Part shown: positions 1 to 64,000 of the stretch, piece after piece
Layout of the letters: every line of letters starts with the position of its first letter
Numbering within the stretch: the stretch's first letter is position 1
DNA from: Metarhizium brunneum
Lineage: Eukaryota > Ascomycota > Sordariomycetes > Hypocreales > Clavicipitaceae
Direction: 5' to 3'
DNA: 64,000 nucleotides
Assembly: GCF_013426205.1 (NCBI RefSeq)
Contig: NC_089423.1
Span: forward strand, 558,001-622,000
The notes under the pieces: generated by a model
Told to the model about the DNA's origin: nothing
Databases searched by the model: none
What the model saw: only the letters and a program-made list of their open reading frames with translations
Position numbers and translations under genes: made by a program

Positions 1-141
1 GTCCCCAATGTGTAGGCCGTCTTTGATGTACGGCTTCCCGTTGAGGAGTCGTGGGGGGTTGGAATTGGCGAATGGATAGGTTACCGTGTCATGGAACCAT
101 GTTGGCAACAGAGGATGACCGGCAAGGTAACTTGACCTCAT
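1..141 (-). CDS. 5' part of an unrecognised protein-coding gene, cut by the window edge
   Basis: On the minus strand an ATG at 139-141 opens a frame with no stop through base 1, giving 47 residues. The peptide starts MRSSYLAGHPLLP and includes the stretches TWFHDTVTYP and NGKPYIKDGLHIG. It has ordinary globular composition with aromatic and proline residues, so it reads like real protein and not chance translation. The upstream flank toward 360 has TATA-like stretches (TATATATAATGG near 359). I do not recognise the family. The remainder of the gene lies to the left of the window, so function, length and introns cannot be judged. Confidence 0.5.
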   Translation of the reverse strand, partial: MRSSYLAGHPLLPTWFHDTVTYPFANSNPPRLLNGKPYIKDGLHIGD

Positions 142-457
142 AAAATGCAAGGGCGGAACTATTGTAGATCAACTCTACATACTCCTCGAGCTTTATTGTG
201 CGGCTTCTCAACGATCCCGCAGCATGTGAGATGATTTATGACATTCTGCAGATTCTATAATTTTGAATAATTCATTTCCTAGATATTATATATCGCTGAC
301 AGTGGAAATGGTCTTTCATTTTGAGCCCTTAACGTGAACATGGTCCAAATCTACTCCGTATATATAATGGCTCAAACTTCCCCGGCGCCATCAGAATCAC
401 CGACAACCGGACTGCACACATCATTGCAAGCCATTACATTCGCTCTGAGCTCTCGCC
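142..457. other. intergenic spacer, probable divergent promoter
   Basis: About 316 bases between the minus-strand start at 141 and the + strand ATG at 458. It is moderately AT-rich, with ATATTATATATC near 285 and TATATATAATGG near 359. A 39-codon open frame starts at the ATG at 368 and ends at 484-487 in a different frame from the downstream candidate gene, so it would act as an upstream ORF if transcribed. No other feature was seen. Confidence 0.4.
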
Positions 458-864
458 ATGACTACCAGCGTCTTTCGCTCCATTGACTCTAGTTCGATTC
501 AGGATGATGGATGGGGGGCTTGGACCAAGGTCGACAGTGACGTCACTTGCTACAAATGCACCCAACGTCGACGCTCCGTGACGAATATTCGCACATCGAA
601 CTATATTACACGGTGTGAAGAAAGTGAGTACCTTGGGTCTGAGAGGTGGCAAGTGACTTTTTCAAAATCTGGCTTCGCTCTGACTTGCCCCATTCAGTAC
701 GGCAAGTCTATAGATCAATCAAGATTGTGAGCTTGTTGAATCAAGACAGCCATTGGTACACAAGAGTTTACATTGCGTAAGTTTGCTCAGCAAAGTCCAA
801 GTTCCCCTGACTGACTCACGGCAGCATTTTGTGATTCAGTGGCGGCGGCCAACTACAGCCGTGA
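458..864 (+). CDS. small hypothetical protein, probable three-exon gene
   Basis: An ATG at 458 begins an open frame. A good donor (GTGAGT at 624) and an acceptor ending at 697 remove 74 bases. A second donor GTAAGT at 777 is followed by a CTGACTCAC branch-like site and acceptors at 824 or 839. Using 624-697 and 777-839 gives exons 458-623, 698-776 and 840-864 and a protein of 89 residues. It includes WGAWTKVDSDVTCYKC and a C-terminal HWYTRVYIA stretch. If the second intron is not used, the frame stops at 778-780. No signal peptide or known domain is visible. Without transcript data the model is a guess from splice signals, and it could be a remnant of a longer gene. Confidence 0.3.
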
Positions 865-1340
865 TTTCTCACGTTGGGCAATGCGGACGGCACCGTCAAA
901 GTTTATTATACTACATGTGTAATTTTAAGCTCATTTAGTACAGAGTCTAGCTCGTATTCTCCTAGTCTGTAATCATTATTTTTTTTCTGCGTCTTTTACA
1001 CCTCATGTCCATACGCTGTGTGAATGACTAGCCTCGGCGCCGCCTCCTGGTCAGGCACTCCGAGCATTTGGTCGCACAAATGTAGGCCAATCAGAAATGC
1101 AGACGTCTCTTCTTCACTGCTCCATTCATCTCTACGACGAGTGTTAGTCACGCACCCAGGACATCTAGTAGCACAAGAATAGGCCAGTAATGGGTGCAGG
1201 CGTCTTCTCTTGACACATGGAAATTGTGCTCCACAAGCACCCTGGATTTACTATATAACAGGCGCGATGGCTGGTCTTCTGACCCGAATCTACCATCCCT
1301 TTACAATTCTTAAAGCTGATTTTGGGCAAAATCTCTATTA
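865..1340. other. intergenic spacer containing an imperfect direct repeat
   Basis: No open frame of interest. Bases 1070-1116 and 1167-1213 resemble each other (GCACAA, then TAGGCCA, then TGCAGRCGTCTTCTCTT-like blocks). This is a two-copy direct repeat about 97 bases apart, upstream of the 2EXR gene. A TATA-like TTACTATATAACA lies near 1248, about 90 bases before the start codon. Confidence 0.5.
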
Positions 1341-2699
1341 TTGTTCTCTACGCCAATGCTCAATATGAGTGGCTCCTCCGGAGAGTCATTACAAATCATC
1401 AACACGGTGGAAATAGGAACCGGTTCGTTTCCGCAATTCACAAAACTTCCCCCGGAGATTCGTTCTATGATATGGACGCAATCACTCTGTCATGAACGCT
1501 TTATTCGAGTGGAACTTTTGCTAGGAAGAAGTCCTCAAGACCTATTAGACGAGGATCGACCAGACTACTATATTCGACTAGATGCGCATATTCTGCAAGA
1601 ACTGGACGCTCGGTCAAATCACCGTGCTCGCCTTGACCGGGAGAATAGCTTCCTGGTTGTCTTGAGAAACAGGCATGAGATAAGCAAGCTCTTCCGGGTT
1701 TGCTCCGAGTCGCGACAAAGTGCCATGGGTTTCTATCGTGTTAAAGTGCCTTGCTATTATAAGCAGCTGGGCGAATATCCGACCGAAGGTACATTCTATT
1801 TCAATCCGGAGCTGGATTTTTTGGATATTGTTGGGTTGAAATTCCTTCCCAGATTCGCCAACACACTATTGGTTAATGATCCCTGGCATGTCGGACTCAT
1901 CAACCTAGGGTGTGTATGGCGTCATGCTAGGGGATACTACGATCCTTTGTTTCAGCCGATCGAGGGCGACGAGCATCTTGTACGTCAACTTCTGTCAAGA
2001 CTTCGTCGTGTCATCTTCGGCTACAATGGACACTTTGGGCGTGGTATTCAGAATCGTATGGCTCAGAGGTACGGATGGAAGCCTCAGTTACATCGGTCCA
2101 GACCCATACTGGCCTCTGTCTCCAAATTTCAGAGGTTGCCACAGGATCCCAGGTCAGTTGAAGCAGAGTTGACCAAGACTTTCTTGGGCTACTCGGATCC
2201 GCGAGACCAGATGTACCGCTGGTTCAGGCTTTTGGAGCACTGGCAAATCGAGCATCCCAATCATCGTGTCGATTATCGTTATATGGTTGCTGTTAACAAT
2301 ACACGGGTGACGGACCGAGACGAAGCACTTTTTGCGCTCAGAGAAGAGAAGGAGGAATGGAATAGATGCCAGGAGGCGTATATGGCCAACGGGGTACCCT
2401 GCGAGGAAGACGATGATGAACTTGCTTCAGCCTATGGGTTCTGGCTCTTTCCCATAAATGCATTCGGGCGCATCCCAAAGGCCAATAACCGGATCCGTCA
2501 TATTGGTAGAAGTTATCTCGAGAGTCGGCCCAGGGTTTGGAAGTTTGGGAAGGCATGGGATGTATCGAAGGAGTCGCCCGAGCTCTGCCTGCAATACCTC
2601 CCCAAGGTACCATTGTCAGAGCCCGAGGACAATCGGACTAGCAGGCTATGGAAGTCACCAAAACATCGTCCATGCATGAGAGACCGATTCCCTTTATAG
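1341..2699 (+). CDS. 2EXR-domain protein
   Basis: Single-exon gene of 452 codons. Residues about 30-60 (FPQFTKLPPEIRSMIW, then the ERFIRVE segment) match the start of the fungal 2EXR domain, whose hallmark is an F-x-LP-E-IR-x-IW helix like that of F-box-type motifs. The rest contains conserved-looking W and Y positions (FRVCSESRQSAM, then FYFNPELDFL), which are also typical of 2EXR proteins, where a cysteine-arginine segment and a predicted-strand block follow. The biochemical role of the family is not established. It is greatly expanded in filamentous ascomycetes. The ATG at 1341 follows a TATA-like box near 1248. A second in-frame ATG three codons later would change little. The gene ends just before an AT-rich block. 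Confidence 0.8.
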   Translation: MFSTPMLNMSGSSGESLQIINTVEIGTGSFPQFTKLPPEIRSMIWTQSLCHERFIRVELLLGRSPQDLLDEDRPDYYIRLDAHILQELDARSNHRARLDRENSFLVVLRNRHEISKLFRVCSESRQSAMGFYRVKVPCYYKQLGEYPTEGTFYFNPELDFLDIVGLKFLPRFANTLLVNDPWHVGLINLGCVWRHARGYYDPLFQPIEGDEHLVRQLLSRLRRVIFGYNGHFGRGIQNRMAQRYGWKPQLHRSRPILASVSKFQRLPQDPRSVEAELTKTFLGYSDPRDQMYRWFRLLEHWQIEHPNHRVDYRYMVAVNNTRVTDRDEALFALREEKEEWNRCQEAYMANGVPCEEDDDELASAYGFWLFPINAFGRIPKANNRIRHIGRSYLESRPRVWKFGKAWDVSKESPELCLQYLPKVPLSEPEDNRTSRLWKSPKHRPCMRDRFPL

Positions 2700-2882
2700 C
2701 CCTATATAGCGTATTATACTCTTATTATCGGTAAACTCTCCTAGTAGTATATATTAGCTATTAATAATTATTACTTATAGTAATTTTTATAATTTATAAG
2801 AAGAATTTTTAATAAAAATAATATTTTAAATTATTAAATTATTAAATTATGTTAAATATTTATATTTATTAAATATAATCAC
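2700..2882. other. AT-rich block, possibly RIP-affected
   Basis: About 180 bases almost entirely A and T (for example ATTATTAAATTATTAAATT near 2836), beginning directly after the 2EXR stop codon. Such islands in fungal genomes often mark DNA mutated by repeat-induced point mutation or degraded repeats. No coding or structural element is discernible. Confidence 0.5.
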
Positions 2883-2953
2883 ATGATAAGGGTTTCAGCC
2901 TTGCGCGACGCCCATAGCATTACACACTCCCGTTTTTTCGGCCCAGTACCTCG

Positions 2954-3037
2954 TTTGCAACCTTGTTTGCAACCTTGTTCGCAGCCTTGTTCGCAGCCTT
3001 GTTTACAGCTTTGTTCACAGCTTTGTTCACAGCCTCG
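2954..3037 (+). repeat. 12-bp tandem repeat, seven units, open in one frame
   Basis: Seven consecutive 12-base units with consensus TTYRCAGCYTTG. The first two are TTTGCAACCTTG and the last ends in CCTCG. Because 12 is a multiple of 3, the array stays open in the frame starting at 2883 and encodes repeated Q-P/L-C-L/S units. The array may lie in a 5' exon of the aspartate-tail gene downstream, since the frame can be spliced in phase (intron 3134-3185) to the start region at 3220. Confidence 0.8.
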
Positions 3038-3219
3038 TAGCTATTTCTCAAAAGCATATACAACCAGACACAATCAACATTTGCCGTCAATTATCAAGTG
3101 CAACAGTCCTAAGCTATTCAAACCAAGGCAAATGTAAGTAAAATAAAGCGAGTGTTTCTAGCAATAACTAATAAATCAAGCTCAGACCTAAACTACGAGA
3201 GCCTGCTTCGCAGACCGCA

Positions 3220-3912
3220 ATGTCTGTAGAATTCACCCTCGATGAACTCGTACAGAGGAGTCCCGCTAGGTTTACCGATCAGGGCTACGTAGCCCAACGA
3301 TTTTACACCGCTGGAAAAGGCAATGACTCGAAAGAAACGGATGGCCTCGCGACCTGTATTAGAGTTGCAGTCGCGGGTGACTATGGTGAACCTGAGGCCT
3401 CTGGCGACGACCGTTTCTTAGCCCACGTCGACGATCTTGAGGATCCTGTTTTGGAGGGCTTTATTCCTCTAGTAAGAACTGCCATAGAAAACGGCCTGCA
3501 CAACTTGCGGGCAATCATGGTGGTTCCGCAACCGGGTACGGATGCCGACAATCCTGACGGCACGAACGACGATCAGCTTCGTCAGGACGAGATTTTTGAC
3601 CTGATCGGGACCGTTGTGGATTATAACAATATTCAAATCGAATCTCATGACAACGATAAATCGTGGCGCCTGGAGATTGAGGGAAACAAGAACTTTAAGT
3701 TCGGCCGTAAAATGGGCGATGTGTATGACGACGATGATGAGGATGACGACGATGACGACGATGACGACGATAACGATGATAACGATGATAACGATAATAA
3801 CGATGATAACGATGATGAGGATAATAAGTATGACGAGGATGACGACGATGACGATGATGACGAGGATTATGTGGACGATGAGGATGATGAAGATGATGAG
3901 GATGAGTACTAA
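3220..3912 (+). CDS. hypothetical protein with long aspartate-rich C-terminal tail
   Basis: Open frame of 230 codons. Residues 1-165 look like a folded domain (MSVEFTLDELVQRSPARF, then FIPLVRTAIENGL, RAIMVVPQPG) that I do not recognise. Residues about 169-230 are nearly all D, E and N, encoded by a GAY-rich trinucleotide run at about 3720-3910, which is probably length-variable. A spliced alternative begins at the ATG at 2883. Donor GTAAGT at 3134, branch ACTAAT and acceptor ending at 3185 remove 52 bases and keep the frame, giving 325 residues with a 12-bp-repeat-encoded N-terminus. Otherwise the same intron lies in the 5' UTR. Acidic tails of this kind can bind basic partners such as histones, but nothing here proves that. 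No signal peptide is visible from the 3220 start. Confidence 0.6.
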   Translation: MSVEFTLDELVQRSPARFTDQGYVAQRFYTAGKGNDSKETDGLATCIRVAVAGDYGEPEASGDDRFLAHVDDLEDPVLEGFIPLVRTAIENGLHNLRAIMVVPQPGTDADNPDGTNDDQLRQDEIFDLIGTVVDYNNIQIESHDNDKSWRLEIEGNKNFKFGRKMGDVYDDDDEDDDDDDDDDDNDDNDDNDNNDDNDDEDNKYDEDDDDDDDDEDYVDDEDDEDDEDEY

Positions 3913-4012
3913 AGGGTATCATGAGCCTCTTTTAAATACCAAGAAGCTTGGTTGAAGTAAACTGAATCAGTCAATCTGGGTCATAGTTATTTAGAGCTAT
4001 GCCTTGTCCTAG

Positions 4013-5593
4013 TCAGCTACGTCTATTTAGAATAGCAGGTTTGGGCCATCTTCGATCATAAGTCTCCAGTATACCATTGAGCTCCGCGTCCACGCCCTGT
4101 TCACGCAGCCAAATGTCTCCTCGAAATGGCCGCTTCACATTCAGGTCTGCTTTGGTCTGGATAATGTCCGAAATCTTGCTTGTCAGCTCCCGACACCACG
4201 GGCCATGTTCCTCCTCGTTATCCCAGTGCGATTCAAATCGAATCAATACTTTGCCCAAAGGCATGGAGCACCTTTCTGGTAGTTCTGACATGGCTCCGGC
4301 TCCGAGAATAACCAACGCGTACATCCGGTTATGAACAGGATGGTCCTTTGCGAATTCGAAAGCATCGTATAACTTGGGTAGTACGGCCTCACAATCTGGG
4401 ACAACCCAAGACGATGTCTGCACACTAAAAGACCTGGTCATTTCATGAGCCGCATTGGCCGGCTTCCAGAAGACTAGAGGGTCCTTGAGCATTGCTAAAG
4501 AGGAGGCTTCTGCCAACATTCCAAAATTGGCGGCCAAGAATTCCGACGCCACCTGCAATCGGTAATCGATGAGGGGTTTCTCGTTCCATTGCGAAAGGTC
4601 AGCCGCCCATGATGCAATCTGGTCCCCCAGATGCTCCCGAAGACAGGCAATTGTCTCCTCTTTCCTCAGGAGGCTCGCGATGCGGAACGCACAGACGGGC
4701 TCGGGGTCATCCAACTCGTAGTAAAACTTAAAGGATGGCGAAATGTCCAGAGGCAAATTTTGCGTCTTGTCCATGAGACTAGATGTCACGCAGACCGCCA
4801 CCTGCTCCCTGTTGAGGCGAATGTTGCACCACGTGGTCACCTTTGGCTCATCAATCAACCGCAAACGTATTTCGGTGACTACTCCTGCTCCGGCTGCGGC
4901 ACCACCACGCAACGCATATAAAAGTCTTGGGTGGCTATGCTCATCCACGCTGACGACAGATCCATCCCATAAGACAACACGTCCGCCGATGACAGATTGA
5001 CAACCGAGTCCATACCGCCGAGTCAACATAAGATCCCATCCAGCCGTAGTGAAATGTCCACCTACTCCGACACCAAAGCAATCCCCGTGGGGGACTGCCT
5101 TGCGGTTCGTGGCGAGAGTGTGCATGACCTGACCGAGCAAGCAGCCTGGCTCAAGCACCAGTGTACCATTCGAAATATATTGGTTGGTCATGGCTCCCAG
5201 GTTCAGTAGGATGACGGGATGAGGGCTTGGATCCCGGTGCAGGTATCCATGGCCGCCACTCTTGATTGAAATGGTGAATCCATCGTAAAGCTTGAACTCC
5301 TGGAGCAACTTGACAGTTTGGCAAACTCCCCATTCGCTCCGCGGTGATACCACAGCTGCAGGAATCACGGCTCCCGTGTCATGCATCATGGCTTCGAGCG
5401 GAAGGGCATCTCCATTGACATGCTCTGCTTGAATTCTTCTCCGTTTGAGGGTCGATATAAAGCATGCTAAATCGCTGTTTGTCCCATCACCGTTGCCATT
5501 CATGATTGCACAATCGGTTTTGAGGCTTGGATAGGTTTGGCTGTCCATGTTAGGAAGTGAAGTTATGGTGAAAGAGTTGTTGCCTTGTGCCAC
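4013..5593 (-). CDS. FAD-linked oxidoreductase, berberine-bridge-enzyme-like (PCMH fold)
   Basis: Intronless 526-codon gene. The N-terminal half is an FAD-binding PCMH-type domain. SGGHGY at residues 112-117 supplies the histidine (His115) that carries FAD, and GDCFGVGVGGH at 170-180 supplies Cys172 and the GGH loop. This His/Cys pair and its spacing fit the bicovalent flavinylation of BBE-like oxidases. ALRGGAAAGAGVVTEI (about 229-244) matches the segment that closes the FAD domain. The C-terminal half is the substrate domain. Family members oxidise alcohols, sugars or alkaloid-type intermediates and are common in secondary-metabolite loci. No such cluster is evident here, so the substrate is unknown. 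No secretion signal is seen, unlike many fungal relatives. The start at 5593 lies only 28 bases from the inverted-repeat element, so its promoter is inside or beyond that element. Confidence 0.85.
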   Translation of the reverse strand: MAQGNNSFTITSLPNMDSQTYPSLKTDCAIMNGNGDGTNSDLACFISTLKRRRIQAEHVNGDALPLEAMMHDTGAVIPAAVVSPRSEWGVCQTVKLLQEFKLYDGFTISIKSGGHGYLHRDPSPHPVILLNLGAMTNQYISNGTLVLEPGCLLGQVMHTLATNRKAVPHGDCFGVGVGGHFTTAGWDLMLTRRYGLGCQSVIGGRVVLWDGSVVSVDEHSHPRLLYALRGGAAAGAGVVTEIRLRLIDEPKVTTWCNIRLNREQVAVCVTSSLMDKTQNLPLDISPSFKFYYELDDPEPVCAFRIASLLRKEETIACLREHLGDQIASWAADLSQWNEKPLIDYRLQVASEFLAANFGMLAEASSLAMLKDPLVFWKPANAAHEMTRSFSVQTSSWVVPDCEAVLPKLYDAFEFAKDHPVHNRMYALVILGAGAMSELPERCSMPLGKVLIRFESHWDNEEEHGPWCRELTSKISDIIQTKADLNVKRPFRGDIWLREQGVDAELNGILETYDRRWPKPAILNRRS

Positions 5594-5621
5594 TCCAAAT
5601 AGCCGCTATTGAGTATGAAGG

Positions 5622-6422
5622 GTCCTTGGTTTTCCTTAAGGCCTCGTTTACCGAAGACGTCTTTAAATACAGAAGTCGGTGAGGGACTTTGCCCTAGGTC
5701 CCGTGATTGTAGCCCTTGTGTAACCAAGGCCATTTCCGTGTGACTGTGACTACGTATGTCTTGCTCCCACCCGAACACGAACAGCTCCCATGTCAATCCC
5801 ATATATTAATTGCATTTGGAGCCCATGATATATTTTGGCTAGACCTAGAATAAGATGGCAGTTTAGAGTCTTATTCAGGTGCCCACGGATGCGGGTAGTA
5901 ATAGCTGCAAAATAACCACCTGCCTTTTAATAGATAAGTAGAAGAAATTAAGGAGCCAGTTTATTAAATATATATTTATAGCTTTTTGTTGTGATATTAA
6001 CTATATAACTGAACACACTACTTGTGCTACAAGTAAAAGGTATAATTAAAGAGAACACAGTAAAGTATAGTACATTTAGCTAAACTAGATCTTTAGCCTT
6101 CTATTTTAACCCCAGTATTTATAAGTATATTAAATTTAAATGTAATTAGTATTATATTTTATAATATATTTGAATATATTGTAAATATATTTAAATATAT
6201 TAAGCCTTTTCTATGTAAGACGTGTCGGGCGCAAAATCCGCAGGTAACAAAACAAGGGCTGTTACACGGATGACACGTTGCCATGAAGGCACGGGCCGAA
6301 CCTTAAACCCGACGATAGTTACACAAGGGCTCTAATCACGAGACCTAGGGCAAGGTCCCTCACCGCCTCTTAATATAAATAAAGGTCTTCCGCCCTCAGG
6401 GCTTTAAGGAAAACCAAGGACC
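5622..6422. mobile_element. AT-rich element bounded by ~100-bp inverted repeats (MITE-like or inverted repeat remnants)
   Basis: The block at 5622-5724 recurs in reverse complement at 6318-6422. Shared runs include GTTACACAAGGGCT, the segment around GACCTAGGGCAA, GTCCCTCACCG and TTAAGGAAAACCAAGGAC. The interior (about 5810-6210) is very AT-rich, has no coding potential and resembles RIP-mutated DNA. Inverted rather than direct arms argue for a foldback or DNA-transposon-derived element, or two LTR-type fragments inserted in opposite orientation. Target-site duplications were not clear. A weakly similar segment (GTTACACAAC, then ATCACGAGGCC, CTCAGGGC) occurs at about 12630-12680. Confidence 0.6.
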
Positions 6423-6799
6423 TTTGATATCAAAGCAAAGTATTAGCTGAATACGAAATGTTATTCTAAGCCCCTAAATACTATACCCTTGTCACAAGGG
6501 CATTGTTCTTTGAAATCTATTTTTCAAGTTACATGATAAGGCGTCATTATAACATGTTGTACTTGTCTTGACTAGGTTGTAACAGTTCTTGTAGTATAGA
6601 ATTCGCTATCACCTTTACTACCAGATTACTTGTCATTATGCGCAGGTGCGTTCTAGAAACGAAACGTGGACAGATATTGAATTCTACTGTCTAAAAACAG
6701 TTCCATCGCCAAACGTCCTTCTCTCTGATGCCTCCGCATCTATTCTAGATACAGGCCACCAAGTAGACATAGTCCAGTGCTATTCTGAACGGGAGCCCT
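6423..6799. other. spacer without a recognised gene
   Basis: Follows the right arm of the inverted repeat. It contains a small imperfect hairpin around CCCTTGTCACAAGGGC (6487-6502) and ordinary sequence to the 3' end of the minus-strand gene at 6800. The open frame on the + strand from 6646 is a chance frame overlapping that gene. Confidence 0.4.
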
Positions 6800-7562
6800 C
6801 TATGCGTAGAAGTGACGACGTGTCCTTCCATTACCCTTTGGCTTGGGCTTGGTCTTGGGCTTGGTGCCAGTGCTAGGGTTGTCGTCATCATCACCGCCTT
6901 GCCCCGGATGGTCCTCCCCGTCTCCCTGGGTAGCTGGCCTAGCCGGCCTGTCGGGTCTCGTACTCGGATGCTTGGGTGGCGGCTCAATTTCGTCATCCCC
7001 GGGATTGCCGGTTCCCTGTTCATCGTGGGATGTACCCGGCTTTTTACCCTGAGAAGGATGCTTGGGCGGCGGCTTGACCTGGCCCGTATCAGAAGTACCT
7101 GGATCCGATTCATTATCGGCCGGCGTGGGTGACTGCGTGACTGCAACCTTTCCAGCCGCCTTTAGCTGCCTCCAGTTGAACGGTGTTGTGTCCGGGACGG
7201 CGGCAACCTTGTCATCAGTCAACACGTTGAGGTCCTTGACCAATCTGTTGCAGCCCCAGTTGTCCTATACTTTCTGTGAATACCTGTTCTAAACGCGTTT
7301 CAGGGGTCGAGAATATACCTACACCGTCACCGCAGGGGGGTTGAATGATGTACTCCTCGCCATTGGGGCCCGGCCTCTTCAGTTTCATGATGGCGACAAT
7401 TCGAGCCTCGCTGTTGCTCAAATTTTCGCTGCCAATGTTGGCCTTGTAGTAGGCATCAAAAGTCATGACCTCACCGCACCTTGCTTGGTTCCTGTGGGTG
7501 CCGGTGCCACAGGCGGCCAGGTCGGCCTCTACCCCTGGGCCTAGTTTAAGGGAGTCGCCTTT
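6800..7562 (-). CDS. unknown protein with C-terminal Pro/Lys/Asp-rich repeat tail, 5' end unresolved
   Basis: Two frames join across a 58-bp intron (7265-7322; donor GTAGGT, acceptor TATAG), giving exons 7562-7323 and 7264-6800. The exon-1 frame reads upstream past the ATG at 7466 through conserved-looking sequence (KGDSLKLGPGVEADLAACG, then HRNQARCGEVMTFDAYY). It reaches a pyrimidine-rich acceptor (TCATCTGTCAAG) at 7563, so an earlier exon or a lost 5' end is expected. The junction reads PPCGDG then DNWGCNRLVKDL. Six cysteines lie in the globular part. The tail has two PPPKHPS motifs, a GDDDD run and KPKTKPKPK. I do not recognise the family. The Cys pattern and charged tail would suit a secreted or wall protein, but no signal peptide can be found. 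It may be a 5'-truncated gene. Confidence 0.45.
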
Positions 7563-7570
7563 CTTGACAG

Positions 7571-8881
7571 ATGAAGCAAAGAAGATTTCCTTGGAACGAG
7601 TCAGGGACGATTGTCATGCTCGGCAGCAGTCAAAACTTAAAACTTGGACGACCCTCTCCGGCCGGCGAATCTCGGCTTTATCCTCGTATCTTTCAAGCTA
7701 CCTTGATAGAATACACCGGAGCCTGCAAGTCTTGGCGGAAAATTGAAGCCTTTTGTTTTTCGGTGGGAATGACACTGTATCTCAAGTACAGCGTAGCTTT
7801 GGGAAATATTTATACCCAAGGCTCTTGCCTCGAGAATTTCCAAAATCATCAAGAGCATCGGTTGACAATTCAGTCTACGGGGGTGCCATTTGCTAAATCC
7901 TGGATAGGCGAGCTGCAACTCGGCACCGTGGATGCCATTGTGGCTGCCCTCCTGGCATCCATGCCAAATTTGACGACTTTGTATCTCGGTCCAAACTTTA
8001 CCATCAAGAGCCGGCTTTGGGGAGGCGTGCTTCAATGCGCCCTTTGCCAGCCAAAAGAATACCAGTTGCCTACCCTTACGCAGCTCCGTCATGTCACGTC
8101 CGAGTACAGGGCCAAAGAATGGCACCACCGCGATACCACCAACACGGCCGACGTCCTTCCCTTCTTTTACCTCCCCAACGTTGAGCACCTGTCCGTTTCT
8201 ATTGACAACCCAGCTCAATTCGCGTGGCCTTCAGATCCGCCCGCCCCGTCGTCACTAGTGTCCCTGGATCTGTATAGGCTGCGAGAATCGCGACTGGCCC
8301 CCATCCTCTCCGTCCTTAGGGGACTCCAGAAGCTACACTGGAACTGGCTATACCAGCCAGATCTCGATGAAAACGTTAGTCAAGATGTCGTTGAACTTGA
8401 TACGGCAGCTGCTGCACTCGGCCACGTCCGAGATACGCTTACAGACCTGACGATCCGGACCATAACACGCCCTAGAATATCAGTCGGCGATTACGACCCT
8501 CCCTCGTTAGAAATTCAACCCTCCTTAGACGGCATTTCTAGCTTTAATAAGCTTATAAGATTATGCGTCCCTTGGGTCTTCTTGATGGGGTTTTCGCCAT
8601 CCTTGAGTAGGAAACTTTGAAATGCTCTCCCTTTACATCTTGAATTCCTTGATTTGGCCGCAGATTTAGACGATCACGAGGAATGGGAATGGGACGATGA
8701 CTCCGTTCTAGATGCGGTGAGGTCCGAGTTAGCGGGTCGAGCTTTATCGTCGAGACCCCGTCTCCGTCAGATTACTCTGCCTATTCCGCTTGGTTTTGGC
8801 GATTTATCTAGTGAACAAAAGAAGCAGCTAGGGGATATTAGCGCAAGTGCGGGAGTAAAACTGGCATGGATTGATAAATGA
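7571..8881 (+). pseudogene. F-box/LRR-type protein remnant with in-frame stop
   Basis: The frame is open from 7571 to a TGA at 8618-8620 and continues in the same frame to 8881. Downstream sequence (HLEFLDLAADLDDHEEWEW, then RPRLRQITLPIP) has the composition of the C-terminus of the large fungal F-box family, and upstream sequence has leucine-rich blocks (LASMPNLTTLYLGPNF, VLRGLQKLHWNWLYQP). A single CGA to TGA change would explain the break. An alternative 57-bp intron (8607-8663) would skip the stop, but it has a poor donor and would delete coding-looking sequence. The N-terminal F-box is not visible, and residues before about 100 look unlike the family. The gene is therefore 5'-truncated as well. 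Intact relatives are thought to be SCF-ligase adaptors. Confidence 0.65.
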
Positions 8882-9848
8882 GTATCACGGCTTTGTTACA
8901 CTTGTGCTAAATTTTTCAGCACAAATGGGATTACATATGTCAAGCTGGTACAATGCAGACGCATGTGGAGACACTTATAATGACGTCAACTTAATTCTTG
9001 GTCCGTCTCGTTTTATGTGGCGCTGCTCGATTTCGTAATAGGAACAAGAAGACGGCTCTTTGTATCATGTTCGCGCAAAGGATCCCGACATCCAGCTTAT
9101 AATACTCTCAACATCCAAGGTGTTGATACGCTCATAATCTGGGGAGCCCTCCCATTGGAGACAGCACCAGTTTTCACATGTCTTGCTTTCACGCTAGGGA
9201 TACAAGTTTGTCAATGCCAAAGATTAACGAGGGCTCGAAAGTGCTTCCATCTATGGCTTGGAACCTTGTGGCGTTATGACTGCCGTGAACCTGAAATGAA
9301 CGCATTCATGTCAATAAGCCTCGCAGTCGAGCCGAGGGGTAAGCGAAGGTGGTGTGCGGCATTTTGTCCACTTGCCCGACATGAAAGTCAAGAATCTGGG
9401 GCACAAATGCGTCGCGGCGTTGGACTAAAAACGTGGAAAGGGTTTAATTCAGGAGACCATCTTGATTTCAGTAACAGACTAATTCTGCATCACGACCAAT
9501 TTGTCCAGGTCTTGAACGCGTCACGTCTTCCTATTAAGTTTGATGAGCCCTGCACGAAGAGCGTCTAGCTGTTGAGTTTACAATCGCAATTTACCGTAGT
9601 AGGGAATGACGAAATATGTATTTGGGAGGTTTTTCATGGCTTTCATTGATAGCTTCATATAAGTAATACTAATGAAAAATTCGAGTCGATTGATGAAAAA
9701 TCCTGCAAATTTAACCCCTTTTATATCCGGTCCAAGGCCCCTGCAAGCCTTTTGGGACTCCTGACGATAACCCTCAAATTCAACCAGTCCTTTTTGACGC
9801 AACACTAGCCCGTTTGCTATATTTTGCACCTGGGAGGTCGGTCCTGTC
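8882..9848. other. spacer with an unconvincing open frame
   Basis: Nearly 1 kb between the F-box remnant and the NLR remains. A 183-codon frame (9017-9568, + strand) is open but has no recognisable domain. Its composition (many R, C, H) is like a chance frame, so I leave it uncalled. The stretch 9578-9848 may contain further decayed NLR sequence. Confidence 0.35.
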
Positions 9849-9961
9849 TTATACCCCCGGCAGTTCCTGTAAGCCTTGTGGGAGAGCACGCAATGCTTTT
9901 CTGATACCTTGTCTCCTCTCACACCTTTAGAGTCTCAAGAAAATCATTCGCCTCAAGAAAC
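9849..9961 (-). pseudogene. decayed 3' continuation of the NACHT gene
   Basis: After the donor GTAAGT that follows the KRAKGS end of the NACHT frame, an acceptor ending at 9962 leads into a short exon reading FLEANDFLETLKV and then a stop (9919-9921). In another frame, 9905-9849 reads IRKALRALPQGLQELPGV and then a stop. This closely resembles the segment usually found after NACHT in fungal NLRs (a RKAL-x-LP-x-GL block). The two pieces are in different frames, so the region has suffered frameshifts and stops. Confidence 0.55.
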
Positions 9962-10014
9962 CTGAATATTCGTCAGAACGGGAGAATCTTGAGCCAATAC
10001 CATAGTACTAATAC

Positions 10015-12000
10015 TTACGATCCCTTCGCCCTCTTGATAATGCTTGCTTTGAGCTTCTTCCACAAAACAGCATTGTCTTGATAGTATAGAGCCAGAGTCG
10101 ATAGATGGCCATCCAAGTAGCATTCCATGTCTCTCGAGTCTGCTGGAATGCCTAGCCTTGTCACTCTTGCAAACCGTCTTTCAATACTGTGTATAGGGCA
10201 GGATGTGACCATAAGACTTGTATAGGTGTCCTGTTGCAAATCGCGAGCGAGGGTCAGTAGACCTTTGCGGACAAGGGACGAACACTGGTCCAGGCCATCG
10301 AGGACTAGATATGCTCCACCCTGCTCCTCAATAGCTTCATGTATTGCTTTAATTATTGCCCGACTCCGGGGCTGTCTTTCAAGTCTCATGGAGCTTTCGA
10401 GGACCCCTTTAACTGACACCGGAATGGAAGCGCATTGGCTGAGAAATTGATGAAGGACCATGCGAAGCAGCTTTTGAACAGTCCGTTCTTTTTTCATTTG
10501 GGAGTTGCAGTATATGAATGCGACAGGTCGTCCCATGCCGGATTGAGCTCGTATATGCTCTATCGCGACTGATGCCAGTACAGTTTTGCCAGTGCCGGGA
10601 GTACCGGAACAGTAGAGGTTCCGGCAGACTCCCCGCAGCCACTTGGTAAACTCGGGAGACTCCAGAAACCACTGCCCAGTTCCTGGATGTCTCTGCTTAA
10701 GAATGTCCTTATGTTGGTCTTCGTAGGTAGGAGAAGACATGATCAAATCCAAAATGTCGTCACGTTCTTTACGTCGTTGTTCTATAAAGAGTTAATACAA
10801 TGAATTTTGCATAATACTGGGAGAGCTTCTCGAACCATTTAATAGACGCTCGAGGTCTTTATTTATAGACCCGACCTCTGCTGATGCTACATAGAAATAA
10901 TTGTCAGCGTTGGCACCTCCTCTCTCTGCTGCTGCTCTGGACTCACTCTGCTCCATAATTCTCAGTGCCTTCTTGGCCCGCACCACCTGGTTTGCGGGTA
11001 TGGTTTGGAGAAGCTCCTTGGCATATGCCGCTGCCGTTACCGCCGCATACTCTTTCCAGTCCTCATTCTTGTGGGTGTTGAAGTAGTCACAGATCCCTCG
11101 GATGAAAAGACACGGAAAATTGAGCATGAGCCCATCAGCCACCGTCTCAAAGCAAAGGATCCCGTGCTCCTGTCGGAGCTTCTCTCGAGTAGCACTATGC
11201 CGCATATCCTCCCTTACTGAGCCAATAACACCGTAGTGAATTACAGGATGCTCCGTGTCTCTGAGCTTTCGATGTACCAGTCGCTCCTTGTCGCACATTT
11301 TACAACCTATGCCTCCCCACTTGTGCTCGTAATTCGCTTCAAACAGCTGATCGTGCTCGTGGCCTGGATATTGGAACACCTCCATCATCGTTGGACGTGA
11401 CTTCACCATGTTCGAAATATGTTGACTGATTGCGTTCCTCACAGCCTCGTTTCGTGAGCGAAGTTCTGAGACTGCGGTTGTAAGTATCGCAGGCGGTTTG
11501 TAAAAAAAGCATCTTTGAGGAATTTCGCCCGTGTTGTATCTTAAAACGCCTCCTGTTGGTTGTGACAGCTCGGATATTTCCTTAATCCAAAACAATTCTC
11601 GCTTACCATGGTTGCCTTCCGAGTGACTGACTACTACATCCCCAAGCCGGATGTCTTTATTCGGATCGTCGCTTGGGGTGGCTGGCGCTCCGCCTCCAAT
11701 GCCGACCATCAAGCCAAAGCGGATATTCCGAAAGTGGTAGAGAAGGTAGTCTACTTCCCATGGACTCGTGGTTCCTCCTGTAAGGAAAGCAATTGCAACA
11801 TTATGCGGTCCGATCCGTCCCAAGGTATACCTACACTGAAAGTCCGCTGGGAGGCTAGGGTGCTCCTCATCTAACATTAGTTTAGACGCTACCCAGTCGG
11901 CTGGAGAAGCACAAATCAATGCTACAGTGTAATCCTCGTGTGTATAGTTCATTTTGGTGACGTACAAAACAGAGCGCGGCCGTGTATCGATGGTAGGCAC
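10015..12000 (-). CDS. NLR-like protein: purine-nucleoside-phosphorylase-type N-terminal domain plus NACHT, truncated
   Basis: Two frames (12000-10792 and 10752-10015) join through a 66-bp intron (10782-10847), giving KDLEQQRRKERDDILDLI across the junction. The N-terminal domain is of the PNP_UDP_1 type (YTVALICASPADW, GLMVGIGGGAP, DIRLGDVVVSHSEG, LFIRGICDYFNTHKN). NACHT follows with Walker A GTPGTGKT and Walker B YLVLDGLDQC. Fungal proteins of this layout normally continue into ankyrin, TPR or WD repeats and act in non-self recognition and programmed cell death. Here the frame ends at KRAKGS or a few residues later, and the C-terminal repeats are missing. The likely start is the ATG at 11952 (MNYTHEDYTVAL) or the upstream ATG at 12000. 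It could be a non-functional relic or a short NLR lacking a sensor. Confidence 0.8.
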
Positions 12001-12390
12001 TGTGGACGTTGGGAATGGTCTGATGAGAGCAGCTTCGCTTGGCCATGCGCATCAACACCGAGTTAAAGCTATATCCCGAGGTTAGCAGGACCAAAAACAA
12101 CAACAGTCGGAGTCCTTACGTGACGCGGTGGTGATTTCGTGGCTTTCACTGGAACGTTCTTCTTCAAATGACAGAGGAAAAGAAGGACCGTCAGTCCGCC
12201 CTCTTTAGTCCGAAAAACGCGGAGTAAAAAGATTTCCTAATGAGAGAGATAAAGATCGAGCATCATGACACTCGTAAGTTGGAAGCGCCGAGTTGGGGTC
12301 GGGAGGGTAAGGAAACAAGAACCGCAGGCCAGATGGCTGGGTGGGCGGATAGCTTTTATAATCACGCCTGCGTGCTACCTGTTATCCATT
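12001..12390. other. upstream region of the NLR gene
   Basis: About 390 bases between the NLR start and the 21-bp repeat array. It probably holds the NLR promoter and 5' UTR. No other feature was recognised. An open frame from the ATG at 12265 runs into the repeat array. Confidence 0.35.
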
Positions 12391-12537
12391 GTGCTCAGTG
12401 AATGGTCCATCGTGTTCAGTGAAGCGTCTATCGTGCTTAGTGAACAGTCCATCCTTCTTGTTGAACAGAATATTCTACTCGGTGAACAGTTTATCTTACC
12501 TAGTGAACAGTCCATGTCATTCAGTAAATGGTGAAAC
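12391..12537 (+). repeat. 21-bp tandem repeat, seven units, open in one frame
   Basis: Seven diverged 21-base units with consensus close to GTGCTCAGTGAACAGTCCATC. They form the 3' half of an 89-codon open frame starting at 12265 and would encode a heptad-like unit such as VLSEQSI repeated seven times. The last unit carries the TGA. Whether the frame is translated is unknown. No promoter or homology supports a gene. Confidence 0.75.
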
Positions 12538-14420
12538 GCCACGACATGTAAGCTGACGCTGATCGTTTCCTTTTGGTCTCAACAAAGCGCCGACAGAACA
12601 AAGGCCTTGGGCCAACAACAGTTACACAACAACAAAGGAGGCATCACGAGGCCAGGGACCTTTAAGACCTCAGGGCAGATCATTTAAAGATTGCATCAAA
12701 TTGATCATGTTCGAGCAGATGCACTGCCCTTGTCATGCGATGTCACGCTGTACCACGCTCAAATCTCTCAAAGAGCGAACAGGAGCTTGATAAAAGACAA
12801 ACACATGGCCTAGTGTTCGGACCTGGGTGTGGTATGATGGAACAAGGCTTGGGCTGGTTTTGCGATCGGGATGGAACGGCCCTGTCTCCACTCGACCCAT
12901 ATGTGGCAGCAAACCTCAGCGTCTCAAGACAGGTAGCCAACACACATCAAAACGGTGCCGCGGTAGGAAGTCGACACAGTCGAGGATTCACTTACCGTGG
13001 TCTCCGTCGATCGACCATTTCAAGCTAATAGTTTTGCTAGCAGTCCGCTGAGTGCTCTACCGTCTACGGTGGAAACGAGGACACCGCCAACACGCCGCGA
13101 TACGACCACGATGGGTCCCTTGCATCTGCACGTGTCGCACCGAACAGAGCCTGGCCCTATTTCCAGGATTTCACAGCCTGTCCAGCGCAGGAGCTTGACC
13201 TGCAACAGCCCAAAAGCATCCACTCTGGCTCTAAATCACTGGCCTGCCCATGCCTCTCCCACCTCTCTGCCACCAGCTCTTGTTCAGCCGGGCAATCGGG
13301 CCGGTGGAATGTTCATCGTCACGACGTCGAGTCTCGGACTGTTCCATCGTAAATCGAGCCTCGGGCCGTCCCGTCCCTAGCGCCATCCCAAACTGGCAGT
13401 TTTTCGGTGCGCCCAGCGTTTGTGGGGACCTGGGTTCCAAACACACATAAAAAGTCAATAGCCTCTGCCTACGCCGTTTTCTTCGTGACAACACTTATGA
13501 ACAGTAACAATGTCGTCACTGACCTGCATACCAACCGCGCAGCCAACAGGATTCGCGCCCAGCGACAAAGGTGACAGAAACCGGGGTAATATGAGACACG
13601 AGCGGCTCCACGGCGGCATGCTGTGCAACAAAAGACGACATCGGAGACACACATATCAGCAGCAGATTGCCGAGCGGGACCACCCGCGCTGCAAATGCCT
13701 TGTGGCGCACCGCCTTGCCGTCTCAGTTTTCTCCCCTTTCGAGTCGGGGCTCCTCAGTCTCAACCAATCAGCTCATATCCACGGCCAGGGTAATGCATGT
13801 TTATAGCTCAGCAGCGCCGCTCGCCGGCCCGGCACTGAATGCCGCCAGAGACGAATGCCCCAGACGTGCGGCCTCGAATTCGCACATTCCATTATTCCAT
13901 CGTAAATGCCGTTTACACCAACTGGCATGTCAGCAGGGAGGCTTTTCCTGTGTCATCGCAGGATAGAGTAGACTGAAGACCAAAATGTGCTGGCCACAAG
14001 CCGCCTTGACAAGCCCGGCTTCACAGGATTCGAGATGTCCTGCTGTCTGGCGGCCGTGGCATAGTCACTGGACCGGAAATGGCAACTTTGACATATTAAC
14101 AGCTTATGCTATTCTGTATCCCTTGGTCTGATCTCTTCACAGGTATTTCAAAGTTATAAATCACGAGTTACTTATGATTTAATTATTTATTAGACCAACA
14201 GCTGGTACAAGTGTCGCAAATACTACATTTGTATAGAGCATGGTAATCCGATCACCGAGTAAACCTGAATAACTTGTTCGGGAAAATCGTTTTCTTACTG
14301 GCTAACGATTTTAAATAACCAACCAGTCTGGCCGCAAATAGCAGTCATGGTATTATAGACTAGTCATCTACATCTGCTCCGTCAACATCATCCGCCCATC
14401 AACCCCTACAACTTTGGTCT
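12538..14420. other. 1.9-kb spacer with repeat-like fragments
   Basis: No convincing gene. Bases about 12630-12680 share short blocks with the arms of the 5622-6422 element. The region 12735-13970 is GC-richer and has many overlapping short open frames on both strands, which is typical of non-coding DNA. The block 14100-14400 is AT-rich and includes the 3' flank of the aminopeptidase gene. Confidence 0.4.
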
Positions 14421-17200
14421 TCACAAATACTTATTGGCACCAAGCCACTCCTTCAGAGCAGCAGCATCACGCTTCTTGTACGCAGCGCGTCCGCGAATCT
14501 TGTCCTTGACCGTCTCCAGAGTTCGGTCAAAGCTCTTGGTATCCTTGTCCTTGAAGAACTGCTCAATGTCGTCCACGGCAGACACATCAGTGAACCCGCC
14601 CAGACTGACGCGCACGAATCGGTCGACAACAATGGGGTTGCCGAGCTTGGCAACGCACGCATCCCAGTTGGCCTTCATGAAAGCCCACTGCACCTGGCGA
14701 CCGACAGGGTTGCCGGCCAGACCCATGCCAAGGACGTGCATGTCAGCGGCGTTGACGGCGTTGCTTGGGGGAGACTCGTTGAAGTTGAAGGAGACGATTT
14801 GTTCCTTGAGGATCTGTTCGTCCTCGGGCGCCGATAGAGCATTAAGGCAGATCAGCTTGCCATCAATGGACTTGGTGTTGAACCACTCGTTCTTCAGGAT
14901 CTCGACTGCGCGGGCGGTATCCTTCTTGACGGCAGCACGCCAGACGGGGAGTCGCAAAGAGGGCGGGAGGGGGTTGGCCTCGGCGTTCTCGTGCCAGGCA
15001 TTGAAGCGCCTCAGGGCTTCTTTTTCGGCCCTAGTAGAACATGAGTAACGACATTGCAAATTGAATGCGAAGAGACCAAAAATCTACTTACTCGGCGTGC
15101 CCGCTGGCAACAGCAACGCCAATAATGCGCTTGCGCAACATGGTGGTCAAGTATTCTTCATTCTCGGCGGCATCCCAGCCAATCTCCTTGACCTTGTCCG
15201 AGATGAGCTTGAGAGCAAAGTTTTCCAGACCCGTCTTGATCTCCTTGTCCTCGTTAAAGACAGACTTGACAGAGCCGATAGAGTCAAGGACCTGGGTCCA
15301 GACAAGAGGGTGAGTCTCTTTGCTAAAGCCTTCGAGGAAGGTTAACAGAGCAGCAGACGTGCTGTTCCCGGCAAAGGCCAAATCTGCAGTAGAACCAATA
15401 ATGGCAATCTTGTCCTCGGTGCTCAGTTTGTCGAGTTGGGTGCTGAGCTTGGCAAGGCGAGCAGGGGGGTAGTTGACGCGGTAGAAACCAGTGGCGCCGC
15501 TGTTGAGCTTATAGAACTCATCATCAATATCGCGGATAGTCTCCTCCTTCTGGAGAAGGGACATAGTGTTGACACCAGTCTCCCCCTTCTTGCCCTCGAG
15601 GCCAAGAGGAACCCACCACGTTGTGGTGTCATCTTCGGGCTTGACGTCGCCGGTGGACAGGAATCGAGACTGTCTGATGGAGATTTGGCCGGGCTCCTCG
15701 GCAACTGTAACCACGGGGTGACCAATCTTGGAGATCCAGGGTCCCATGAGAGCATTGACGTCCTTGCCAGAGGCCTCGCTCAGCGCATCCCATAGAGCCT
15801 TAGTCTTGGCATTGCCGTAAGCGTGGGCCTTGAGGTAGTTGGAAACGCCCTTGAGGAAGGTTTCAACGCCTAGATGGTTGGCCAACATGCGAATTGCAGA
15901 GCAGCCCTTGAGGTAGCTGATGGAGTCGAAGATCTGATTGACATCGAGGGCATCACGTACAGGGACGTGGATGGGGTGGCTGGCACGGATACCATCGAGA
16001 CGGAAAGCAGCCTCCATGCCCTCGTTGACGAACTGTGCCCAGACCTGCCAGTCGGGGTGCAGGTGGTCGACAGCGTGCCAGCCGACCCAGGTAGCAAAAC
16101 CCTCATTCAGCCACAGCTCATCCCACCAGTCCATGGTAACCAAGTTGCCGAACCACTGGTGGGCAAGCTCATGGGCAACAACGTAGGCAACGGCATTCTT
16201 GAATCGAGCATCCGAGGTCTTCTCATCGAAGAGAACCTGGGTGGTACGGTAGGTGACGAGACCCCAGTTCTCCATGGCACCGTGGGTGAACTCGTGGACG
16301 GCCAAAAGATCGGACTTGGGGAGTGGGTAGTCAATGTCGAAGATCTTGGAGAAGAAGTCGATAATCTTGGGGGCGTGCTGCAAAGCCCACCGTCCTTGTT
16401 CCTTGAGTCCTCGCGTAGTGTAGACACGGACGGGTATTTGCTTGCCATTGTACCGGCGGTCCGTGAGCTGCTCAATGTACTCAAAGTCACCAACAGCCCA
16501 TGCCAGGAGGTAGGTGCTCATGACGGGAGAAGTCTCAAAGGAAACCATGTTCCATCCATCCTTGGTAGGCTTGGTTTCCTTGACGGGCATGTTGCTGAGA
16601 GCGACCTGGTCGGTGGGTATTTCAATCTCAAAGTCAAAAGTGGCCTTCAGGTTGGGCTCGTCAAAGCAGGGGAAAGCACGTCGGGCATCGCAAGACTCAA
16701 ACTGGGTGCTGAACATGTAATGCCACTCGTCATCACGAGGAACCGACTTGGCAGGGGTAACGGCAGGCTTGTACTTGGAGCGGTAAAAGCCAGCCATCTC
16801 GTTGTTCATGATGCCCTCAAAGTCGATAACAACGGATGCCTTCTTGGAGACGGGGAGCTCCTGGTCAAAGGTGATGGTAGCGCGTTGGGCACGTTCATCG
16901 TAGGTGAAGTTGGTAGACTGGATGGCCTGAGAGGACTTGGTGTGGTCTACAAGGACCTTGGCGCTAGTAATCTTAATCTCGACGGTGTTGAGGACAATCT
17001 CCTTGGTGGGCTTGACAATCTCGGAATCGATGCTGTGAGAGTCATTAGCTGGCAGAAGACCTCGGACGATTCTAGAGATGAGAAGCCAAAGCGTACGTCA
17101 CTGTACCCTGGTAGGTCCAGTTCTTGAACTCGAGGTCTCGCAGAGACACATTGTAGTGAACGGGCTTGAGGTTGTCGGGAAGAATCTCGCGGTCAGCCAT
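14421..17200 (-). CDS. APE2: M1-family zinc aminopeptidase (Ape2/Aap1, puromycin-sensitive type)
   Basis: Three exons (17200-17097, 17032-15092, 15030-14421) separated by introns of 64 and 61 bp give 884 codons plus stop, the normal size for fungal cytosolic M1 aminopeptidases. The protein begins MADREILPDNLKPVHYNVSL. The exopeptidase motif GAMENWG lies at about residue 286. The zinc site HELAH lies at about 322, followed by the downstream glutamate in LNEGFATW. The C-terminal ERAP1-like helical domain is complete. The enzyme removes N-terminal residues from peptides and supports peptide use and turnover. Joins are in frame (QGTVT then IDSEIVK; GHAE then AEKEAL). The ORF frame continues 37 codons upstream of the chosen ATG, but those residues look like untranslated leader. 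Confidence 0.95.
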
Positions 17201-19473
17201 CTTTGCAGGATTTCTTGCTCTGGCGTGAGCAGAACAGAACCTAGATTGTGTCCGGGGAAAGAGACTGGGGGAGATTGAAAGAGTTAGCTTCAAGCCGATG
17301 CGGAATGGCAAGAAATGGAATCAAGCTGTGCCAGGAAGGCGGCGTCTGGAGCTAGCCTGAGGCACACGAGGAGCTTGGAGCCAGTGTCTCTTGGCCGACA
17401 GACTAATGATTCCGTATGACCGCAGCAGCAGGACTAATAGCCAACGTAATAAAATAGATTATAGCGTCGCGGATATGCAGGCAGAAGCTGTTACGAAAGG
17501 CTTTGTTCCCAAGCTCTACCCTTCGCCGCCGACGCCATGGTGGGACGAGGGACCTTTGAGAGCGGGGGACCGAGTGCAGGACGTCAATCGTCCAATCATG
17601 GGTTGGGATAAGGCGAAGTGGGGGGAGGGGCAAAGCTGGGAGGACGCGAGAATTTGCCGTGCCACTCCAATGTTCCGTCGCCAATGTGAGCCAATGCATC
17701 CATCAATTTGAATGGTGCATGCAGCGGAACATGGAACGGAAGAGGCGCCGCGCCATGAATATAGCCGACCGGCTGAAAGAGGCAATTGCTTCACTGCCAA
17801 CGAAATCATATAGACGTACCTCGTAAACGCAGAACCAAAGACGAGCGAGCGTGGTCGACTCGACAAAGCTCCCCCAGAAGCACGCGCCACACCCGACGGA
17901 GCCGTCTTGCATGTCGAAAGCGCGTTTGAAGATTCCGCAGGCCAAACCAAGGCCGAGGCCGAATTCGACACCAGGCAGCTCAACGCCCTCGTCCCATCAA
18001 CGGCTCCAAAGGCCGCCTTGCTTCGGGTCAACAGCACGGCTCGTCTCCACCAAGGAGCACGACCAAGACCGCCGAGTTGCCACATCAGGCATGTCGACAT
18101 GGCTGAACCCCCGTAAATTTGTCAATTGGCCAGCCGTGCTTCCGAAGCTTGGTCCCCAACAGCAGACTTTTTGTTTTTCCTTCCCGCCTTCTATCAACGG
18201 GCTGTTCCGGGCAGCAATCTAGCTCAATTGAAGACGTCGTATGGTGGCTGTGGGCGCTGTTCGTCCCAAGGACGGGCTACCGTACCCGTCCGTGTAGCTC
18301 CGCGTGAATCGCAAAGCGGCGCAACGTTCGAACTGGCACTTTTGTACGTTGCAGTCGGGGCCCGACGCACACAAGTGGCAGAGGACGATGAAAAGAAGAA
18401 ACAATAAAAGAACTCTGCAAAGAATACACAGATATGGTACAGTATTAATACAAGTCGTGATACAGGCCACACGCGGCCGCCAGTAATCGCGCCGTCGTCG
18501 GGACTATGCGTGAGAGAAATTTCATGCGCGTTGAGGCAGTGATACTGGAAAGGAGCACGTTGGATGTGTGCGGATTGTGGCCCACACTGTGTTGCACACT
18601 GTGCGTGATGAGATGGAGGGTGTCGTGCATTTGCATCCAGGAGCCAGGTGCTGGTACTTGCAAAACGTTTTTTAGAACATACTTGTAGCCGGGTTTGCGG
18701 TTTGATAGTATACTGTGCCTTGGATGGACCCATGGCACCATCCCATTTGTTGGGCAGCCGTCATGTTTTAAACAACTGAAGCAGACCGCCTTGGAAATAA
18801 GGAAAACTGTGTAAAGCGAGTAACCAGGCCGTCAATCAGCTAGGCAGCCTTACTTTAACCAATCTCAGGCAAACCTCCTCGACATTCAGCAAACCTCCGT
18901 AACAGGTCGGTCAGTAAACACCCCAAGCCCTCCATTTGTGCAACTCGATGCCCCCAGCCGACAAGCAACGACGCCGTCGGTCCAAACACATCGACGAGTA
19001 CACCTTCAGCAAGCGGTGCTGGGAGCCAAATCAGACCGTCTTTCAACATGGCCATCGACCTGGAGCCACCAACTCCATCGCATCTATCCGGCCCGAATCA
19101 AGATCGGTACAAGACGCCCAGGTTCCCAGTCGAATGGCACGGACCGAAAACAGTCCAGCAGACATCACGTCATACGCATTACACACAGCAACTAGTAACT
19201 AGTAAACCAACAAGTCTTGAAGCGCTAGCCAATAAGTAATGTCAAACCACGGCTGAGAAAAATATACATAAATACACCATGCAGTACCCTAAATGAGCCC
19301 AACTAAGCATGCCGCTGAACCAGTATTCATCCGTCCGCAACGCCGTTCAAAAAAAAAACAAGGTCCTCACCATGCGTCATTCGTAAATAACATTATTCAA
19401 TCGAGTCCTAGCCCATTGCGCTCCCATGCTTCAATTTCAATCCCATACCGACACCTTCATGCACCCGCGCCCA
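17201..19473. other. 2.3-kb spacer between aminopeptidase promoter and Tcp11 3' end
   Basis: Both neighbours are on the minus strand. Several short overlapping frames exist on both strands (for example 17391-17711 +, 18224-18733 -), but none has recognisable domains, introns that extend it, or coherent composition. I see no supported gene. The part near 17201-17900 should hold the aminopeptidase promoter and the part near 19300-19473 the Tcp11 3' UTR. Confidence 0.4.
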
Positions 19474-22470
19474 TCACGCTGTCTCCTCCTGCTGCACCTT
19501 TGTCGCAATCTCATCCCACCAAGCGCCGTGTGCCGCCCTGTCCACAATCCCAACCTTGTCCAACAAGTCGGAAATACCTCGAACCCGCTCGACAAACTCG
19601 GACAACCCCAAGCTGGCCAGTCTCTCGCCCGCCGTATTCGCCGCCTTGACCTTCTCACTCGCCGAGCCTGGCGCAAGTCTGGCAAGAATATTGCCCCTCA
19701 AGCGCGTCAAGAGTAGCCGCAGCACGGGCTCCCTGGGCTCGATGTTTTGTTGCGACATTTCTTGGCTCGCCTTGAGGACCTTGGTCACAAGCGCCCGCAG
19801 ATGGGACTTGGTGACGGCCGGCATGGACCGGCCTGCTTCGAGAGCCGCCATTGTTCCCTGCACCGTGGCATCCAATGACGAATGGTTGGCTTCGAGAACA
19901 GTCATGATGCGGTTTGCTTCCGTCTTCCACGCGGAGCGAACATCTCTCTTGAGGAGGTTCTTGCACTGCAGCAGTACGGCCCCGGCGGTAATGATGCGCT
20001 GAATCATGCAAGACACTTCGTTGATTCGTCGGTGGTCAAGCCGCAGCATTTCGGGTATCTGCTCCAGCTTCACTGGTGTGGGCTGGGTGAAAACATCCAC
20101 CAGCATCTGGGCATAGAACCGAGCAGCCCCGGGCTTCGACTTTGGATGGTTGATACCCTCGGGGTCGCGCTTCTGCACCTCATTCATGACCTTGGTCGTG
20201 GCCAATCTCCAAGCAGCCTCGGCAATGTGTAGATCCATATCACCCTCCTCAACATCTGTCGAGAACCGTTTCGCTTCGTACGGAGCAGCACAATCTATGA
20301 GCTGTGGCGCCGCGATACGCAGTAGATAGTTGATGTAGTCGCAAAGCATCACGTCGATGAAGCTGTTCAACGCCTCGACCCGATCAATCAAATCGCCGTC
20401 GCTTAGTTTATTCTGCACCAGATCCTTGGCTTCATCGTCTCGGAATGGGGCGCACAATTTGGGAATCAACGAGCCCATGGCCGTGAAGAACTTCTCGTAT
20501 GAGAAACTGCCCACAACGAACTGTCTCTCAGCCAATTCGGGGTCTATAATCTCTCCAATGAAGTTATACATGGAATTGCCGGGTTTCAATAGACGCTGCA
20601 GCTTCTCTTTGATATTCTTCGCCATAAGAATGAAATACCTGAAATTTGACTCGGCATCATTCTCAGCCATGGCAGCGCGCATCTGCATATACAGCGGCCG
20701 TGCAAGAACAGCCTGCTGCTCGACATACTCCTCGGATGGAACTTGATACTCTTTGTTGATTGCCAGTTCATGTACGATAATGCGATTATCGGGGAGCAAG
20801 CCGTTGAGCCCAGTCTTGGCCACGGCCAGCTTACTTTCGCTTCTGCCTGAAGGTGTCGCCGGTGGAGTGAGGGTTTGCGCCTCAGACGACACGAGGCTGG
20901 AAGCCGTGGCCGTCACATCACCAGCAGATCCCTCGGCAACTCGCGGCTTCATGTCCCCAGTCTGTTTCTTTGCCTTGCGAGACTTCCTCGCCTCACTTAC
21001 CGCCTTGAAGATTAGCTTCTTGCCCTTCTCCGCGCCGGCCAGCTTCTTGATTCGCACTATGAGCATAAGTTGAGAGTCCTCGATGCTTTGGCGGTAAAGA
21101 CTAGCCGCGGCGTCGCCTGTGGTATCTTTGACCGTTTGGAAGATTGCATCCAGCTCCACAAACTGCATCAGCATGACTTCAATCAGTGCGTTGGAATCGC
21201 GGGACTTCCACGCAATGAAGGCGTTGTAAAACACGGCATATGCTTCAGGAAGAGTGGATTCCAGAGCCGGCGGCATGGTATATCGGTTGGACGCGGTCAG
21301 TCGAACAAAGATGTTTTCAAAGTTGACCAGAAGATCTTTGGCCTTGCCAACCAAATCCTGCAATTGGGGGTTCGCCAAGTCTGTACTCGGTAACCGGTGA
21401 GAGCCCAGGGCATCGGGTTCGCCCCCGTTCTTGTTGATGAGGACTTGGGTAGGATGACCCAAGATGAGGAATGCACTCAAGAATGTGCGAACAGCAGCCA
21501 TTTCGTCCACGGACCTCGGCTCTCCTTCTTTGAGACCACAGATCCTTAGCAGCCGTGCCGTGACTATGAGAACCTTTTCCTGCGCCAATAGTTCCACCAC
21601 TGTATCGAAAGACGTATCTCGAATGCCGTCTACGGATAGACCCAGGCTGTTGAACTCTTGTATGATGCGTTTTCGAGTGCGGCCCCTCCACCATCCTTGA
21701 ATGCATGCAGCAGCATCGTCTTGGCTCAGCCTAGGTTTCGTATCCTCCTTTACTTGCGCCAGGGTTTCGTTTGCTTTTCTGGCCATGACGCTCTGGCCAC
21801 GCACCCGCTTCGTGGCGCTTTTGTTTAGGAGCTCCTCTCTCCTCCTCTCTGCCTCAGCCATGCGCTCCTCCATTTGGGCGCGCATCTTGGCAATCTCCTG
21901 CTCCCTTCTCTCCTTGGTAAGTTCGGCAACTTGTTTCGCCTTTCGCACCTCCTCTGCGCAATTGGCAACAATCTCGGCAAGATTGCGTTCCCGAGCCTGT
22001 TGCGCAGCAAGCGTGCGTAGCTCGGACGCGGTTGGGCCGCGAGGTGCAGCCTTGGCAAGCGCAGCACGATGTCGCACCTTTTCGGCATGGGCGGCCCGGT
22101 CAGCAAGACGGGCTCGTCGGTCCTCCAGAAACGAGGCTCGTCGAAGGTGCTGTGCGACATACTTGCTCTGGTCATTGTCGTTGCGGGATGGGCCGTGGTG
22201 AAGAGAGGAGCAGCGCGAGTGCGCAGACGAGATGGAATTGCGTCGCGACGAAGCCGCCGAGTCTCTGCGACGGGCTTGCGACGGGCGATAGAAGCGGGCA
22301 GCGACTCTCGGGGGCGGGGTATATATTCTGTTATCATGTTCAAGCACGTCATCGTCAGAGGGCGGCATAGCAAGGTCCAAATCCATCGCTGTCGCGTCGT
22401 CGGAAGTAGGGCAGTTGGATTCTTCGAGATTGCGCGAGGGTTCGCTAAGGTCGGGGGAAGGGCGATGCAT
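19474..22470 (-). CDS. SOK1: T-complex protein 11 (Tcp11/Sok1) family protein
   Basis: Intronless frame of 998 codons. Residues 1-110 are disordered and Ser/Arg-rich. About 115-245 are charged and predicted coiled-coil (repeated KERREQEIAKMRAQMEERMA-like heptads). An IQ motif follows at about 255-270 (ACIQGWWRGRTRKRI), which could bind calmodulin. From about 370 to the end lies the Tcp11 domain (PEAYAVFYNAFIAWKSRDS, YINYLLRIAAPQLIDCAAPY, then a helical C-terminus). In budding yeast the family member SOK1 suppresses loss of cAMP-dependent protein kinase, so a role in PKA signalling and growth is inferred. The start at 22470 gives the longest frame. A later ATG at codon 29 is possible. Confidence 0.85.
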   Translation of the reverse strand: MHRPSPDLSEPSRNLEESNCPTSDDATAMDLDLAMPPSDDDVLEHDNRIYTPPPRVAARFYRPSQARRRDSAASSRRNSISSAHSRCSSLHHGPSRNDNDQSKYVAQHLRRASFLEDRRARLADRAAHAEKVRHRAALAKAAPRGPTASELRTLAAQQARERNLAEIVANCAEEVRKAKQVAELTKERREQEIAKMRAQMEERMAEAERRREELLNKSATKRVRGQSVMARKANETLAQVKEDTKPRLSQDDAAACIQGWWRGRTRKRIIQEFNSLGLSVDGIRDTSFDTVVELLAQEKVLIVTARLLRICGLKEGEPRSVDEMAAVRTFLSAFLILGHPTQVLINKNGGEPDALGSHRLPSTDLANPQLQDLVGKAKDLLVNFENIFVRLTASNRYTMPPALESTLPEAYAVFYNAFIAWKSRDSNALIEVMLMQFVELDAIFQTVKDTTGDAAASLYRQSIEDSQLMLIVRIKKLAGAEKGKKLIFKAVSEARKSRKAKKQTGDMKPRVAEGSAGDVTATASSLVSSEAQTLTPPATPSGRSESKLAVAKTGLNGLLPDNRIIVHELAINKEYQVPSEEYVEQQAVLARPLYMQMRAAMAENDAESNFRYFILMAKNIKEKLQRLLKPGNSMYNFIGEIIDPELAERQFVVGSFSYEKFFTAMGSLIPKLCAPFRDDEAKDLVQNKLSDGDLIDRVEALNSFIDVMLCDYINYLLRIAAPQLIDCAAPYEAKRFSTDVEEGDMDLHIAEAAWRLATTKVMNEVQKRDPEGINHPKSKPGAARFYAQMLVDVFTQPTPVKLEQIPEMLRLDHRRINEVSCMIQRIITAGAVLLQCKNLLKRDVRSAWKTEANRIMTVLEANHSSLDATVQGTMAALEAGRSMPAVTKSHLRALVTKVLKASQEMSQQNIEPREPVLRLLLTRLRGNILARLAPGSASEKVKAANTAGERLASLGLSEFVERVRGISDLLDKVGIVDRAAHGAWWDEIATKVQQEETA

Positions 22471-24356
22471 CGTGTCTGTCGGAGTAGACGATGCTGCGGC
22501 TGTTTTGTAGGAGAAATGTGTACTATCCGAAAGGTGGGAGTTTTAACTTTTTTGGGAAATTCGAAATAAAGTACGCCGCAACCGTTTGCGGTACCAGCCG
22601 CACAACAAGTCCGAGTCAGACCTCAGAGTTCGCGGGGTGGCGACGACGCGCGGAACAACCCCCCTCTCCCAGAACCTGGATGAGGACGAGGATGACAACG
22701 GTGTGCAATAGAGCGCAGTGTATTTGCGCTACGAAAGCGAACAGTCGAGCCAAATGGATTATCGTGAGGCGGCGACGTCGAGTCGAATAGTTGACCGTCG
22801 ACAGCTGACCGACTCGGAGGCAACGCTCAGTGGCCTGTGCACGCACTATAAGGTTCAGTCGAGGTTGAGGACGAAGGGAAGCGACAATCCGTTCGAGGAC
22901 TTGATAAACAGCAACAAAATCGGTCCGCTTGCACTCCTGTACAGAAATGTCGAATTGTTTTCAGACAATCGTCAAAAACAAAAGAAGTTGATCAAGTTCA
23001 CGCCGCCGCCAATCTAGTCCAGTGACGAAGCCAGATACGGTGCAGCGGGGAGAGGCTGAAGGCTGGAGCGTGGCGATGGTGGCGGCAATAGCACACGGCG
23101 TCTTCTGACAACTGGGAAGCACCGGACGTCATCAAAACCACGCCCTGCACAACTCGTATATTCGATTCCAGCGGCGAGAGGATGTAGAGGAGAAGGTTAT
23201 CGCAGAGGCCCGTATCGCTAGCCGCCACCCATTGATGGTCATGGCAAGTTTGGGAAGGCGCTCCGACCGACCACTCGATTCCTTCCGCGCTGGAAGGTTC
23301 CAGTTTCGGATGGGTGGGGCGGAACCAGCATCTTCAACTCCTCACAATGAGCCTGACGTGAAGAGGGTGTAAAAATGCGCAATCAATAGTCGTGGCTCGT
23401 GCGTGCCACGGCCCGAGCCAAGCAGGACCAACGAGGCATCGCACGACGGCGCTACTGTCTGATGCTTTGCTGCAGAGGCCCGAGACAGCTGGCCAAAAAA
23501 AGGAAAGTAAAACTAACAATAACAATAACAATGCTCCGTAGTACTACGGAGTACTACCACCTTGGACAAGGCCGCTGTCCACACCCAGCGTCGGCAGGAG
23601 CGGCGTCGCCCGGACTCGGAATCTGGAAGGCGCGAGGTGCCATGTGCCATGCAGGAGAGCGTCCAGAACTTGCATTGCATGAGATCTTGGGAACATGGAC
23701 GGAATCTTACCTCCTGGTTTGGCCTAACCTGGGCAGGGATAGGAGACTAATGATGCAGGGTTGCAAAAAGCTGACACATCACATGACTGACGGTGAACAC
23801 TGCCGTTACAAGGGCGGCCAGGCACCTTTGCACACTCAATGGGATACGGGGCAGGCATAGTGGCTCGACTACGTATTCGCTGACGGATAAAGCGGGCGGC
23901 ACGACAGCGTCCAGTTATCATATCATGTCAATTATTCCTATTCGTAACGCTGCTACACATCTAGGTGCTCACGGCTGCTGCCTACGTGTTTCGGGCTCGC
24001 CCAACCGTGTTGCTGTCATGTCCACAGTGGCATTTCTAGCAACCTCTGTCCTCGAGGTGCTTGCTGTCGCTCGTGTAAATTTCCCAAGACTCAGGAAGTT
24101 ATCCTGGTCTCAATATCAATCCCAAAACAAACCCCACCCCCCTTTTCATGTTGCCCGAATCTCTCCTCTAGCTGGACAAGTGGTTTAAACCCAAATAATT
24201 TCGCCGATTCCATGTATATGTCCCGCTTATCCTCATGCCAGCTCGTTTTATGCCGTGCGACGCTATAATGCAATGTCCATTTCCTTGACCGTGTTCTGAT
24301 ATTTGGCCGACTCTCCCATCACCAAAAGGCCCGCCCGTTTCCTCAATATCTTACTC
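22471..24356. other. 1.9-kb spacer: Tcp11 promoter and phosphatase 3' flank
   Basis: No gene with recognisable domains. It contains the perfect 18-base palindrome CTCCGTAGTACTACGGAG at 23534-23551 and scattered short frames. The part before 22900 probably holds the Tcp11 promoter. The part near 24200-24356 should be the 3' UTR of the phosphatase gene. Confidence 0.4.
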
Positions 24357-27257
24357 TCAGCTCCTCACTTGTTGGAGACTACCGCTTCGTACCCGACCTC
24401 CCATACTACTCCAGGTCTTGTCTTGCATCCTATTGAGCCATTCCAGAATGGTTTCGTAACACAGCACGTACTGCCTAAGACTCTGGACCATGCTAAGCCT
24501 TTGTTCTCGGAAATCTTGAACTGTCTTTTGGATCAAATCCACGCCGTCGTCTCGTATCCAAGTCGTATCCATGTCAAATGACTCCCATGTCTGTGAATTA
24601 TGGCCACCCGTGACTCTATCCAAGAAGCCTCGAGAGGCGCCATCCTTGGTCGTCATTGGGAAAGCGAATTCGTCGTGAGTGCTCATTTTGACGTCGCCGT
24701 CGCCGTCTTTCGTTTGTGGCCCTGAGACATTGGCCTGTCGCTGGCGTTTGAGCATGTCAATGACGCTGTCAACTGTGCAGAAAGCTCCTGTGCGTCCACA
24801 TCCTGCTGAGCAATGTACCAACATGGGCCGAGAATTGGCGTCCTCTTCCGGTTCATCATACCAGGTTACCGGGATCGAGTCAATGGTTGGTATCTTGGAG
24901 CCCATTGACGTCGTCTCCACTGGCCTGGCGGCTCGCTGCATCACGTTGGCGAGTTCAACCAGGGCTAGCAGGTGTGACGGCTGAGCAGGAGTTCCAAAGT
25001 CTGGCCAGGCCGCAAAATGCAGGTGGGTGATTTCTCGAATCGGCGCAAAAGGGTGCGCGGCATGAGATAGTGCAAACTTTCTAATCGTGACATATGGCGT
25101 CTCTGACTGTCCCTGGCTTTGTGCCCTTGCTGGACTTGATGACGGAAAGGTAGTTGTCGTGTTCGCGCGCTTGCGTCCAAACTCATGGGACGAGGACGAG
25201 GTGGGGGTCGGGCTCGATTCGGATCGGTGCTTATCAATGTCTAGAGAAGCCTTCTTTTCCGATAATGCCTTCAGCCTGATGGGTCCAAAATCTCTACCTT
25301 TCCAGTACGGGTGGCACTTGAGTTGGCCGCCTTCACTCTCGGCCGTCAACATGACGATGACGCGGACATCTTGCTCCCAAATGACTGACCAAAAGTCCTA
25401 GATGGGCGTGTTAGCTGGAGATTTCACGGGCTTGCTCTAGACATCAACGAGCAAACGCAAAAGGATTCAGAAACCCACCTCATACGTCGCGGGCAGTGGC
25501 CCTTGGGTAGCAATGTATCGCTTATTGCTCCTTGATGCAGACAGGTGGCTTGCGTTGACGTAGTCACACGACCCGCTGCGTGTTTCCCTGAGCCGGACTC
25601 TGGCATGCTCAAAGGGCAATATGTCCTTGTAGCGGTTCTTGGTTCCTTTTTCAACGCCTGATAATTGGAACCTGCAGTCTTGCGGCTTTTGGTTAGGTTG
25701 AAAGGCTGCATATGCAGTCCGCATGCGTGACTGTTCGTCGAGTTCGATGTTTAAAAACTTGTTAGAGACCTTTTTGCCATGATCACTCCGGGATGATGCA
25801 TCGCGGAGCCATGTGGGCAATAATGGCGATTCCAGATCCTGGGGTCGCCCAATTTCAAATTGGCCCACACCATCGGCGAGATCCATATTCTGTCTGATAT
25901 TAGAGAAGAATGGGTTGTGATCGTTCCCGGTCATGGGGAGATTGACGCCGCCTATGACCGGAGCAAGCGTGCTTTTGCTGGTATTGCCACAATTCTCCTG
26001 TGTAGACGATGGTGGATTGGTCGACGAAGTGTCGACGAGTTCGGGGAATATGGCGCTGAACATTGTGAATCCGCCGCGAAGAATTGCAGTATTTCCTTGG
26101 TAGCCCTCATTGGTAAACTTCTTGATCATATTCTGCGCTGTAACGGCGTCGCGCTTATCGGACGCATGCGCATCATAGACTACAATCCAGTCCGTGTCTC
26201 GCCATTTAGAGAAGTGCTCTGAATCCAAATTTCCCTGAAATGTTTGCTGTAGCTTTTTGAGGTCAAAAGTTGAACGCTTGAGCAGTGTGGTTGGTATACA
26301 CAGGTTCAATGCCCCCTGGATGCGAGAGTGTGCAAAGCTCTGGGAAGAGCGGATGTCCAACAAGAGCATCTTGCCCTCGGCGACGGTTTCCATCAAGGCT
26401 TGGAGTTGACTACCGGATATCATGGATGACGGACCCATTTCCAACTTTGGCGGTAGAGTCGTAGCACGCGTTATATTGGCCAGCTCGGGTGAAGGGGGAT
26501 CCGGTTGGGGCAGGGTCAAGGATAGAAGGGAATCGTGGGGGTCTGTTCGGGGTTGATGAGGTCGCCGATGAGGCGTCTCGATTTGTCGAGGCGACTCAAA
26601 AGGCATCGAAGCCGTGATCTGGGTTGGCGGTATTAATGACGACTCCGAGTTGCGTTTCGAATCCGAGGAAACATAGGCGGAGTCGTGAAGGCTGTCATGG
26701 TCGACCTCGCTCTTGCTTGTCAGTTTTGGCTTGAGGGACCTGATGGACTTTGGAAACGAGGCATCGGAGCCAGTATCGCTTGTATACGTGTGCCACCTAG
26801 GCGGTCGGGGCCGGACAGGAGTCGGGTGTGAGGTCGGCAACATGACATGAGATGTGGCGAGTGAGAAGGACTTGCCCCTGTTCAGATCGGCAGCCTTCCT
26901 GAAGGCTTCGAATTCGGGATTCGGGTCCAAGGTGATTTGTTTTGGCAGCGCTGCGGCAAAGGACTTGACAGACGAGCCAGGACTCCAGTTCTCTCTGGCT
27001 AGAGCAGACGACCCCCTGGGGTCATTGCTGGGTTCGATGACCAGGCCAAAGTAATTGGGACTTGGAGCCCGGGCACTTTCTACGGCCATGGTAGGAGACA
27101 GCATTGGCGGGTAATTTTGACCGACGGAATATGGCGCTCGCGGCGAGGTTGCTGGTGAGGTGGTGGGCTTGGTGGCCCTATGCGGACGTGAGCCATGAGA
27201 GTGGTGGTGGGAATAAGGGCTGACTGCGGCAGGGGAATGCCGCGATTGAGTCTTCAT
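24357..27257 (-). CDS. rhodanese-domain plus protein tyrosine phosphatase (Pyp/Ptp2-3 type MAPK phosphatase)
   Basis: Two exons (27257-25479 and 25397-24357) around an 81-bp intron give 939 residues. The N-terminal ~270 residues are Ser/Pro-rich and disordered. A rhodanese/Cdc25-like domain spans about 275-420 (GKMLLLDIRSSQSFAHSRIQ). Its active-site loop reads IVVYDAHASDKRDA with no cysteine, so it is a binding module rather than a sulfurtransferase. The classical PTP domain runs from about 525 to the end. It has NRYKDILPFEHARV, YVNASH, the WPD loop HFAAWPDFG and the P-loop VHCSAGCGRTGAFC with catalytic Cys and Arg present. This layout matches S. pombe Pyp1/Pyp2 and yeast Ptp2/Ptp3, which dephosphorylate stress (Hog1/Sty1) and pheromone MAP kinases. 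The substrate here is inferred. The PTP domain carries a low-complexity Ser/Thr insert after ALSEKKASLD. Confidence 0.9.
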
Positions 27258-27567
27258 GATGGACTAAGCAAGCCGTGTTGGTAGACGGTGGGTGAGTCGG
27301 GATGATGCAGGCGACGAAGCACTATGTGCAGCACAAATGCTCGAGGTCCTAGAGCAGGCGCATGGCGAAAGGTTGTGTTGGTAGAAATGAAGTTTTTTGA
27401 TGATGGTCCAAAGTATATTGTGCTGGGTGCCCAACATGTCAGGTTGCCGGCGTCGACAAGAATGAAGAAGGGAAACAAGTCAAAGACGGAAGTAAAGAAA
27501 AAATGAATCAAAGATGAAGGGTGAAGTCGACGACAATGGCAAAGTGGGTAATGATGTACGGAGGATT

Positions 27568-27640
27568 CCACACACACAGCGGCGCGCGCGCACGCACACA
27601 CTCGCACACACACACCCGACACACACCCGACACCGACGTC
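27568..27640. repeat. CA/GC-rich simple-sequence tract
   Basis: Alternating CACACACA and GCGCGCGC runs followed by two ACACACCCGAC units, upstream of the phosphatase start. Such purine-pyrimidine alternation can vary in length. Confidence 0.75.
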
Positions 27641-30296
27641 AGAGGTCCAGAGTGGCGGTAAGGCGAGACGGAGCAGCACGCAAATGGTAGGGGACCCTGA
27701 CTTGCGGCAGAGACAGGCCTGCGACTGAGACGGACTTGGGTGGCGAACAGGACAGGGCCCAGAGCCGCGGGTCTCGCGATCAGTGGCGCTGGCCTGGCAG
27801 AAGTTTAAACAGACGGGTGATTTCCAAGCCGCAACGTAATCAATCCGTGGCCCAGAATAAAGGCGAGAAGCGCAAGGGCGAGCAAGAAGGGTCGTCGTCC
27901 AAGGGTCAGGGGGGAGCAGCCAAGACGACTAAAAAAGGAGTGAGTCTGCGCCCTGCGCTCTGCTCGTGCCAATCGACAGGGACCCCGAATTCGCAAAGGA
28001 TTGACGACGAGACGAAAGAGACGGGGCGGCGGTCAGAACCCAGGCACGGCGTGAGGCTGCAAGCTCGGGGCCTGGGGCTTGAGCGTGATGAGGCTTGCGG
28101 CCAGACCTTGACGCTGCCTGCACACTTGCACGCTCAGGGTAACACAGAGGCCAGGCGCATGTAGGTAATCGAGCAGCCGGGAGAGAGCCTCTTTCGGCCA
28201 TGGCACTGGCTGACAGGTCGTGGTGTGCATGTGCATGCGGATGACCATGGAGCGGCATTCACCAGCTCCACGTCGATGCAAAGCCCACCTCGTTCGAGAT
28301 GAATTGGCACCGGACATTGAACACGCTATTCTCGCCCGGTATTGCGACTGCAACATCTGACCGAGTCGGCACGTTCGAGACAATTCCATGCTGCCTGCTT
28401 GCATCTCGTCCGAGTTGGGGTCCACAGCCGTGCAATTCGGAGAAAAGACGTCGCCGGGATTGTGAGCCAAGCTTTCTGGTTTGTCGATTGCATGTTGATG
28501 AAGCTGGTACGGAGTACTACACCCACTGTACATGGTGTCCAGTACGGAGCACCGCCTGCTGTGGGTTTGGCCAGCCACCGCGAAACCGGCGGCAGTAGCC
28601 GGTACCTGAGCTCGAGTCCAAGGTCAAAGTCAAAAAGCAGCATTATTCAATGTCGACCCAGACACGTCGCGACTTACGTAAAGCTGCCACGAGGGCTTCA
28701 CCTCCAGGTTCCGCACCGAGTACCGATACTCTGTAGCTACTGCTTGCAACGTTCTGGACTGCTGACTCGACCAGGCTCTTGCGCCCTCCATTCCGGTTCA
28801 AAAGAATACCGCCCACCACCGCCTCTATTCTGGCTGCTATTCCTCGTCAAGACATCCTATCCAGCTCCACGGCCCATCGTCATCAAGGCGCCGAGCGTCT
28901 CCGCCCAGGATCCCACTGCGCTGCCATCGTTGATCGTAGCGCTGCCAGGGGCGCCATCAAAACGCCCTACTCCGTACTCCGTATTCACACAGACAACAGG
29001 AGTGCCCCGTTGACTGTTCCCTGACGGCGTCAGAGGGGCTCGCGTGTGCCTTCCACCAACCAACACATGCGTGGCGCCCCAGCAAAACGTCACAGCACCG
29101 CAGGACACTTGGCGATTCGAGTCGAGACCCTTTTCGATTCTCGAGAATCCACATCGAACATTGGACGCTCCACTCGCCCGTTGCCGCCGCTTCTCACCGT
29201 ACCGAGTGCAGAAAGCACTGTCGTGTGCAAGACCCCTCTGGGTAACCGTTCCAGCCACTGACTAAGGGACGTACAGTACGTCCAGACGAACCACCATTGC
29301 AACCATGGCGCAATACTCCGTCCGTATCAAAGGCGAGTTCGAATCATCCAAGTAGTTGAGCCATCTGGGCGAGTTGAATTTCCTTGCTGCGCCTGGATGC
29401 CAATACAATGTTGCTTCCATTGCATCCAAGCAAGAAGCCCCCAATGAGGATGATGGCACAATGCCTTTTGCAGCCCGTCTACGGAGTACTCCTAGGCGCC
29501 ATCTACTTACCCTGTAGAGAGCCAGCAATAGCAATGGTACCGCATTTACCACAATCCGGGACGCGAAACCTTGGTGCGCATTGCAAACCCAATCAAGAGA
29601 AATAGGACGAATGGCTGCAAACCACCCAGTGTGTCAAGTCAGACTGTAGCCGAGTTGCATCAGGCCGCGACGTCATGCCTATTCTTCGGCGAGTCGACTT
29701 GGCCATCATCTGGTACTACACCGTGCGGAGATGCAAATTTCCCGTCAGTATCCTGCACAATGCAGCCAGGCAGGAAAGCTGAGTCTTCACCACCATTGAT
29801 GGGTGAATTAATTTTGCTTCCCTCTGCAGCCCGTCTTTGCTTCTTCATCTGTCTCATGTTGCTGTTGCAGACACTGCTCGGCCTATGGGCTCGGCAGAGA
29901 TACAAAAAGTCGTAACGCAAACCGTAACAAAGTGCAAAGGCATGACGTCAGATGTGTCGTGTCAGTTGTTCCTTATCAGAACGTCGAGCTCGTCACGCTT
30001 GCTTAGCCCAAGGCTGCTCTGCTCCTACAGGCACTCAACTGGCATCGACTTCTGGTACTCCGTATGCTTCACGTGCTTCTCTGCTGATAAACCCACTGCA
30101 CAGGTCATGTGTTCGGTGTATGTACAGTGGCCTGTCTGCCGTTTTGAACTCGAACAAGGCAATTTTTCAAGTGACGGCAGTGAGGCTGCCATCCGGGGCC
30201 CGTTGCAACCCATTGTATCCAAGCTCGCCTGCAATACCACCATCCCTCATGGAAATAAGCTGCTCTGGGCCCTCGCACAGCGGCAGCGGGATGTAG

Positions 30297-30338
30297 TGTT
30301 GTGTGCGTGCGTGCGTGCGCGCGAGTGTGTGTGTGTCT
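30297..30338. repeat. GT/GC-rich simple-sequence tract
   Basis: A run of GTGTGCGTGCGTGCGTGCGCGCG followed by (GT)n, ending just before a GTACTCCGTACCTAGGTAGG motif. It lies in the long spacer with no gene nearby. Confidence 0.7.
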
Positions 30339-32626
30339 ATGTACTCCGTACCTAGGTAGGTAGTTTACAGAATCTCAAAGGGGACATGGAATTATGGACT
30401 ATCCACATACTACTGAACAGCCTCTTAGCGCTGGGATGGTACGATTCCGATAACCCTACGGCGTACACAACACCCAACAAACGCCCCTCAAGGGGCTTCA
30501 TGGCTCCATGTTGCATGTAAATAGCCGCTAGCGAAATGGCGGGTATGACGGGCAGTCAAGTCGTGACGGCCTGCCCCTAAACCGTATTATGCGGGTGCAG
30601 GGAATGAAATCAAGGGCGACACCAAGAAGGACTCCATTCCTGTTGGCTCATTGCGTTGGAGGCTTTGCACTCTGTCGACTCTGGGGATGAGGCTGACACC
30701 TTGGTCGAACTCGCTGGCAGTTTCAAATACATTGTACATGAATGGTAGACTGCTTTCTAAAAGACAGAAAAACTTGACATGGAGTCGTCAGTGGTGGTAG
30801 TGTGGCTCGGTTCAAGTCGCAACTTCTGGCAGGAGCGACCGACTGCCTGGCTACTACAAGTTGCCAAGTTGCCAGGCTCTCAATATCCGCACCAGACGTG
30901 AAAAAAAGCTGCTTTGTGACACTCGAGTCCTCGACAGTCGAATTGTGTTGATGCCGCCTTCACCTTTTATCATGTCAATCCAATATTGTCACTACACAGT
31001 ACGAGATCGAGCTTCAGTGTCCCATCCGTCAGAAGTTGCCGAAGCACTGCCAAGAGGGGGTTTAGGGGAATGCCATTTCCGCCGAAAGGCGCCCCCATCA
31101 CGTCGACCGACATCCCTCGCCTATACAAGCTTTTGGTGCATTGACAGCCAACCAAACACGCCCAAGATTCCCATCTGACATCCAACCGCGCCCCTTGCGT
31201 TTGCAACTGCGACTGGAGCCAAGATGCAGGGTCCTTTTGCAGACCGCAGGCTGGGAGAGGGGGTTCTGCACGACAAGACGTGGCCTGCCTGTCGCCGGTT
31301 GTTTGTGGTGGGATATGACTTGGGTGTTGGTTGGGGAAAAGACAGCACGAATGGCTTGCGAGGTCCAGGGCATGCTGTACTGTTCACCTCGAGGCACGAG
31401 ACGCAGAGAGTTGTCGCCTGCTGGTTCATCGCTTCCGGCAGCCAAGGTGGCCATGCACAATATGTAGTTGCATGGCCAGAACACGGAGTGCAGGTTCCAA
31501 CACTTCTGTGACTGTCGAACCGTCTCGGCGTCTCTCAATTGGCATCTCAGTCACAAGAGACAGCCTGTTTTGTCAAGATGCTACCGCCTTCGCCAAGGAT
31601 AGGCCGTCAGATGGCATTTCATTTGCTCAAGTTTACGCCGCAACTGAGGCCTGTTGTGCAGATCTCCTCCAACGTCATGCCGATCCATGATTCTAGACCC
31701 TCGCGTGCTCAACAATGGACCACCGGTGTGTGTGCCGGACGGGTGCTGGTCCGACACTAGCTCGTAGCGTCGACTTGTTGGCTCCAAGCATGCCTTGTTT
31801 TCGCACGACGGCTTCCGGCAGCCTTGATCCCTACAGATGGCTCGGGACTCAGGGCCTTGTGGCTATAATAGCGCTGGCGGCCATTCTCCGCGGTACGGAG
31901 AACTTGGCACAGCTCTGTGGTTGAGGCACACCGTCAGGTAACACAGCAGCATCCGCGACGGGAATGGATCGTCTCTGCCCCCTCGTCTGCTTTGTGGCTG
32001 GCAATTTCATCATGCATGACATGGAAGGAGAGAATGGGTTCAGTTCACTTGCCCCACATCCGAGAGCAGTTGGCTTCTCAACGGAGCCGAGACCGAAGCT
32101 ACTCCGTCCTACATACATACAGGCGCTTGAGAGACAGCTTCGTTGTCATGACTATCGAATATGATACCAGCTGCGCAAGCATTCTTCGTTGCCAACCCCA
32201 TCGCCCTGTTCCGAATTGCTGCTTTTCTCTGGCTTGAATCGCGACCATGTGATAAATTATGTGCCTTGGACTGAGTCCAGTTCCAAAATCTACGGAACGG
32301 ACTCCCGCCTCCGCCCTGATCCACCCATCAACGCCCTCTCGTCGAGTTTGATGCCTGACTAATCGAACCCGGCTTCAATAGCCAGGCCGAGGGCAGTCAA
32401 CCAAATGATGTTTATAATATGATACCTCAAGTTGACTGTTACTGGGTAAGTCTCCATTTGTATACAAATTCTGCCAAACTCCTACTAATGTTGGTGAAGC
32501 CAAGTTGACAGTCTTGTATGAAGCACACTACCCAACCGGATTCCGTCAGACTCCGATCATCGGAACTCGAGGTAGAATAAACGCCGCAGCCTTCACAACA
32601 GTCAAAAAGCAAGCAAAACGATCACC

Positions 32627-33733
32627 ATGTCGGCGCTTCAGGCCAGAGAATCCATTGAGCAACGGATCAAGGCGAGGGACAGCATCCCCAAGGCCCCTCC
32701 GGCGTATCTGCCCACAGCCGGATCGCCGCTATCGGTTGATAAAGAGGTATACGCGACCATACAGAAGGCGCCTCGCGTTCTGATCGACGAATTTACTCTT
32801 CCCATTCGAGCAGGCAGAGCATGGGAAGCACCAGCTGGTTCCATTGTCAAGATTAGCACCCCCGAAGGGCCCCAAGTCGGTGAGTCGATGCGCAATCGCT
32901 TGATGTTGTCCAGTCATATAATAAAACCCAGTCACACCCACGACTTTCCAAACTAACACACACACAGGCGACTTGAACATATGGAATCGCCACAACCCCC
33001 GTGAACGCTTCTGGGCAAGCCGCACCAGGCAGCTCCATGCTTCGCACGTCAGCACGCACGACCGCCTCTGGTCAGTGCTGCCATACATGCGGCCCCTGGC
33101 GACCATCATCCACGACAGCCTCGACTGGTACGGCGTGGACCCCCACGGCGGAAGAGTGCACGACTTGCTAGGCACGCGCTGCGACCCTTATATCAACACC
33201 GTCCTGGCCGGGGAGCAGTACGACTTCCACTGCCACTCCAACTTGACCCGGGCCGTGAAGCCCTACGGCCTCCACGAGTCGGATGTCCACGACGTGATCA
33301 ACATCTTCCAGGCCACCGGTCTCGACGAGCAAGGCCGCTACTTTATGAACCCTAGTCCTGCGCAGGCCGGCGACAGCATCGAGTTCTTGGCCGAGCAAGA
33401 TCTCCTCATGGCCCTGAGTACGTGTTCCCCTGCTCCTCATCCCCCATCCCCCCATTTCACGTTTCCACTCTGTCCGTGTTTTCCGCCGTCCTTTTGTGCC
33501 CCATGTCTAACAATATATCGGCAGGTACGTGCCCCGGCGGCGACCTCTCGGCGTGGGGGTTCGGCAGCGACAGCGAAAAGGAAATGATCAAGTGCTGCCG
33601 CCCGCTCAAGGTGCAGGTTTACCAGCTCCAGGACAGGGAGCTGCTGAACAAGTGTGGCTGGAAACCGGCCGAGGTGTCCAAGTACACTGGCATGCATGGC
33701 GTCGTGTCTCCCGAGGGCGAGAAGCAAGCTTAG
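32627..33733 (+). CDS. DUF1989 (urea-carboxylase-associated family) protein
   Basis: Three exons (32627-32879, 32968-33417, 33525-33733) with introns of 88 and 107 bp give 303 residues. Both junctions keep the frame (PQVG then DLNIWN; LLMALS then TCPGGDLSAWG). The segments GDLNIWNRHNPRERFW, then QLHASHVSTHDRLWS, VDPHGGRVHDLLGTRCDPY and PSPAQAGDSIEFLAEQDLL follow the pattern of DUF1989 proteins. Bacterial relatives are encoded beside urea carboxylase and appear in urea/guanidine degradation operons. The fungal role is not established. Histidine and cysteine residues (HDLLGTRCD, HCHSNL) could bind a metal. No signal peptide is present, so the protein is probably cytosolic. Confidence 0.85.
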
Positions 33734-34097
33734 ATGGTACTGGCCACTGATATATTCATATTCAGTTAGTCGTATAAATCATGAAAGCTATAATATGAGA
33801 CCTGTTGTAGCTGGCATTTTTGTATCCTGTGTTTGTGCAGGTTTGTCGTCATCGTTCAAGCTCGACATGCCGTAGCTCGTACAACTACACCCTCTAGCCA
33901 GAAATACATACATATGATTTGGTGCATTAGGCACAGGTTGAGAGGTTCACATATCGCATGGGGAAAACAGAGACATGTCCGAATAATGGTACATTTAGAT
34001 ATCCATACACGCCCGTCCCTCTCTATATGCAGACCAGCCAGCCACGCACACCCTCGCCCAGCAAGAACAAAGACAAATTCCGTGCCTTGTCTGGGCC
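33734..34097. other. convergent 3' flanks
   Basis: About 360 bases between the DUF1989 stop and the Rpt6 stop on opposite strands. It presumably holds both 3' UTRs. No gene or clear polyadenylation signal stands out. Confidence 0.4.
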
Positions 34098-35350
34098 TCA
34101 CTTCCACAACTTGCCCAACGACACCTCCTTATCATCGTGCTTGTTCAGAATCTTGGCCGTAGCCAGCTCAAAGTCCTCCTGCGTAACATGGACTCTCCTC
34201 TCTCGCAAGGCATACATGCCCGCCTCTGTGCACACGCCCTTCAATTCTGCGCCGGAGCAGCCATTCATCTTTTCAGCAATCTTGGTCAAGTTGATACCTC
34301 TGGTAAGATTCATCTTGCGGCTGTGAATGCGCAGAATATCCGCCCTGGCCTCGACGCTCGGAGGCGGGAATTCGATTTTACGATCGATGCGGCCTGGTCG
34401 GAGGAGCGCGGGGTCCAGAATATCCAGGCGGTTCGTGGCCATGATGATTTTGATGTTCTTGGTGGGCTCGAAACCGTCCAGCTGGTTGAGGAGCTCCAAC
34501 ATGGTGCGCTGGACCTCCGAGTCGCCTCCCGAGGAGCCTTCGACTCGCGAAGAACCAATGCTGTCGATTTCGTCCATGAAAATGATGGACGGCGCATGTT
34601 CACGTGCCATGATGAAGAGCTCGCGCACCATGCGGGATCCTTCACCAATGTACTTCTGGACGAGTTCCGAGCCGGACACTCGGATGAATTTACAGGCAGT
34701 GTGGTGGGCGACGGCTCGGGCGAGGAGGGTTTTGCCTGTACCGGGGGGCCCGTAGAGGAGCACGCCCTTGGGCTGGGCGATTCCCAGGGACTCGAAGAGC
34801 TCGGGGTGCTTGAGGCCCAGCTCGATGACTTCTTTGATTTCCTTGATCTGCTGGTCGAGACCACCAATCATGTCGTAGGTGCTGTCGGGCACTTTCTCGA
34901 CCATCATGAGCGACACCAGGGGGTCAACGGACGAGGGGAGGAGTTTCTCGAGCTTGTAGCTGTCGGAGAGGAGGGTGACGCGCTTTCCTGGGGTGAGCTT
35001 GGCTACGTCGACACTGTCGGAAACGTCGACGACTATGTATGATCCATGTTAGCTGCGGGCCTTTAGTAGCGGAGAGGATCTCGGCAATGGTCTTGCTTGG
35101 ATGGCTGTAGCGTACCGTATTTTCCTTCGGGGTGCACCTTGACGAGCACCTTCTTGGTGCCCATGACCTTGACCACCTCGCCGACATAGGAACCGGGTTG
35201 CTGCAACAGACCGAGCTCTTCTCTGAGTAACCGCACGCGTGAGTTATAGTCGTTTCGTTGGGCCTCGAGGCGGCGCAGAGCTGCTTGACCCTTGAGGATC
35301 TCGAGCTTCATTGCCTCGATCTTGTTGTGGTAGTATTCGTCGAGCGCCAT
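34098..35350 (-). CDS. RPT6: 26S proteasome regulatory ATPase subunit 8 (Rpt6)
   Basis: Two exons (35350-35116 and 35032-34098) around an 83-bp intron give 389 residues, the normal Rpt6 length. The order is an N-terminal coiled coil ([18 protein letters not shown]), then an OB domain ([20 protein letters not shown]), then the AAA+ domain. The AAA+ domain has Walker A GPPGTGKT, Walker [12 protein letters not shown], the pore-loop region [13 protein letters not shown], sensor MATNR and arginine fingers in [13 protein letters not shown]. The C-terminus ends SLGKLWK, close to the HbYX-type tail that docks into the alpha ring. The junction EGKY then [10 protein letters not shown] is in frame. It is one of six base ATPases that unfold substrates for the 20S core. 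It sits convergent to the DUF1989 gene. Confidence 0.96.
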
Positions 35351-37853
35351 GATGTCTTGTATGCTGAAATGTCTATCCGGGGAGGGAAGGGAGAGGGAGA
35401 ATCAGGCGTCGCAGATGTCGACTGCTAGACGCAGATCCGGAGCAAGTTTAGAAATACCGGGTGCGATGGACTCGAATCGTTTGGGGAATGTTGTTCGTGG
35501 TTGCCGGGATGGCGTTTGATGTTGGTGATGTGCACCTTGAGGTGAAGCTTGGACAAGGCTGCAGGGTGTCTCGTAAGCAGCTGGCCACGGCATTGGCTTT
35601 GCGAGCGACATGCAGGGCAATGGTCATGGCCAGCCGGAAGAAGTGTTCTGCCGGATTCCGAGAAGGCTCATCTCCAGTGGCGTCCGCTTTCCTTCTTGCA
35701 GCTTCAACCACACCTACTCCGTAAGGTTGTGGGGAAAACAAAGGCGCAGCCCCAAGCAGCCACCAGTTTGCATTTGCATGGAGGGTGGGGATTCTGCAAG
35801 CTGGTGAAGGAATGGCGAGATGACTGGAGGCGATACGTAGCTGAAATGCTGCAGTTCCTAGGCCCATGCCTACCGTCGGGCCGCAGTGGATCATGACTGC
35901 CTGGTCTTCCCAGTGGTCGGTCGTATCTGGGGATCCAAGAATATGGGTATCCGGTCAGGCATCATCAGTCTTTCGAACCGATCAAAACGATGCCGAGGAG
36001 TGTCGTGTGACGGGTCATGGGATTCTCCGATGGACGGAATACGCACACATCTGCCGCTACACATGTCCTCTCTAGTCAAGCTGTCCGCCGTCTTTCCAGG
36101 CCCAATTTCCATTAACCAAAACCGGTAGTGTTGAGACCTGCAGCCGGCCACGCACGACTGCCACCCCAAATGTGAGGTGAGCGTGCATGGAACGCCTCGA
36201 AAGGGACCCAAAGGGGCCGAAGGGAGGCAGAGACACTGCACGCGCTTCGTGGTTCCTCCATTCTTTGAGTCACGCGGGGGCCGACCCCTAACAACAACGG
36301 ACAGTCTGGTGTCTCGCATCCGGTGTTGAACTCGGCATGGGTTGATGATTATTAGGCACATGGCGAAGCGGAAGGAAATTAATGGTGGCATCCAGTCACT
36401 ACCTCGTCAACTCGCAACCTCTTGCAATACCTATGACGGTCATTATTGGCAAAGGATACGGAGTCGATGCTGCGTGACGTGGAAATGAGGGCAAATCATA
36501 TGGAGGAGCTCGCGAGGCGTCTCCTCATATTGGTCAAGACGGCATGGTGAGCCGTAGAGACGCACACACGGTATTGGGTGGCAGAGATTATGGACTTGGC
36601 AGCCTTGCCACAACATATAGAAGCTTCAGTAGCATTGATGGAATCATGTTCAGGATGTTACACAACAGCAGTGACGGTCCGAAACGGTGCCATGTAGCAT
36701 CCCAGATGCTCGAGTCACAGATGATGAAGGACAGATGATGCGATCCCGGAGCCAGGGTTGAGGCCTTGCGAAGCATTGGCATGGAGTTTCTTGCCCTTTG
36801 CTATGGACCAATGGTCAATGTATGTTGTGGCGAGCGAAGGCTTTGATTTGATGGATCAGTAGGAGGTCGAGGGGGCCCCTGATTGATGATGGCCATGATA
36901 AATGACGGGCTTGCGTCCATGGCGACACAGTTGCCTCGATTTGCCTATTTTCATGCCATGATGCATCTGATACTCGGTTTTCCTAAATTCGAAGCCCGGC
37001 TCGACTGCATCCACTCTGGGACCGAATCTCTCGGCGTGGGCGACGCCCAGCCAAAGAAGGCGTCGTGCTCTGTGCCAAGGCCAGAGACAAGACAAGGTTT
37101 AGGATTGCCAAGGACCACAGCCAATAAGCCCAGCTGGGATCTTCTTACCTACCTCAGGCTCAGGTAGGGACTCCGTACTTGGCGTCTCTCTTTCTCTCTC
37201 TGTCTTTATTATTTGGTTCTTCATTTCAATGTTTGTATTTTTTCCCTCCTCATTTCCACCACGGACTGGTAATAGCTCTTTGCCGCGTACGTCTTCCGCC
37301 TCTCCAGCTGCGTGAGGCATCCAGGCAAAACCCGTCTCGGCTTCTCTCACGTCGGCGCCAGCATTGGACGCCTCGCCGGCCATCATCTCCATCGCCCTCG
37401 TCCGATCACTCTCCACCAACCCATCCATCACGCTCCAGACGACGCCGCAAGCTGCTCCGACCCCCTCCGTCCCCGAGCAACTCCCACGCTAGTCCCGTGC
37501 CTTAGTCGTCGACTGACTCCGTCGGTGCCGCGTCTGCCGGTGCTTGCTCTGGCTTTCCTCCTCGTGTCGCTTCATTATTTTCCGCCGCGTGCTTTGCTGC
37601 AGAAACAATCCCGTCCGATCCTAGTTCCCTTGTGCTGCTTCCGAGACGCAGCATCGGCTTCACGCGAGGCAGGCGCGAGGAAATGCTCCCCGTTTTGAGT
37701 ACTTGATTGAGCTGCCCAGAGCTCCGCTGCATGCTGCTTCTGCACTCTCCTAATCCCGGTCGCAGCTTTTCTTTGCATTGCACTGCAACCTTGCTGATCG
37801 ACTTTTGTTTGAGCACGGCAACTTTGCGGCCGGAGTACCGCTGCCTGTGAACC
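35351..37853. other. 2.5-kb divergent spacer, Rpt6 and antiporter promoters
   Basis: Starts of both neighbours face away from it. Short frames occur on both strands (for example 35448-35894 minus), but none is recognisable. The pyrimidine-rich stretch at 37180-37260 and the C-rich leader to 37853 look like a long 5' UTR for the antiporter gene. GGACTCCGTACTTGG occurs at 37168. Confidence 0.4.
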
Positions 37854-40800
37854 ATGGATGCTCCAAGCAAGGACGGCGCGTCATCGGGACGCCGTCAAAC
37901 ACCACTCACATCCCCGACCGACGCACGTCGCAACACAGACGACAACACAACACCGAGTCGCCCCGGCGATGGCTTCGGCGAGAGCTACCAGTCAACCGAA
38001 ACTGTGCGACACAGACCCGAAGGCGCGGGATATGGTACGTGTCAATCCTTTTTTTTTCTAATGTGCTGCTACTCGCCGCGACTTGACGTCCGCACATATG
38101 CTGACGCCGTCACCTGCAGGGTCCATAAACAACCCTCCCACCGCAAGCAGTAGCCAAACCGCGGCCGAGTCGTCGCAATCCCAAGACCGCCCCCAGTCGA
38201 AAGGAACGCCTCAGCGATCGGGTTTCAAACCTCCCCATAGAGTCAAGTCGTTTCCCCGGTTGCGAAAACCACCCCTGTCCAGGAGGACGTCTTCCAACAC
38301 TCCGCACCGTGGCGAAATCTTCTCTGCCGACGATGAGCCTCACGAGGTTGTGGCCGATGCTGCCGAGCGCCAGGGCTACTCCACTCGTCGACGGTCGCAA
38401 CAGGCTAGTACACCACTGTCACGCCTCCAGTCGTATCGAGCCGGCGGCGATGGAGAAGACGAAGAGGAAACTCGCGCCGGGGGCGTTCCCACCACGACGA
38501 CAGAGGAAGACGAGCCAGAGCATAGCGATGAGTTGCCACTGGAAGAGCACGTTGACTGTGATTCCGACGGCGAGATAAGCGAGGCCGAAAGCTTTACTCT
38601 CAAAGACAGACAGCAGGCAATAAACCAGACCCATCCATTTGGTATCAGAGTCTGGAAGCCTGCATTGTACAAGAAGGATCGGTCCATTCAAAAGTTTGCC
38701 CAGGCCGACATTCACTCCTCTCCTGGAGGCCGAGTGAGCAATTGGCTTCTGCTGTTCAACCTTGTCTGGACCCTTGTATTCGGATGGTGGATGGCCTTTT
38801 TTGCCGCTCTTGGAGCCATCGTTTGCTTACTTTTTGCAGCGGCCCCTAGCGGCAAAGAGTATGGACGAGTCTTGTGGGGGTTGGCCGGCTACCTGATTTA
38901 TCCCTTTGGCAAGTTTGTACGTCTGGAGAAGGACGAAGCCTACTCGCACGAAGACGGAGATGAAGGTCGAAGCATCTCCGAGTATGAGCAGTGGCAGAGC
39001 GGCGATTTAGAGTACGGCCGGCTTTTCTTTGGGCCCGACGGCAACCGATCCATTGTCGGGCGGTCAAGACAAAGTATCGATTCCGAGCACAGCGAAACTG
39101 ACAGCCTGCTGGGACGGGGTCGACGGGGCGCCTCTCGCGATATGCACCCTCGCATGAAGAGACGACGGCGCCTCTTTGGCAGGGGTGAGTGGAACATTGG
39201 CAGAGTCATCTTCTTCATATTCTTTTACTGCCTCATCTCGCCGGCCTTGATCGTCACCTCTGCCATTTGTTGGTTTCTCGTCTTCTGGATTCCCATGGGC
39301 AAGGTGACGATCCTCCTATTCGATCACCTCCGTCGACACCCACTCGCCTTGTCGTTTGAGACTCACATGGGCTACATGCGAAACGACGACGCGCCCGACT
39401 CGTCCATTTTGGTGTGCACCTACCGAGCCGTTGGCTCCAAGTATTGGAAGTACACCATTGACGGCACCAACATTTTTCTGATCAACCTCATGGCCGTCGT
39501 GTGTTTTGTGATTTTCGACTGGGCCGTCCTCGAGGGCGTACTTCACGTGGAGAGCTTCATTACATCCCCAGCTTTCCTGTTTACTGCCGGTCTGTTGTCC
39601 ATCATCCCCCTAGCTTATTTTATTGGCCAGGCGGTTGCATCCATATCAGCCCAGTCGTCCATGGGACTGGGCGCGGCCATCAATGCCTTCTTCGCCACGG
39701 TTGTTGAAGTGTTTCTCTACTGCGTTGCTCTCAGCCAGGGCAAGGGTCAGCTCGTGGAAGGCAGCATTGTCGGCAGCATATTCGCCGGTATCCTCTTCTT
39801 GCCTGGCATTTCCATGTGCTTTGGCGCCCTCAAGCGCAAGACGCAGAGATTCAATGCCCGGTCGGCTGGTGTCACATCCACCATGCTACTATTTGCCGTA
39901 GTGGGTGCCTTTGGCCCGACACTATTCTATCAAATCTATGGGACCCATGAGCTGAGCTGCACGGATTGCGAGGACTTGGAACCTGGTGGGAAAGATGGTC
40001 CTGGTAATGTTCGCGATTGTCGTCGCTGCTACTTCTCCCAGGCACCGGCTCTTGACGATCGGTTTTATCTCGAGGCCGTACGGCCGTACTGTTACCTGGC
40101 CGCTGCCATGCTCTTCTTCTCATACCTGATCGGACTGTGGTTCACGCTGCGAACCCACGCCGCCGTGATCTGGAACGCCGAAATCGAAGAGAAAAGGCAC
40201 GAGGAGCAACTCCAGGCATCTCTACTTCGGGCCTCACAGCCTTCGGCAGCCGAAACTACTGGCACGGATATCCGCGACTCCCATCTCTATAAACGCATTC
40301 TGGGCCAATCACTAAAGCATGTCGGGCTTCAACCTCGCCCCGAGGAAATGGCCCGCCAGGCATCTGCCCCAGACGCTGCCGCCAACGGCACGGCCGCAAC
40401 CCCACACGTAGTTCCTCCTAAGGGCAGCGATACGATTCGGTCTACCGTCAATGTGCCTGGCCTCAGCCAAGCGGACAACACTGCTCTCGCCCGGGAGGTT
40501 GCACACATTGCCGCCACTGCGGCCACGCTTGCGTCGAGGGATCGGGAAAGGCTGCGAAAGCTATCTTCTACCCCGGGTCAACACGGCACCGTCCGAACGC
40601 ATCAGAACCAGGCTGATGAAGCCACGGCAGCTGGTGAAACGGCAACCGTGCATGCTGGAGGCCATGGAGGCGGCGGCCACGATGCTCCAAACTGGGGGCG
40701 CGCAAAGAGTTCCATCATCCTCTTGGGAGCCACCGTACTGTATGCCGTCATTGCGGAAATTCTAGTAGACACGGTGGATGTTGTGTTGGAGAGTTTCTCG

Positions 40801-41355
40801 ATTGATCAAAAGTTCTTGGGTATCACGCTTTTTGCACTTGTTCCCAATACCACCGAGTTCCTGGTAAGTGGGCGCCTCGCTCAAAAGAAAAAGAAAGGTA
40901 TGTAATGCTAACAATCATCATGACAGAACGCCATCTCCTTTGCTATGAACGGAAACATTGCGCTGTCAATGGAAATCGGTTCCGCGTACGCCCTGCAAGT
41001 CTGCCTGCTGCAGATTCCTGCGCTCGTCTTGTTCTCAGCCGTGTACGCCCACATCCCCAGCGGCAGCGACCCGAGCCTGTACACCTTTTCTCTGCTGTTC
41101 CCGCAGTGGGACATGGTGACGGTCATCCTGTGCGTGTTCCTGCTGAGCTACGTCTACGGCGAGGGAAAGAGCAATTATTTCAAGGGCAGCATCTTGGTGC
41201 TGACGTATTTTGTGGTGGTGATTGGGTTCTACTTTAGCGGCTTTACGTCCGAGGTGATGGGCATTGAGCGGTTCGATGTCATGGGTGAAGATGGGAACTA
41301 CAAGAGTTTCAAGACGATTGGCCGCGGGTCGAGCGGGCGGGCGTATGGATTGTGA
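37854..41355 (+). CDS. VNX1: vacuolar/endomembrane cation:H+ antiporter of the CAX family (Vnx1-like)
   Basis: Three exons (37854-38034, 38120-40863, 40927-41355) with 85- and 63-bp introns give 1117 residues. A ~220-residue hydrophilic N-terminus is followed by two early membrane segments (WLLLFNLVWTLVFGWW and the next helix) and a soluble loop. The antiporter core has the two alpha repeats: GLGAAINAFFATVVEVFLY (first) and PNTTEFLNAISFAMNGN with SMEIGSAYALQV (second, spanning the exon 2/3 junction). The acidic residues needed for ion exchange are present. A long acidic/charged loop (about 700-900) separates the halves. Size and layout match yeast Vnx1, a vacuolar Na+/K+-H+ exchanger, rather than the short Vcx1 type. 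A TCXXC-like segment (CTDCEDLEPGG, then CRRCYF) sits in a loop and is unusual. The last coding exon ends right after SSGRAYGL. Confidence 0.9.
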
Positions 41356-42863
41356 GTAATGATGGGGCGCGAAGGGTGTAGTGACTTTACAAATTGTACA
41401 GACGTTTTATGGTTCCCTGTCCTGCTGCACAGGCGCCCGGGTCAGATGGATGGGTGATGTGGAAGGGCGGGCTTCCGTACGTGTATCTCTACTTGACGAA
41501 GCTGTGTATCGAGACGGCTGGACGAAAGCATTGTTTGAGTTTGTTTGCATCGTTGGGACATTGGTGGTTTTCGGGGCAGTCGGGCTGCCGTTGCTCGTTA
41601 GCAATGAGACTAATTGATTGAGTCGTGTGTGTGATGGGGTACTGTTTGTTTGTTTGTTTGCCGCGTCGTGCTCTCGTTCCAGCGATTCTTTGTGGTTTGT
41701 GGAACTAGGCGACTGGGCACCACATGTGGGAAAGAGTCTGGCATGCTTTTGCATTGCAAGGTCTGTTCTTGCTGGATTACGTGCTTTGGAATCTTTTACA
41801 ATGGCGCTCATGCTACTGGTCATCTGCAGCGACTCACGGCACCGCCATGGAGACGGCTTCTACGCGGCCAAATGCGTCCAGAGCATCCCATCGTGGACAT
41901 TACAAGAGCGTTCGTTAGACTGGGTTCCATGTTACGTTGGGCAGTTGGCGTTACAGTTTTGTGAGATCATTCGACATTGCTATCCCCATCTTGTGATGTG
42001 CCAAATGAATTTAAGGCCAGGCGAGGTCCAAACTCTTCCTCACGTCCAGGTCAAGCCCAGAGCGCAATGAAAAGAAAAAAAGAAAACCTGTCAGACGTCC
42101 ATCAACACCCACCCTGCCCATGCGCCCGAAGGCAAACAACGAACAGGGTCGAGATCATCAACAAAGCTTCCCGACATGTTGCCATGCCATACGGGAACAA
42201 TCTCTCTATACAGCACCTGCAGATGCAGATACCGCCGTCCTTGCGGACAGAGCGAGAGGAACCGGAGCTTTCACTCTAGGGCGTCGAGGATATACATTCA
42301 TCAACCAGGGTGGATTCTGTGGCTTCTGTAGGAAACCAAGAGAAGGTCGAACACTATAGAAATGATTCTCCTGCAAAGACGGTCAGAATTGGGTGTTGTG
42401 GTGGTGGGAGAGTGAGCAGTTGGGTGTGTGCTTACTGAAGTATTGTCGATATGAAGAAGAAAGGAAAAAAAGTTCGAAAGAGTGTGCGGCAACGGGTTGT
42501 TTTATAGAAGATTTGCGAGGCGGGCGGTGAGTGCGTGACCGCCTAAAAGTTTTTTTTGGGCGGCAGTATTTTTTGGCGGCGCGCAGGGGTCCCGCCCTGG
42601 TGAAGGGGATGTGAGTTGACGGTGAGAGGAAGAGTGGGGTTGTTTGATTGGGGCGGGTCCGGTGTGGATGTGTCTGGCGGGCTGCGTTTGTTCTGGCCTT
42701 GTGGTTTTTGCTGGTGGTGCAGAGACTTCACGGGATTGTGGAGCGGCTTCATCTCGGCAGGGTGAGAAAAGAGCCGTGGCCTCGGTGGAATTATGGGTTT
42801 TTTGCTGATGCCCTGCTTGGCGGGTTTTTGGCATGCGGTGCAGGGAGCAAAGATTGCATGGGG

Positions 42864-42898
42864 TGTTGTGTTGTGTTGTGTTGTGTTGTGTTGTGTTG
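42864..42898. repeat. (TGTTG)n pentanucleotide microsatellite, about 7 units
   Basis: Perfect repetition of TGTTG from 42864 into 42898, in the spacer downstream of the antiporter gene. In reverse it would read as an artificial Thr-Gln-His-Asn repeat, which explains the open frame there. Confidence 0.85.
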
Positions 42899-45325
42899 CT
42901 TTGCATCGGCGAGGTCTGCTTGATGCTTATGCATAACTCTTTTGCATGTGGCTTGGTGTGCATCTGCAGGGTGGTGCACAGTACGGCACATGTTGCCTCG
43001 TGGTCCAGGACTTGTGCTTGTGCTGTCTGGTGTTTTTCTTTTACGACGTTTTGCTGTGATATATGTGTTGCTTTGAACGTGCAATATTGACAAGACACAT
43101 GTTTCTATACAGCGCTCATCTCACATGTAGATGGAGATTATTTAGTGCATACCGAATTTTTTCTTTCCCTTGTTCAAGTCATCTCGAACATGCTGTTGCC
43201 GTACTCCAAGCAAAGTGCGCTTGTGTCATAGGGTAGCCCAGCTGTCAAGACCCCTGTTGCAGCTCGACGTCAAACCGGGCTAATTAGGATGGATAGTGGC
43301 CATCACTCGTGCCAGGTTTGGCCACAGTGTGAACTTGGTCATCCAGGGCTGCATAAAAGCTGATAGCGGGCCTTGGAAATTGTGCAGAAGCGTCTCGTTG
43401 CCTGGGCTATGCTTCGGCTAATTGGGAGCGCGTTCTGTTCGCGTCTGGATGATTGCACACGAGCCAAAATTCAGTTCTTGACGTTGCAATCCCGCCACGG
43501 AGCAGAGGTCTCGCAAAACCTAGGTAGCTAGGTAGCTATAGCGATGGAGCCATACTTTGCATGCACATTGCTTTTGCTAGAAGCACTTATAGATACTCTC
43601 TTCAAAACTTGATGAAGAGCCTGTATGAATATTCACACTTGGTATTATTTAGGCAAAGTCCCTGCTGTCGTGTGGTATCTACCCTTGGTGTTCGTGATCA
43701 AGAGGGAAACTGAAACTCGCAACACCTGTGGATACTTGCATTGGTCCAAGGCTCCTCATTAGCTGATCTCTACAGCCTTGGAGATGATTCGCTAGAATAC
43801 TTTAAACCAGATCGTAGTGGGGCGCCGCTTGACAACTCCTATCGAGTTTCCATCAGAAACTCTCGTTGCCTCTCATACCAAACATTGCATGCAGTGCACA
43901 TCAACACTTGATATGCCATTTTCTCTCCATAGCTGCCCATACAGAGGGCAGTAGAACCGCTGTCCCTTGCACTACGTGGCGGCAGAGTGTCCCCATGGCC
44001 TTTGTTTACGGGGTAGGGACCTGGGACACGGACAAAGGACAAAGAACAAAGACATACGCACGGTCAAGAAACCAGACAAAGAAGGGCCTGGAGAGCTGCT
44101 GCGCTCCTGATTTCTTTTCTTCTCGACTGTTTCGTAGAGAAACTTGAACAGGAGACAAGGTGTACGCAAAGCTCTCCATCAAGGCGCCGTCCCAGCCAGC
44201 ATCTATTCCCACAACAAAGAATAAAGATGTTCAATATCGCGATATGCCTGCACTGGATGACGACAGAAGTTTTTCATCTTGCTGCAAGCGAAACGAAACT
44301 CACATGTGCCCATGTCCCTTCCCCTCGCTTTGTGGCATCTCGCCGAGATATTTTGCTCACGCGACCGTCGCCCCTTTGTCGATGAATGGCTGCTTCTAGG
44401 CACTCGCTGTGATCAGGCGACATGGCGGGGACTTGCAGATGCAAGAAACAAGTTCACAGGATTGCCTTGGAAGGAGAGGCACAGCTTGGTACCGTGTCTG
44501 GTTTGTCTTCCCCCCCCGCGGCTGGACCTTGCCGGCCCTTTCATGTAGTCAGCCATCTAGCTTACTGTGTGCCGGGTGCAATACCGACTGAATGACCGCA
44601 GTGAATGGACTGAGGTGGGCAAGCGGTGCTTGCGATGCTGCACGCTCATTTCGGGACTGGGAGCTTTGCTTACGCTTTGTACGTATGCTGCGGGTTCACG
44701 GCGGCATCGGGCTTCGCGGTCTGCATAATGCCAGGCAGATGATTGATGGAATTAGCAATGAATGCTTCAAAACCTTTCTAGCTTTCGGTGAACATGTCGC
44801 TCTCAGCTGGGTCTTGTCATGTATCAAGGAAGCGTCTCTGGGCAGCGGATGTCAGTCATGCTGTGAATGTATGTCGAGGAGCCAACAAAGCAAGCAGTGT
44901 TGCTTACTCGCATGCCATATTACGGTGGGGGTAGTACGGGGAGATGTTGGATGCATGGCCTCGTCATTCTAGATCTAAAAAGAGGATGTTGAAGGTGTTC
45001 ATTACATGTTGATGCGCGACTCCGGAGGGCTCAGTGCCGAGAAGAGGCTGAGTCCTGGTGAAACAAAGTAGGGCCGTGGAAAAAAAAGGCCTAAAAATGA
45101 CTTGTCAACGACAGCCGAGAAGTGATGGCGTACTACAATCAAGTGTCAGCGGCTGTGCCAAGTAGGCGGCGGTGCAATCGTGTGCTTTGCGTGTTTAAAC
45201 CGCTTTCACAAGAGGTCTCGATGTGGGAGCCAACTTTTTCTTGGCGTAGGTAGTGTCACATGTTACAGATGGCGCATCTGATCGCTCTCTTGCAGCACGG
45301 TCCAGGTCTTTCGAGAGCAGTTCAT

Positions 45326-45482
45326 TGTCTGTGTTGGACAGAACAGCGACAGAACAAGAGGTAAGATTTCCGTCTCAGTGTAAGCGTAGCTCAGTACGAC
45401 GGGCATAAAAAAAACCATAAAAGGCCATGGAATTCCTCAGATCCAAAGGCCCCTTCTTCACTGAAAACTACAACAAAGACCC
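45326..45482 (+). promoter_or_regulatory. conserved upstream region of Cys-rich gene 1
   Basis: The block 45326-45359 (TGTCTGTGTTGGACAGAACA and following) recurs upstream of gene 3 at 48056-48087 and partly at 51401. The block 45391-45482 (TCAGTACGACGGGC, an A-run, ATAAAAGGCCATGG, AAAGGCCCC, then AACAAAGACC) aligns with 46283-46372 upstream of gene 2. The ATAAAAGG piece is a plausible TATA box about 140 bases before the ATG. Confidence 0.55.
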
Positions 45483-45558
45483 TAGCTTCGAAAGGCGACA
45501 AACAACAGACAACAAACAGAAACAGACACCACAACTGAATTTTAAACATAAAAAAAAC

Positions 45559-45920
45559 ATGTCTGCGTATGTATCATTCTTCGCACACTAGAGAACGCAG
45601 CCGCTAACGAAAACAGACCTAGAAAGCTTCCATATAAAGTCGCAAATTCCCCAGAGGGAACCGAGTTACGGTGTCTAAATTGTCAACAGACGTTTCCAAC
45701 GGAACAGCAGGTCTGGGAGCATATCGAGAAATGCGTTTGCAAGGATTGCCATCAGATTGTCACGATTCCAACAATGATGGATTGTCCCTGCCTTCCCGAG
45801 CACCGTCCTTCGTGCTCGTTCTGTGGGGGCACCGGCAGACGGACGTGCCACAATGAGAAGCACAGCCACATACGTACTGCCTTGAGCATTCGAGAATATG
45901 AACTGAATATGTACCGTTGA
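45559..45920 (+). CDS. small Cys/His-rich zinc-finger-like protein, cluster member 1
   Basis: An 8-base first exon (ATG, one codon and two bases), a 50-bp phase-2 intron (45567-45616; donor GTATGT) and exon 45617-45920 give 103 residues. After a short lead the protein has CLNCQQTFPTEQQVWEHIEK followed by CVCKDC. This is the C-x2-C-x10-W-x-H-x3-C-x-C-x2-C core shared with three neighbours. It is followed by CPCLPEHRPSCSFCGGTG and CHNEKHSHIRT, a half DnaJ-type CxxCxGxG knuckle. Ten or more cysteines in about 100 residues suggest zinc binding. No signal peptide, so the protein is intracellular. I do not recognise a named family. The neighbours are a 196-residue paralogue 540 bases downstream and two more beyond. 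A role in nucleic-acid or protein binding is only a guess. Confidence 0.75.
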
Positions 45921-46282
45921 CACGACATATCGAGTGGGGTAGAGGGCACCACACAGTGGCTAGACCTACGGAAGCAAGGTCAAGAATCGCACCTTCGGAC
46001 ATGAATACCGGTGTAGCCGAACCTCTAGGTGTGGCAGCGTGGTGATGGCGGTTCAAGATGCCTTTGCATCCTCGACAACAAGTTCGATTTCGTTCTATCG
46101 AGCAAACCCCAAACAGAAGACGAAGACGCAAACATTTGAAGGAGCCATGTGAGAGAAGGACAGGAGTCACAGGAGGCACAGGGAAGGATATGAACGACAC
46201 ACGGAATTCTACCAATCAGTTGCTTTCTCGAATATATTCGCCATCTTCAGTGGTCATGTCTCAGTCATCCTGTGAATGTAGT

Positions 46283-46372
46283 TCAGTACGGCCGGCGTAA
46301 AAAAAAAACTATAAGAGGCATGGAATCTCCCACATTCAAAGGCCCCTTTTGTACGGCAGCTACGACAAAGAC
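46283..46372 (+). promoter_or_regulatory. conserved upstream region of Cys-rich gene 2
   Basis: Shares ordered blocks with 45391-45482 of gene 1: TTCAGTACG, GGCGTAAAAAAAAA, CTATAAGAGGCATGG, CAAAGGCCCC and CGACAAAGACC. The CTATAAGA piece is a likely TATA box. The following CTCGACCTCGACCTCGAC repeat (46373-46396) is a short 6-bp tandem run. Confidence 0.55.
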
Positions 46373-46460
46373 CTCGACCTCGACCTCGACCTCGAAAAAC
46401 AACAAAGACAAGACATAGGACGACTGTTGGAGAATTTCCAAGAGAGCCACCGAGAACAAA

Positions 46461-47110
46461 AGATGGCAACAAACGAAACCACACCAATGACGTCTGGGTA
46501 TGTATATCTATTCGGAACCTAGAAAGGGCTGCGGCTAATAACCAAAACCGACAGAGACATCAGAAAGGCTGATGAGGTTTGCAACATCTGCCGTGCAGAA
46601 TTGGGAGGAACCAAGACAATCCCAGCCCACATGTTCCACCAATTTACACAATTCCGGGGGCAACCGCCATGTTATTCATCCGCCTTGGAGCTCCCGGGGA
46701 TCCTCGGCCAGCCTCCGCCTCAGCGAAGGACAGACGACCTGGTCTACCACCTATATGTATGTGCCTGTTGTAACAAGGTGGCTTGTTATAACAATAACCA
46801 AATGTGGGGGCACGTAGCCAAGTGCCCCTGCCCTACTTGCAAACAACCATTGAGCCGTCTTGGTTCGGCCCCGGGCAGCGACAGTAATGAGCCTGCGCCT
46901 ACAGACTGTGGGCGCGTCGCTCGGGAATGTCAGGATCCCCTTCATGCGGGCATGGCCAGAATCATGCGCAAGGGCTATCAAGCACTTTTTCGCGATTCAC
47001 AGGCGTTGCAGATAGCTTCGAATATAGCCCGAAAAGAAGAACTTGACCGGTCTGCGGAGCCTTTGTTCGAAGCTGGGGATTTGCCTCGTCCACCACCGCG
47101 ACTACCATGA
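46461..47110 (+). CDS. Cys/His-rich zinc-finger-like protein, cluster member 2
   Basis: First exon 46461-46495 (11 codons plus two bases), intron 46496-46554 in phase 2 with donor GTATGT, then exon 46555-47110, giving 196 residues. The N-terminal finger reads CNICRAELGGTKTIPAHMFH, related to the C-x2-C-x12-H-x-C fingers of its neighbours but with Phe in place of the last Cys. The shared core is CACCNKVACYNNNQMWGHVA, then CPCPTC, here with 11 residues before the Trp. The second knuckle is weak (DCGRVARECQDPLH). The C-terminus is helical and charged and ends with a proline-rich PRPPPRLP. The function is unknown. It belongs to the same family as the genes at 45559, 48342 and 51758 and is the longest two-exon member. 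Confidence 0.75.
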
Positions 47111-48341
47111 AGACGACCAGACCTATTCTGTCGCGCGCCTTCAGCAGACGACAAACACGCCAATATTGAAAAGGGACAGGTTGGGACGGGGCGGGACGGG
47201 GCGGGAAAGAAGCACGAAATTCTACCGAAAAAATTACCTTCTCCAACATATTCACCAGTTTGAGGGTTACAATAAGCGCTTAGCCCCACGAATACACTCA
47301 TTTTTATAACCTGGTTATCCTGTCTCTATTTGTGCTACACAACACATGTAAACCCCGCCATGCGTTGATACTTGGCTTGCCATTACCGCCCAGTGAATAC
47401 ATGACCAGCCCCAGACCAACAAACGTCTTTTTTCACAAACACAGGACCACCGGAACGAGTCCAGGACTTGATGCTCCGACTAGTCGGTTGTGAGCTTTGG
47501 TTGTGAAGAGCTGATAATGTGCGGCGGCTTTTCTACACACGAAAAGTCGGGGAAGATTGTAGGACCCATATGATACCGATATCGTAGTTTGTACAAGGTG
47601 GCCTTATGTTTACCTATCAAACGACGTTATTTTTTTTAAAACTAATGATATATTTTGCTTGTATCCTATTAATTTATTGAATAGGCGTCGTCTACGCCCC
47701 TTGCTACTTGGATGGACTATATGCCATGTAGTTCATTACCTAGCGACAGGTGGGCCTTTCCCCCAAAGTCAAATTGATTATGGTCAGGCATATTTTAAAG
47801 GAATTTGACTAATCGCTTCAGATTAGTTGACTGCTCTTGAAAACCTTCGCCGGTATAACAGCTTGAGCTATGATTGCGGTGTGGTGACTTGCACGGGGAA
47901 CGCCGTGTACAGTCAGTTGTTGTTTGTGCATTGCTTTGAGCCACTTGCACAGCTATTTGGATAATCCAGGCCCTCAAACGTTTTTCATAGCTTCTTTGTC
48001 GGGTTCACGAGCTTCATGAGCTTCACGCTCTAGATTCAATGCACGCGGAGCTGTATGTCTCTGCTGGCCAGAACAGTCGCGGAACAAACAAACCTCACGC
48101 CTGAGACTATATTCACACCTAGCCCAATGTCTCTGTTGAGAAAAACATTCACAGAGAAAACAGACCGCATAATTGGACTTTCTACACGCAGAGGCCAGTA
48201 CTACCAGAATTCACCACGATTATAAAGAGCCATGGTGTCCCAGGTGTTTCACGCTGCCACAAAGACCAAGTCGTCTTCAAAAACCAGACACCACCACCTT
48301 CACTCGAGTCTCTTCAACGACAGCTTTACAAAAAGGCTAAA
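47111..48341. other. 1.2-kb spacer between cluster members 2 and 3
   Basis: No gene recognised. The tandem GGGACGGGGC run lies near 47190. An AT-richer part spans 47600-47700. The last 290 bases hold the gene 3 promoter, including the 48056-48087 block shared with gene 1 and TATAAAGAGCCATGG at 48220. Confidence 0.4.
48056..48234 (+). promoter_or_regulatory. conserved upstream region of Cys-rich gene 3
   Basis: TGTCTCTGCTGGCCAGAACA at 48056 corresponds to the gene 1 block at 45326. TATAAAGAGCCATGG at 48220-48234 corresponds to the TATA-CCATGG blocks of genes 1 and 2. It lies about 110-120 bases before the start codon. Confidence 0.5.
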
Positions 48342-48799
48342 ATGGCCGAGTATGTATCACCTTGATTTGAGTATAGACGAAATCTCCCACTAACAGAAGG
48401 GAATGCACCAGGCTCGTGTTTTGCCTGCACTGCCTTGAGGACGTGACGAAGATCGAGTACCATCGATGCCACTTATTCCAGACGAAGAAGACGCACCGTG
48501 GTCAAACGATGTTATTGTGTGTAAAATGCGACAAAGGATTTGGGAGTGAAGACGAGATTTGGAAGCACCTGCACACGTGTGTGTGCGAAAAATGCGAAAA
48601 GCCTCTCACGACAAAATCCTACACGGCCTGTAAATTCTTCGAGGCAAACTCTCGAGACAGACGGTGCAATACTTGTTCTGGCTGGGGATTCCTTCCCTGC
48701 GAATCGAAAGTCCACCGTCAAGTCTTTCGCCATTTTTACGAAAGGGCGTACATACCTGTTAAGAATATCATATACCTTGAGCGCTGGGATAAGATGTAA
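48342..48799 (+). CDS. Cys/His-rich zinc-finger-like protein, cluster member 3
   Basis: An 8-base first exon (ATGGCCGA), a 47-bp phase-2 intron (48350-48396; donor GTATGT) and exon 48397-48799 give 136 residues. The N-terminal finger CLHCLEDVTKIEYHRCHLF (C-x2-C-x9-H-x-C) precedes the family core CVKCDKGFGSEDEIWKHLHT then CVCEKC. A knuckle CNTCSGWGFLPC follows in the place of the CxxCxGTG knuckle of members 1 and 4, with Trp for Thr. The tail is basic and helical. No membrane segment or signal peptide is present. The function is unknown. The arrangement with gene 1 (same two-codon first exon, same intron phase) shows common descent. Confidence 0.78.
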
Positions 48800-49422
48800 A
48801 GTGCGACGGATGAGCGTTCCTTTTACAAATCTGTTAGCTTTGCCGTGTTATTGTTACAAGTGATAGAAGACATGTGTCTAGTGTTCTATAAAAAATACAA
48901 ACTTTTTTTTATTACCTGTATTGTTTTTTGCCCTTGATCTACTGGAAAAATGAAGCATTCTGCCAAAAGTGGAGGCCTCACACAATTGCGAGGTTTAATT
49001 TGGTAGATGCCTATTTTTCCTTTCAACATCTACACCATGTTTGCCATACGGTTAGGCCTCAGGTTTGCAAAACTCACCGACGTCTTGTGTATATAGAGTC
49101 TGCCCCATAAATACGCGTAAAGTGCAGATTCGCCGCAAATGTGCCTCTCTGTTCCGAGGGGACCCGACATCTATTTTTGGAGGTGCCACGAGTTCGGGAT
49201 GATGCGTTGTGGGGTACATGGCCCGTGCGCTTTTGACAGCATCACGTGAAATTTCTCATTTCGTTGAGCTCAACCACCTTCGCGACCACATCAACCATGA
49301 GGCTCCTTTGGAGCCACGCTGTTACACGCGCCAGACGGGCAACTAACCATCTACGAATACCGTTTCAGTGATGACCGGATCTTCAATGCTCATATGCCAC
49401 GACCGACAATACATCTCGACAG
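48800..49422. other. spacer, likely contains the missing 5' exon of the kinase
   Basis: About 620 bases. An ATG at 49297 (MRLLWSHAVTRARRATNHL) is a plausible start for the kinase downstream, but no good splice donor in the right phase joins it. Otherwise it is AT-rich at 48870-48960, probably the 3' flank of cluster member 3. Confidence 0.35.
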
Positions 49423-50930
49423 CCCGAGGCTGTTTATGTCCCTGAGGTGGACCTGGAAGATTTTGAGAGCTACACCATCGGTGGCTACCATCCCATCGTT
49501 ATTGGAGACACTTTTCAAAAAGGCCGATACAAGATTGCCCACAAGCTTGGCTTTGGTGGCTATTCTACAATTTGGCTGGCCCGAGACAACACATTGGATC
49601 GCTATGTCTCACTGAAGGTCTCGGTTGCAAGCGAATCGTCAAAAAATACCGAAGCAAATATCCTTGGCCAACTTCAGAGCATCGACACATTGCACCCAGG
49701 GCAGCGCTTCATCCCTCATTTACTAGATGCATTCTCCATACAGGGCCCAAACGGGCGACATACCTGCCTTGTACAAGAAGCGGCCGGCTGCAGCGTCGCT
49801 GCGTCCAAAGAAGACTCGGTAAACTTCATGTTTTCGACCGAGACCGCGAGGTCCATAGCAGCCCAGCTGATCATGGGTGTGGCGTATTTGCACTCACGAG
49901 GCATATGCCATGGAGGTAGGTTTAGCACCTAAACTCTTCACCGTGCTCTCCTTACCATAGCTCGCCAAATCCAGACTTGCATCTAAGAAATGTTCTATTT
50001 CGCGATCCACATGTCGGCCAACTCAGCCCTGACCTGCTCTGCAAGAGTTACCGTTTGGATCAAGCCGCTATTAGCCGAGTTGATGGCGCTGCTGTCGAAC
50101 CTCACGCGCCACCATATGCCGTCTATCCTATGCACATGAAAATGGCCGCCGACAAACTAAGAGAACCTATAATCACTATATCCGACTACGGAACATCTTT
50201 CATTCTGGCTACTGAGCGCTTCCCCGAGCTGCATACGCCACCACTCTTCCTGCCCCCGGAAGACTTTTTTCAAGAACCCATCACATTGGCGGCGGATGTA
50301 TGGACACTTGGCGTGATCTTGTACGAAGTTTTGGGTGAAAGGCCCCTCTTTGAAACATTTAATGGCGATCGAGACGATATTATCGCAGACATCATCAGCA
50401 CATTGGGGCGGCCACCCGCGCGTTGGTGGGATAAATGGGAGAATCGACACGAGTTTTTTAACCCAGTTGGCTCCTGGATTCATAACCTCGAACGAATCTA
50501 CACCCCTGTTTCCCGACCGTTGCATCAACGCATGTGGGACATGGGACGTGGCATGACGCCCGAGACCTGTGAATGGGATGTTGAAGGAGGGGAAATGCAG
50601 GCCTTGGAAAAGCTGCTGAGAAGTATGCTGGCGTATGAGCCTTTGGAACGGCCTACGGCCCAACAGCTGATGAGATCAGAGTACATGGAAATGGGCGATT
50701 CCAGCTTGCGAGCGGCAACTGGAGAGAAGCAAAAACGCATAGTGGCGACAGATTCTTGGCAAGTATCAGAGCCAAATAAACCCACTACCAAACGCCTGCC
50801 ACGTCGAGTCCCGCGCGACGAGCGCTTCCTCTGCGGCGCATCCGTTTGTTTCGGTTCATCAACGCTTCGACCGTCGTGGCCGTGGAAACCGTGTAGAATC
50901 GCACCATCATCTCCTAGAGAACTTGGTTAG
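49423..50930 (+). CDS. SRPK-like protein kinase (fungal expanded type), 5' exon not resolved
   Basis: Exons 49423-49915 and 49975-50930 around a 59-bp intron (donor GTAGGT) give at least 482 residues. The N-terminus has the hallmark ESYTIGGYHPIVIGDTF of SR-protein-kinase-like enzymes. The Gly-rich loop is LGFGGYSTIWLARD and the ATP lysine is in YVSLKVSVA. The catalytic loop reads HGDLHLRNVLF across the splice junction, with the Asp present but HRD changed to HGD. The metal-binding motif is DYG instead of DFG. ADVWTLGVILYEV is helix F. These variants are common in fungal SRPK expansions, so activity is possible. The tail after RIVATDSW is unlike relatives and may be a new terminus. The role is not known. 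True SRPKs phosphorylate RS domains. It lies inside the Cys-rich gene cluster. Confidence 0.75.
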
Positions 50931-51757
50931 CCAACCCGTAGCCGACTGCATAGCATCGAGCTATTGACTACCTTTATTGGCTAGACTGTCGGAGCTCACA
51001 CAGAGTCTGAGGAGCCTCGCCGCTCAATACCAGCTCGTATTTGGTAAAGAGTGCTCCAAGGCCATCTCCATCATCAGCAGGCGGCATTGTGACTATGCCT
51101 CCCACCATATGCGAAGATGAACTGTCCAGAGCTGTAACGCTGGACTCGTGACCTTTGCCTTTGTTGTTGTGTAACCTTTGTTCGCCCAACGCCCTTTGTT
51201 GCGAGCCCTTGCCACCTGCAGCTCCCACAATGCATACATAGTGTAGCACTCGTATTGGAGAGAACATTGGCAGAACAAGCCCCTTTGCTACAGACAAAAT
51301 GCACGCGTAGTTGCAGTGCATCTGTCAGATGAAGAAGTGAAACCACAAACCCTCATGGTTCACACCATGCAATGCGTGTGCTCAGTGTTTTTGTCGGATA
51401 TTGTCTGTGTTGGATGAGCAGTGAAAGCACAGGCCCTCGTAGCTCTGAACAAATACATGAGCCAGGTAGTTTGTCACATTTGCTGAACAGAGTAGAAACA
51501 GAACAGGCTCTTATGATGTGGGTTAGACGTGCGCAATGCACTACCTGTGCTGGATATAACAGCAGCAGAACACAGCATCATCTGTTATATCGAGTACATG
51601 ACTTGTTCAACGACGTCCTGCGGTATATGAAGAGCTCTCATTCCCCCAAATCCCGGGTTCTTTTTTTACATTCCCAACCGTGCGAGTTGCAACCTTTCAA
51701 CTTCCAAAATCGGCAAACACAACACCACTGCATGAGATTCTTATCCGCATTTACAGA
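50931..51757. other. spacer and promoter of Cys-rich gene 4
   Basis: No gene recognised. TTGTCTGTGTTGGA at 51401 matches the upstream block of gene 1, and GAACAGAGTAGAAACAGAAC at 51485 resembles the same block. The 5' leader from about 51640 is pyrimidine-rich. Confidence 0.4.
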
Positions 51758-52820
51758 ATGGAGGAAGAAAGGTATACATGTTATTCGCCTCACTACCAAG
51801 CAAAGCGCCTACTAATAAAAATAACGTGCCAGACGTCTGACTTGCAGACACTGTCAGGGGGACCTGACACAGCCGGGGAAGCAGGTTTCTCACATATGCA
51901 ACTTGCTAAATCACGACGAGGAAATACTTCCGAATGCGGAGGGCGACTCATCAGAGTATGTATCTCATTCACCCTAGTACATAGCGAAGCGCCTACTAAT
52001 GAAAAATAACGTGCTAGGCGTCTGACTTGCGGACACTGTCAGGGGGACCTGACACAGCCGGGGAGACAGGTTTCTCACATATGCAACTTGCTAAACCACG
52101 ACGAGGAAATATGTAAAAATCGAGAGAGCGACCCACCAAAGTATGTATCTCATTCATCTTACTACATAGAAAAGCGCCCACTAATAAAAAGTAACGTACT
52201 AGGGACGTGTTTTGCCAATTCTGTAATGAGAGCATGACACCGGAGCAGATTCGCGAACTACGCATCATAGAAGATGAAGATGACGACGTACAGTCAGACG
52301 AGGACGAGCAAATATGTCCGAATGGCGAGAACGAAAATTTACAGCCTCCGTCTTCTGGGAACGAACCATCAGAGTATGCATCTTATTCACCCTAGTACAA
52401 AGCAAAGCATTCACTAATACAAAGTAAAATGCTAGGGGATGTTATTGCTCGTACTGTTGGAAGCCCCCAAAAGGGGTAAAGACGAGAGGTGTCCATGCAT
52501 GCACCGTATTTCCCACCCAGCGTATGGAGGACGGGAGGAGCAGGCGAATATGTTGGAATTGCAAAAGACCTGCATCTGAGGAAAGGAGAATGTGGCGGCA
52601 CGTGCAGAAGTGCAGATGCAAAGTTTGCGGAAATAGGCTCGTTTGGCCTATTGATTACGATTGCGAGTGTCGCGGGGACAATTCTGAGTGCGAAAAGTGC
52701 AAGGGCACCGGCAAAGCCAAGTGTGACAAAGAATATCACAAAGATATTCACACGATGTATAAGAATGGATTGCAGAAAGCATGCGTCACCCGTGGAAAGG
52801 ACTTTGGGAAATTCCTGTAA
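51758..52820 (+). CDS. modular Cys/His-rich zinc-finger-like protein with tandem duplicated exon, cluster member 4
   Basis: Five exons (51758-51771, 51833-51955, 52018-52140, 52203-52373, 52436-52820) give 271 residues. All four introns are 61 or 62 bp, phase 2, with GTAT[GA][TC] donors and CTAAT branch sites. Exons 2 and 3 are each 123 bases and encode near-identical fingers (RLTCRHCQGDLTQPGKQVSH and RLTCGHCQGDLTQPGRQVSH, each followed by ICNLLNHDEE). Exon 4 encodes a weaker copy (CQFCNESMTPEQIRELRI) and an acidic linker. Exon 5 has another finger (CSYCWKPPKGVKTRGVHAC), the family core CWNCKRPASEERRMWRHVQ then CRCKVC, and the knuckle CEKCKGTGKAKC. Function is unknown. The modules suggest repeated zinc-binding units recruiting a partner. 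Confidence 0.8.
51833..52202 (+). repeat. tandem duplication of a 185-bp exon-plus-intron unit
   Basis: 51833-52017 and 52018-52202 are equal in length and nearly identical over the first ~90 exon bases (about 5 differences) and through most of the intron. The last ~30 exon bases differ strongly. The next unit (52203-52435) keeps the homologous 62-bp intron but has a diverged, longer exon. Confidence 0.85.
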
Positions 52821-53182
52821 AAGCCAAGCGAAGCATAGCAGAGCGGAGTTGTGCTTCTGTCGTCGAGCTGCTTTTACAAAACACAAAAACACATTCGTCA
52901 AGGACATGGAAATCGTTGTACCCCTACACACTCATTACCCCTTAGTTATAGTTGATGCTTTCAAACTTCTGCTTTTGCTATTTTGGAAATACCAATCAAG
53001 TCGCTCCTCACTAGCCTTGCCATTGCCTCCTCGTGTATCGTGAGCCGCAGACCAACAGTGAAAGCCAAGCAAACCCATCTCTATGCCCAAATACAAAACA
53101 AACAACCCGCCCAGCCGACCAGATACCCAGCTTCCAGACGTAATCCAAACCCAACTTCCGTCACCACCACCACCACCACCAA
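52821..53182. other. convergent 3' flanks
   Basis: About 360 bases between the stop of cluster member 4 and the stop of the minus-strand nucleotidyltransferase. A (CCA)n-like run occurs at 53163-53180. No gene was seen. Confidence 0.4.
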
Positions 53183-54001
53183 CTACTCCCTATACAAGCC
53201 CTCCTCGTCAATCCACCTCGCAACCTCGGCCCCAACCAAGCCCTCCACCGCCGGCCCCCTCTCCCCAGTCCTCACCAGCTCCCTCACCCTCGAGCTGCTC
53301 ACCGCCCCCTCCACCCCGTCCACCAACTCAATCCTCCTCACCCACGCCGCATCACCACCGCTCCTGCCCAGCGTCCCCTCCAGACCAGCCACATACGCCG
53401 CCTGCTCCCCAGCCGTCCCCCACGCACCGTCCGGCCTCATCGTCACGCGCAGCCTCGCCCGCCGGAAGAACGGCCCCAGCGCGCTCCCCATCCCCCCGCT
53501 CCCCCCATAGTACCGCGGCTCAAAGATGCGCACCACCGTGTCGAACCCGCACAGGAACACCTGCTCCGCGCGCCCGTACCCCGCCGCGCCCTCCATCGCC
53601 GCCGCCTTGTCGTGGAAGTACGGCCTCGTCGTCACCGCCACGTCCACCTGCACCGGCGCCGCCGCCAGCTCCCGCGCCAGCGCCTCCATCATGCCGAGGC
53701 GCACCTCGAGCGGCGCCGGGGCGAGCGCCTTGTCGGCGTTGGTCACCGCCAGCAGGAGCACCAGCCGCGCGCGGGGGCCGGCCTGCCGCACCGCCGACGA
53801 GGCCATGGCCGCGTGCGCCCGCGTGGGCGGGTTGAAGCTCGAGTCGAGGACGATGAGGCTGTCCGGCGGCGGCGGAGGTGTTTCCGTGCGGGGGGGCACC
53901 GTGGACAGCACGCGGAAGGCGTCCCCGGACGCGGAGAAGGACCGGAGCGCGTTGGCGAACCGCGCGGCCGTCTGCTTGGTGGACATTAGCGCGTCGGGCA
54001 T
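53183..54001 (-). CDS. POF1: nicotinamide mononucleotide adenylyltransferase-like protein (Pof1 type)
   Basis: Frame of 272 codons from the ATG at 54001 (MPDALMSTKQTAARF). The open frame runs 50 codons further upstream, but those residues look like untranslated leader. The nucleotidyltransferase motif DSSFNPPTRAHAAM, the counterpart of (H/T)xGH, lies near residue 65. LVLLLAVTNADKAL follows, and the C-terminal SSSRVRELVR matches the ISSTxxR nucleotide-binding motif. The family joins NMN and ATP to make NAD+; yeast Pof1 is linked to NAD metabolism and protein quality control. The gene is extremely GC-rich with many Ala, Gly and Arg codons, which produces long false frames on all strands. The middle contains GGSGGMGSALG, a flexible insert. 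Confidence 0.8.
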   Translation of the reverse strand: MPDALMSTKQTAARFANALRSFSASGDAFRVLSTVPPRTETPPPPPDSLIVLDSSFNPPTRAHAAMASSAVRQAGPRARLVLLLAVTNADKALAPAPLEVRLGMMEALARELAAAPVQVDVAVTTRPYFHDKAAAMEGAAGYGRAEQVFLCGFDTVVRIFEPRYYGGSGGMGSALGPFFRRARLRVTMRPDGAWGTAGEQAAYVAGLEGTLGRSGGDAAWVRRIELVDGVEGAVSSSRVRELVRTGERGPAVEGLVGAEVARWIDEEGLYRE

Positions 54002-54304
54002 GGCGGGTGGTCTTTGTTCGGGGGAAGAAGTCAAGTGCGGTGCAGTGAGGTCGGGAGAGGTGAGTTGAGGTGACGTTGATGCCGGCCCCACTCTGGAACT
54101 GACTTGCGTGAGACTTGCCGGATTGGGACACATGCAGCCGGCCCGGCCCATTTACCAACACCGCCGAGCCGAGACGACGTTTCACGGGCCGCCCAACGTC
54201 ACCTGGGAACTTACATCAATTATTGCAAAAAAAGGAAGAGCCTTGTCTACTAATACTTTGTCATTCCGACATGTCAATTGATAAAGTAGACCGCTAAAAG
54301 TTGC
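54002..54304. other. spacer, Pof1-like promoter and Vps11 3' flank
   Basis: About 300 bases. Both neighbours are on the minus strand. The segment 54005-54190 is probably the 5' leader of the nucleotidyltransferase gene. No other feature was seen. Confidence 0.35.
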
Positions 54305-57300
54305 TCAAATATCATCGTCCTTATTCTGTCCGTCCATCACCCCCCTGCCAAACCACCGGGCCACCGTCCCGAACCGGTCTTCGCTGCCCTCCAGCTCAAT
54401 CTTGAACAGGTCGTGCTTCTCCGCCGCCTTCCGCTGCTCCTGCCTCATCTTGCGGATGAGATCATTCCCCCCCGCGCACTGCGGACACTCCACCTCGTCG
54501 CCCTCGCCACCACGGAGACACCGCTGGTGGAAGCTGTGCTTGCACAGAAAATGGACAGCCGGTAAATCCAGCCCCTGTCCACAGTCCGAGCACCGCGTTG
54601 CTTGGAAGACGGCCGGTTTAGAGCCTAAATCTGCAATTTCGGCTCGCCGCTTTTCCGTGTCCACGCGCAAGGTGTCGATTTGCCTGCGATTGTCTTGGAT
54701 TTCTTTGCGCTCGCGTGTAATCGTGTCGTGGAGGTAGGGTTTGATCATGCCCATTGTCGCCACGCCGCCGGCCGATGATTGGCCAACGAGGGTTTGGACC
54801 ACCTGCAGAGGAGCCATGAGCCCGTCTTTGTCGATTTTGGAGAGCACGTTGGCCAGTTCGTCCGGCCCTGCTTCTTCGAGGACTTTCGGGTCGGATGTGA
54901 GGTATGCGAGGGCTGCTGGGTATAATTGCGGTTCTTCGGGGCCGTATTTTCTCAGAGCCTTGATGGCGCCGCGCGTGTCCTTGGCAGACGTGTACGATCG
55001 GAAGATGTCAAAAAGCAGCCCGGCCTGCTCCTTGACCAAGACAGTGCCGTCGCGGAAATTGGACAAGTCTGACAGCAAGAGCACGTTGGAGCTTTCCATG
55101 GGTACGTGCTCTCCCTCGATCAGCTTCTTCGCCTTGCCCTCCCACTCCTCCCGATGGTGGCCCTTCTTCTCGCTGGCTTTATACAAATACATTTCAAACA
55201 AAGTGGTATACAAATCTGTTCGATCCGAAACCTTCAAATCTCCCTCCTCGAGACATGCTTCAAGAAACGTGATAAATTCATCTGGGTGGTCGATGAATGA
55301 AGAAAATGCAGTTCGCGGTGCCGGCACCGTGTACTTTGGCGGAGGATGGTCGTCTTCGCCAAGTTCGAGGGTGCCGTTGCTTGCCGGCTGCTTAATGTTA
55401 CTAGGCGTGCCCGGTGTTGCCGTTGGTCCCGAGGATGTGCCCATGTAGGGAAAGGGTAGATAATTAGTGAGGTTTTGCACTGCACTGGACGTGCCTGATG
55501 TGAGGCCTCCGGTCGATGATGTTTCACCAGGGATGGCAACCGTCGACTTTCTTGGGCGGTATTTCCCTGTATAGTAATCGATGAAGAGCTTCGTCGCCTC
55601 TTTGGGGCAGTTTTCGATGAGTACCCGAGCGTACTTTTGCATACATGGATATGCCTACGAAACAAGTCAGTCGCCACGCTGATAGTGTGTCCGGGCGCGA
55701 ACCTACCACTTCAGGATCTTGCCGCCAGATGTAGCCCAGCGCTTCACCGTAGCTCTTGGAGTCCTCAATCAGAATATCGGCCACAAGCTCCGTCTCCCCA
55801 TGCCGTTTGGCGAGATAGGCGGCCTGCTCGTAGTATCCCCCTTGTCGACACATGACAATGGCCGTGTCCAGGTCAAACTTCAAGTCTCCTGGTGACCTGA
55901 TAAATTTTTCTAGCTTGGCAATGTCCTTTAACTTTGCGTAACAATTCAGGAGCAATGTTGTGTGGTCAGCCGTAGCTTTTCTGTGCTCGTGTAATTGTTC
56001 AAGGTACTGAATGAGATTATGTATTCGTTGGGTATCAAGAAACTGTCCGGTCAGCACGTTCACGTCTTTTTTTTCACGTTCAATTCATTCGCAGGCAAAA
56101 ACAAAACATACTTTGCGAATAACCTGCGATGGCTCAGTGGTATCGATAGCCCGAATATACTGCATCATGGCTCCGTCGTAATCAGCCTTTTGATATAAAT
56201 GATCACCAAACTTGCGATAAATGATGCTCTGCTGCTGACTATCCATTCCGGAGCCTTGTGCAAGCTCAATAGCAAGAGGAAACATGTTGCGTTGGTACAG
56301 CATCTCTAACCTCTGCTGCAACGGCTTTTCATGATACCGATAAATCTGCAAAACATCAGCCATGGACACGGGATCATGCAGTGCGGTACAGGCTCACCTT
56401 GCCCTCCTCCGACATAGTATACAAGTCTCCCCAAACATCAAAGATGAACCTCACAGGGGACATGATTGTTTCGGAGTGCGCAATGACTCGCAGATCTGGC
56501 TCCAGCAGAACAAACATTGTAGCGTTAAACAAGTCGTCGTTACCGCCGCCCCCGAATCGCCGTCGCATACTATCCGGATCCCGTCCATTGACCCCCGTCG
56601 GCAAACACTTGAGCGCCACGTAATTCTCATACATGGCAATCAAGGTCTTGGGAGCTTCATACGCCTTTGGCGGCCCTCGACCATCCAACGAATATGTGTA
56701 GATGGCATCATCCCTCGCCACCACCACATCGCCCGTCTCTTTATCCAACGTCATGCACCCCCACGCACAGCCGCTATCCTCCACAGTCTTGGGAGGAAGC
56801 CCCTGACCCTTCCTAGACAACCCCAACTTGACTATCCGCGTAGTCGTGGAGATGAACAACGTCGTTAGCTTCTCGTCCGTCGCAAGCTGCACACCGGTGA
56901 CTGGTTCCTCAGACTCAAACACTATGCGCTGCTTGGTGCCAAGGTCATGGATGAGATCGCCCCGAATAACCGTCACAGCACCGTTACCAAAACCGACCGC
57001 AATCTGGGACAGGTCGTCGGAGGCAGCAAAAGCTGAAATCGGAAATTGCCGTCGGCCGTTATTTATGGTCAGGGTGCTCAGACAGGTTGGCATGTTGGTC
57101 TTTTTGACGAGCTTATCCAGCGCCCAGGCTTTAAGAACGGGCTCACTGCTCAGGTCCTCGGCGACAGTGATGAGCAGGCTCGTCCCCTCGACTTGGCGCA
57201 TGTGCGTGACTCGTCCGGCATCGTGGGCCTGGAATGTCCTAACTGCTTTCCAGCTCTTGCTGATGATGCTGACGGATCCATCGCTGCCACCAAGAAAGAG

Positions 57301-57525
57301 ACTGTCGGATCCGGAGCAGATGCTGGATATTTCGTTGGCATCGAACAGGCTACGGGTTTCGTCATCGGGGAGGGAGACTTGGGAGACTTCGAAGAAGTCG
57401 AAGGACTTCCACTAGAGGGTGTCAGCAGCAGTGTTGGGCAGGTAGCGGGCAGTAGGTCTCGAGATTGGGTAGATGGGGCAGCCTCTGCCACGAGGGAAGC
57501 AAAAGACACGTACCGAAATTGCCAT
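54305..57525 (-). CDS. VPS11: Vps11 (Pep5), RING-finger core subunit of HOPS and CORVET
   Basis: Five exons (57525-57514, 57411-56398, 56345-56112, 56042-55707, 55654-54305), with introns of 102, 52, 69 and 52 bp, give 981 residues, normal for the family. The first exon is only 12 bases (Met-Ala-Ile-Ser). The N-terminal third is a beta-propeller (FLGGSDGSVSIISKSWKAV, then ISAFAASDDLSQIAVGFGNG). Helical clathrin-type repeats follow (YRYHEKPLQQRLEML, GGYYEQAAYLAKRHGE). Near residue 890-930 is a RING-H2 finger with CSDCGQGLDL, CKHSFHQRC and CPQC, and after it a basic tail. The protein scaffolds vacuole and endosome tethering and may have ubiquitin-ligase activity through the RING. All junctions keep the frame. 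Confidence 0.93.
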
Positions 57526-57986
57526 GTCGACGCATCAGATGATTGAGTGCCGATAAAATGGAGAGTTGAGGTTGGTGGGTTGTCTTCGCGATGACGATTG
57601 AGGGTGGGACAGCTCGGGACAGCTCTGCTGGCTGGGGCGACTTCAGTCAACCACCAAGCACCGCCACACCTCTGGAGTGGCTGACCGAGGTTAGTAGTTA
57701 TGTCACCACACGTCACTGCCCGACGCCGCCAGCGGTTCAACATCAATATCAATCAATTCTTTACGATGCGCTTTGCCTGCACTTTTGCCCACTACTAGTC
57801 AATTCCGACCCAGACTAGCTGTGGTCCTGGGTATCTCGTATGCTACTCCTATCCGCCATTATTCATCCAGCCAATCCCTAGTCCCAAGCTCCAAAGCAAA
57901 GTGTACCAGCCCAAAAGCCAAATTTCCCACAAGCCAACACGCACAACGCCTAGTCATTCATTTACTCATGATAGCAACCACCCAGC
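57526..57986. other. spacer, Vps11 promoter and downstream gene 3' flank
   Basis: About 460 bases between the Vps11 start and the stop of the next minus-strand gene. The Vps11 leader is near 57526-57700. No other feature is evident. Confidence 0.4.
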
Positions 57987-59302
57987 TTACTCTGCCTTCG
58001 GTCCAGTAGCCGCACCGTCGTCCTTGGGGGTTTGCTGCTCCGGCTCCTCCCTCGGACTGGCCAACGGGCTAGTTACACCCGCAATACTTCCGCTAATGCT
58101 ATCCGGCCGTCCAAGACTCAAGGGGCCGCTCCGAACACTCGCTCCGTCGCCTTGCTTGGCAAGAATGCTGTTCCTCTCACTGGTGATGGCTGGAGCCACG
58201 CCCGTAGATGAGTAGATGCTGTTTCGCTCTGGACCCAGGCGTGAACTGCTCCCTGGAACTCCAGGCGTCGTCGGCATGCCCCCTTGGTCAATGTTGGCAC
58301 TGAGAACACTAAGCGGCAGACTCTCACGACTCCCTCCCCAGAGTGATGAGGGGGCCAGTGCGCGCACCGATGCGTCGGTGTCCATGGAGCGGCGACGACG
58401 ACGCTTGCTAGACGAGGCCAGTGTCAAAATAGAGGCATTGTCGGTCAAGAGATTATTGGCAGTCGCAGTAGTATACGTGGTTGGGTTGCTGGTCGGTGCC
58501 AGATGCGACGGAATTGCCGACGCCGGGGACGTGGAGGGAAACGGCTGGCTGAATTGTATGGATTGCGTGTTGCTATGCGGGGGCGCCGCAACATACGGTG
58601 TATTGCCGTTGGGAGCCACAGATTGAATCGTGGTCAGAGTCGTAGTCAAAGATCGTACCGAGGGAGCAGGGCTGGAAAAGGTGCTATCCCCTCCTCTTCG
58701 GCCGTCTATTCCACCACCAATGGTACGACTGGTTCCAGCCAAAGAACTAGCTCCTCCGTGGCTGGGAGCAATAGATCGTGGAGCTTCATTTTCCGTTGAG
58801 ACGGTGCCGGCCGTTGTAGGCGCAAGGCCAAGGCCGTCAACGGAGCTTCGTGCGGGCTGGTCAAGCGACGTAATACTTCCGGTTCGGGCAGTAGTAAAGG
58901 AGTAGGAGCTATCACCATTCGTGTCGGCGTGGCTCGTCCTGTTGACGGGGCCGTCGAGGCCATTCGGGTCGTTGGGGTCGTTGGGCTGGCTTTGGCTCAC
59001 ATGGCCGGACTGAGGATAAGGGTTGTTCAACTTAGGTCCGCGCTTCATCTTCATGTGTCGCTTGGGGCGGTCGCCGTCGGAGGATGACTTGAAATTGGTC
59101 AATTTCTTGACCCATGTTGAGAAGGGACGTCGCCGGTGCGCCTGTCGGTCTGGAAGAGAAGAATTCATTAGATGTGTGTTTTGTGAGGTAGAGAAGGCTG
59201 GAAAGGGCTGGGCAGCGGCCATCTAGCGCGGCGGCAAGTTTGACGGTGCAAGGCTTGGGCTAGCTTACCGTGAGGTTCATTGACCATATCCATCGCGGTC
59301 AT
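57987..59302 (-). CDS. conserved fungal low-complexity protein with RRRPFSTW N-terminal block
   Basis: Two exons (59302-59269 and 59149-57987) around a 119-bp intron give 398 residues. The spliced N-terminus reads MTAMDMVNEPHDRQAHRRR, then PFSTWVKKLTNFK, a block I associate with a conserved Sordariomycete protein of unknown role. The remainder is Ser/Thr/Pro/Gly-rich and mostly disordered (SSKRRRRRSMDTDASVRALA, PSPAPSVRSLTT). A basic RRRRR and KRHMKMKRG could act as nuclear-localisation signals. An alternative unspliced start at 59222 would replace the N-terminus, but the acceptor at 59150 has a CTAAT branch and a good pyrimidine tract, so the spliced model is preferred. No enzyme domain was detected. 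Confidence 0.7.
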
Positions 59303-60564
59303 GACAGCCAGGCAGGTAAACTTGTTGAAAGCTGGAGTGTTTGCGGTCGTCCCAGCTGCCGACGGCAGGCAACAGACGGTCGGCGTTGGACAAGGTTATA
59401 CGTGGGAGCAGACGTCGAGGTTCTCGGGGTCTGAGGAGCAGACCAGAGCCCTTGCTCTGTCTGCTTGGCTGTGGGATCACGACGTCAATCGCACGTGTGT
59501 GAGGCGGAGGTTGACGACGGCCCTTGCAACTGAAGCGAGGGCGACACGGGGCACTCTGCAAATAAGGGTGGCGCTGGGGAACACGTCGTCTCAGGTGGGC
59601 GCACGCTTTAAACGTGAGAGGGTGATGGAGGACGGAGATGTCGGGGTGAAGTAGTGTGTCATTACGGATGATCGACACAAACCTTGAACTCCATCCAAAC
59701 TTGGAACTCGAGGACGCCAGGGCCGCCGGCACTTGCTTGGGCCTTCAATGTTGGATGCCTCTGGAAGTATCCAGGTACCTCGGGGTGCAGTTAGCACCGT
59801 TGACCAGTGGGTTTAGGTCATGTCAGGGGTCCCAGGCCCCATCCCAGGCCCCATCACTCGCTGGCCCCGGGCGGTGCACCCGCTGTGGCTGCTACGCTTC
59901 AGCGCACCTTCCCCCTGTAGCAGGCATATCCAGTTTCAATGCTGCCGTGCGTCGCTTGATCGCTCCCAACAAGTTGCGCCACATGCATTCGATTTTGACT
60001 TCGATTTTCAGGAGCACCTGAAGCCTGGGTATTTTCGTACCCCTTCGCGCTGCTTGGTGCCCACGGGTTATCTGGCCCCGAGACGACGACGCCACAACGT
60101 TAAATGCTGAAAGAACAAACCGGAACTGCGCGCAGATTGAGGTCCGTGGGCTTTTTACCGTGAATAATTGGGCCCAAGGGGTCCCCAAGAATAGAATCAT
60201 GCGGACACTACACCTCAACCAGACAACTTTACTGAGCAACTGGCACATTCCTCGCCCTGACGCTGATTTTATTCTCCTAGTGCTGTCTTACACAAAACCT
60301 TTGGTCTGCTGGGCTCGATCATGAAGCATGTACAAGTTACAAGCCCACCTGGGTACCCAGGTATCCTGGTACTCTTGATCGAGTGGAGCGTTAGCATGGG
60401 ACCGGGTACTCGGTACATCCACCCCATCTGGCCCATCTGCCCCCACCATAGCTCAGCTTCAGCTGCTTCCTCAGCTCAGCCTCCAACTATCCACTTGCTT
60501 CAACCTCAACCACACACACACCTCTCACCTCGCGACTCTCGCGCCAACATGGGACGTGCGTATC
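59303..60564. other. 1.3-kb divergent spacer
   Basis: Promoters of the minus-strand low-complexity gene and the Mlh3 gene. Frames on both strands are short and overlap. Repeated GGTACC/CAGGTA-type blocks (CCAGGTACCTC at 59769, CCTGGGTACCCAGGTATCC at 60349) occur. The latter is a near-palindrome. Confidence 0.4.
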
Positions 60565-63267
60565 ATGTCCATCCGCCCCCTCCCCAAGGATGTCGTTGAC
60601 AGAATCAAGTCCTCCTCGGCAATCACCTCCCTAAACCAAGTTGTGTGCGGTCTGCTCACCAATTCCCTGGACGCATGCTGCACCAAGGTCAACATCAGCC
60701 TCGACTATGTCTTGGGCAACTGCACCGTCCAGGACAACGGGCTTGGTATAGAACCAAGTGAATTTGAACAAGACGGCGGCCTGTGTAAACTACATCGTGC
60801 GATGCTGTCCCGTGTTCATATGTTGCAACATGCAAGATGTGGGCTAACACTCACCAGACACATCAAAGAGTCCGCCGAATCCAAACATCCACGGCAGTCA
60901 TGGCAGCTTTATTGCCTCCGTCGCCACCCTTTCGCTCCTGACAGCTACGTCGCATCACCGGCACCACGCATCTCAAGCATCTCTATCCGTTCACAATGGC
61001 AAGGTGCTTGCTCGCCATGTTCCAGCCCTGCCAGACCAGCGGTTCGAACTATTCAGCCATGGAACCCGCATTAGCATTCGCAATCTATTTGGGTCAATGC
61101 CCGTCAGGGTAAAGCAGCGAGGGCTCCTATTTTCTGACCGTGTTCGGCTCGCCAGAGAATGGGAATCTCTGATGCGAGATATTGCCGGGCTGCTGCTGGC
61201 GTGGCCAACCGAAGTGTCCATCTCGTTGAGGGAAGCAAATACGCAATGGGAACAGCGCCTGAGATCGGGCAATAATGAGTTTGTTTCGCGGATTTCACGG
61301 ATATTCACACAGTCAGGCCTTGCCGGTAGCGAAGACGCTGGCTCGTGGGTGCCCGTATCAGCGTCATGTCGCCGTGTCCGCATCAAGGGAGCCATCTCAA
61401 CAAACCCGGTCGCAACTCGTCGGTCGCAGATAATGAGCCTCGGCATTCGACCGATACCCAACAGCTTTGGCACCAATGTACTTTACGAAGAGGCCAATAA
61501 GCTTTTCCAGGGTTCCAACTTCGGTGTGGTTGACACTGAGGAGCATATAGGTGGTATTCAGGGGAAGCCTAGAAAGGGCATTGAACGGTGGCCAATGTTC
61601 TATCTGGAGATTCACCTTCTCGGAACCGATGAAGACTTGGCTATGGAGGACGTCCTCGGGGACTCAAAACATAGTCTGCAGGCCATAATTGACCTTCTGA
61701 AAGTTGTCTGCTACGGGTTTCTGAAGAAGCATTTGCTGCAGCCCAAGCAAATCCAACGAATTGCTGAGGTGCCAGTCACTGCAAGGACCAGGCACCCTCC
61801 AAGACGTCTAACCGGGCAGTCTATATCCGAAGGCCAAAAGTGTTCTCGACTACCGTCTGCTGCAACCCCAGAACCAGAACCCCGACGACCATGCAGCCCA
61901 TTCGATGCATGGAATCGTCTCAAAGTCGGGCGGGCTGTCGCTGAACCCAAGGTCGCCTACCAATCTGTTGAGAGTCCCGCTACAGCCGATAAGCCTACAA
62001 CTCGCCGTCTTGTAGGTGACAGGGGTGTGCTTTTGCAAAGGCCATTTGACGATGCTGCTGAGATCGAACCATCTGTCCAGAGCCCACATATGAACGAGCC
62101 TGAGGTCCTCGTGGAGGCAACTACAGAAAAGAACAACACAAAGAGCCTTGAAGTAGATAGCAAGGCTGAAACATCGTCACCAAAGACAAGATTGACACGG
62201 CAAGTTGAACAGATTTCGGAAGGCAGGCCAAAAGCCCAACCCCAGGAATGGCTGCAGAACATCATACGTTCATGGAAGAACCCCGTCTTTGAATTAACGG
62301 AGCCTCGAATACCATCCCTGGACCAGGCCATTCCCGTAGAGCGGCCAGTCAATGCAAACTATGATGGGCCATGCAGCAAATTTTACTCCCAAGAATATCA
62401 TGTACAGTTCGAATCAGCTGCCATGGCCCTGGATGGACGGCTGTCCCGAACTTCATTAGCTCAAGCTGAGGTCATTGGCCAAGTTGACAAGAAGTTCCTT
62501 CTCCTCCGGCTACCTCTGCACACACCAAACGTGGCCCAAGGTACAGAAGCATCATCGACACTCATCATGCTAGATCAACACGCGGCGGATGAGAGGTGTC
62601 GCCTAGAGGAGCTAATGTCTCAGTATTTTCAGTTAAATCCTCTGCAAGCTGTGACAGAGCTTTTAGAGAAGCCAATCGTATTTGAAGTTTCAGCCAGAGA
62701 ATACGAGCTCTTGGGTCGATTTCATAGCCACTTTCGTACATGGGGTATCATGTATGTCATGTGCAAGACGAGCAGCATGAATGAGCACCAGATTGAGATC
62801 AAGTCTCTTCCGCCAAGCATTCTAGAGCGGTGTCGGACCGAACCAAAGCTGGTGATTGACCTAGTACGCAAAGAAATCTGGAAGCTTGAGGATAGAACTA
62901 TACCACCTCAGCCGGTCTATGAGCCGGGCAAACCGTGGGTTTCCAGTTTCCACAACTGTCCCCAAGGTATACTGGAGCTGCTTCACTCCAGATCTTGTCG
63001 AAGTAAGGTGACCACAAATACCATCATATTCGTGCAGCCCGCTAACAACTCACAGGTGCCATCATGTTTAATGATGAGCTCGGCAAGGACGAATGCAAGC
63101 GAGTGGTCCAACGTCTATCGCGATGTGCCTTTCCATTTCAGTGTGCGCACGGGCGCCCGAGCTTGGTACCGCTGGTCGATATCGGATTAGGTGGTAGGGT
63201 GGGAGGCTGGGAAGCGTCAAGTTTGAGTGCTGACCGGTGGAAGAATTGGCTGGGGGAGTTGTCATGA
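60565..63267 (+). CDS. MLH3: DNA mismatch repair protein Mlh3 (MutL homologue)
   Basis: Three exons (60565-60796, 60858-63002, 63056-63267) with 61- and 53-bp introns give 862 residues. The N-terminal GHKL ATPase shows [28 protein letters not shown] (the Asn/Asp helix) and VQDNGLGI; the usual GG-LGKLH block reads GGLCKLHHTSK across the splice junction. The C-terminal endonuclease motif [15 protein letters not shown] at about 650 matches DQHAx2Ex4E, and [13 protein letters not shown] plus CAHGRP complete the metal site. Mlh3 pairs with Mlh1 and nicks DNA in meiotic crossover formation and mismatch repair. GLCKLHH has Cys where relatives usually have Gly. The start at 60565 is preferred over the GTG-context frame nine bases upstream. 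Confidence 0.92.
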
Positions 63268-63668
63268 GGTGTCAGATGAGCATCTTCAGAATAGAGCGAG
63301 TCGAGTCTTGGCTCTCTGCGCGAACCTTGTGAACATACGGTAATATCAAGAAAGAACCATGCTGCCCGAGATGTGGAGCCATCTGTTCAGTATATTTATG
63401 TATATTTTATTCAGCCAATGGTTCCTCGTGGCCAGAACACAAAGCTCGTTGGATAGCTTGGGCCGGCACACAGCATCGTGCACTAATGTATCACGCCCTC
63501 CTACACAAGCCCAACTACCTAGGTACGTTTGATAGGAACAGACACCAACGCCAATAAATAACTCACCGAACAAACGAAAATCAAGAAAATGAATGCGGAA
63601 GGACAAAAAAAAATTAATTAGTATCAATGTACGTTGTTTGCGCTGTTAAATGACAAAAAGAAAAGTGG
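63268..63668. other. Mlh3 3' flank
   Basis: About 400 bases to the tRNA. TATATTTATGTATATTTTATT at 63390-63410 is AT-rich and may hold the polyadenylation region. A CTACCTAGGTACG block lies at 63517. No gene was seen. Confidence 0.4.
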
Positions 63669-63740
63669 CTCTCCCGCCGGGAATTGAACCCGGGTCTCAA
63701 GCGTGACAAGCTTGCATACTGACCACTATACTACGGAAGA
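63669..63740 (-). tRNA. tRNA-Asp (anticodon GTC)
   Basis: On the minus strand the 72-base segment folds as a cloverleaf. The acceptor stem is TCTTCCG with CGGGAGA plus discriminator G. A D-arm surrounds TAGTATAGTGG. The anticodon stem CAAGC/GCTTG closes a 7-base loop TTGTCAC with anticodon GTC. The T-arm contains GGTTCAATTCC. No intron is needed. CCA is not encoded, as expected in eukaryotes. Confidence 0.93.
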
Positions 63741-64000
63741 TGCGAATGACTGTGAGCAGTCATCGTAGTAGATGTTGTGATTGGGCAGGTGTTATTGGGG
63801 TATATGAACCAATATGAATGACAGTCCATCGGCTGTCACGCGACAGTTCGCACATTCAACACCATTCAGCCATCTAGACGTCTAACTACCAACGACCTCG
63901 CCTGGTCACGAATATTTGGCCCACTTCCACGCCGGCGGCAGGTGCTGCGTCCCGTCTATATGGCCAGAGAGTCGGTTCCGTGACTCGTTGCACAGGGCCG
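63741..64000. other. right edge, upstream of tRNA
   Basis: About 260 bases, the 5' flank of the tRNA on the minus strand. No coding region is evident before the window end. Confidence 0.35.

Follow-up and report, generated by a model that had tools for sequence, protein, structure and literature searches.

The window analysed here, 64,000 nucleotides of Metarhizium brunneum, contains a cluster of small genes for Cys/His-rich proteins, which raises the question of what family these proteins belong to, how it arose and what its members might do. The first-pass annotation could not name a zinc-finger family for them, and the libraries bear this out: none of the seven genes that we finally assigned to the family matches a Pfam model over the cut-off, and NCBIfam gave nothing better than E 0.02. 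The family is also absent from the titles and abstract openings of the papers found in the openly accessible literature.

Gene models and the exon duplication in m4

The cluster comprises four genes (m1-m4), a non-family neighbour and the following associated elements:

45407..45455, + strand: TATA-like stretch of m1 with a putative promoter role, homologous to 46300-46348
45559-45566 + 45617-45920, + strand: m1, 103 residues, predicted splice model with stop codon; phase-2 intron 45567-45616
46300..46348, + strand: stretch upstream of m2, counterpart of the m1 stretch 45407..45455
46463-46497 + 46555-47110, + strand: m2, 196 residues, predicted splice model; intron 46498-46554
48342-48349 + 48412-48799, + strand: m3, 131 residues, predicted; intron 48350-48411, alternative AG at 48396
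49447..50930, + strand: protein kinase, a non-family neighbour between m3 and m4; two open frames, both over the Pkinase cut-off
51758-51771 + 51833-51955 + 52018-52140 + 52203-52373 + 52436-52820, + strand: m4, 271 residues, five exons, predicted splicing
51772..52435, + strand: four homologous m4 introns of 61-62 nt, phase 2, separating repeated finger exons

All four genes proposed in the first-pass annotation are present on the + strand, and open frames together with splice signals make their predicted splicing plausible. Two details required correction. The m2 gene and its length of 196 residues stand, but its ATG sits at 46463 and not at 46461. For m3, the acceptor at 48411 (131 residues) is preferred over 48396 (136 residues, as first proposed), since the AG at 48396 lies only a few bases beyond the CTAAC branch site. 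The seven introns of the four cluster genes are all in phase 2, 50-62 nt long, and follow the pattern GTAT....CTAA[CT]...AG. The kinase likely contains an intron at 49916-49960, judged from splice signals, and its start is provisional. The cluster genes sit among conserved genes.

The m1 protein lacks an N-terminal finger and carries all 12 ligands of the full pattern, corresponding to three inferred zinc sites: a C2HC finger, CxxC/CxC, and CxxCxGTG-x3-C-x4-H. The m2 protein retains the core finger and CxC-x2-C, with sites 2 and 3 degenerate and a long tail; m3 combines an N-terminal finger, the core finger and a knuckle in which Trp replaces Thr, the second Cys of its CxC being absent. In m4, the exon for the N-terminal finger is repeated, and the full three-site module is found in exon 5. 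Reading of the sequence gives four exons of the N-finger type, among them exon 4 without H-x-C. The m4 introns are pairwise identical at 46-53 of 62 columns, direct repeats occur at spacings of 185 and 233 nt, and the 185-nt units are 86% identical; exons 2 and 3 of m4 are the only near-copies. The gene has gained its extra N-finger exons through tandem duplication of exon and intron together, between introns of phase 2.

A family of at least seven genes

The four cluster genes are not the whole set. Three further members lie elsewhere in the genome, the tandem pair C7a and C7b on chromosome 7 and C2x on chromosome 2, which brings the M. brunneum family to seven genes or more. Every one contains the core C-x2-C-x12/13-H-x3-C-x-C-x2-C, and each has a short first exon (8-35 nt) followed by a phase-2 first intron. 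The full 12-ligand pattern with its three inferred zinc sites occurs in four of the seven, and an N-terminal finger of the C2HC or C2H2 type is added in six. The core with W-x-H, originally described for the cluster, is indeed present in all four genes there, as are the knuckles noted at that time: CxxCxGTG in m1 and m4, CxxCxGWG in m3 and a trace in m2. The proteins m1, m3, m4, C7a and C2x have a single knuckle each. Some ligands of sites 2 and 3 are missing from m2 and C7b. The N-terminal C-x2-C...H-x-C ascribed to members 2-4 holds in part, because m2 has H-x2-H in its place (C-x2-C-x12-H-x2-H, as read from the sequence) and exon 4 of m4 departs from it.

The core pattern is unlikely to recur by chance. 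It occurs four times in the six-frame translation of the window and in none of 30 first-order Markov copies, and residue shuffles of the seven proteins produced it 0-3 times in 20,000 each. In whole-genome searches, m1 found m4 (E 1e-9), m3 found m1 (E 1.3e-6) and m4 found m3 (E 3e-7). The search with m2 returned m2 itself, one chance match and no other family gene, and m2 was absent from the whole-genome matches of m1, m3 and m4. A family consensus matches m2 at E 0.011 and recovers six of the seven members, one chance match and no eighth member from the genome; built from the members themselves, it is not independent proof of kinship. We place m2 in the family by its common core, gene structure, intron and putative promoter. 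The m1 and m2 upstream stretches form one repeat family (D5, 76%), with a local alignment score of 119 against a shuffle maximum of 35; the score for m1 and m3 stayed below its shuffle maximum. Between different clusters, intron similarity is limited to the splice signals. Kinship is shown, strongly for m1, m3, m4, C7a and C2x and less so for m2 and C7b, which come out weakest in the searches.

Other candidates were discarded. The consensus match on contig C4 is chance-like (E 1.4; the pattern is missing from the frame on the reverse strand), the similarity of L022 (C5) to m1 is limited to a short C2H2-like stretch (E 0.087), and L024 is a chance match. Relatives were found neither in viral contigs scanned with C7a and m3 nor in prokaryote genomes scanned with m2.

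Age, constraint and divergence of the coding exons

The genes had been taken for a recently expanded family, which fails for the genes: paralogues are about 17-36% identical, against 70-94% for the closest fragments from other assemblies (P0001, for instance, is 82% identical to m3, and P0002, P0003 and P0004 are outside relatives of m2). The gene duplications therefore look older than the split from these outside relatives. A recent burst of gene duplication is likewise rejected by branch lengths of about 0.9-1.9 for paralogues versus about 0.03-0.3 for fragments, in a small tree whose deep-node supports are 0.0-0.74. A lineage-specific family would fit what was found.

In support of the first-pass annotation, Cys and His are kept while other residues drift. 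Across seven comparisons with outside fragments, of which three m2 rows and two C2x rows are not independent, 1 of 98 Cys/His positions changed compared with 120 of 747 others (Fisher p 4e-6). Some members might be decaying or unexpressed copies, to which the lost ligands of m2 and C7b and the missing H-x-C in exon 4 of m4 might point. All seven genes retain open frames and usable splice sites, however, and the Cys/His residues of m2 are unchanged at 39 of 39 positions in three fragments (not independent of one another), so that we regard pseudogenes as very improbable.

In the two tandem pairs, m1/m2 and C7a/C7b, conservation is higher in upstream DNA and intron than in the coding sequence. 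End to end, m1 and m2 are identical at 60% of upstream, 64% of intron, 41% of exon and 51% of 3' flank positions, and C7a and C7b at 70%, 70%, 45% and 56%, respectively; the contrast is weaker in m1/m2, and gapped local alignments give higher, inflated figures. Synonymous sites are saturated, with a pS of 0.68 over 38 codons in both pairs (one m2 codon was dropped to hold the frame). For the coding exon, simple positive selection is not supported: alone, it would not produce such saturation beside 60-70% identity upstream and in the intron. The Cys codons, identical in 6 of 7 and in 5 of 6 cases, lean the other way but are too few to weigh.

One conceivable, though unlikely, reading makes the shared promoter, the short first exon, the phase-2 intron and the 3' flank anchors for the recombination of highly divergent zinc-finger exons, which would be swapped in, duplicated as in m4, or kept different from one neighbour to the next. 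By analogy with self-recognition and arms-race families, the flanks would then be homogenised while coding exons saturate even at synonymous sites, and as a whole we hold this picture of diversity cassettes to be improbable. Quite unlikely, in our view, is that these are themselves conflict or self-recognition genes, with coding exons kept different and the surrounding DNA homogenised as in an arms race. The contrast in the two tandem pairs and the position among conserved genes would agree with this. Yet there are only two pairs with few codons, the m1/m2 difference is modest, and flank constraint or poor codon alignment could contribute. Should the contrast between exon and flanks hold up at the population level, it would point to unusual diversifying pressure on the family, or to an exchange of exons, in a fungus that infects insects.

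Putative function and the nearest known systems

Our preferred interpretation, which we consider about as probable as its opposite, is an old, divergent multi-zinc family of zinc-stabilised intracellular binding adaptors. The shared module would be a unit of about 65-75 residues in which three zinc sites are inferred: a C2H2-like finger whose ligands are C-C-H-C, a CxxC...CxC site that follows it directly, fused to it, and a CxxCxGTG knuckle closed by C-x4-H. Zinc binding is suggested by the ligand spacing, and an intracellular location by the first cysteine, at residue 7-9 in five of the seven proteins. With a surface that changes fast, the fingers may engage a partner macromolecule, for which a protein is more likely than a specific DNA site, and the extra fingers might give m4 avidity.

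Among five structure predictions, that of m4 exon 5, from a 14-row alignment, has a mean pLDDT of 65.6 (52.5-54.7 for the other four), with block means of 66-81 across residues 21-110. A strand at 35-38 precedes C39-x2-C42, followed by a short strand near 45 and a helix at 49-58 with H55, elements that in this prediction succeed one another as in a classical zinc finger; a second helix (99-110, with H101) lies behind the knuckle. Structural matches were weak and included Kaiso fingers as well as chains of the spliceosome and the ribosome; weak rows with WW domains and SH2 were disregarded.

These matches would suit nucleic-acid-binding regulators, in which DNA or RNA would be read by the core finger, alone or together with the N-terminal finger, and the remainder of the module would shore up the core. 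Among solved structures, C2H2 DNA-binding fingers give the best matches in sequence, and six of the seven proteins are mildly basic (pI 8.0-9.2). However, m4 is acidic (5.7), there is a single core finger whose last ligand is Cys and not His, and no member has an over-threshold zf-C2H2 domain. Reading of the sequences also gave no TGEKP-type linkers and spacers of 13-17 residues, and the missing linkers, the spacers and the only mild basicity argue against a classical DNA-binding array. We consider this explanation somewhat unlikely.

A ubiquitin-type adaptor, in which the C-x2-C-x12-H-x3-C finger binds ubiquitin as in UBZ domains, appears highly improbable. The C-C-H-C ligand set is that of UBZ fingers, zf_UBZ matches below threshold (E 0.11 for the consensus, E 1.3 in one of seven rows), and the PDB profile search lists NEMO finger chains (E 0.14 and E 0.16). 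In FAAP20-type ubiquitin contacts, an Asp precedes the ligand His by two residues and an Ala follows it by two, as described in PMC4370504, which also names other UBZ binding modes. The Asp is found in none of the seven proteins and the Ala only in m2, which lends this earlier suggestion no support as far as the FAAP20 mode is concerned.

The family resembles several known systems in part. With classical C2H2 fingers (PF00096/PF13894) it shares the C-x2-C-x12/13-H-x3 spacing and weak scores in three of seven rows of a Pfam scan (six genes and P0001, m2 being left out), and by prediction its core may also have their strand-strand-helix order. The consensus nevertheless reaches only 15.2 versus 27 and 15.0 versus 25.2 bits, members scoring lower where shown, and the family differs in having Cys as the fourth ligand and two more sites fused directly behind. 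The MYST C2HC finger PF17772 matches C7a below threshold (E 0.013, 15.6 versus 28.8 bits), but in only 1/7 and 2/14 rows and with no acetyltransferase domain reported; otherwise C7a matched only a weak zinc ribbon model. PF18868 (zf-C2H2_3rep) runs along m3 (E 0.065, 14.4 bits) and P0001 (E 0.0064, 17.6 bits) below its cut-off of 30.8 bits; it was set aside with 2/14 rows and a genome search with this family that gave one place, none of these genes. PF17026 (zf-RRPl_C4), PF25112 (AtTam37) and PF24560 (OTU1) gave scattered sub-threshold matches in at most two rows each, a search with PF17026 that stayed silent everywhere, its controls included, carrying little weight, and PF03107 matched a single unrelated place.

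Paired CxxCxGxG motifs share zinc in the DnaJ central domain and in anti-TRAP. The nearest weak score of the knuckle is to anti-TRAP (PF15777; E 0.002-0.004), which matches one of seven rows (E 0.0019; C2x, 17.6 versus 32 bits, below cut-off). The DnaJ central domain (PF00684), alike in the CxxCxGxG knuckle, appears in 2/14 rows (E 0.0064) and 0/7 in the seven-row scan, and the scans that were compared with the Pfam cut-offs list it for none of the seven genes. Anti-TRAP is described as carrying two CXXCXGXG motifs (PMC2896485) and as working by binding the protein TRAP. Unlike these paired motifs, the single knuckle of the Metarhizium family is closed by C and H. The compact, putatively multi-zinc module, with C2HC finger, CxxC/CxC and GTG knuckle in that order and no Pfam model over its cut-off, adds to the zinc-finger types that annotation of Metarhizium should cover.

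Gene models in the window cluster

The four plus-strand genes m1-m4 are predicted by our splice models to encode proteins of 103, 196, 131 and 271 residues. The seven introns of these genes are short, lie in phase 2 and follow the form GTAT...CTAA[CT]...AG. The first-pass annotation placed the m3 acceptor at 48396; because this position nearly coincides with the branch site, we infer 48411 to be the preferable acceptor. Among the seven window introns, 17 of the 21 pairs show a similarity equalled in no more than 3 of 300 shuffles; shuffling left the splice ends intact but scrambled the branch site. The upstream DNA of m1 and m2 is also shared (local score 119, shuffle maximum 35), with weaker similarity between m1 and m4 (50 against 31 and 42 against 35 in two comparisons). 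Within m4, tandem exon-plus-intron units of 185 nt are 86% identical, with a following spacing of 233 nt. Exons 2 and 3 are near-copies (106/123 nt identical), exon 4 encodes a degenerate finger and an acidic stretch, and exon 5 the N-terminal finger and the full zinc-site module.

The window spans chr2:558001-622000. Domain matches of its frames place the cluster between conserved genes.

Members and neighbours of the cluster (window positions)
38062-40902, Na/Ca-exchanger-like frame, before the cluster
45559-45920, +, m1
46463-47110, +, m2
48342-48799, +, m3
49447-50930, +, protein kinase gene between m3 and m4, likely intron 49916-49960
51758-52820, +, m4
53186-54151, -, nucleotidyltransferase-like frame, beyond the cluster
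54308-55654, -, VPS11 C-terminal frame, beyond the cluster

Elsewhere in the window, a minus-strand frame at 10018-10791 matches NPHP3_N and, weakly, NACHT; with the long frame directly upstream (10795-12051, -) it looks like a fungal NLR-type gene. The frame at 1320-2696 (+) matches the 2EXR family. A 43-nt stretch upstream of m4 (51158-51200) recurs at 12597-12638 (88%) and in another genome locus, L001 (86%), and is perhaps a short dispersed repeat.

Members outside the cluster

Searching the genome with m1 gave a distant match on chromosome 7 (C7a, E 0.009), whose frame contains the entire pattern, including CARCPGTGEKEC. C7a in turn matched a chromosome 2 gene, C2x (E 0.004), which matched m3 at E 4e-6. 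The ORF list and a regex scan around the matches revealed C7b, 0.8 kb from C7a.

Gene models outside the cluster
about chr7:2019235-2019750, -, C7a
chr7:2020557-2020973, -, C7b
chr2:412629-413245, +, C2x

The m2 query recovered no family member in the genome, and C7b found C7a at E 0.11 only. The search thus ties these two more weakly to the family than the other members, some of whose E-values are also weak. All seven gene models share a short exon 1 and a phase-2 intron, and C7a and C7b have flanking DNA in common (67-76% over 160-437 nt). Gene structure, the common pattern, the C2x-m3 match and these flanks together persuade us that C7a, C7b, C2x and m2 are kin of m1, m3 and m4. The C7a and C7b introns match one another in the shuffle-tested comparison, in which no cross-cluster pair matched. 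The tryptophan of W-x-H is peculiar to the window cluster (4/4 versus 0/3).

The zinc-site module and its outside relatives

The core C-x2-C-x11..13-H-x3-C-x-C-x2-C occurs in all seven proteins, and the full pattern, with C-x-C and a knuckle closed by C-x4-H, in four (m1, m4, C7a and C2x). The second cysteine of CxC is missing in m3, and more ligands are missing in m2 and C7b. As the ligands add up to three sets of four ([C C H C], [C C C C] and [C C C H]), the module probably holds three zinc sites.

Among 5.8 billion proteins, queried once with m3 alone and twice with alignments, we found seven distinct related records. P0001 is nearest to m3, P0002-P0004 to m2, P0006 to C7a, and P0007-P0008 to the C-terminal part of C2x; none of the seven is nearest to m1, m4 or C7b, which were present only as alignment rows. 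Since the database is seemingly poor in spliced genes, the family may extend beyond the records found. In seven comparisons with these fragments, of which the m2 rows, and likewise the C2x rows, are non-independent, Cys/His was altered at 1/98 positions, versus 120/747 for other residues. P0001 extends upstream across the region of the m3 intron, where 15 of 17 codons read alike, the other two being stops in m3; this stretch is therefore conserved, and may be either coding sequence or intron in the source of P0001.

Age, putative role and comparison with known families

In both tandem pairs, C7a/C7b (chr7 2019235-2020973) and m1/m2 (window 45300-47300), upstream DNA and intron are conserved better than coding exon 2, in which synonymous sites are saturated. 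End-to-end alignment gave identities of 271/389 (upstream), 48/69 (intron), 176/389 (exon 2) and 209/375 (3' flank) for C7a/C7b, and 142/238, 32/50, 126/304 and 157/309, respectively, for m1/m2; synonymous differences in a 38-codon block reach 0.68 per site in both. The coding exons, synonymous sites included, thus look older than the adjoining upstream DNA and intron. Exon exchange could produce this contrast, as could conversion of the flanks with exon diversity retained, or constraint on the flanks. The family, initially described as recently expanded and fast-evolving, is indeed fast-diverging; however, it is old, and without a name in the libraries searched.

We propose that the proteins would act as intracellular adaptors, with a binding surface stabilized by zinc. 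Family, module and this role, taken jointly, stand at an even chance in our judgement. Regulation of DNA or RNA ranks second and is a distinctly less probable function. For the ubiquitin-type adaptor raised as a possibility by the first-pass annotation, the residues make ubiquitin binding of the FAAP20 type unlikely.

In line with that annotation, which could name no matching zinc-finger family, none of the seven genes scored above cut-off with a Pfam model, and NCBIfam over 14 rows gave a best E of 0.021. Below cut-off, C2H2 models were the most recurrent Pfam matches (3/7 rows), MYST and UBZ models matched the C2HC finger, and the anti-TRAP model matched the knuckle (1/7 rows); a DnaJ model matched in 2/14 rows only. 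PDB sequence matches were C2H2 fingers aligned on the core. Rather than a new principle, the family represents a variant zinc-finger protein not previously named in the searched libraries.
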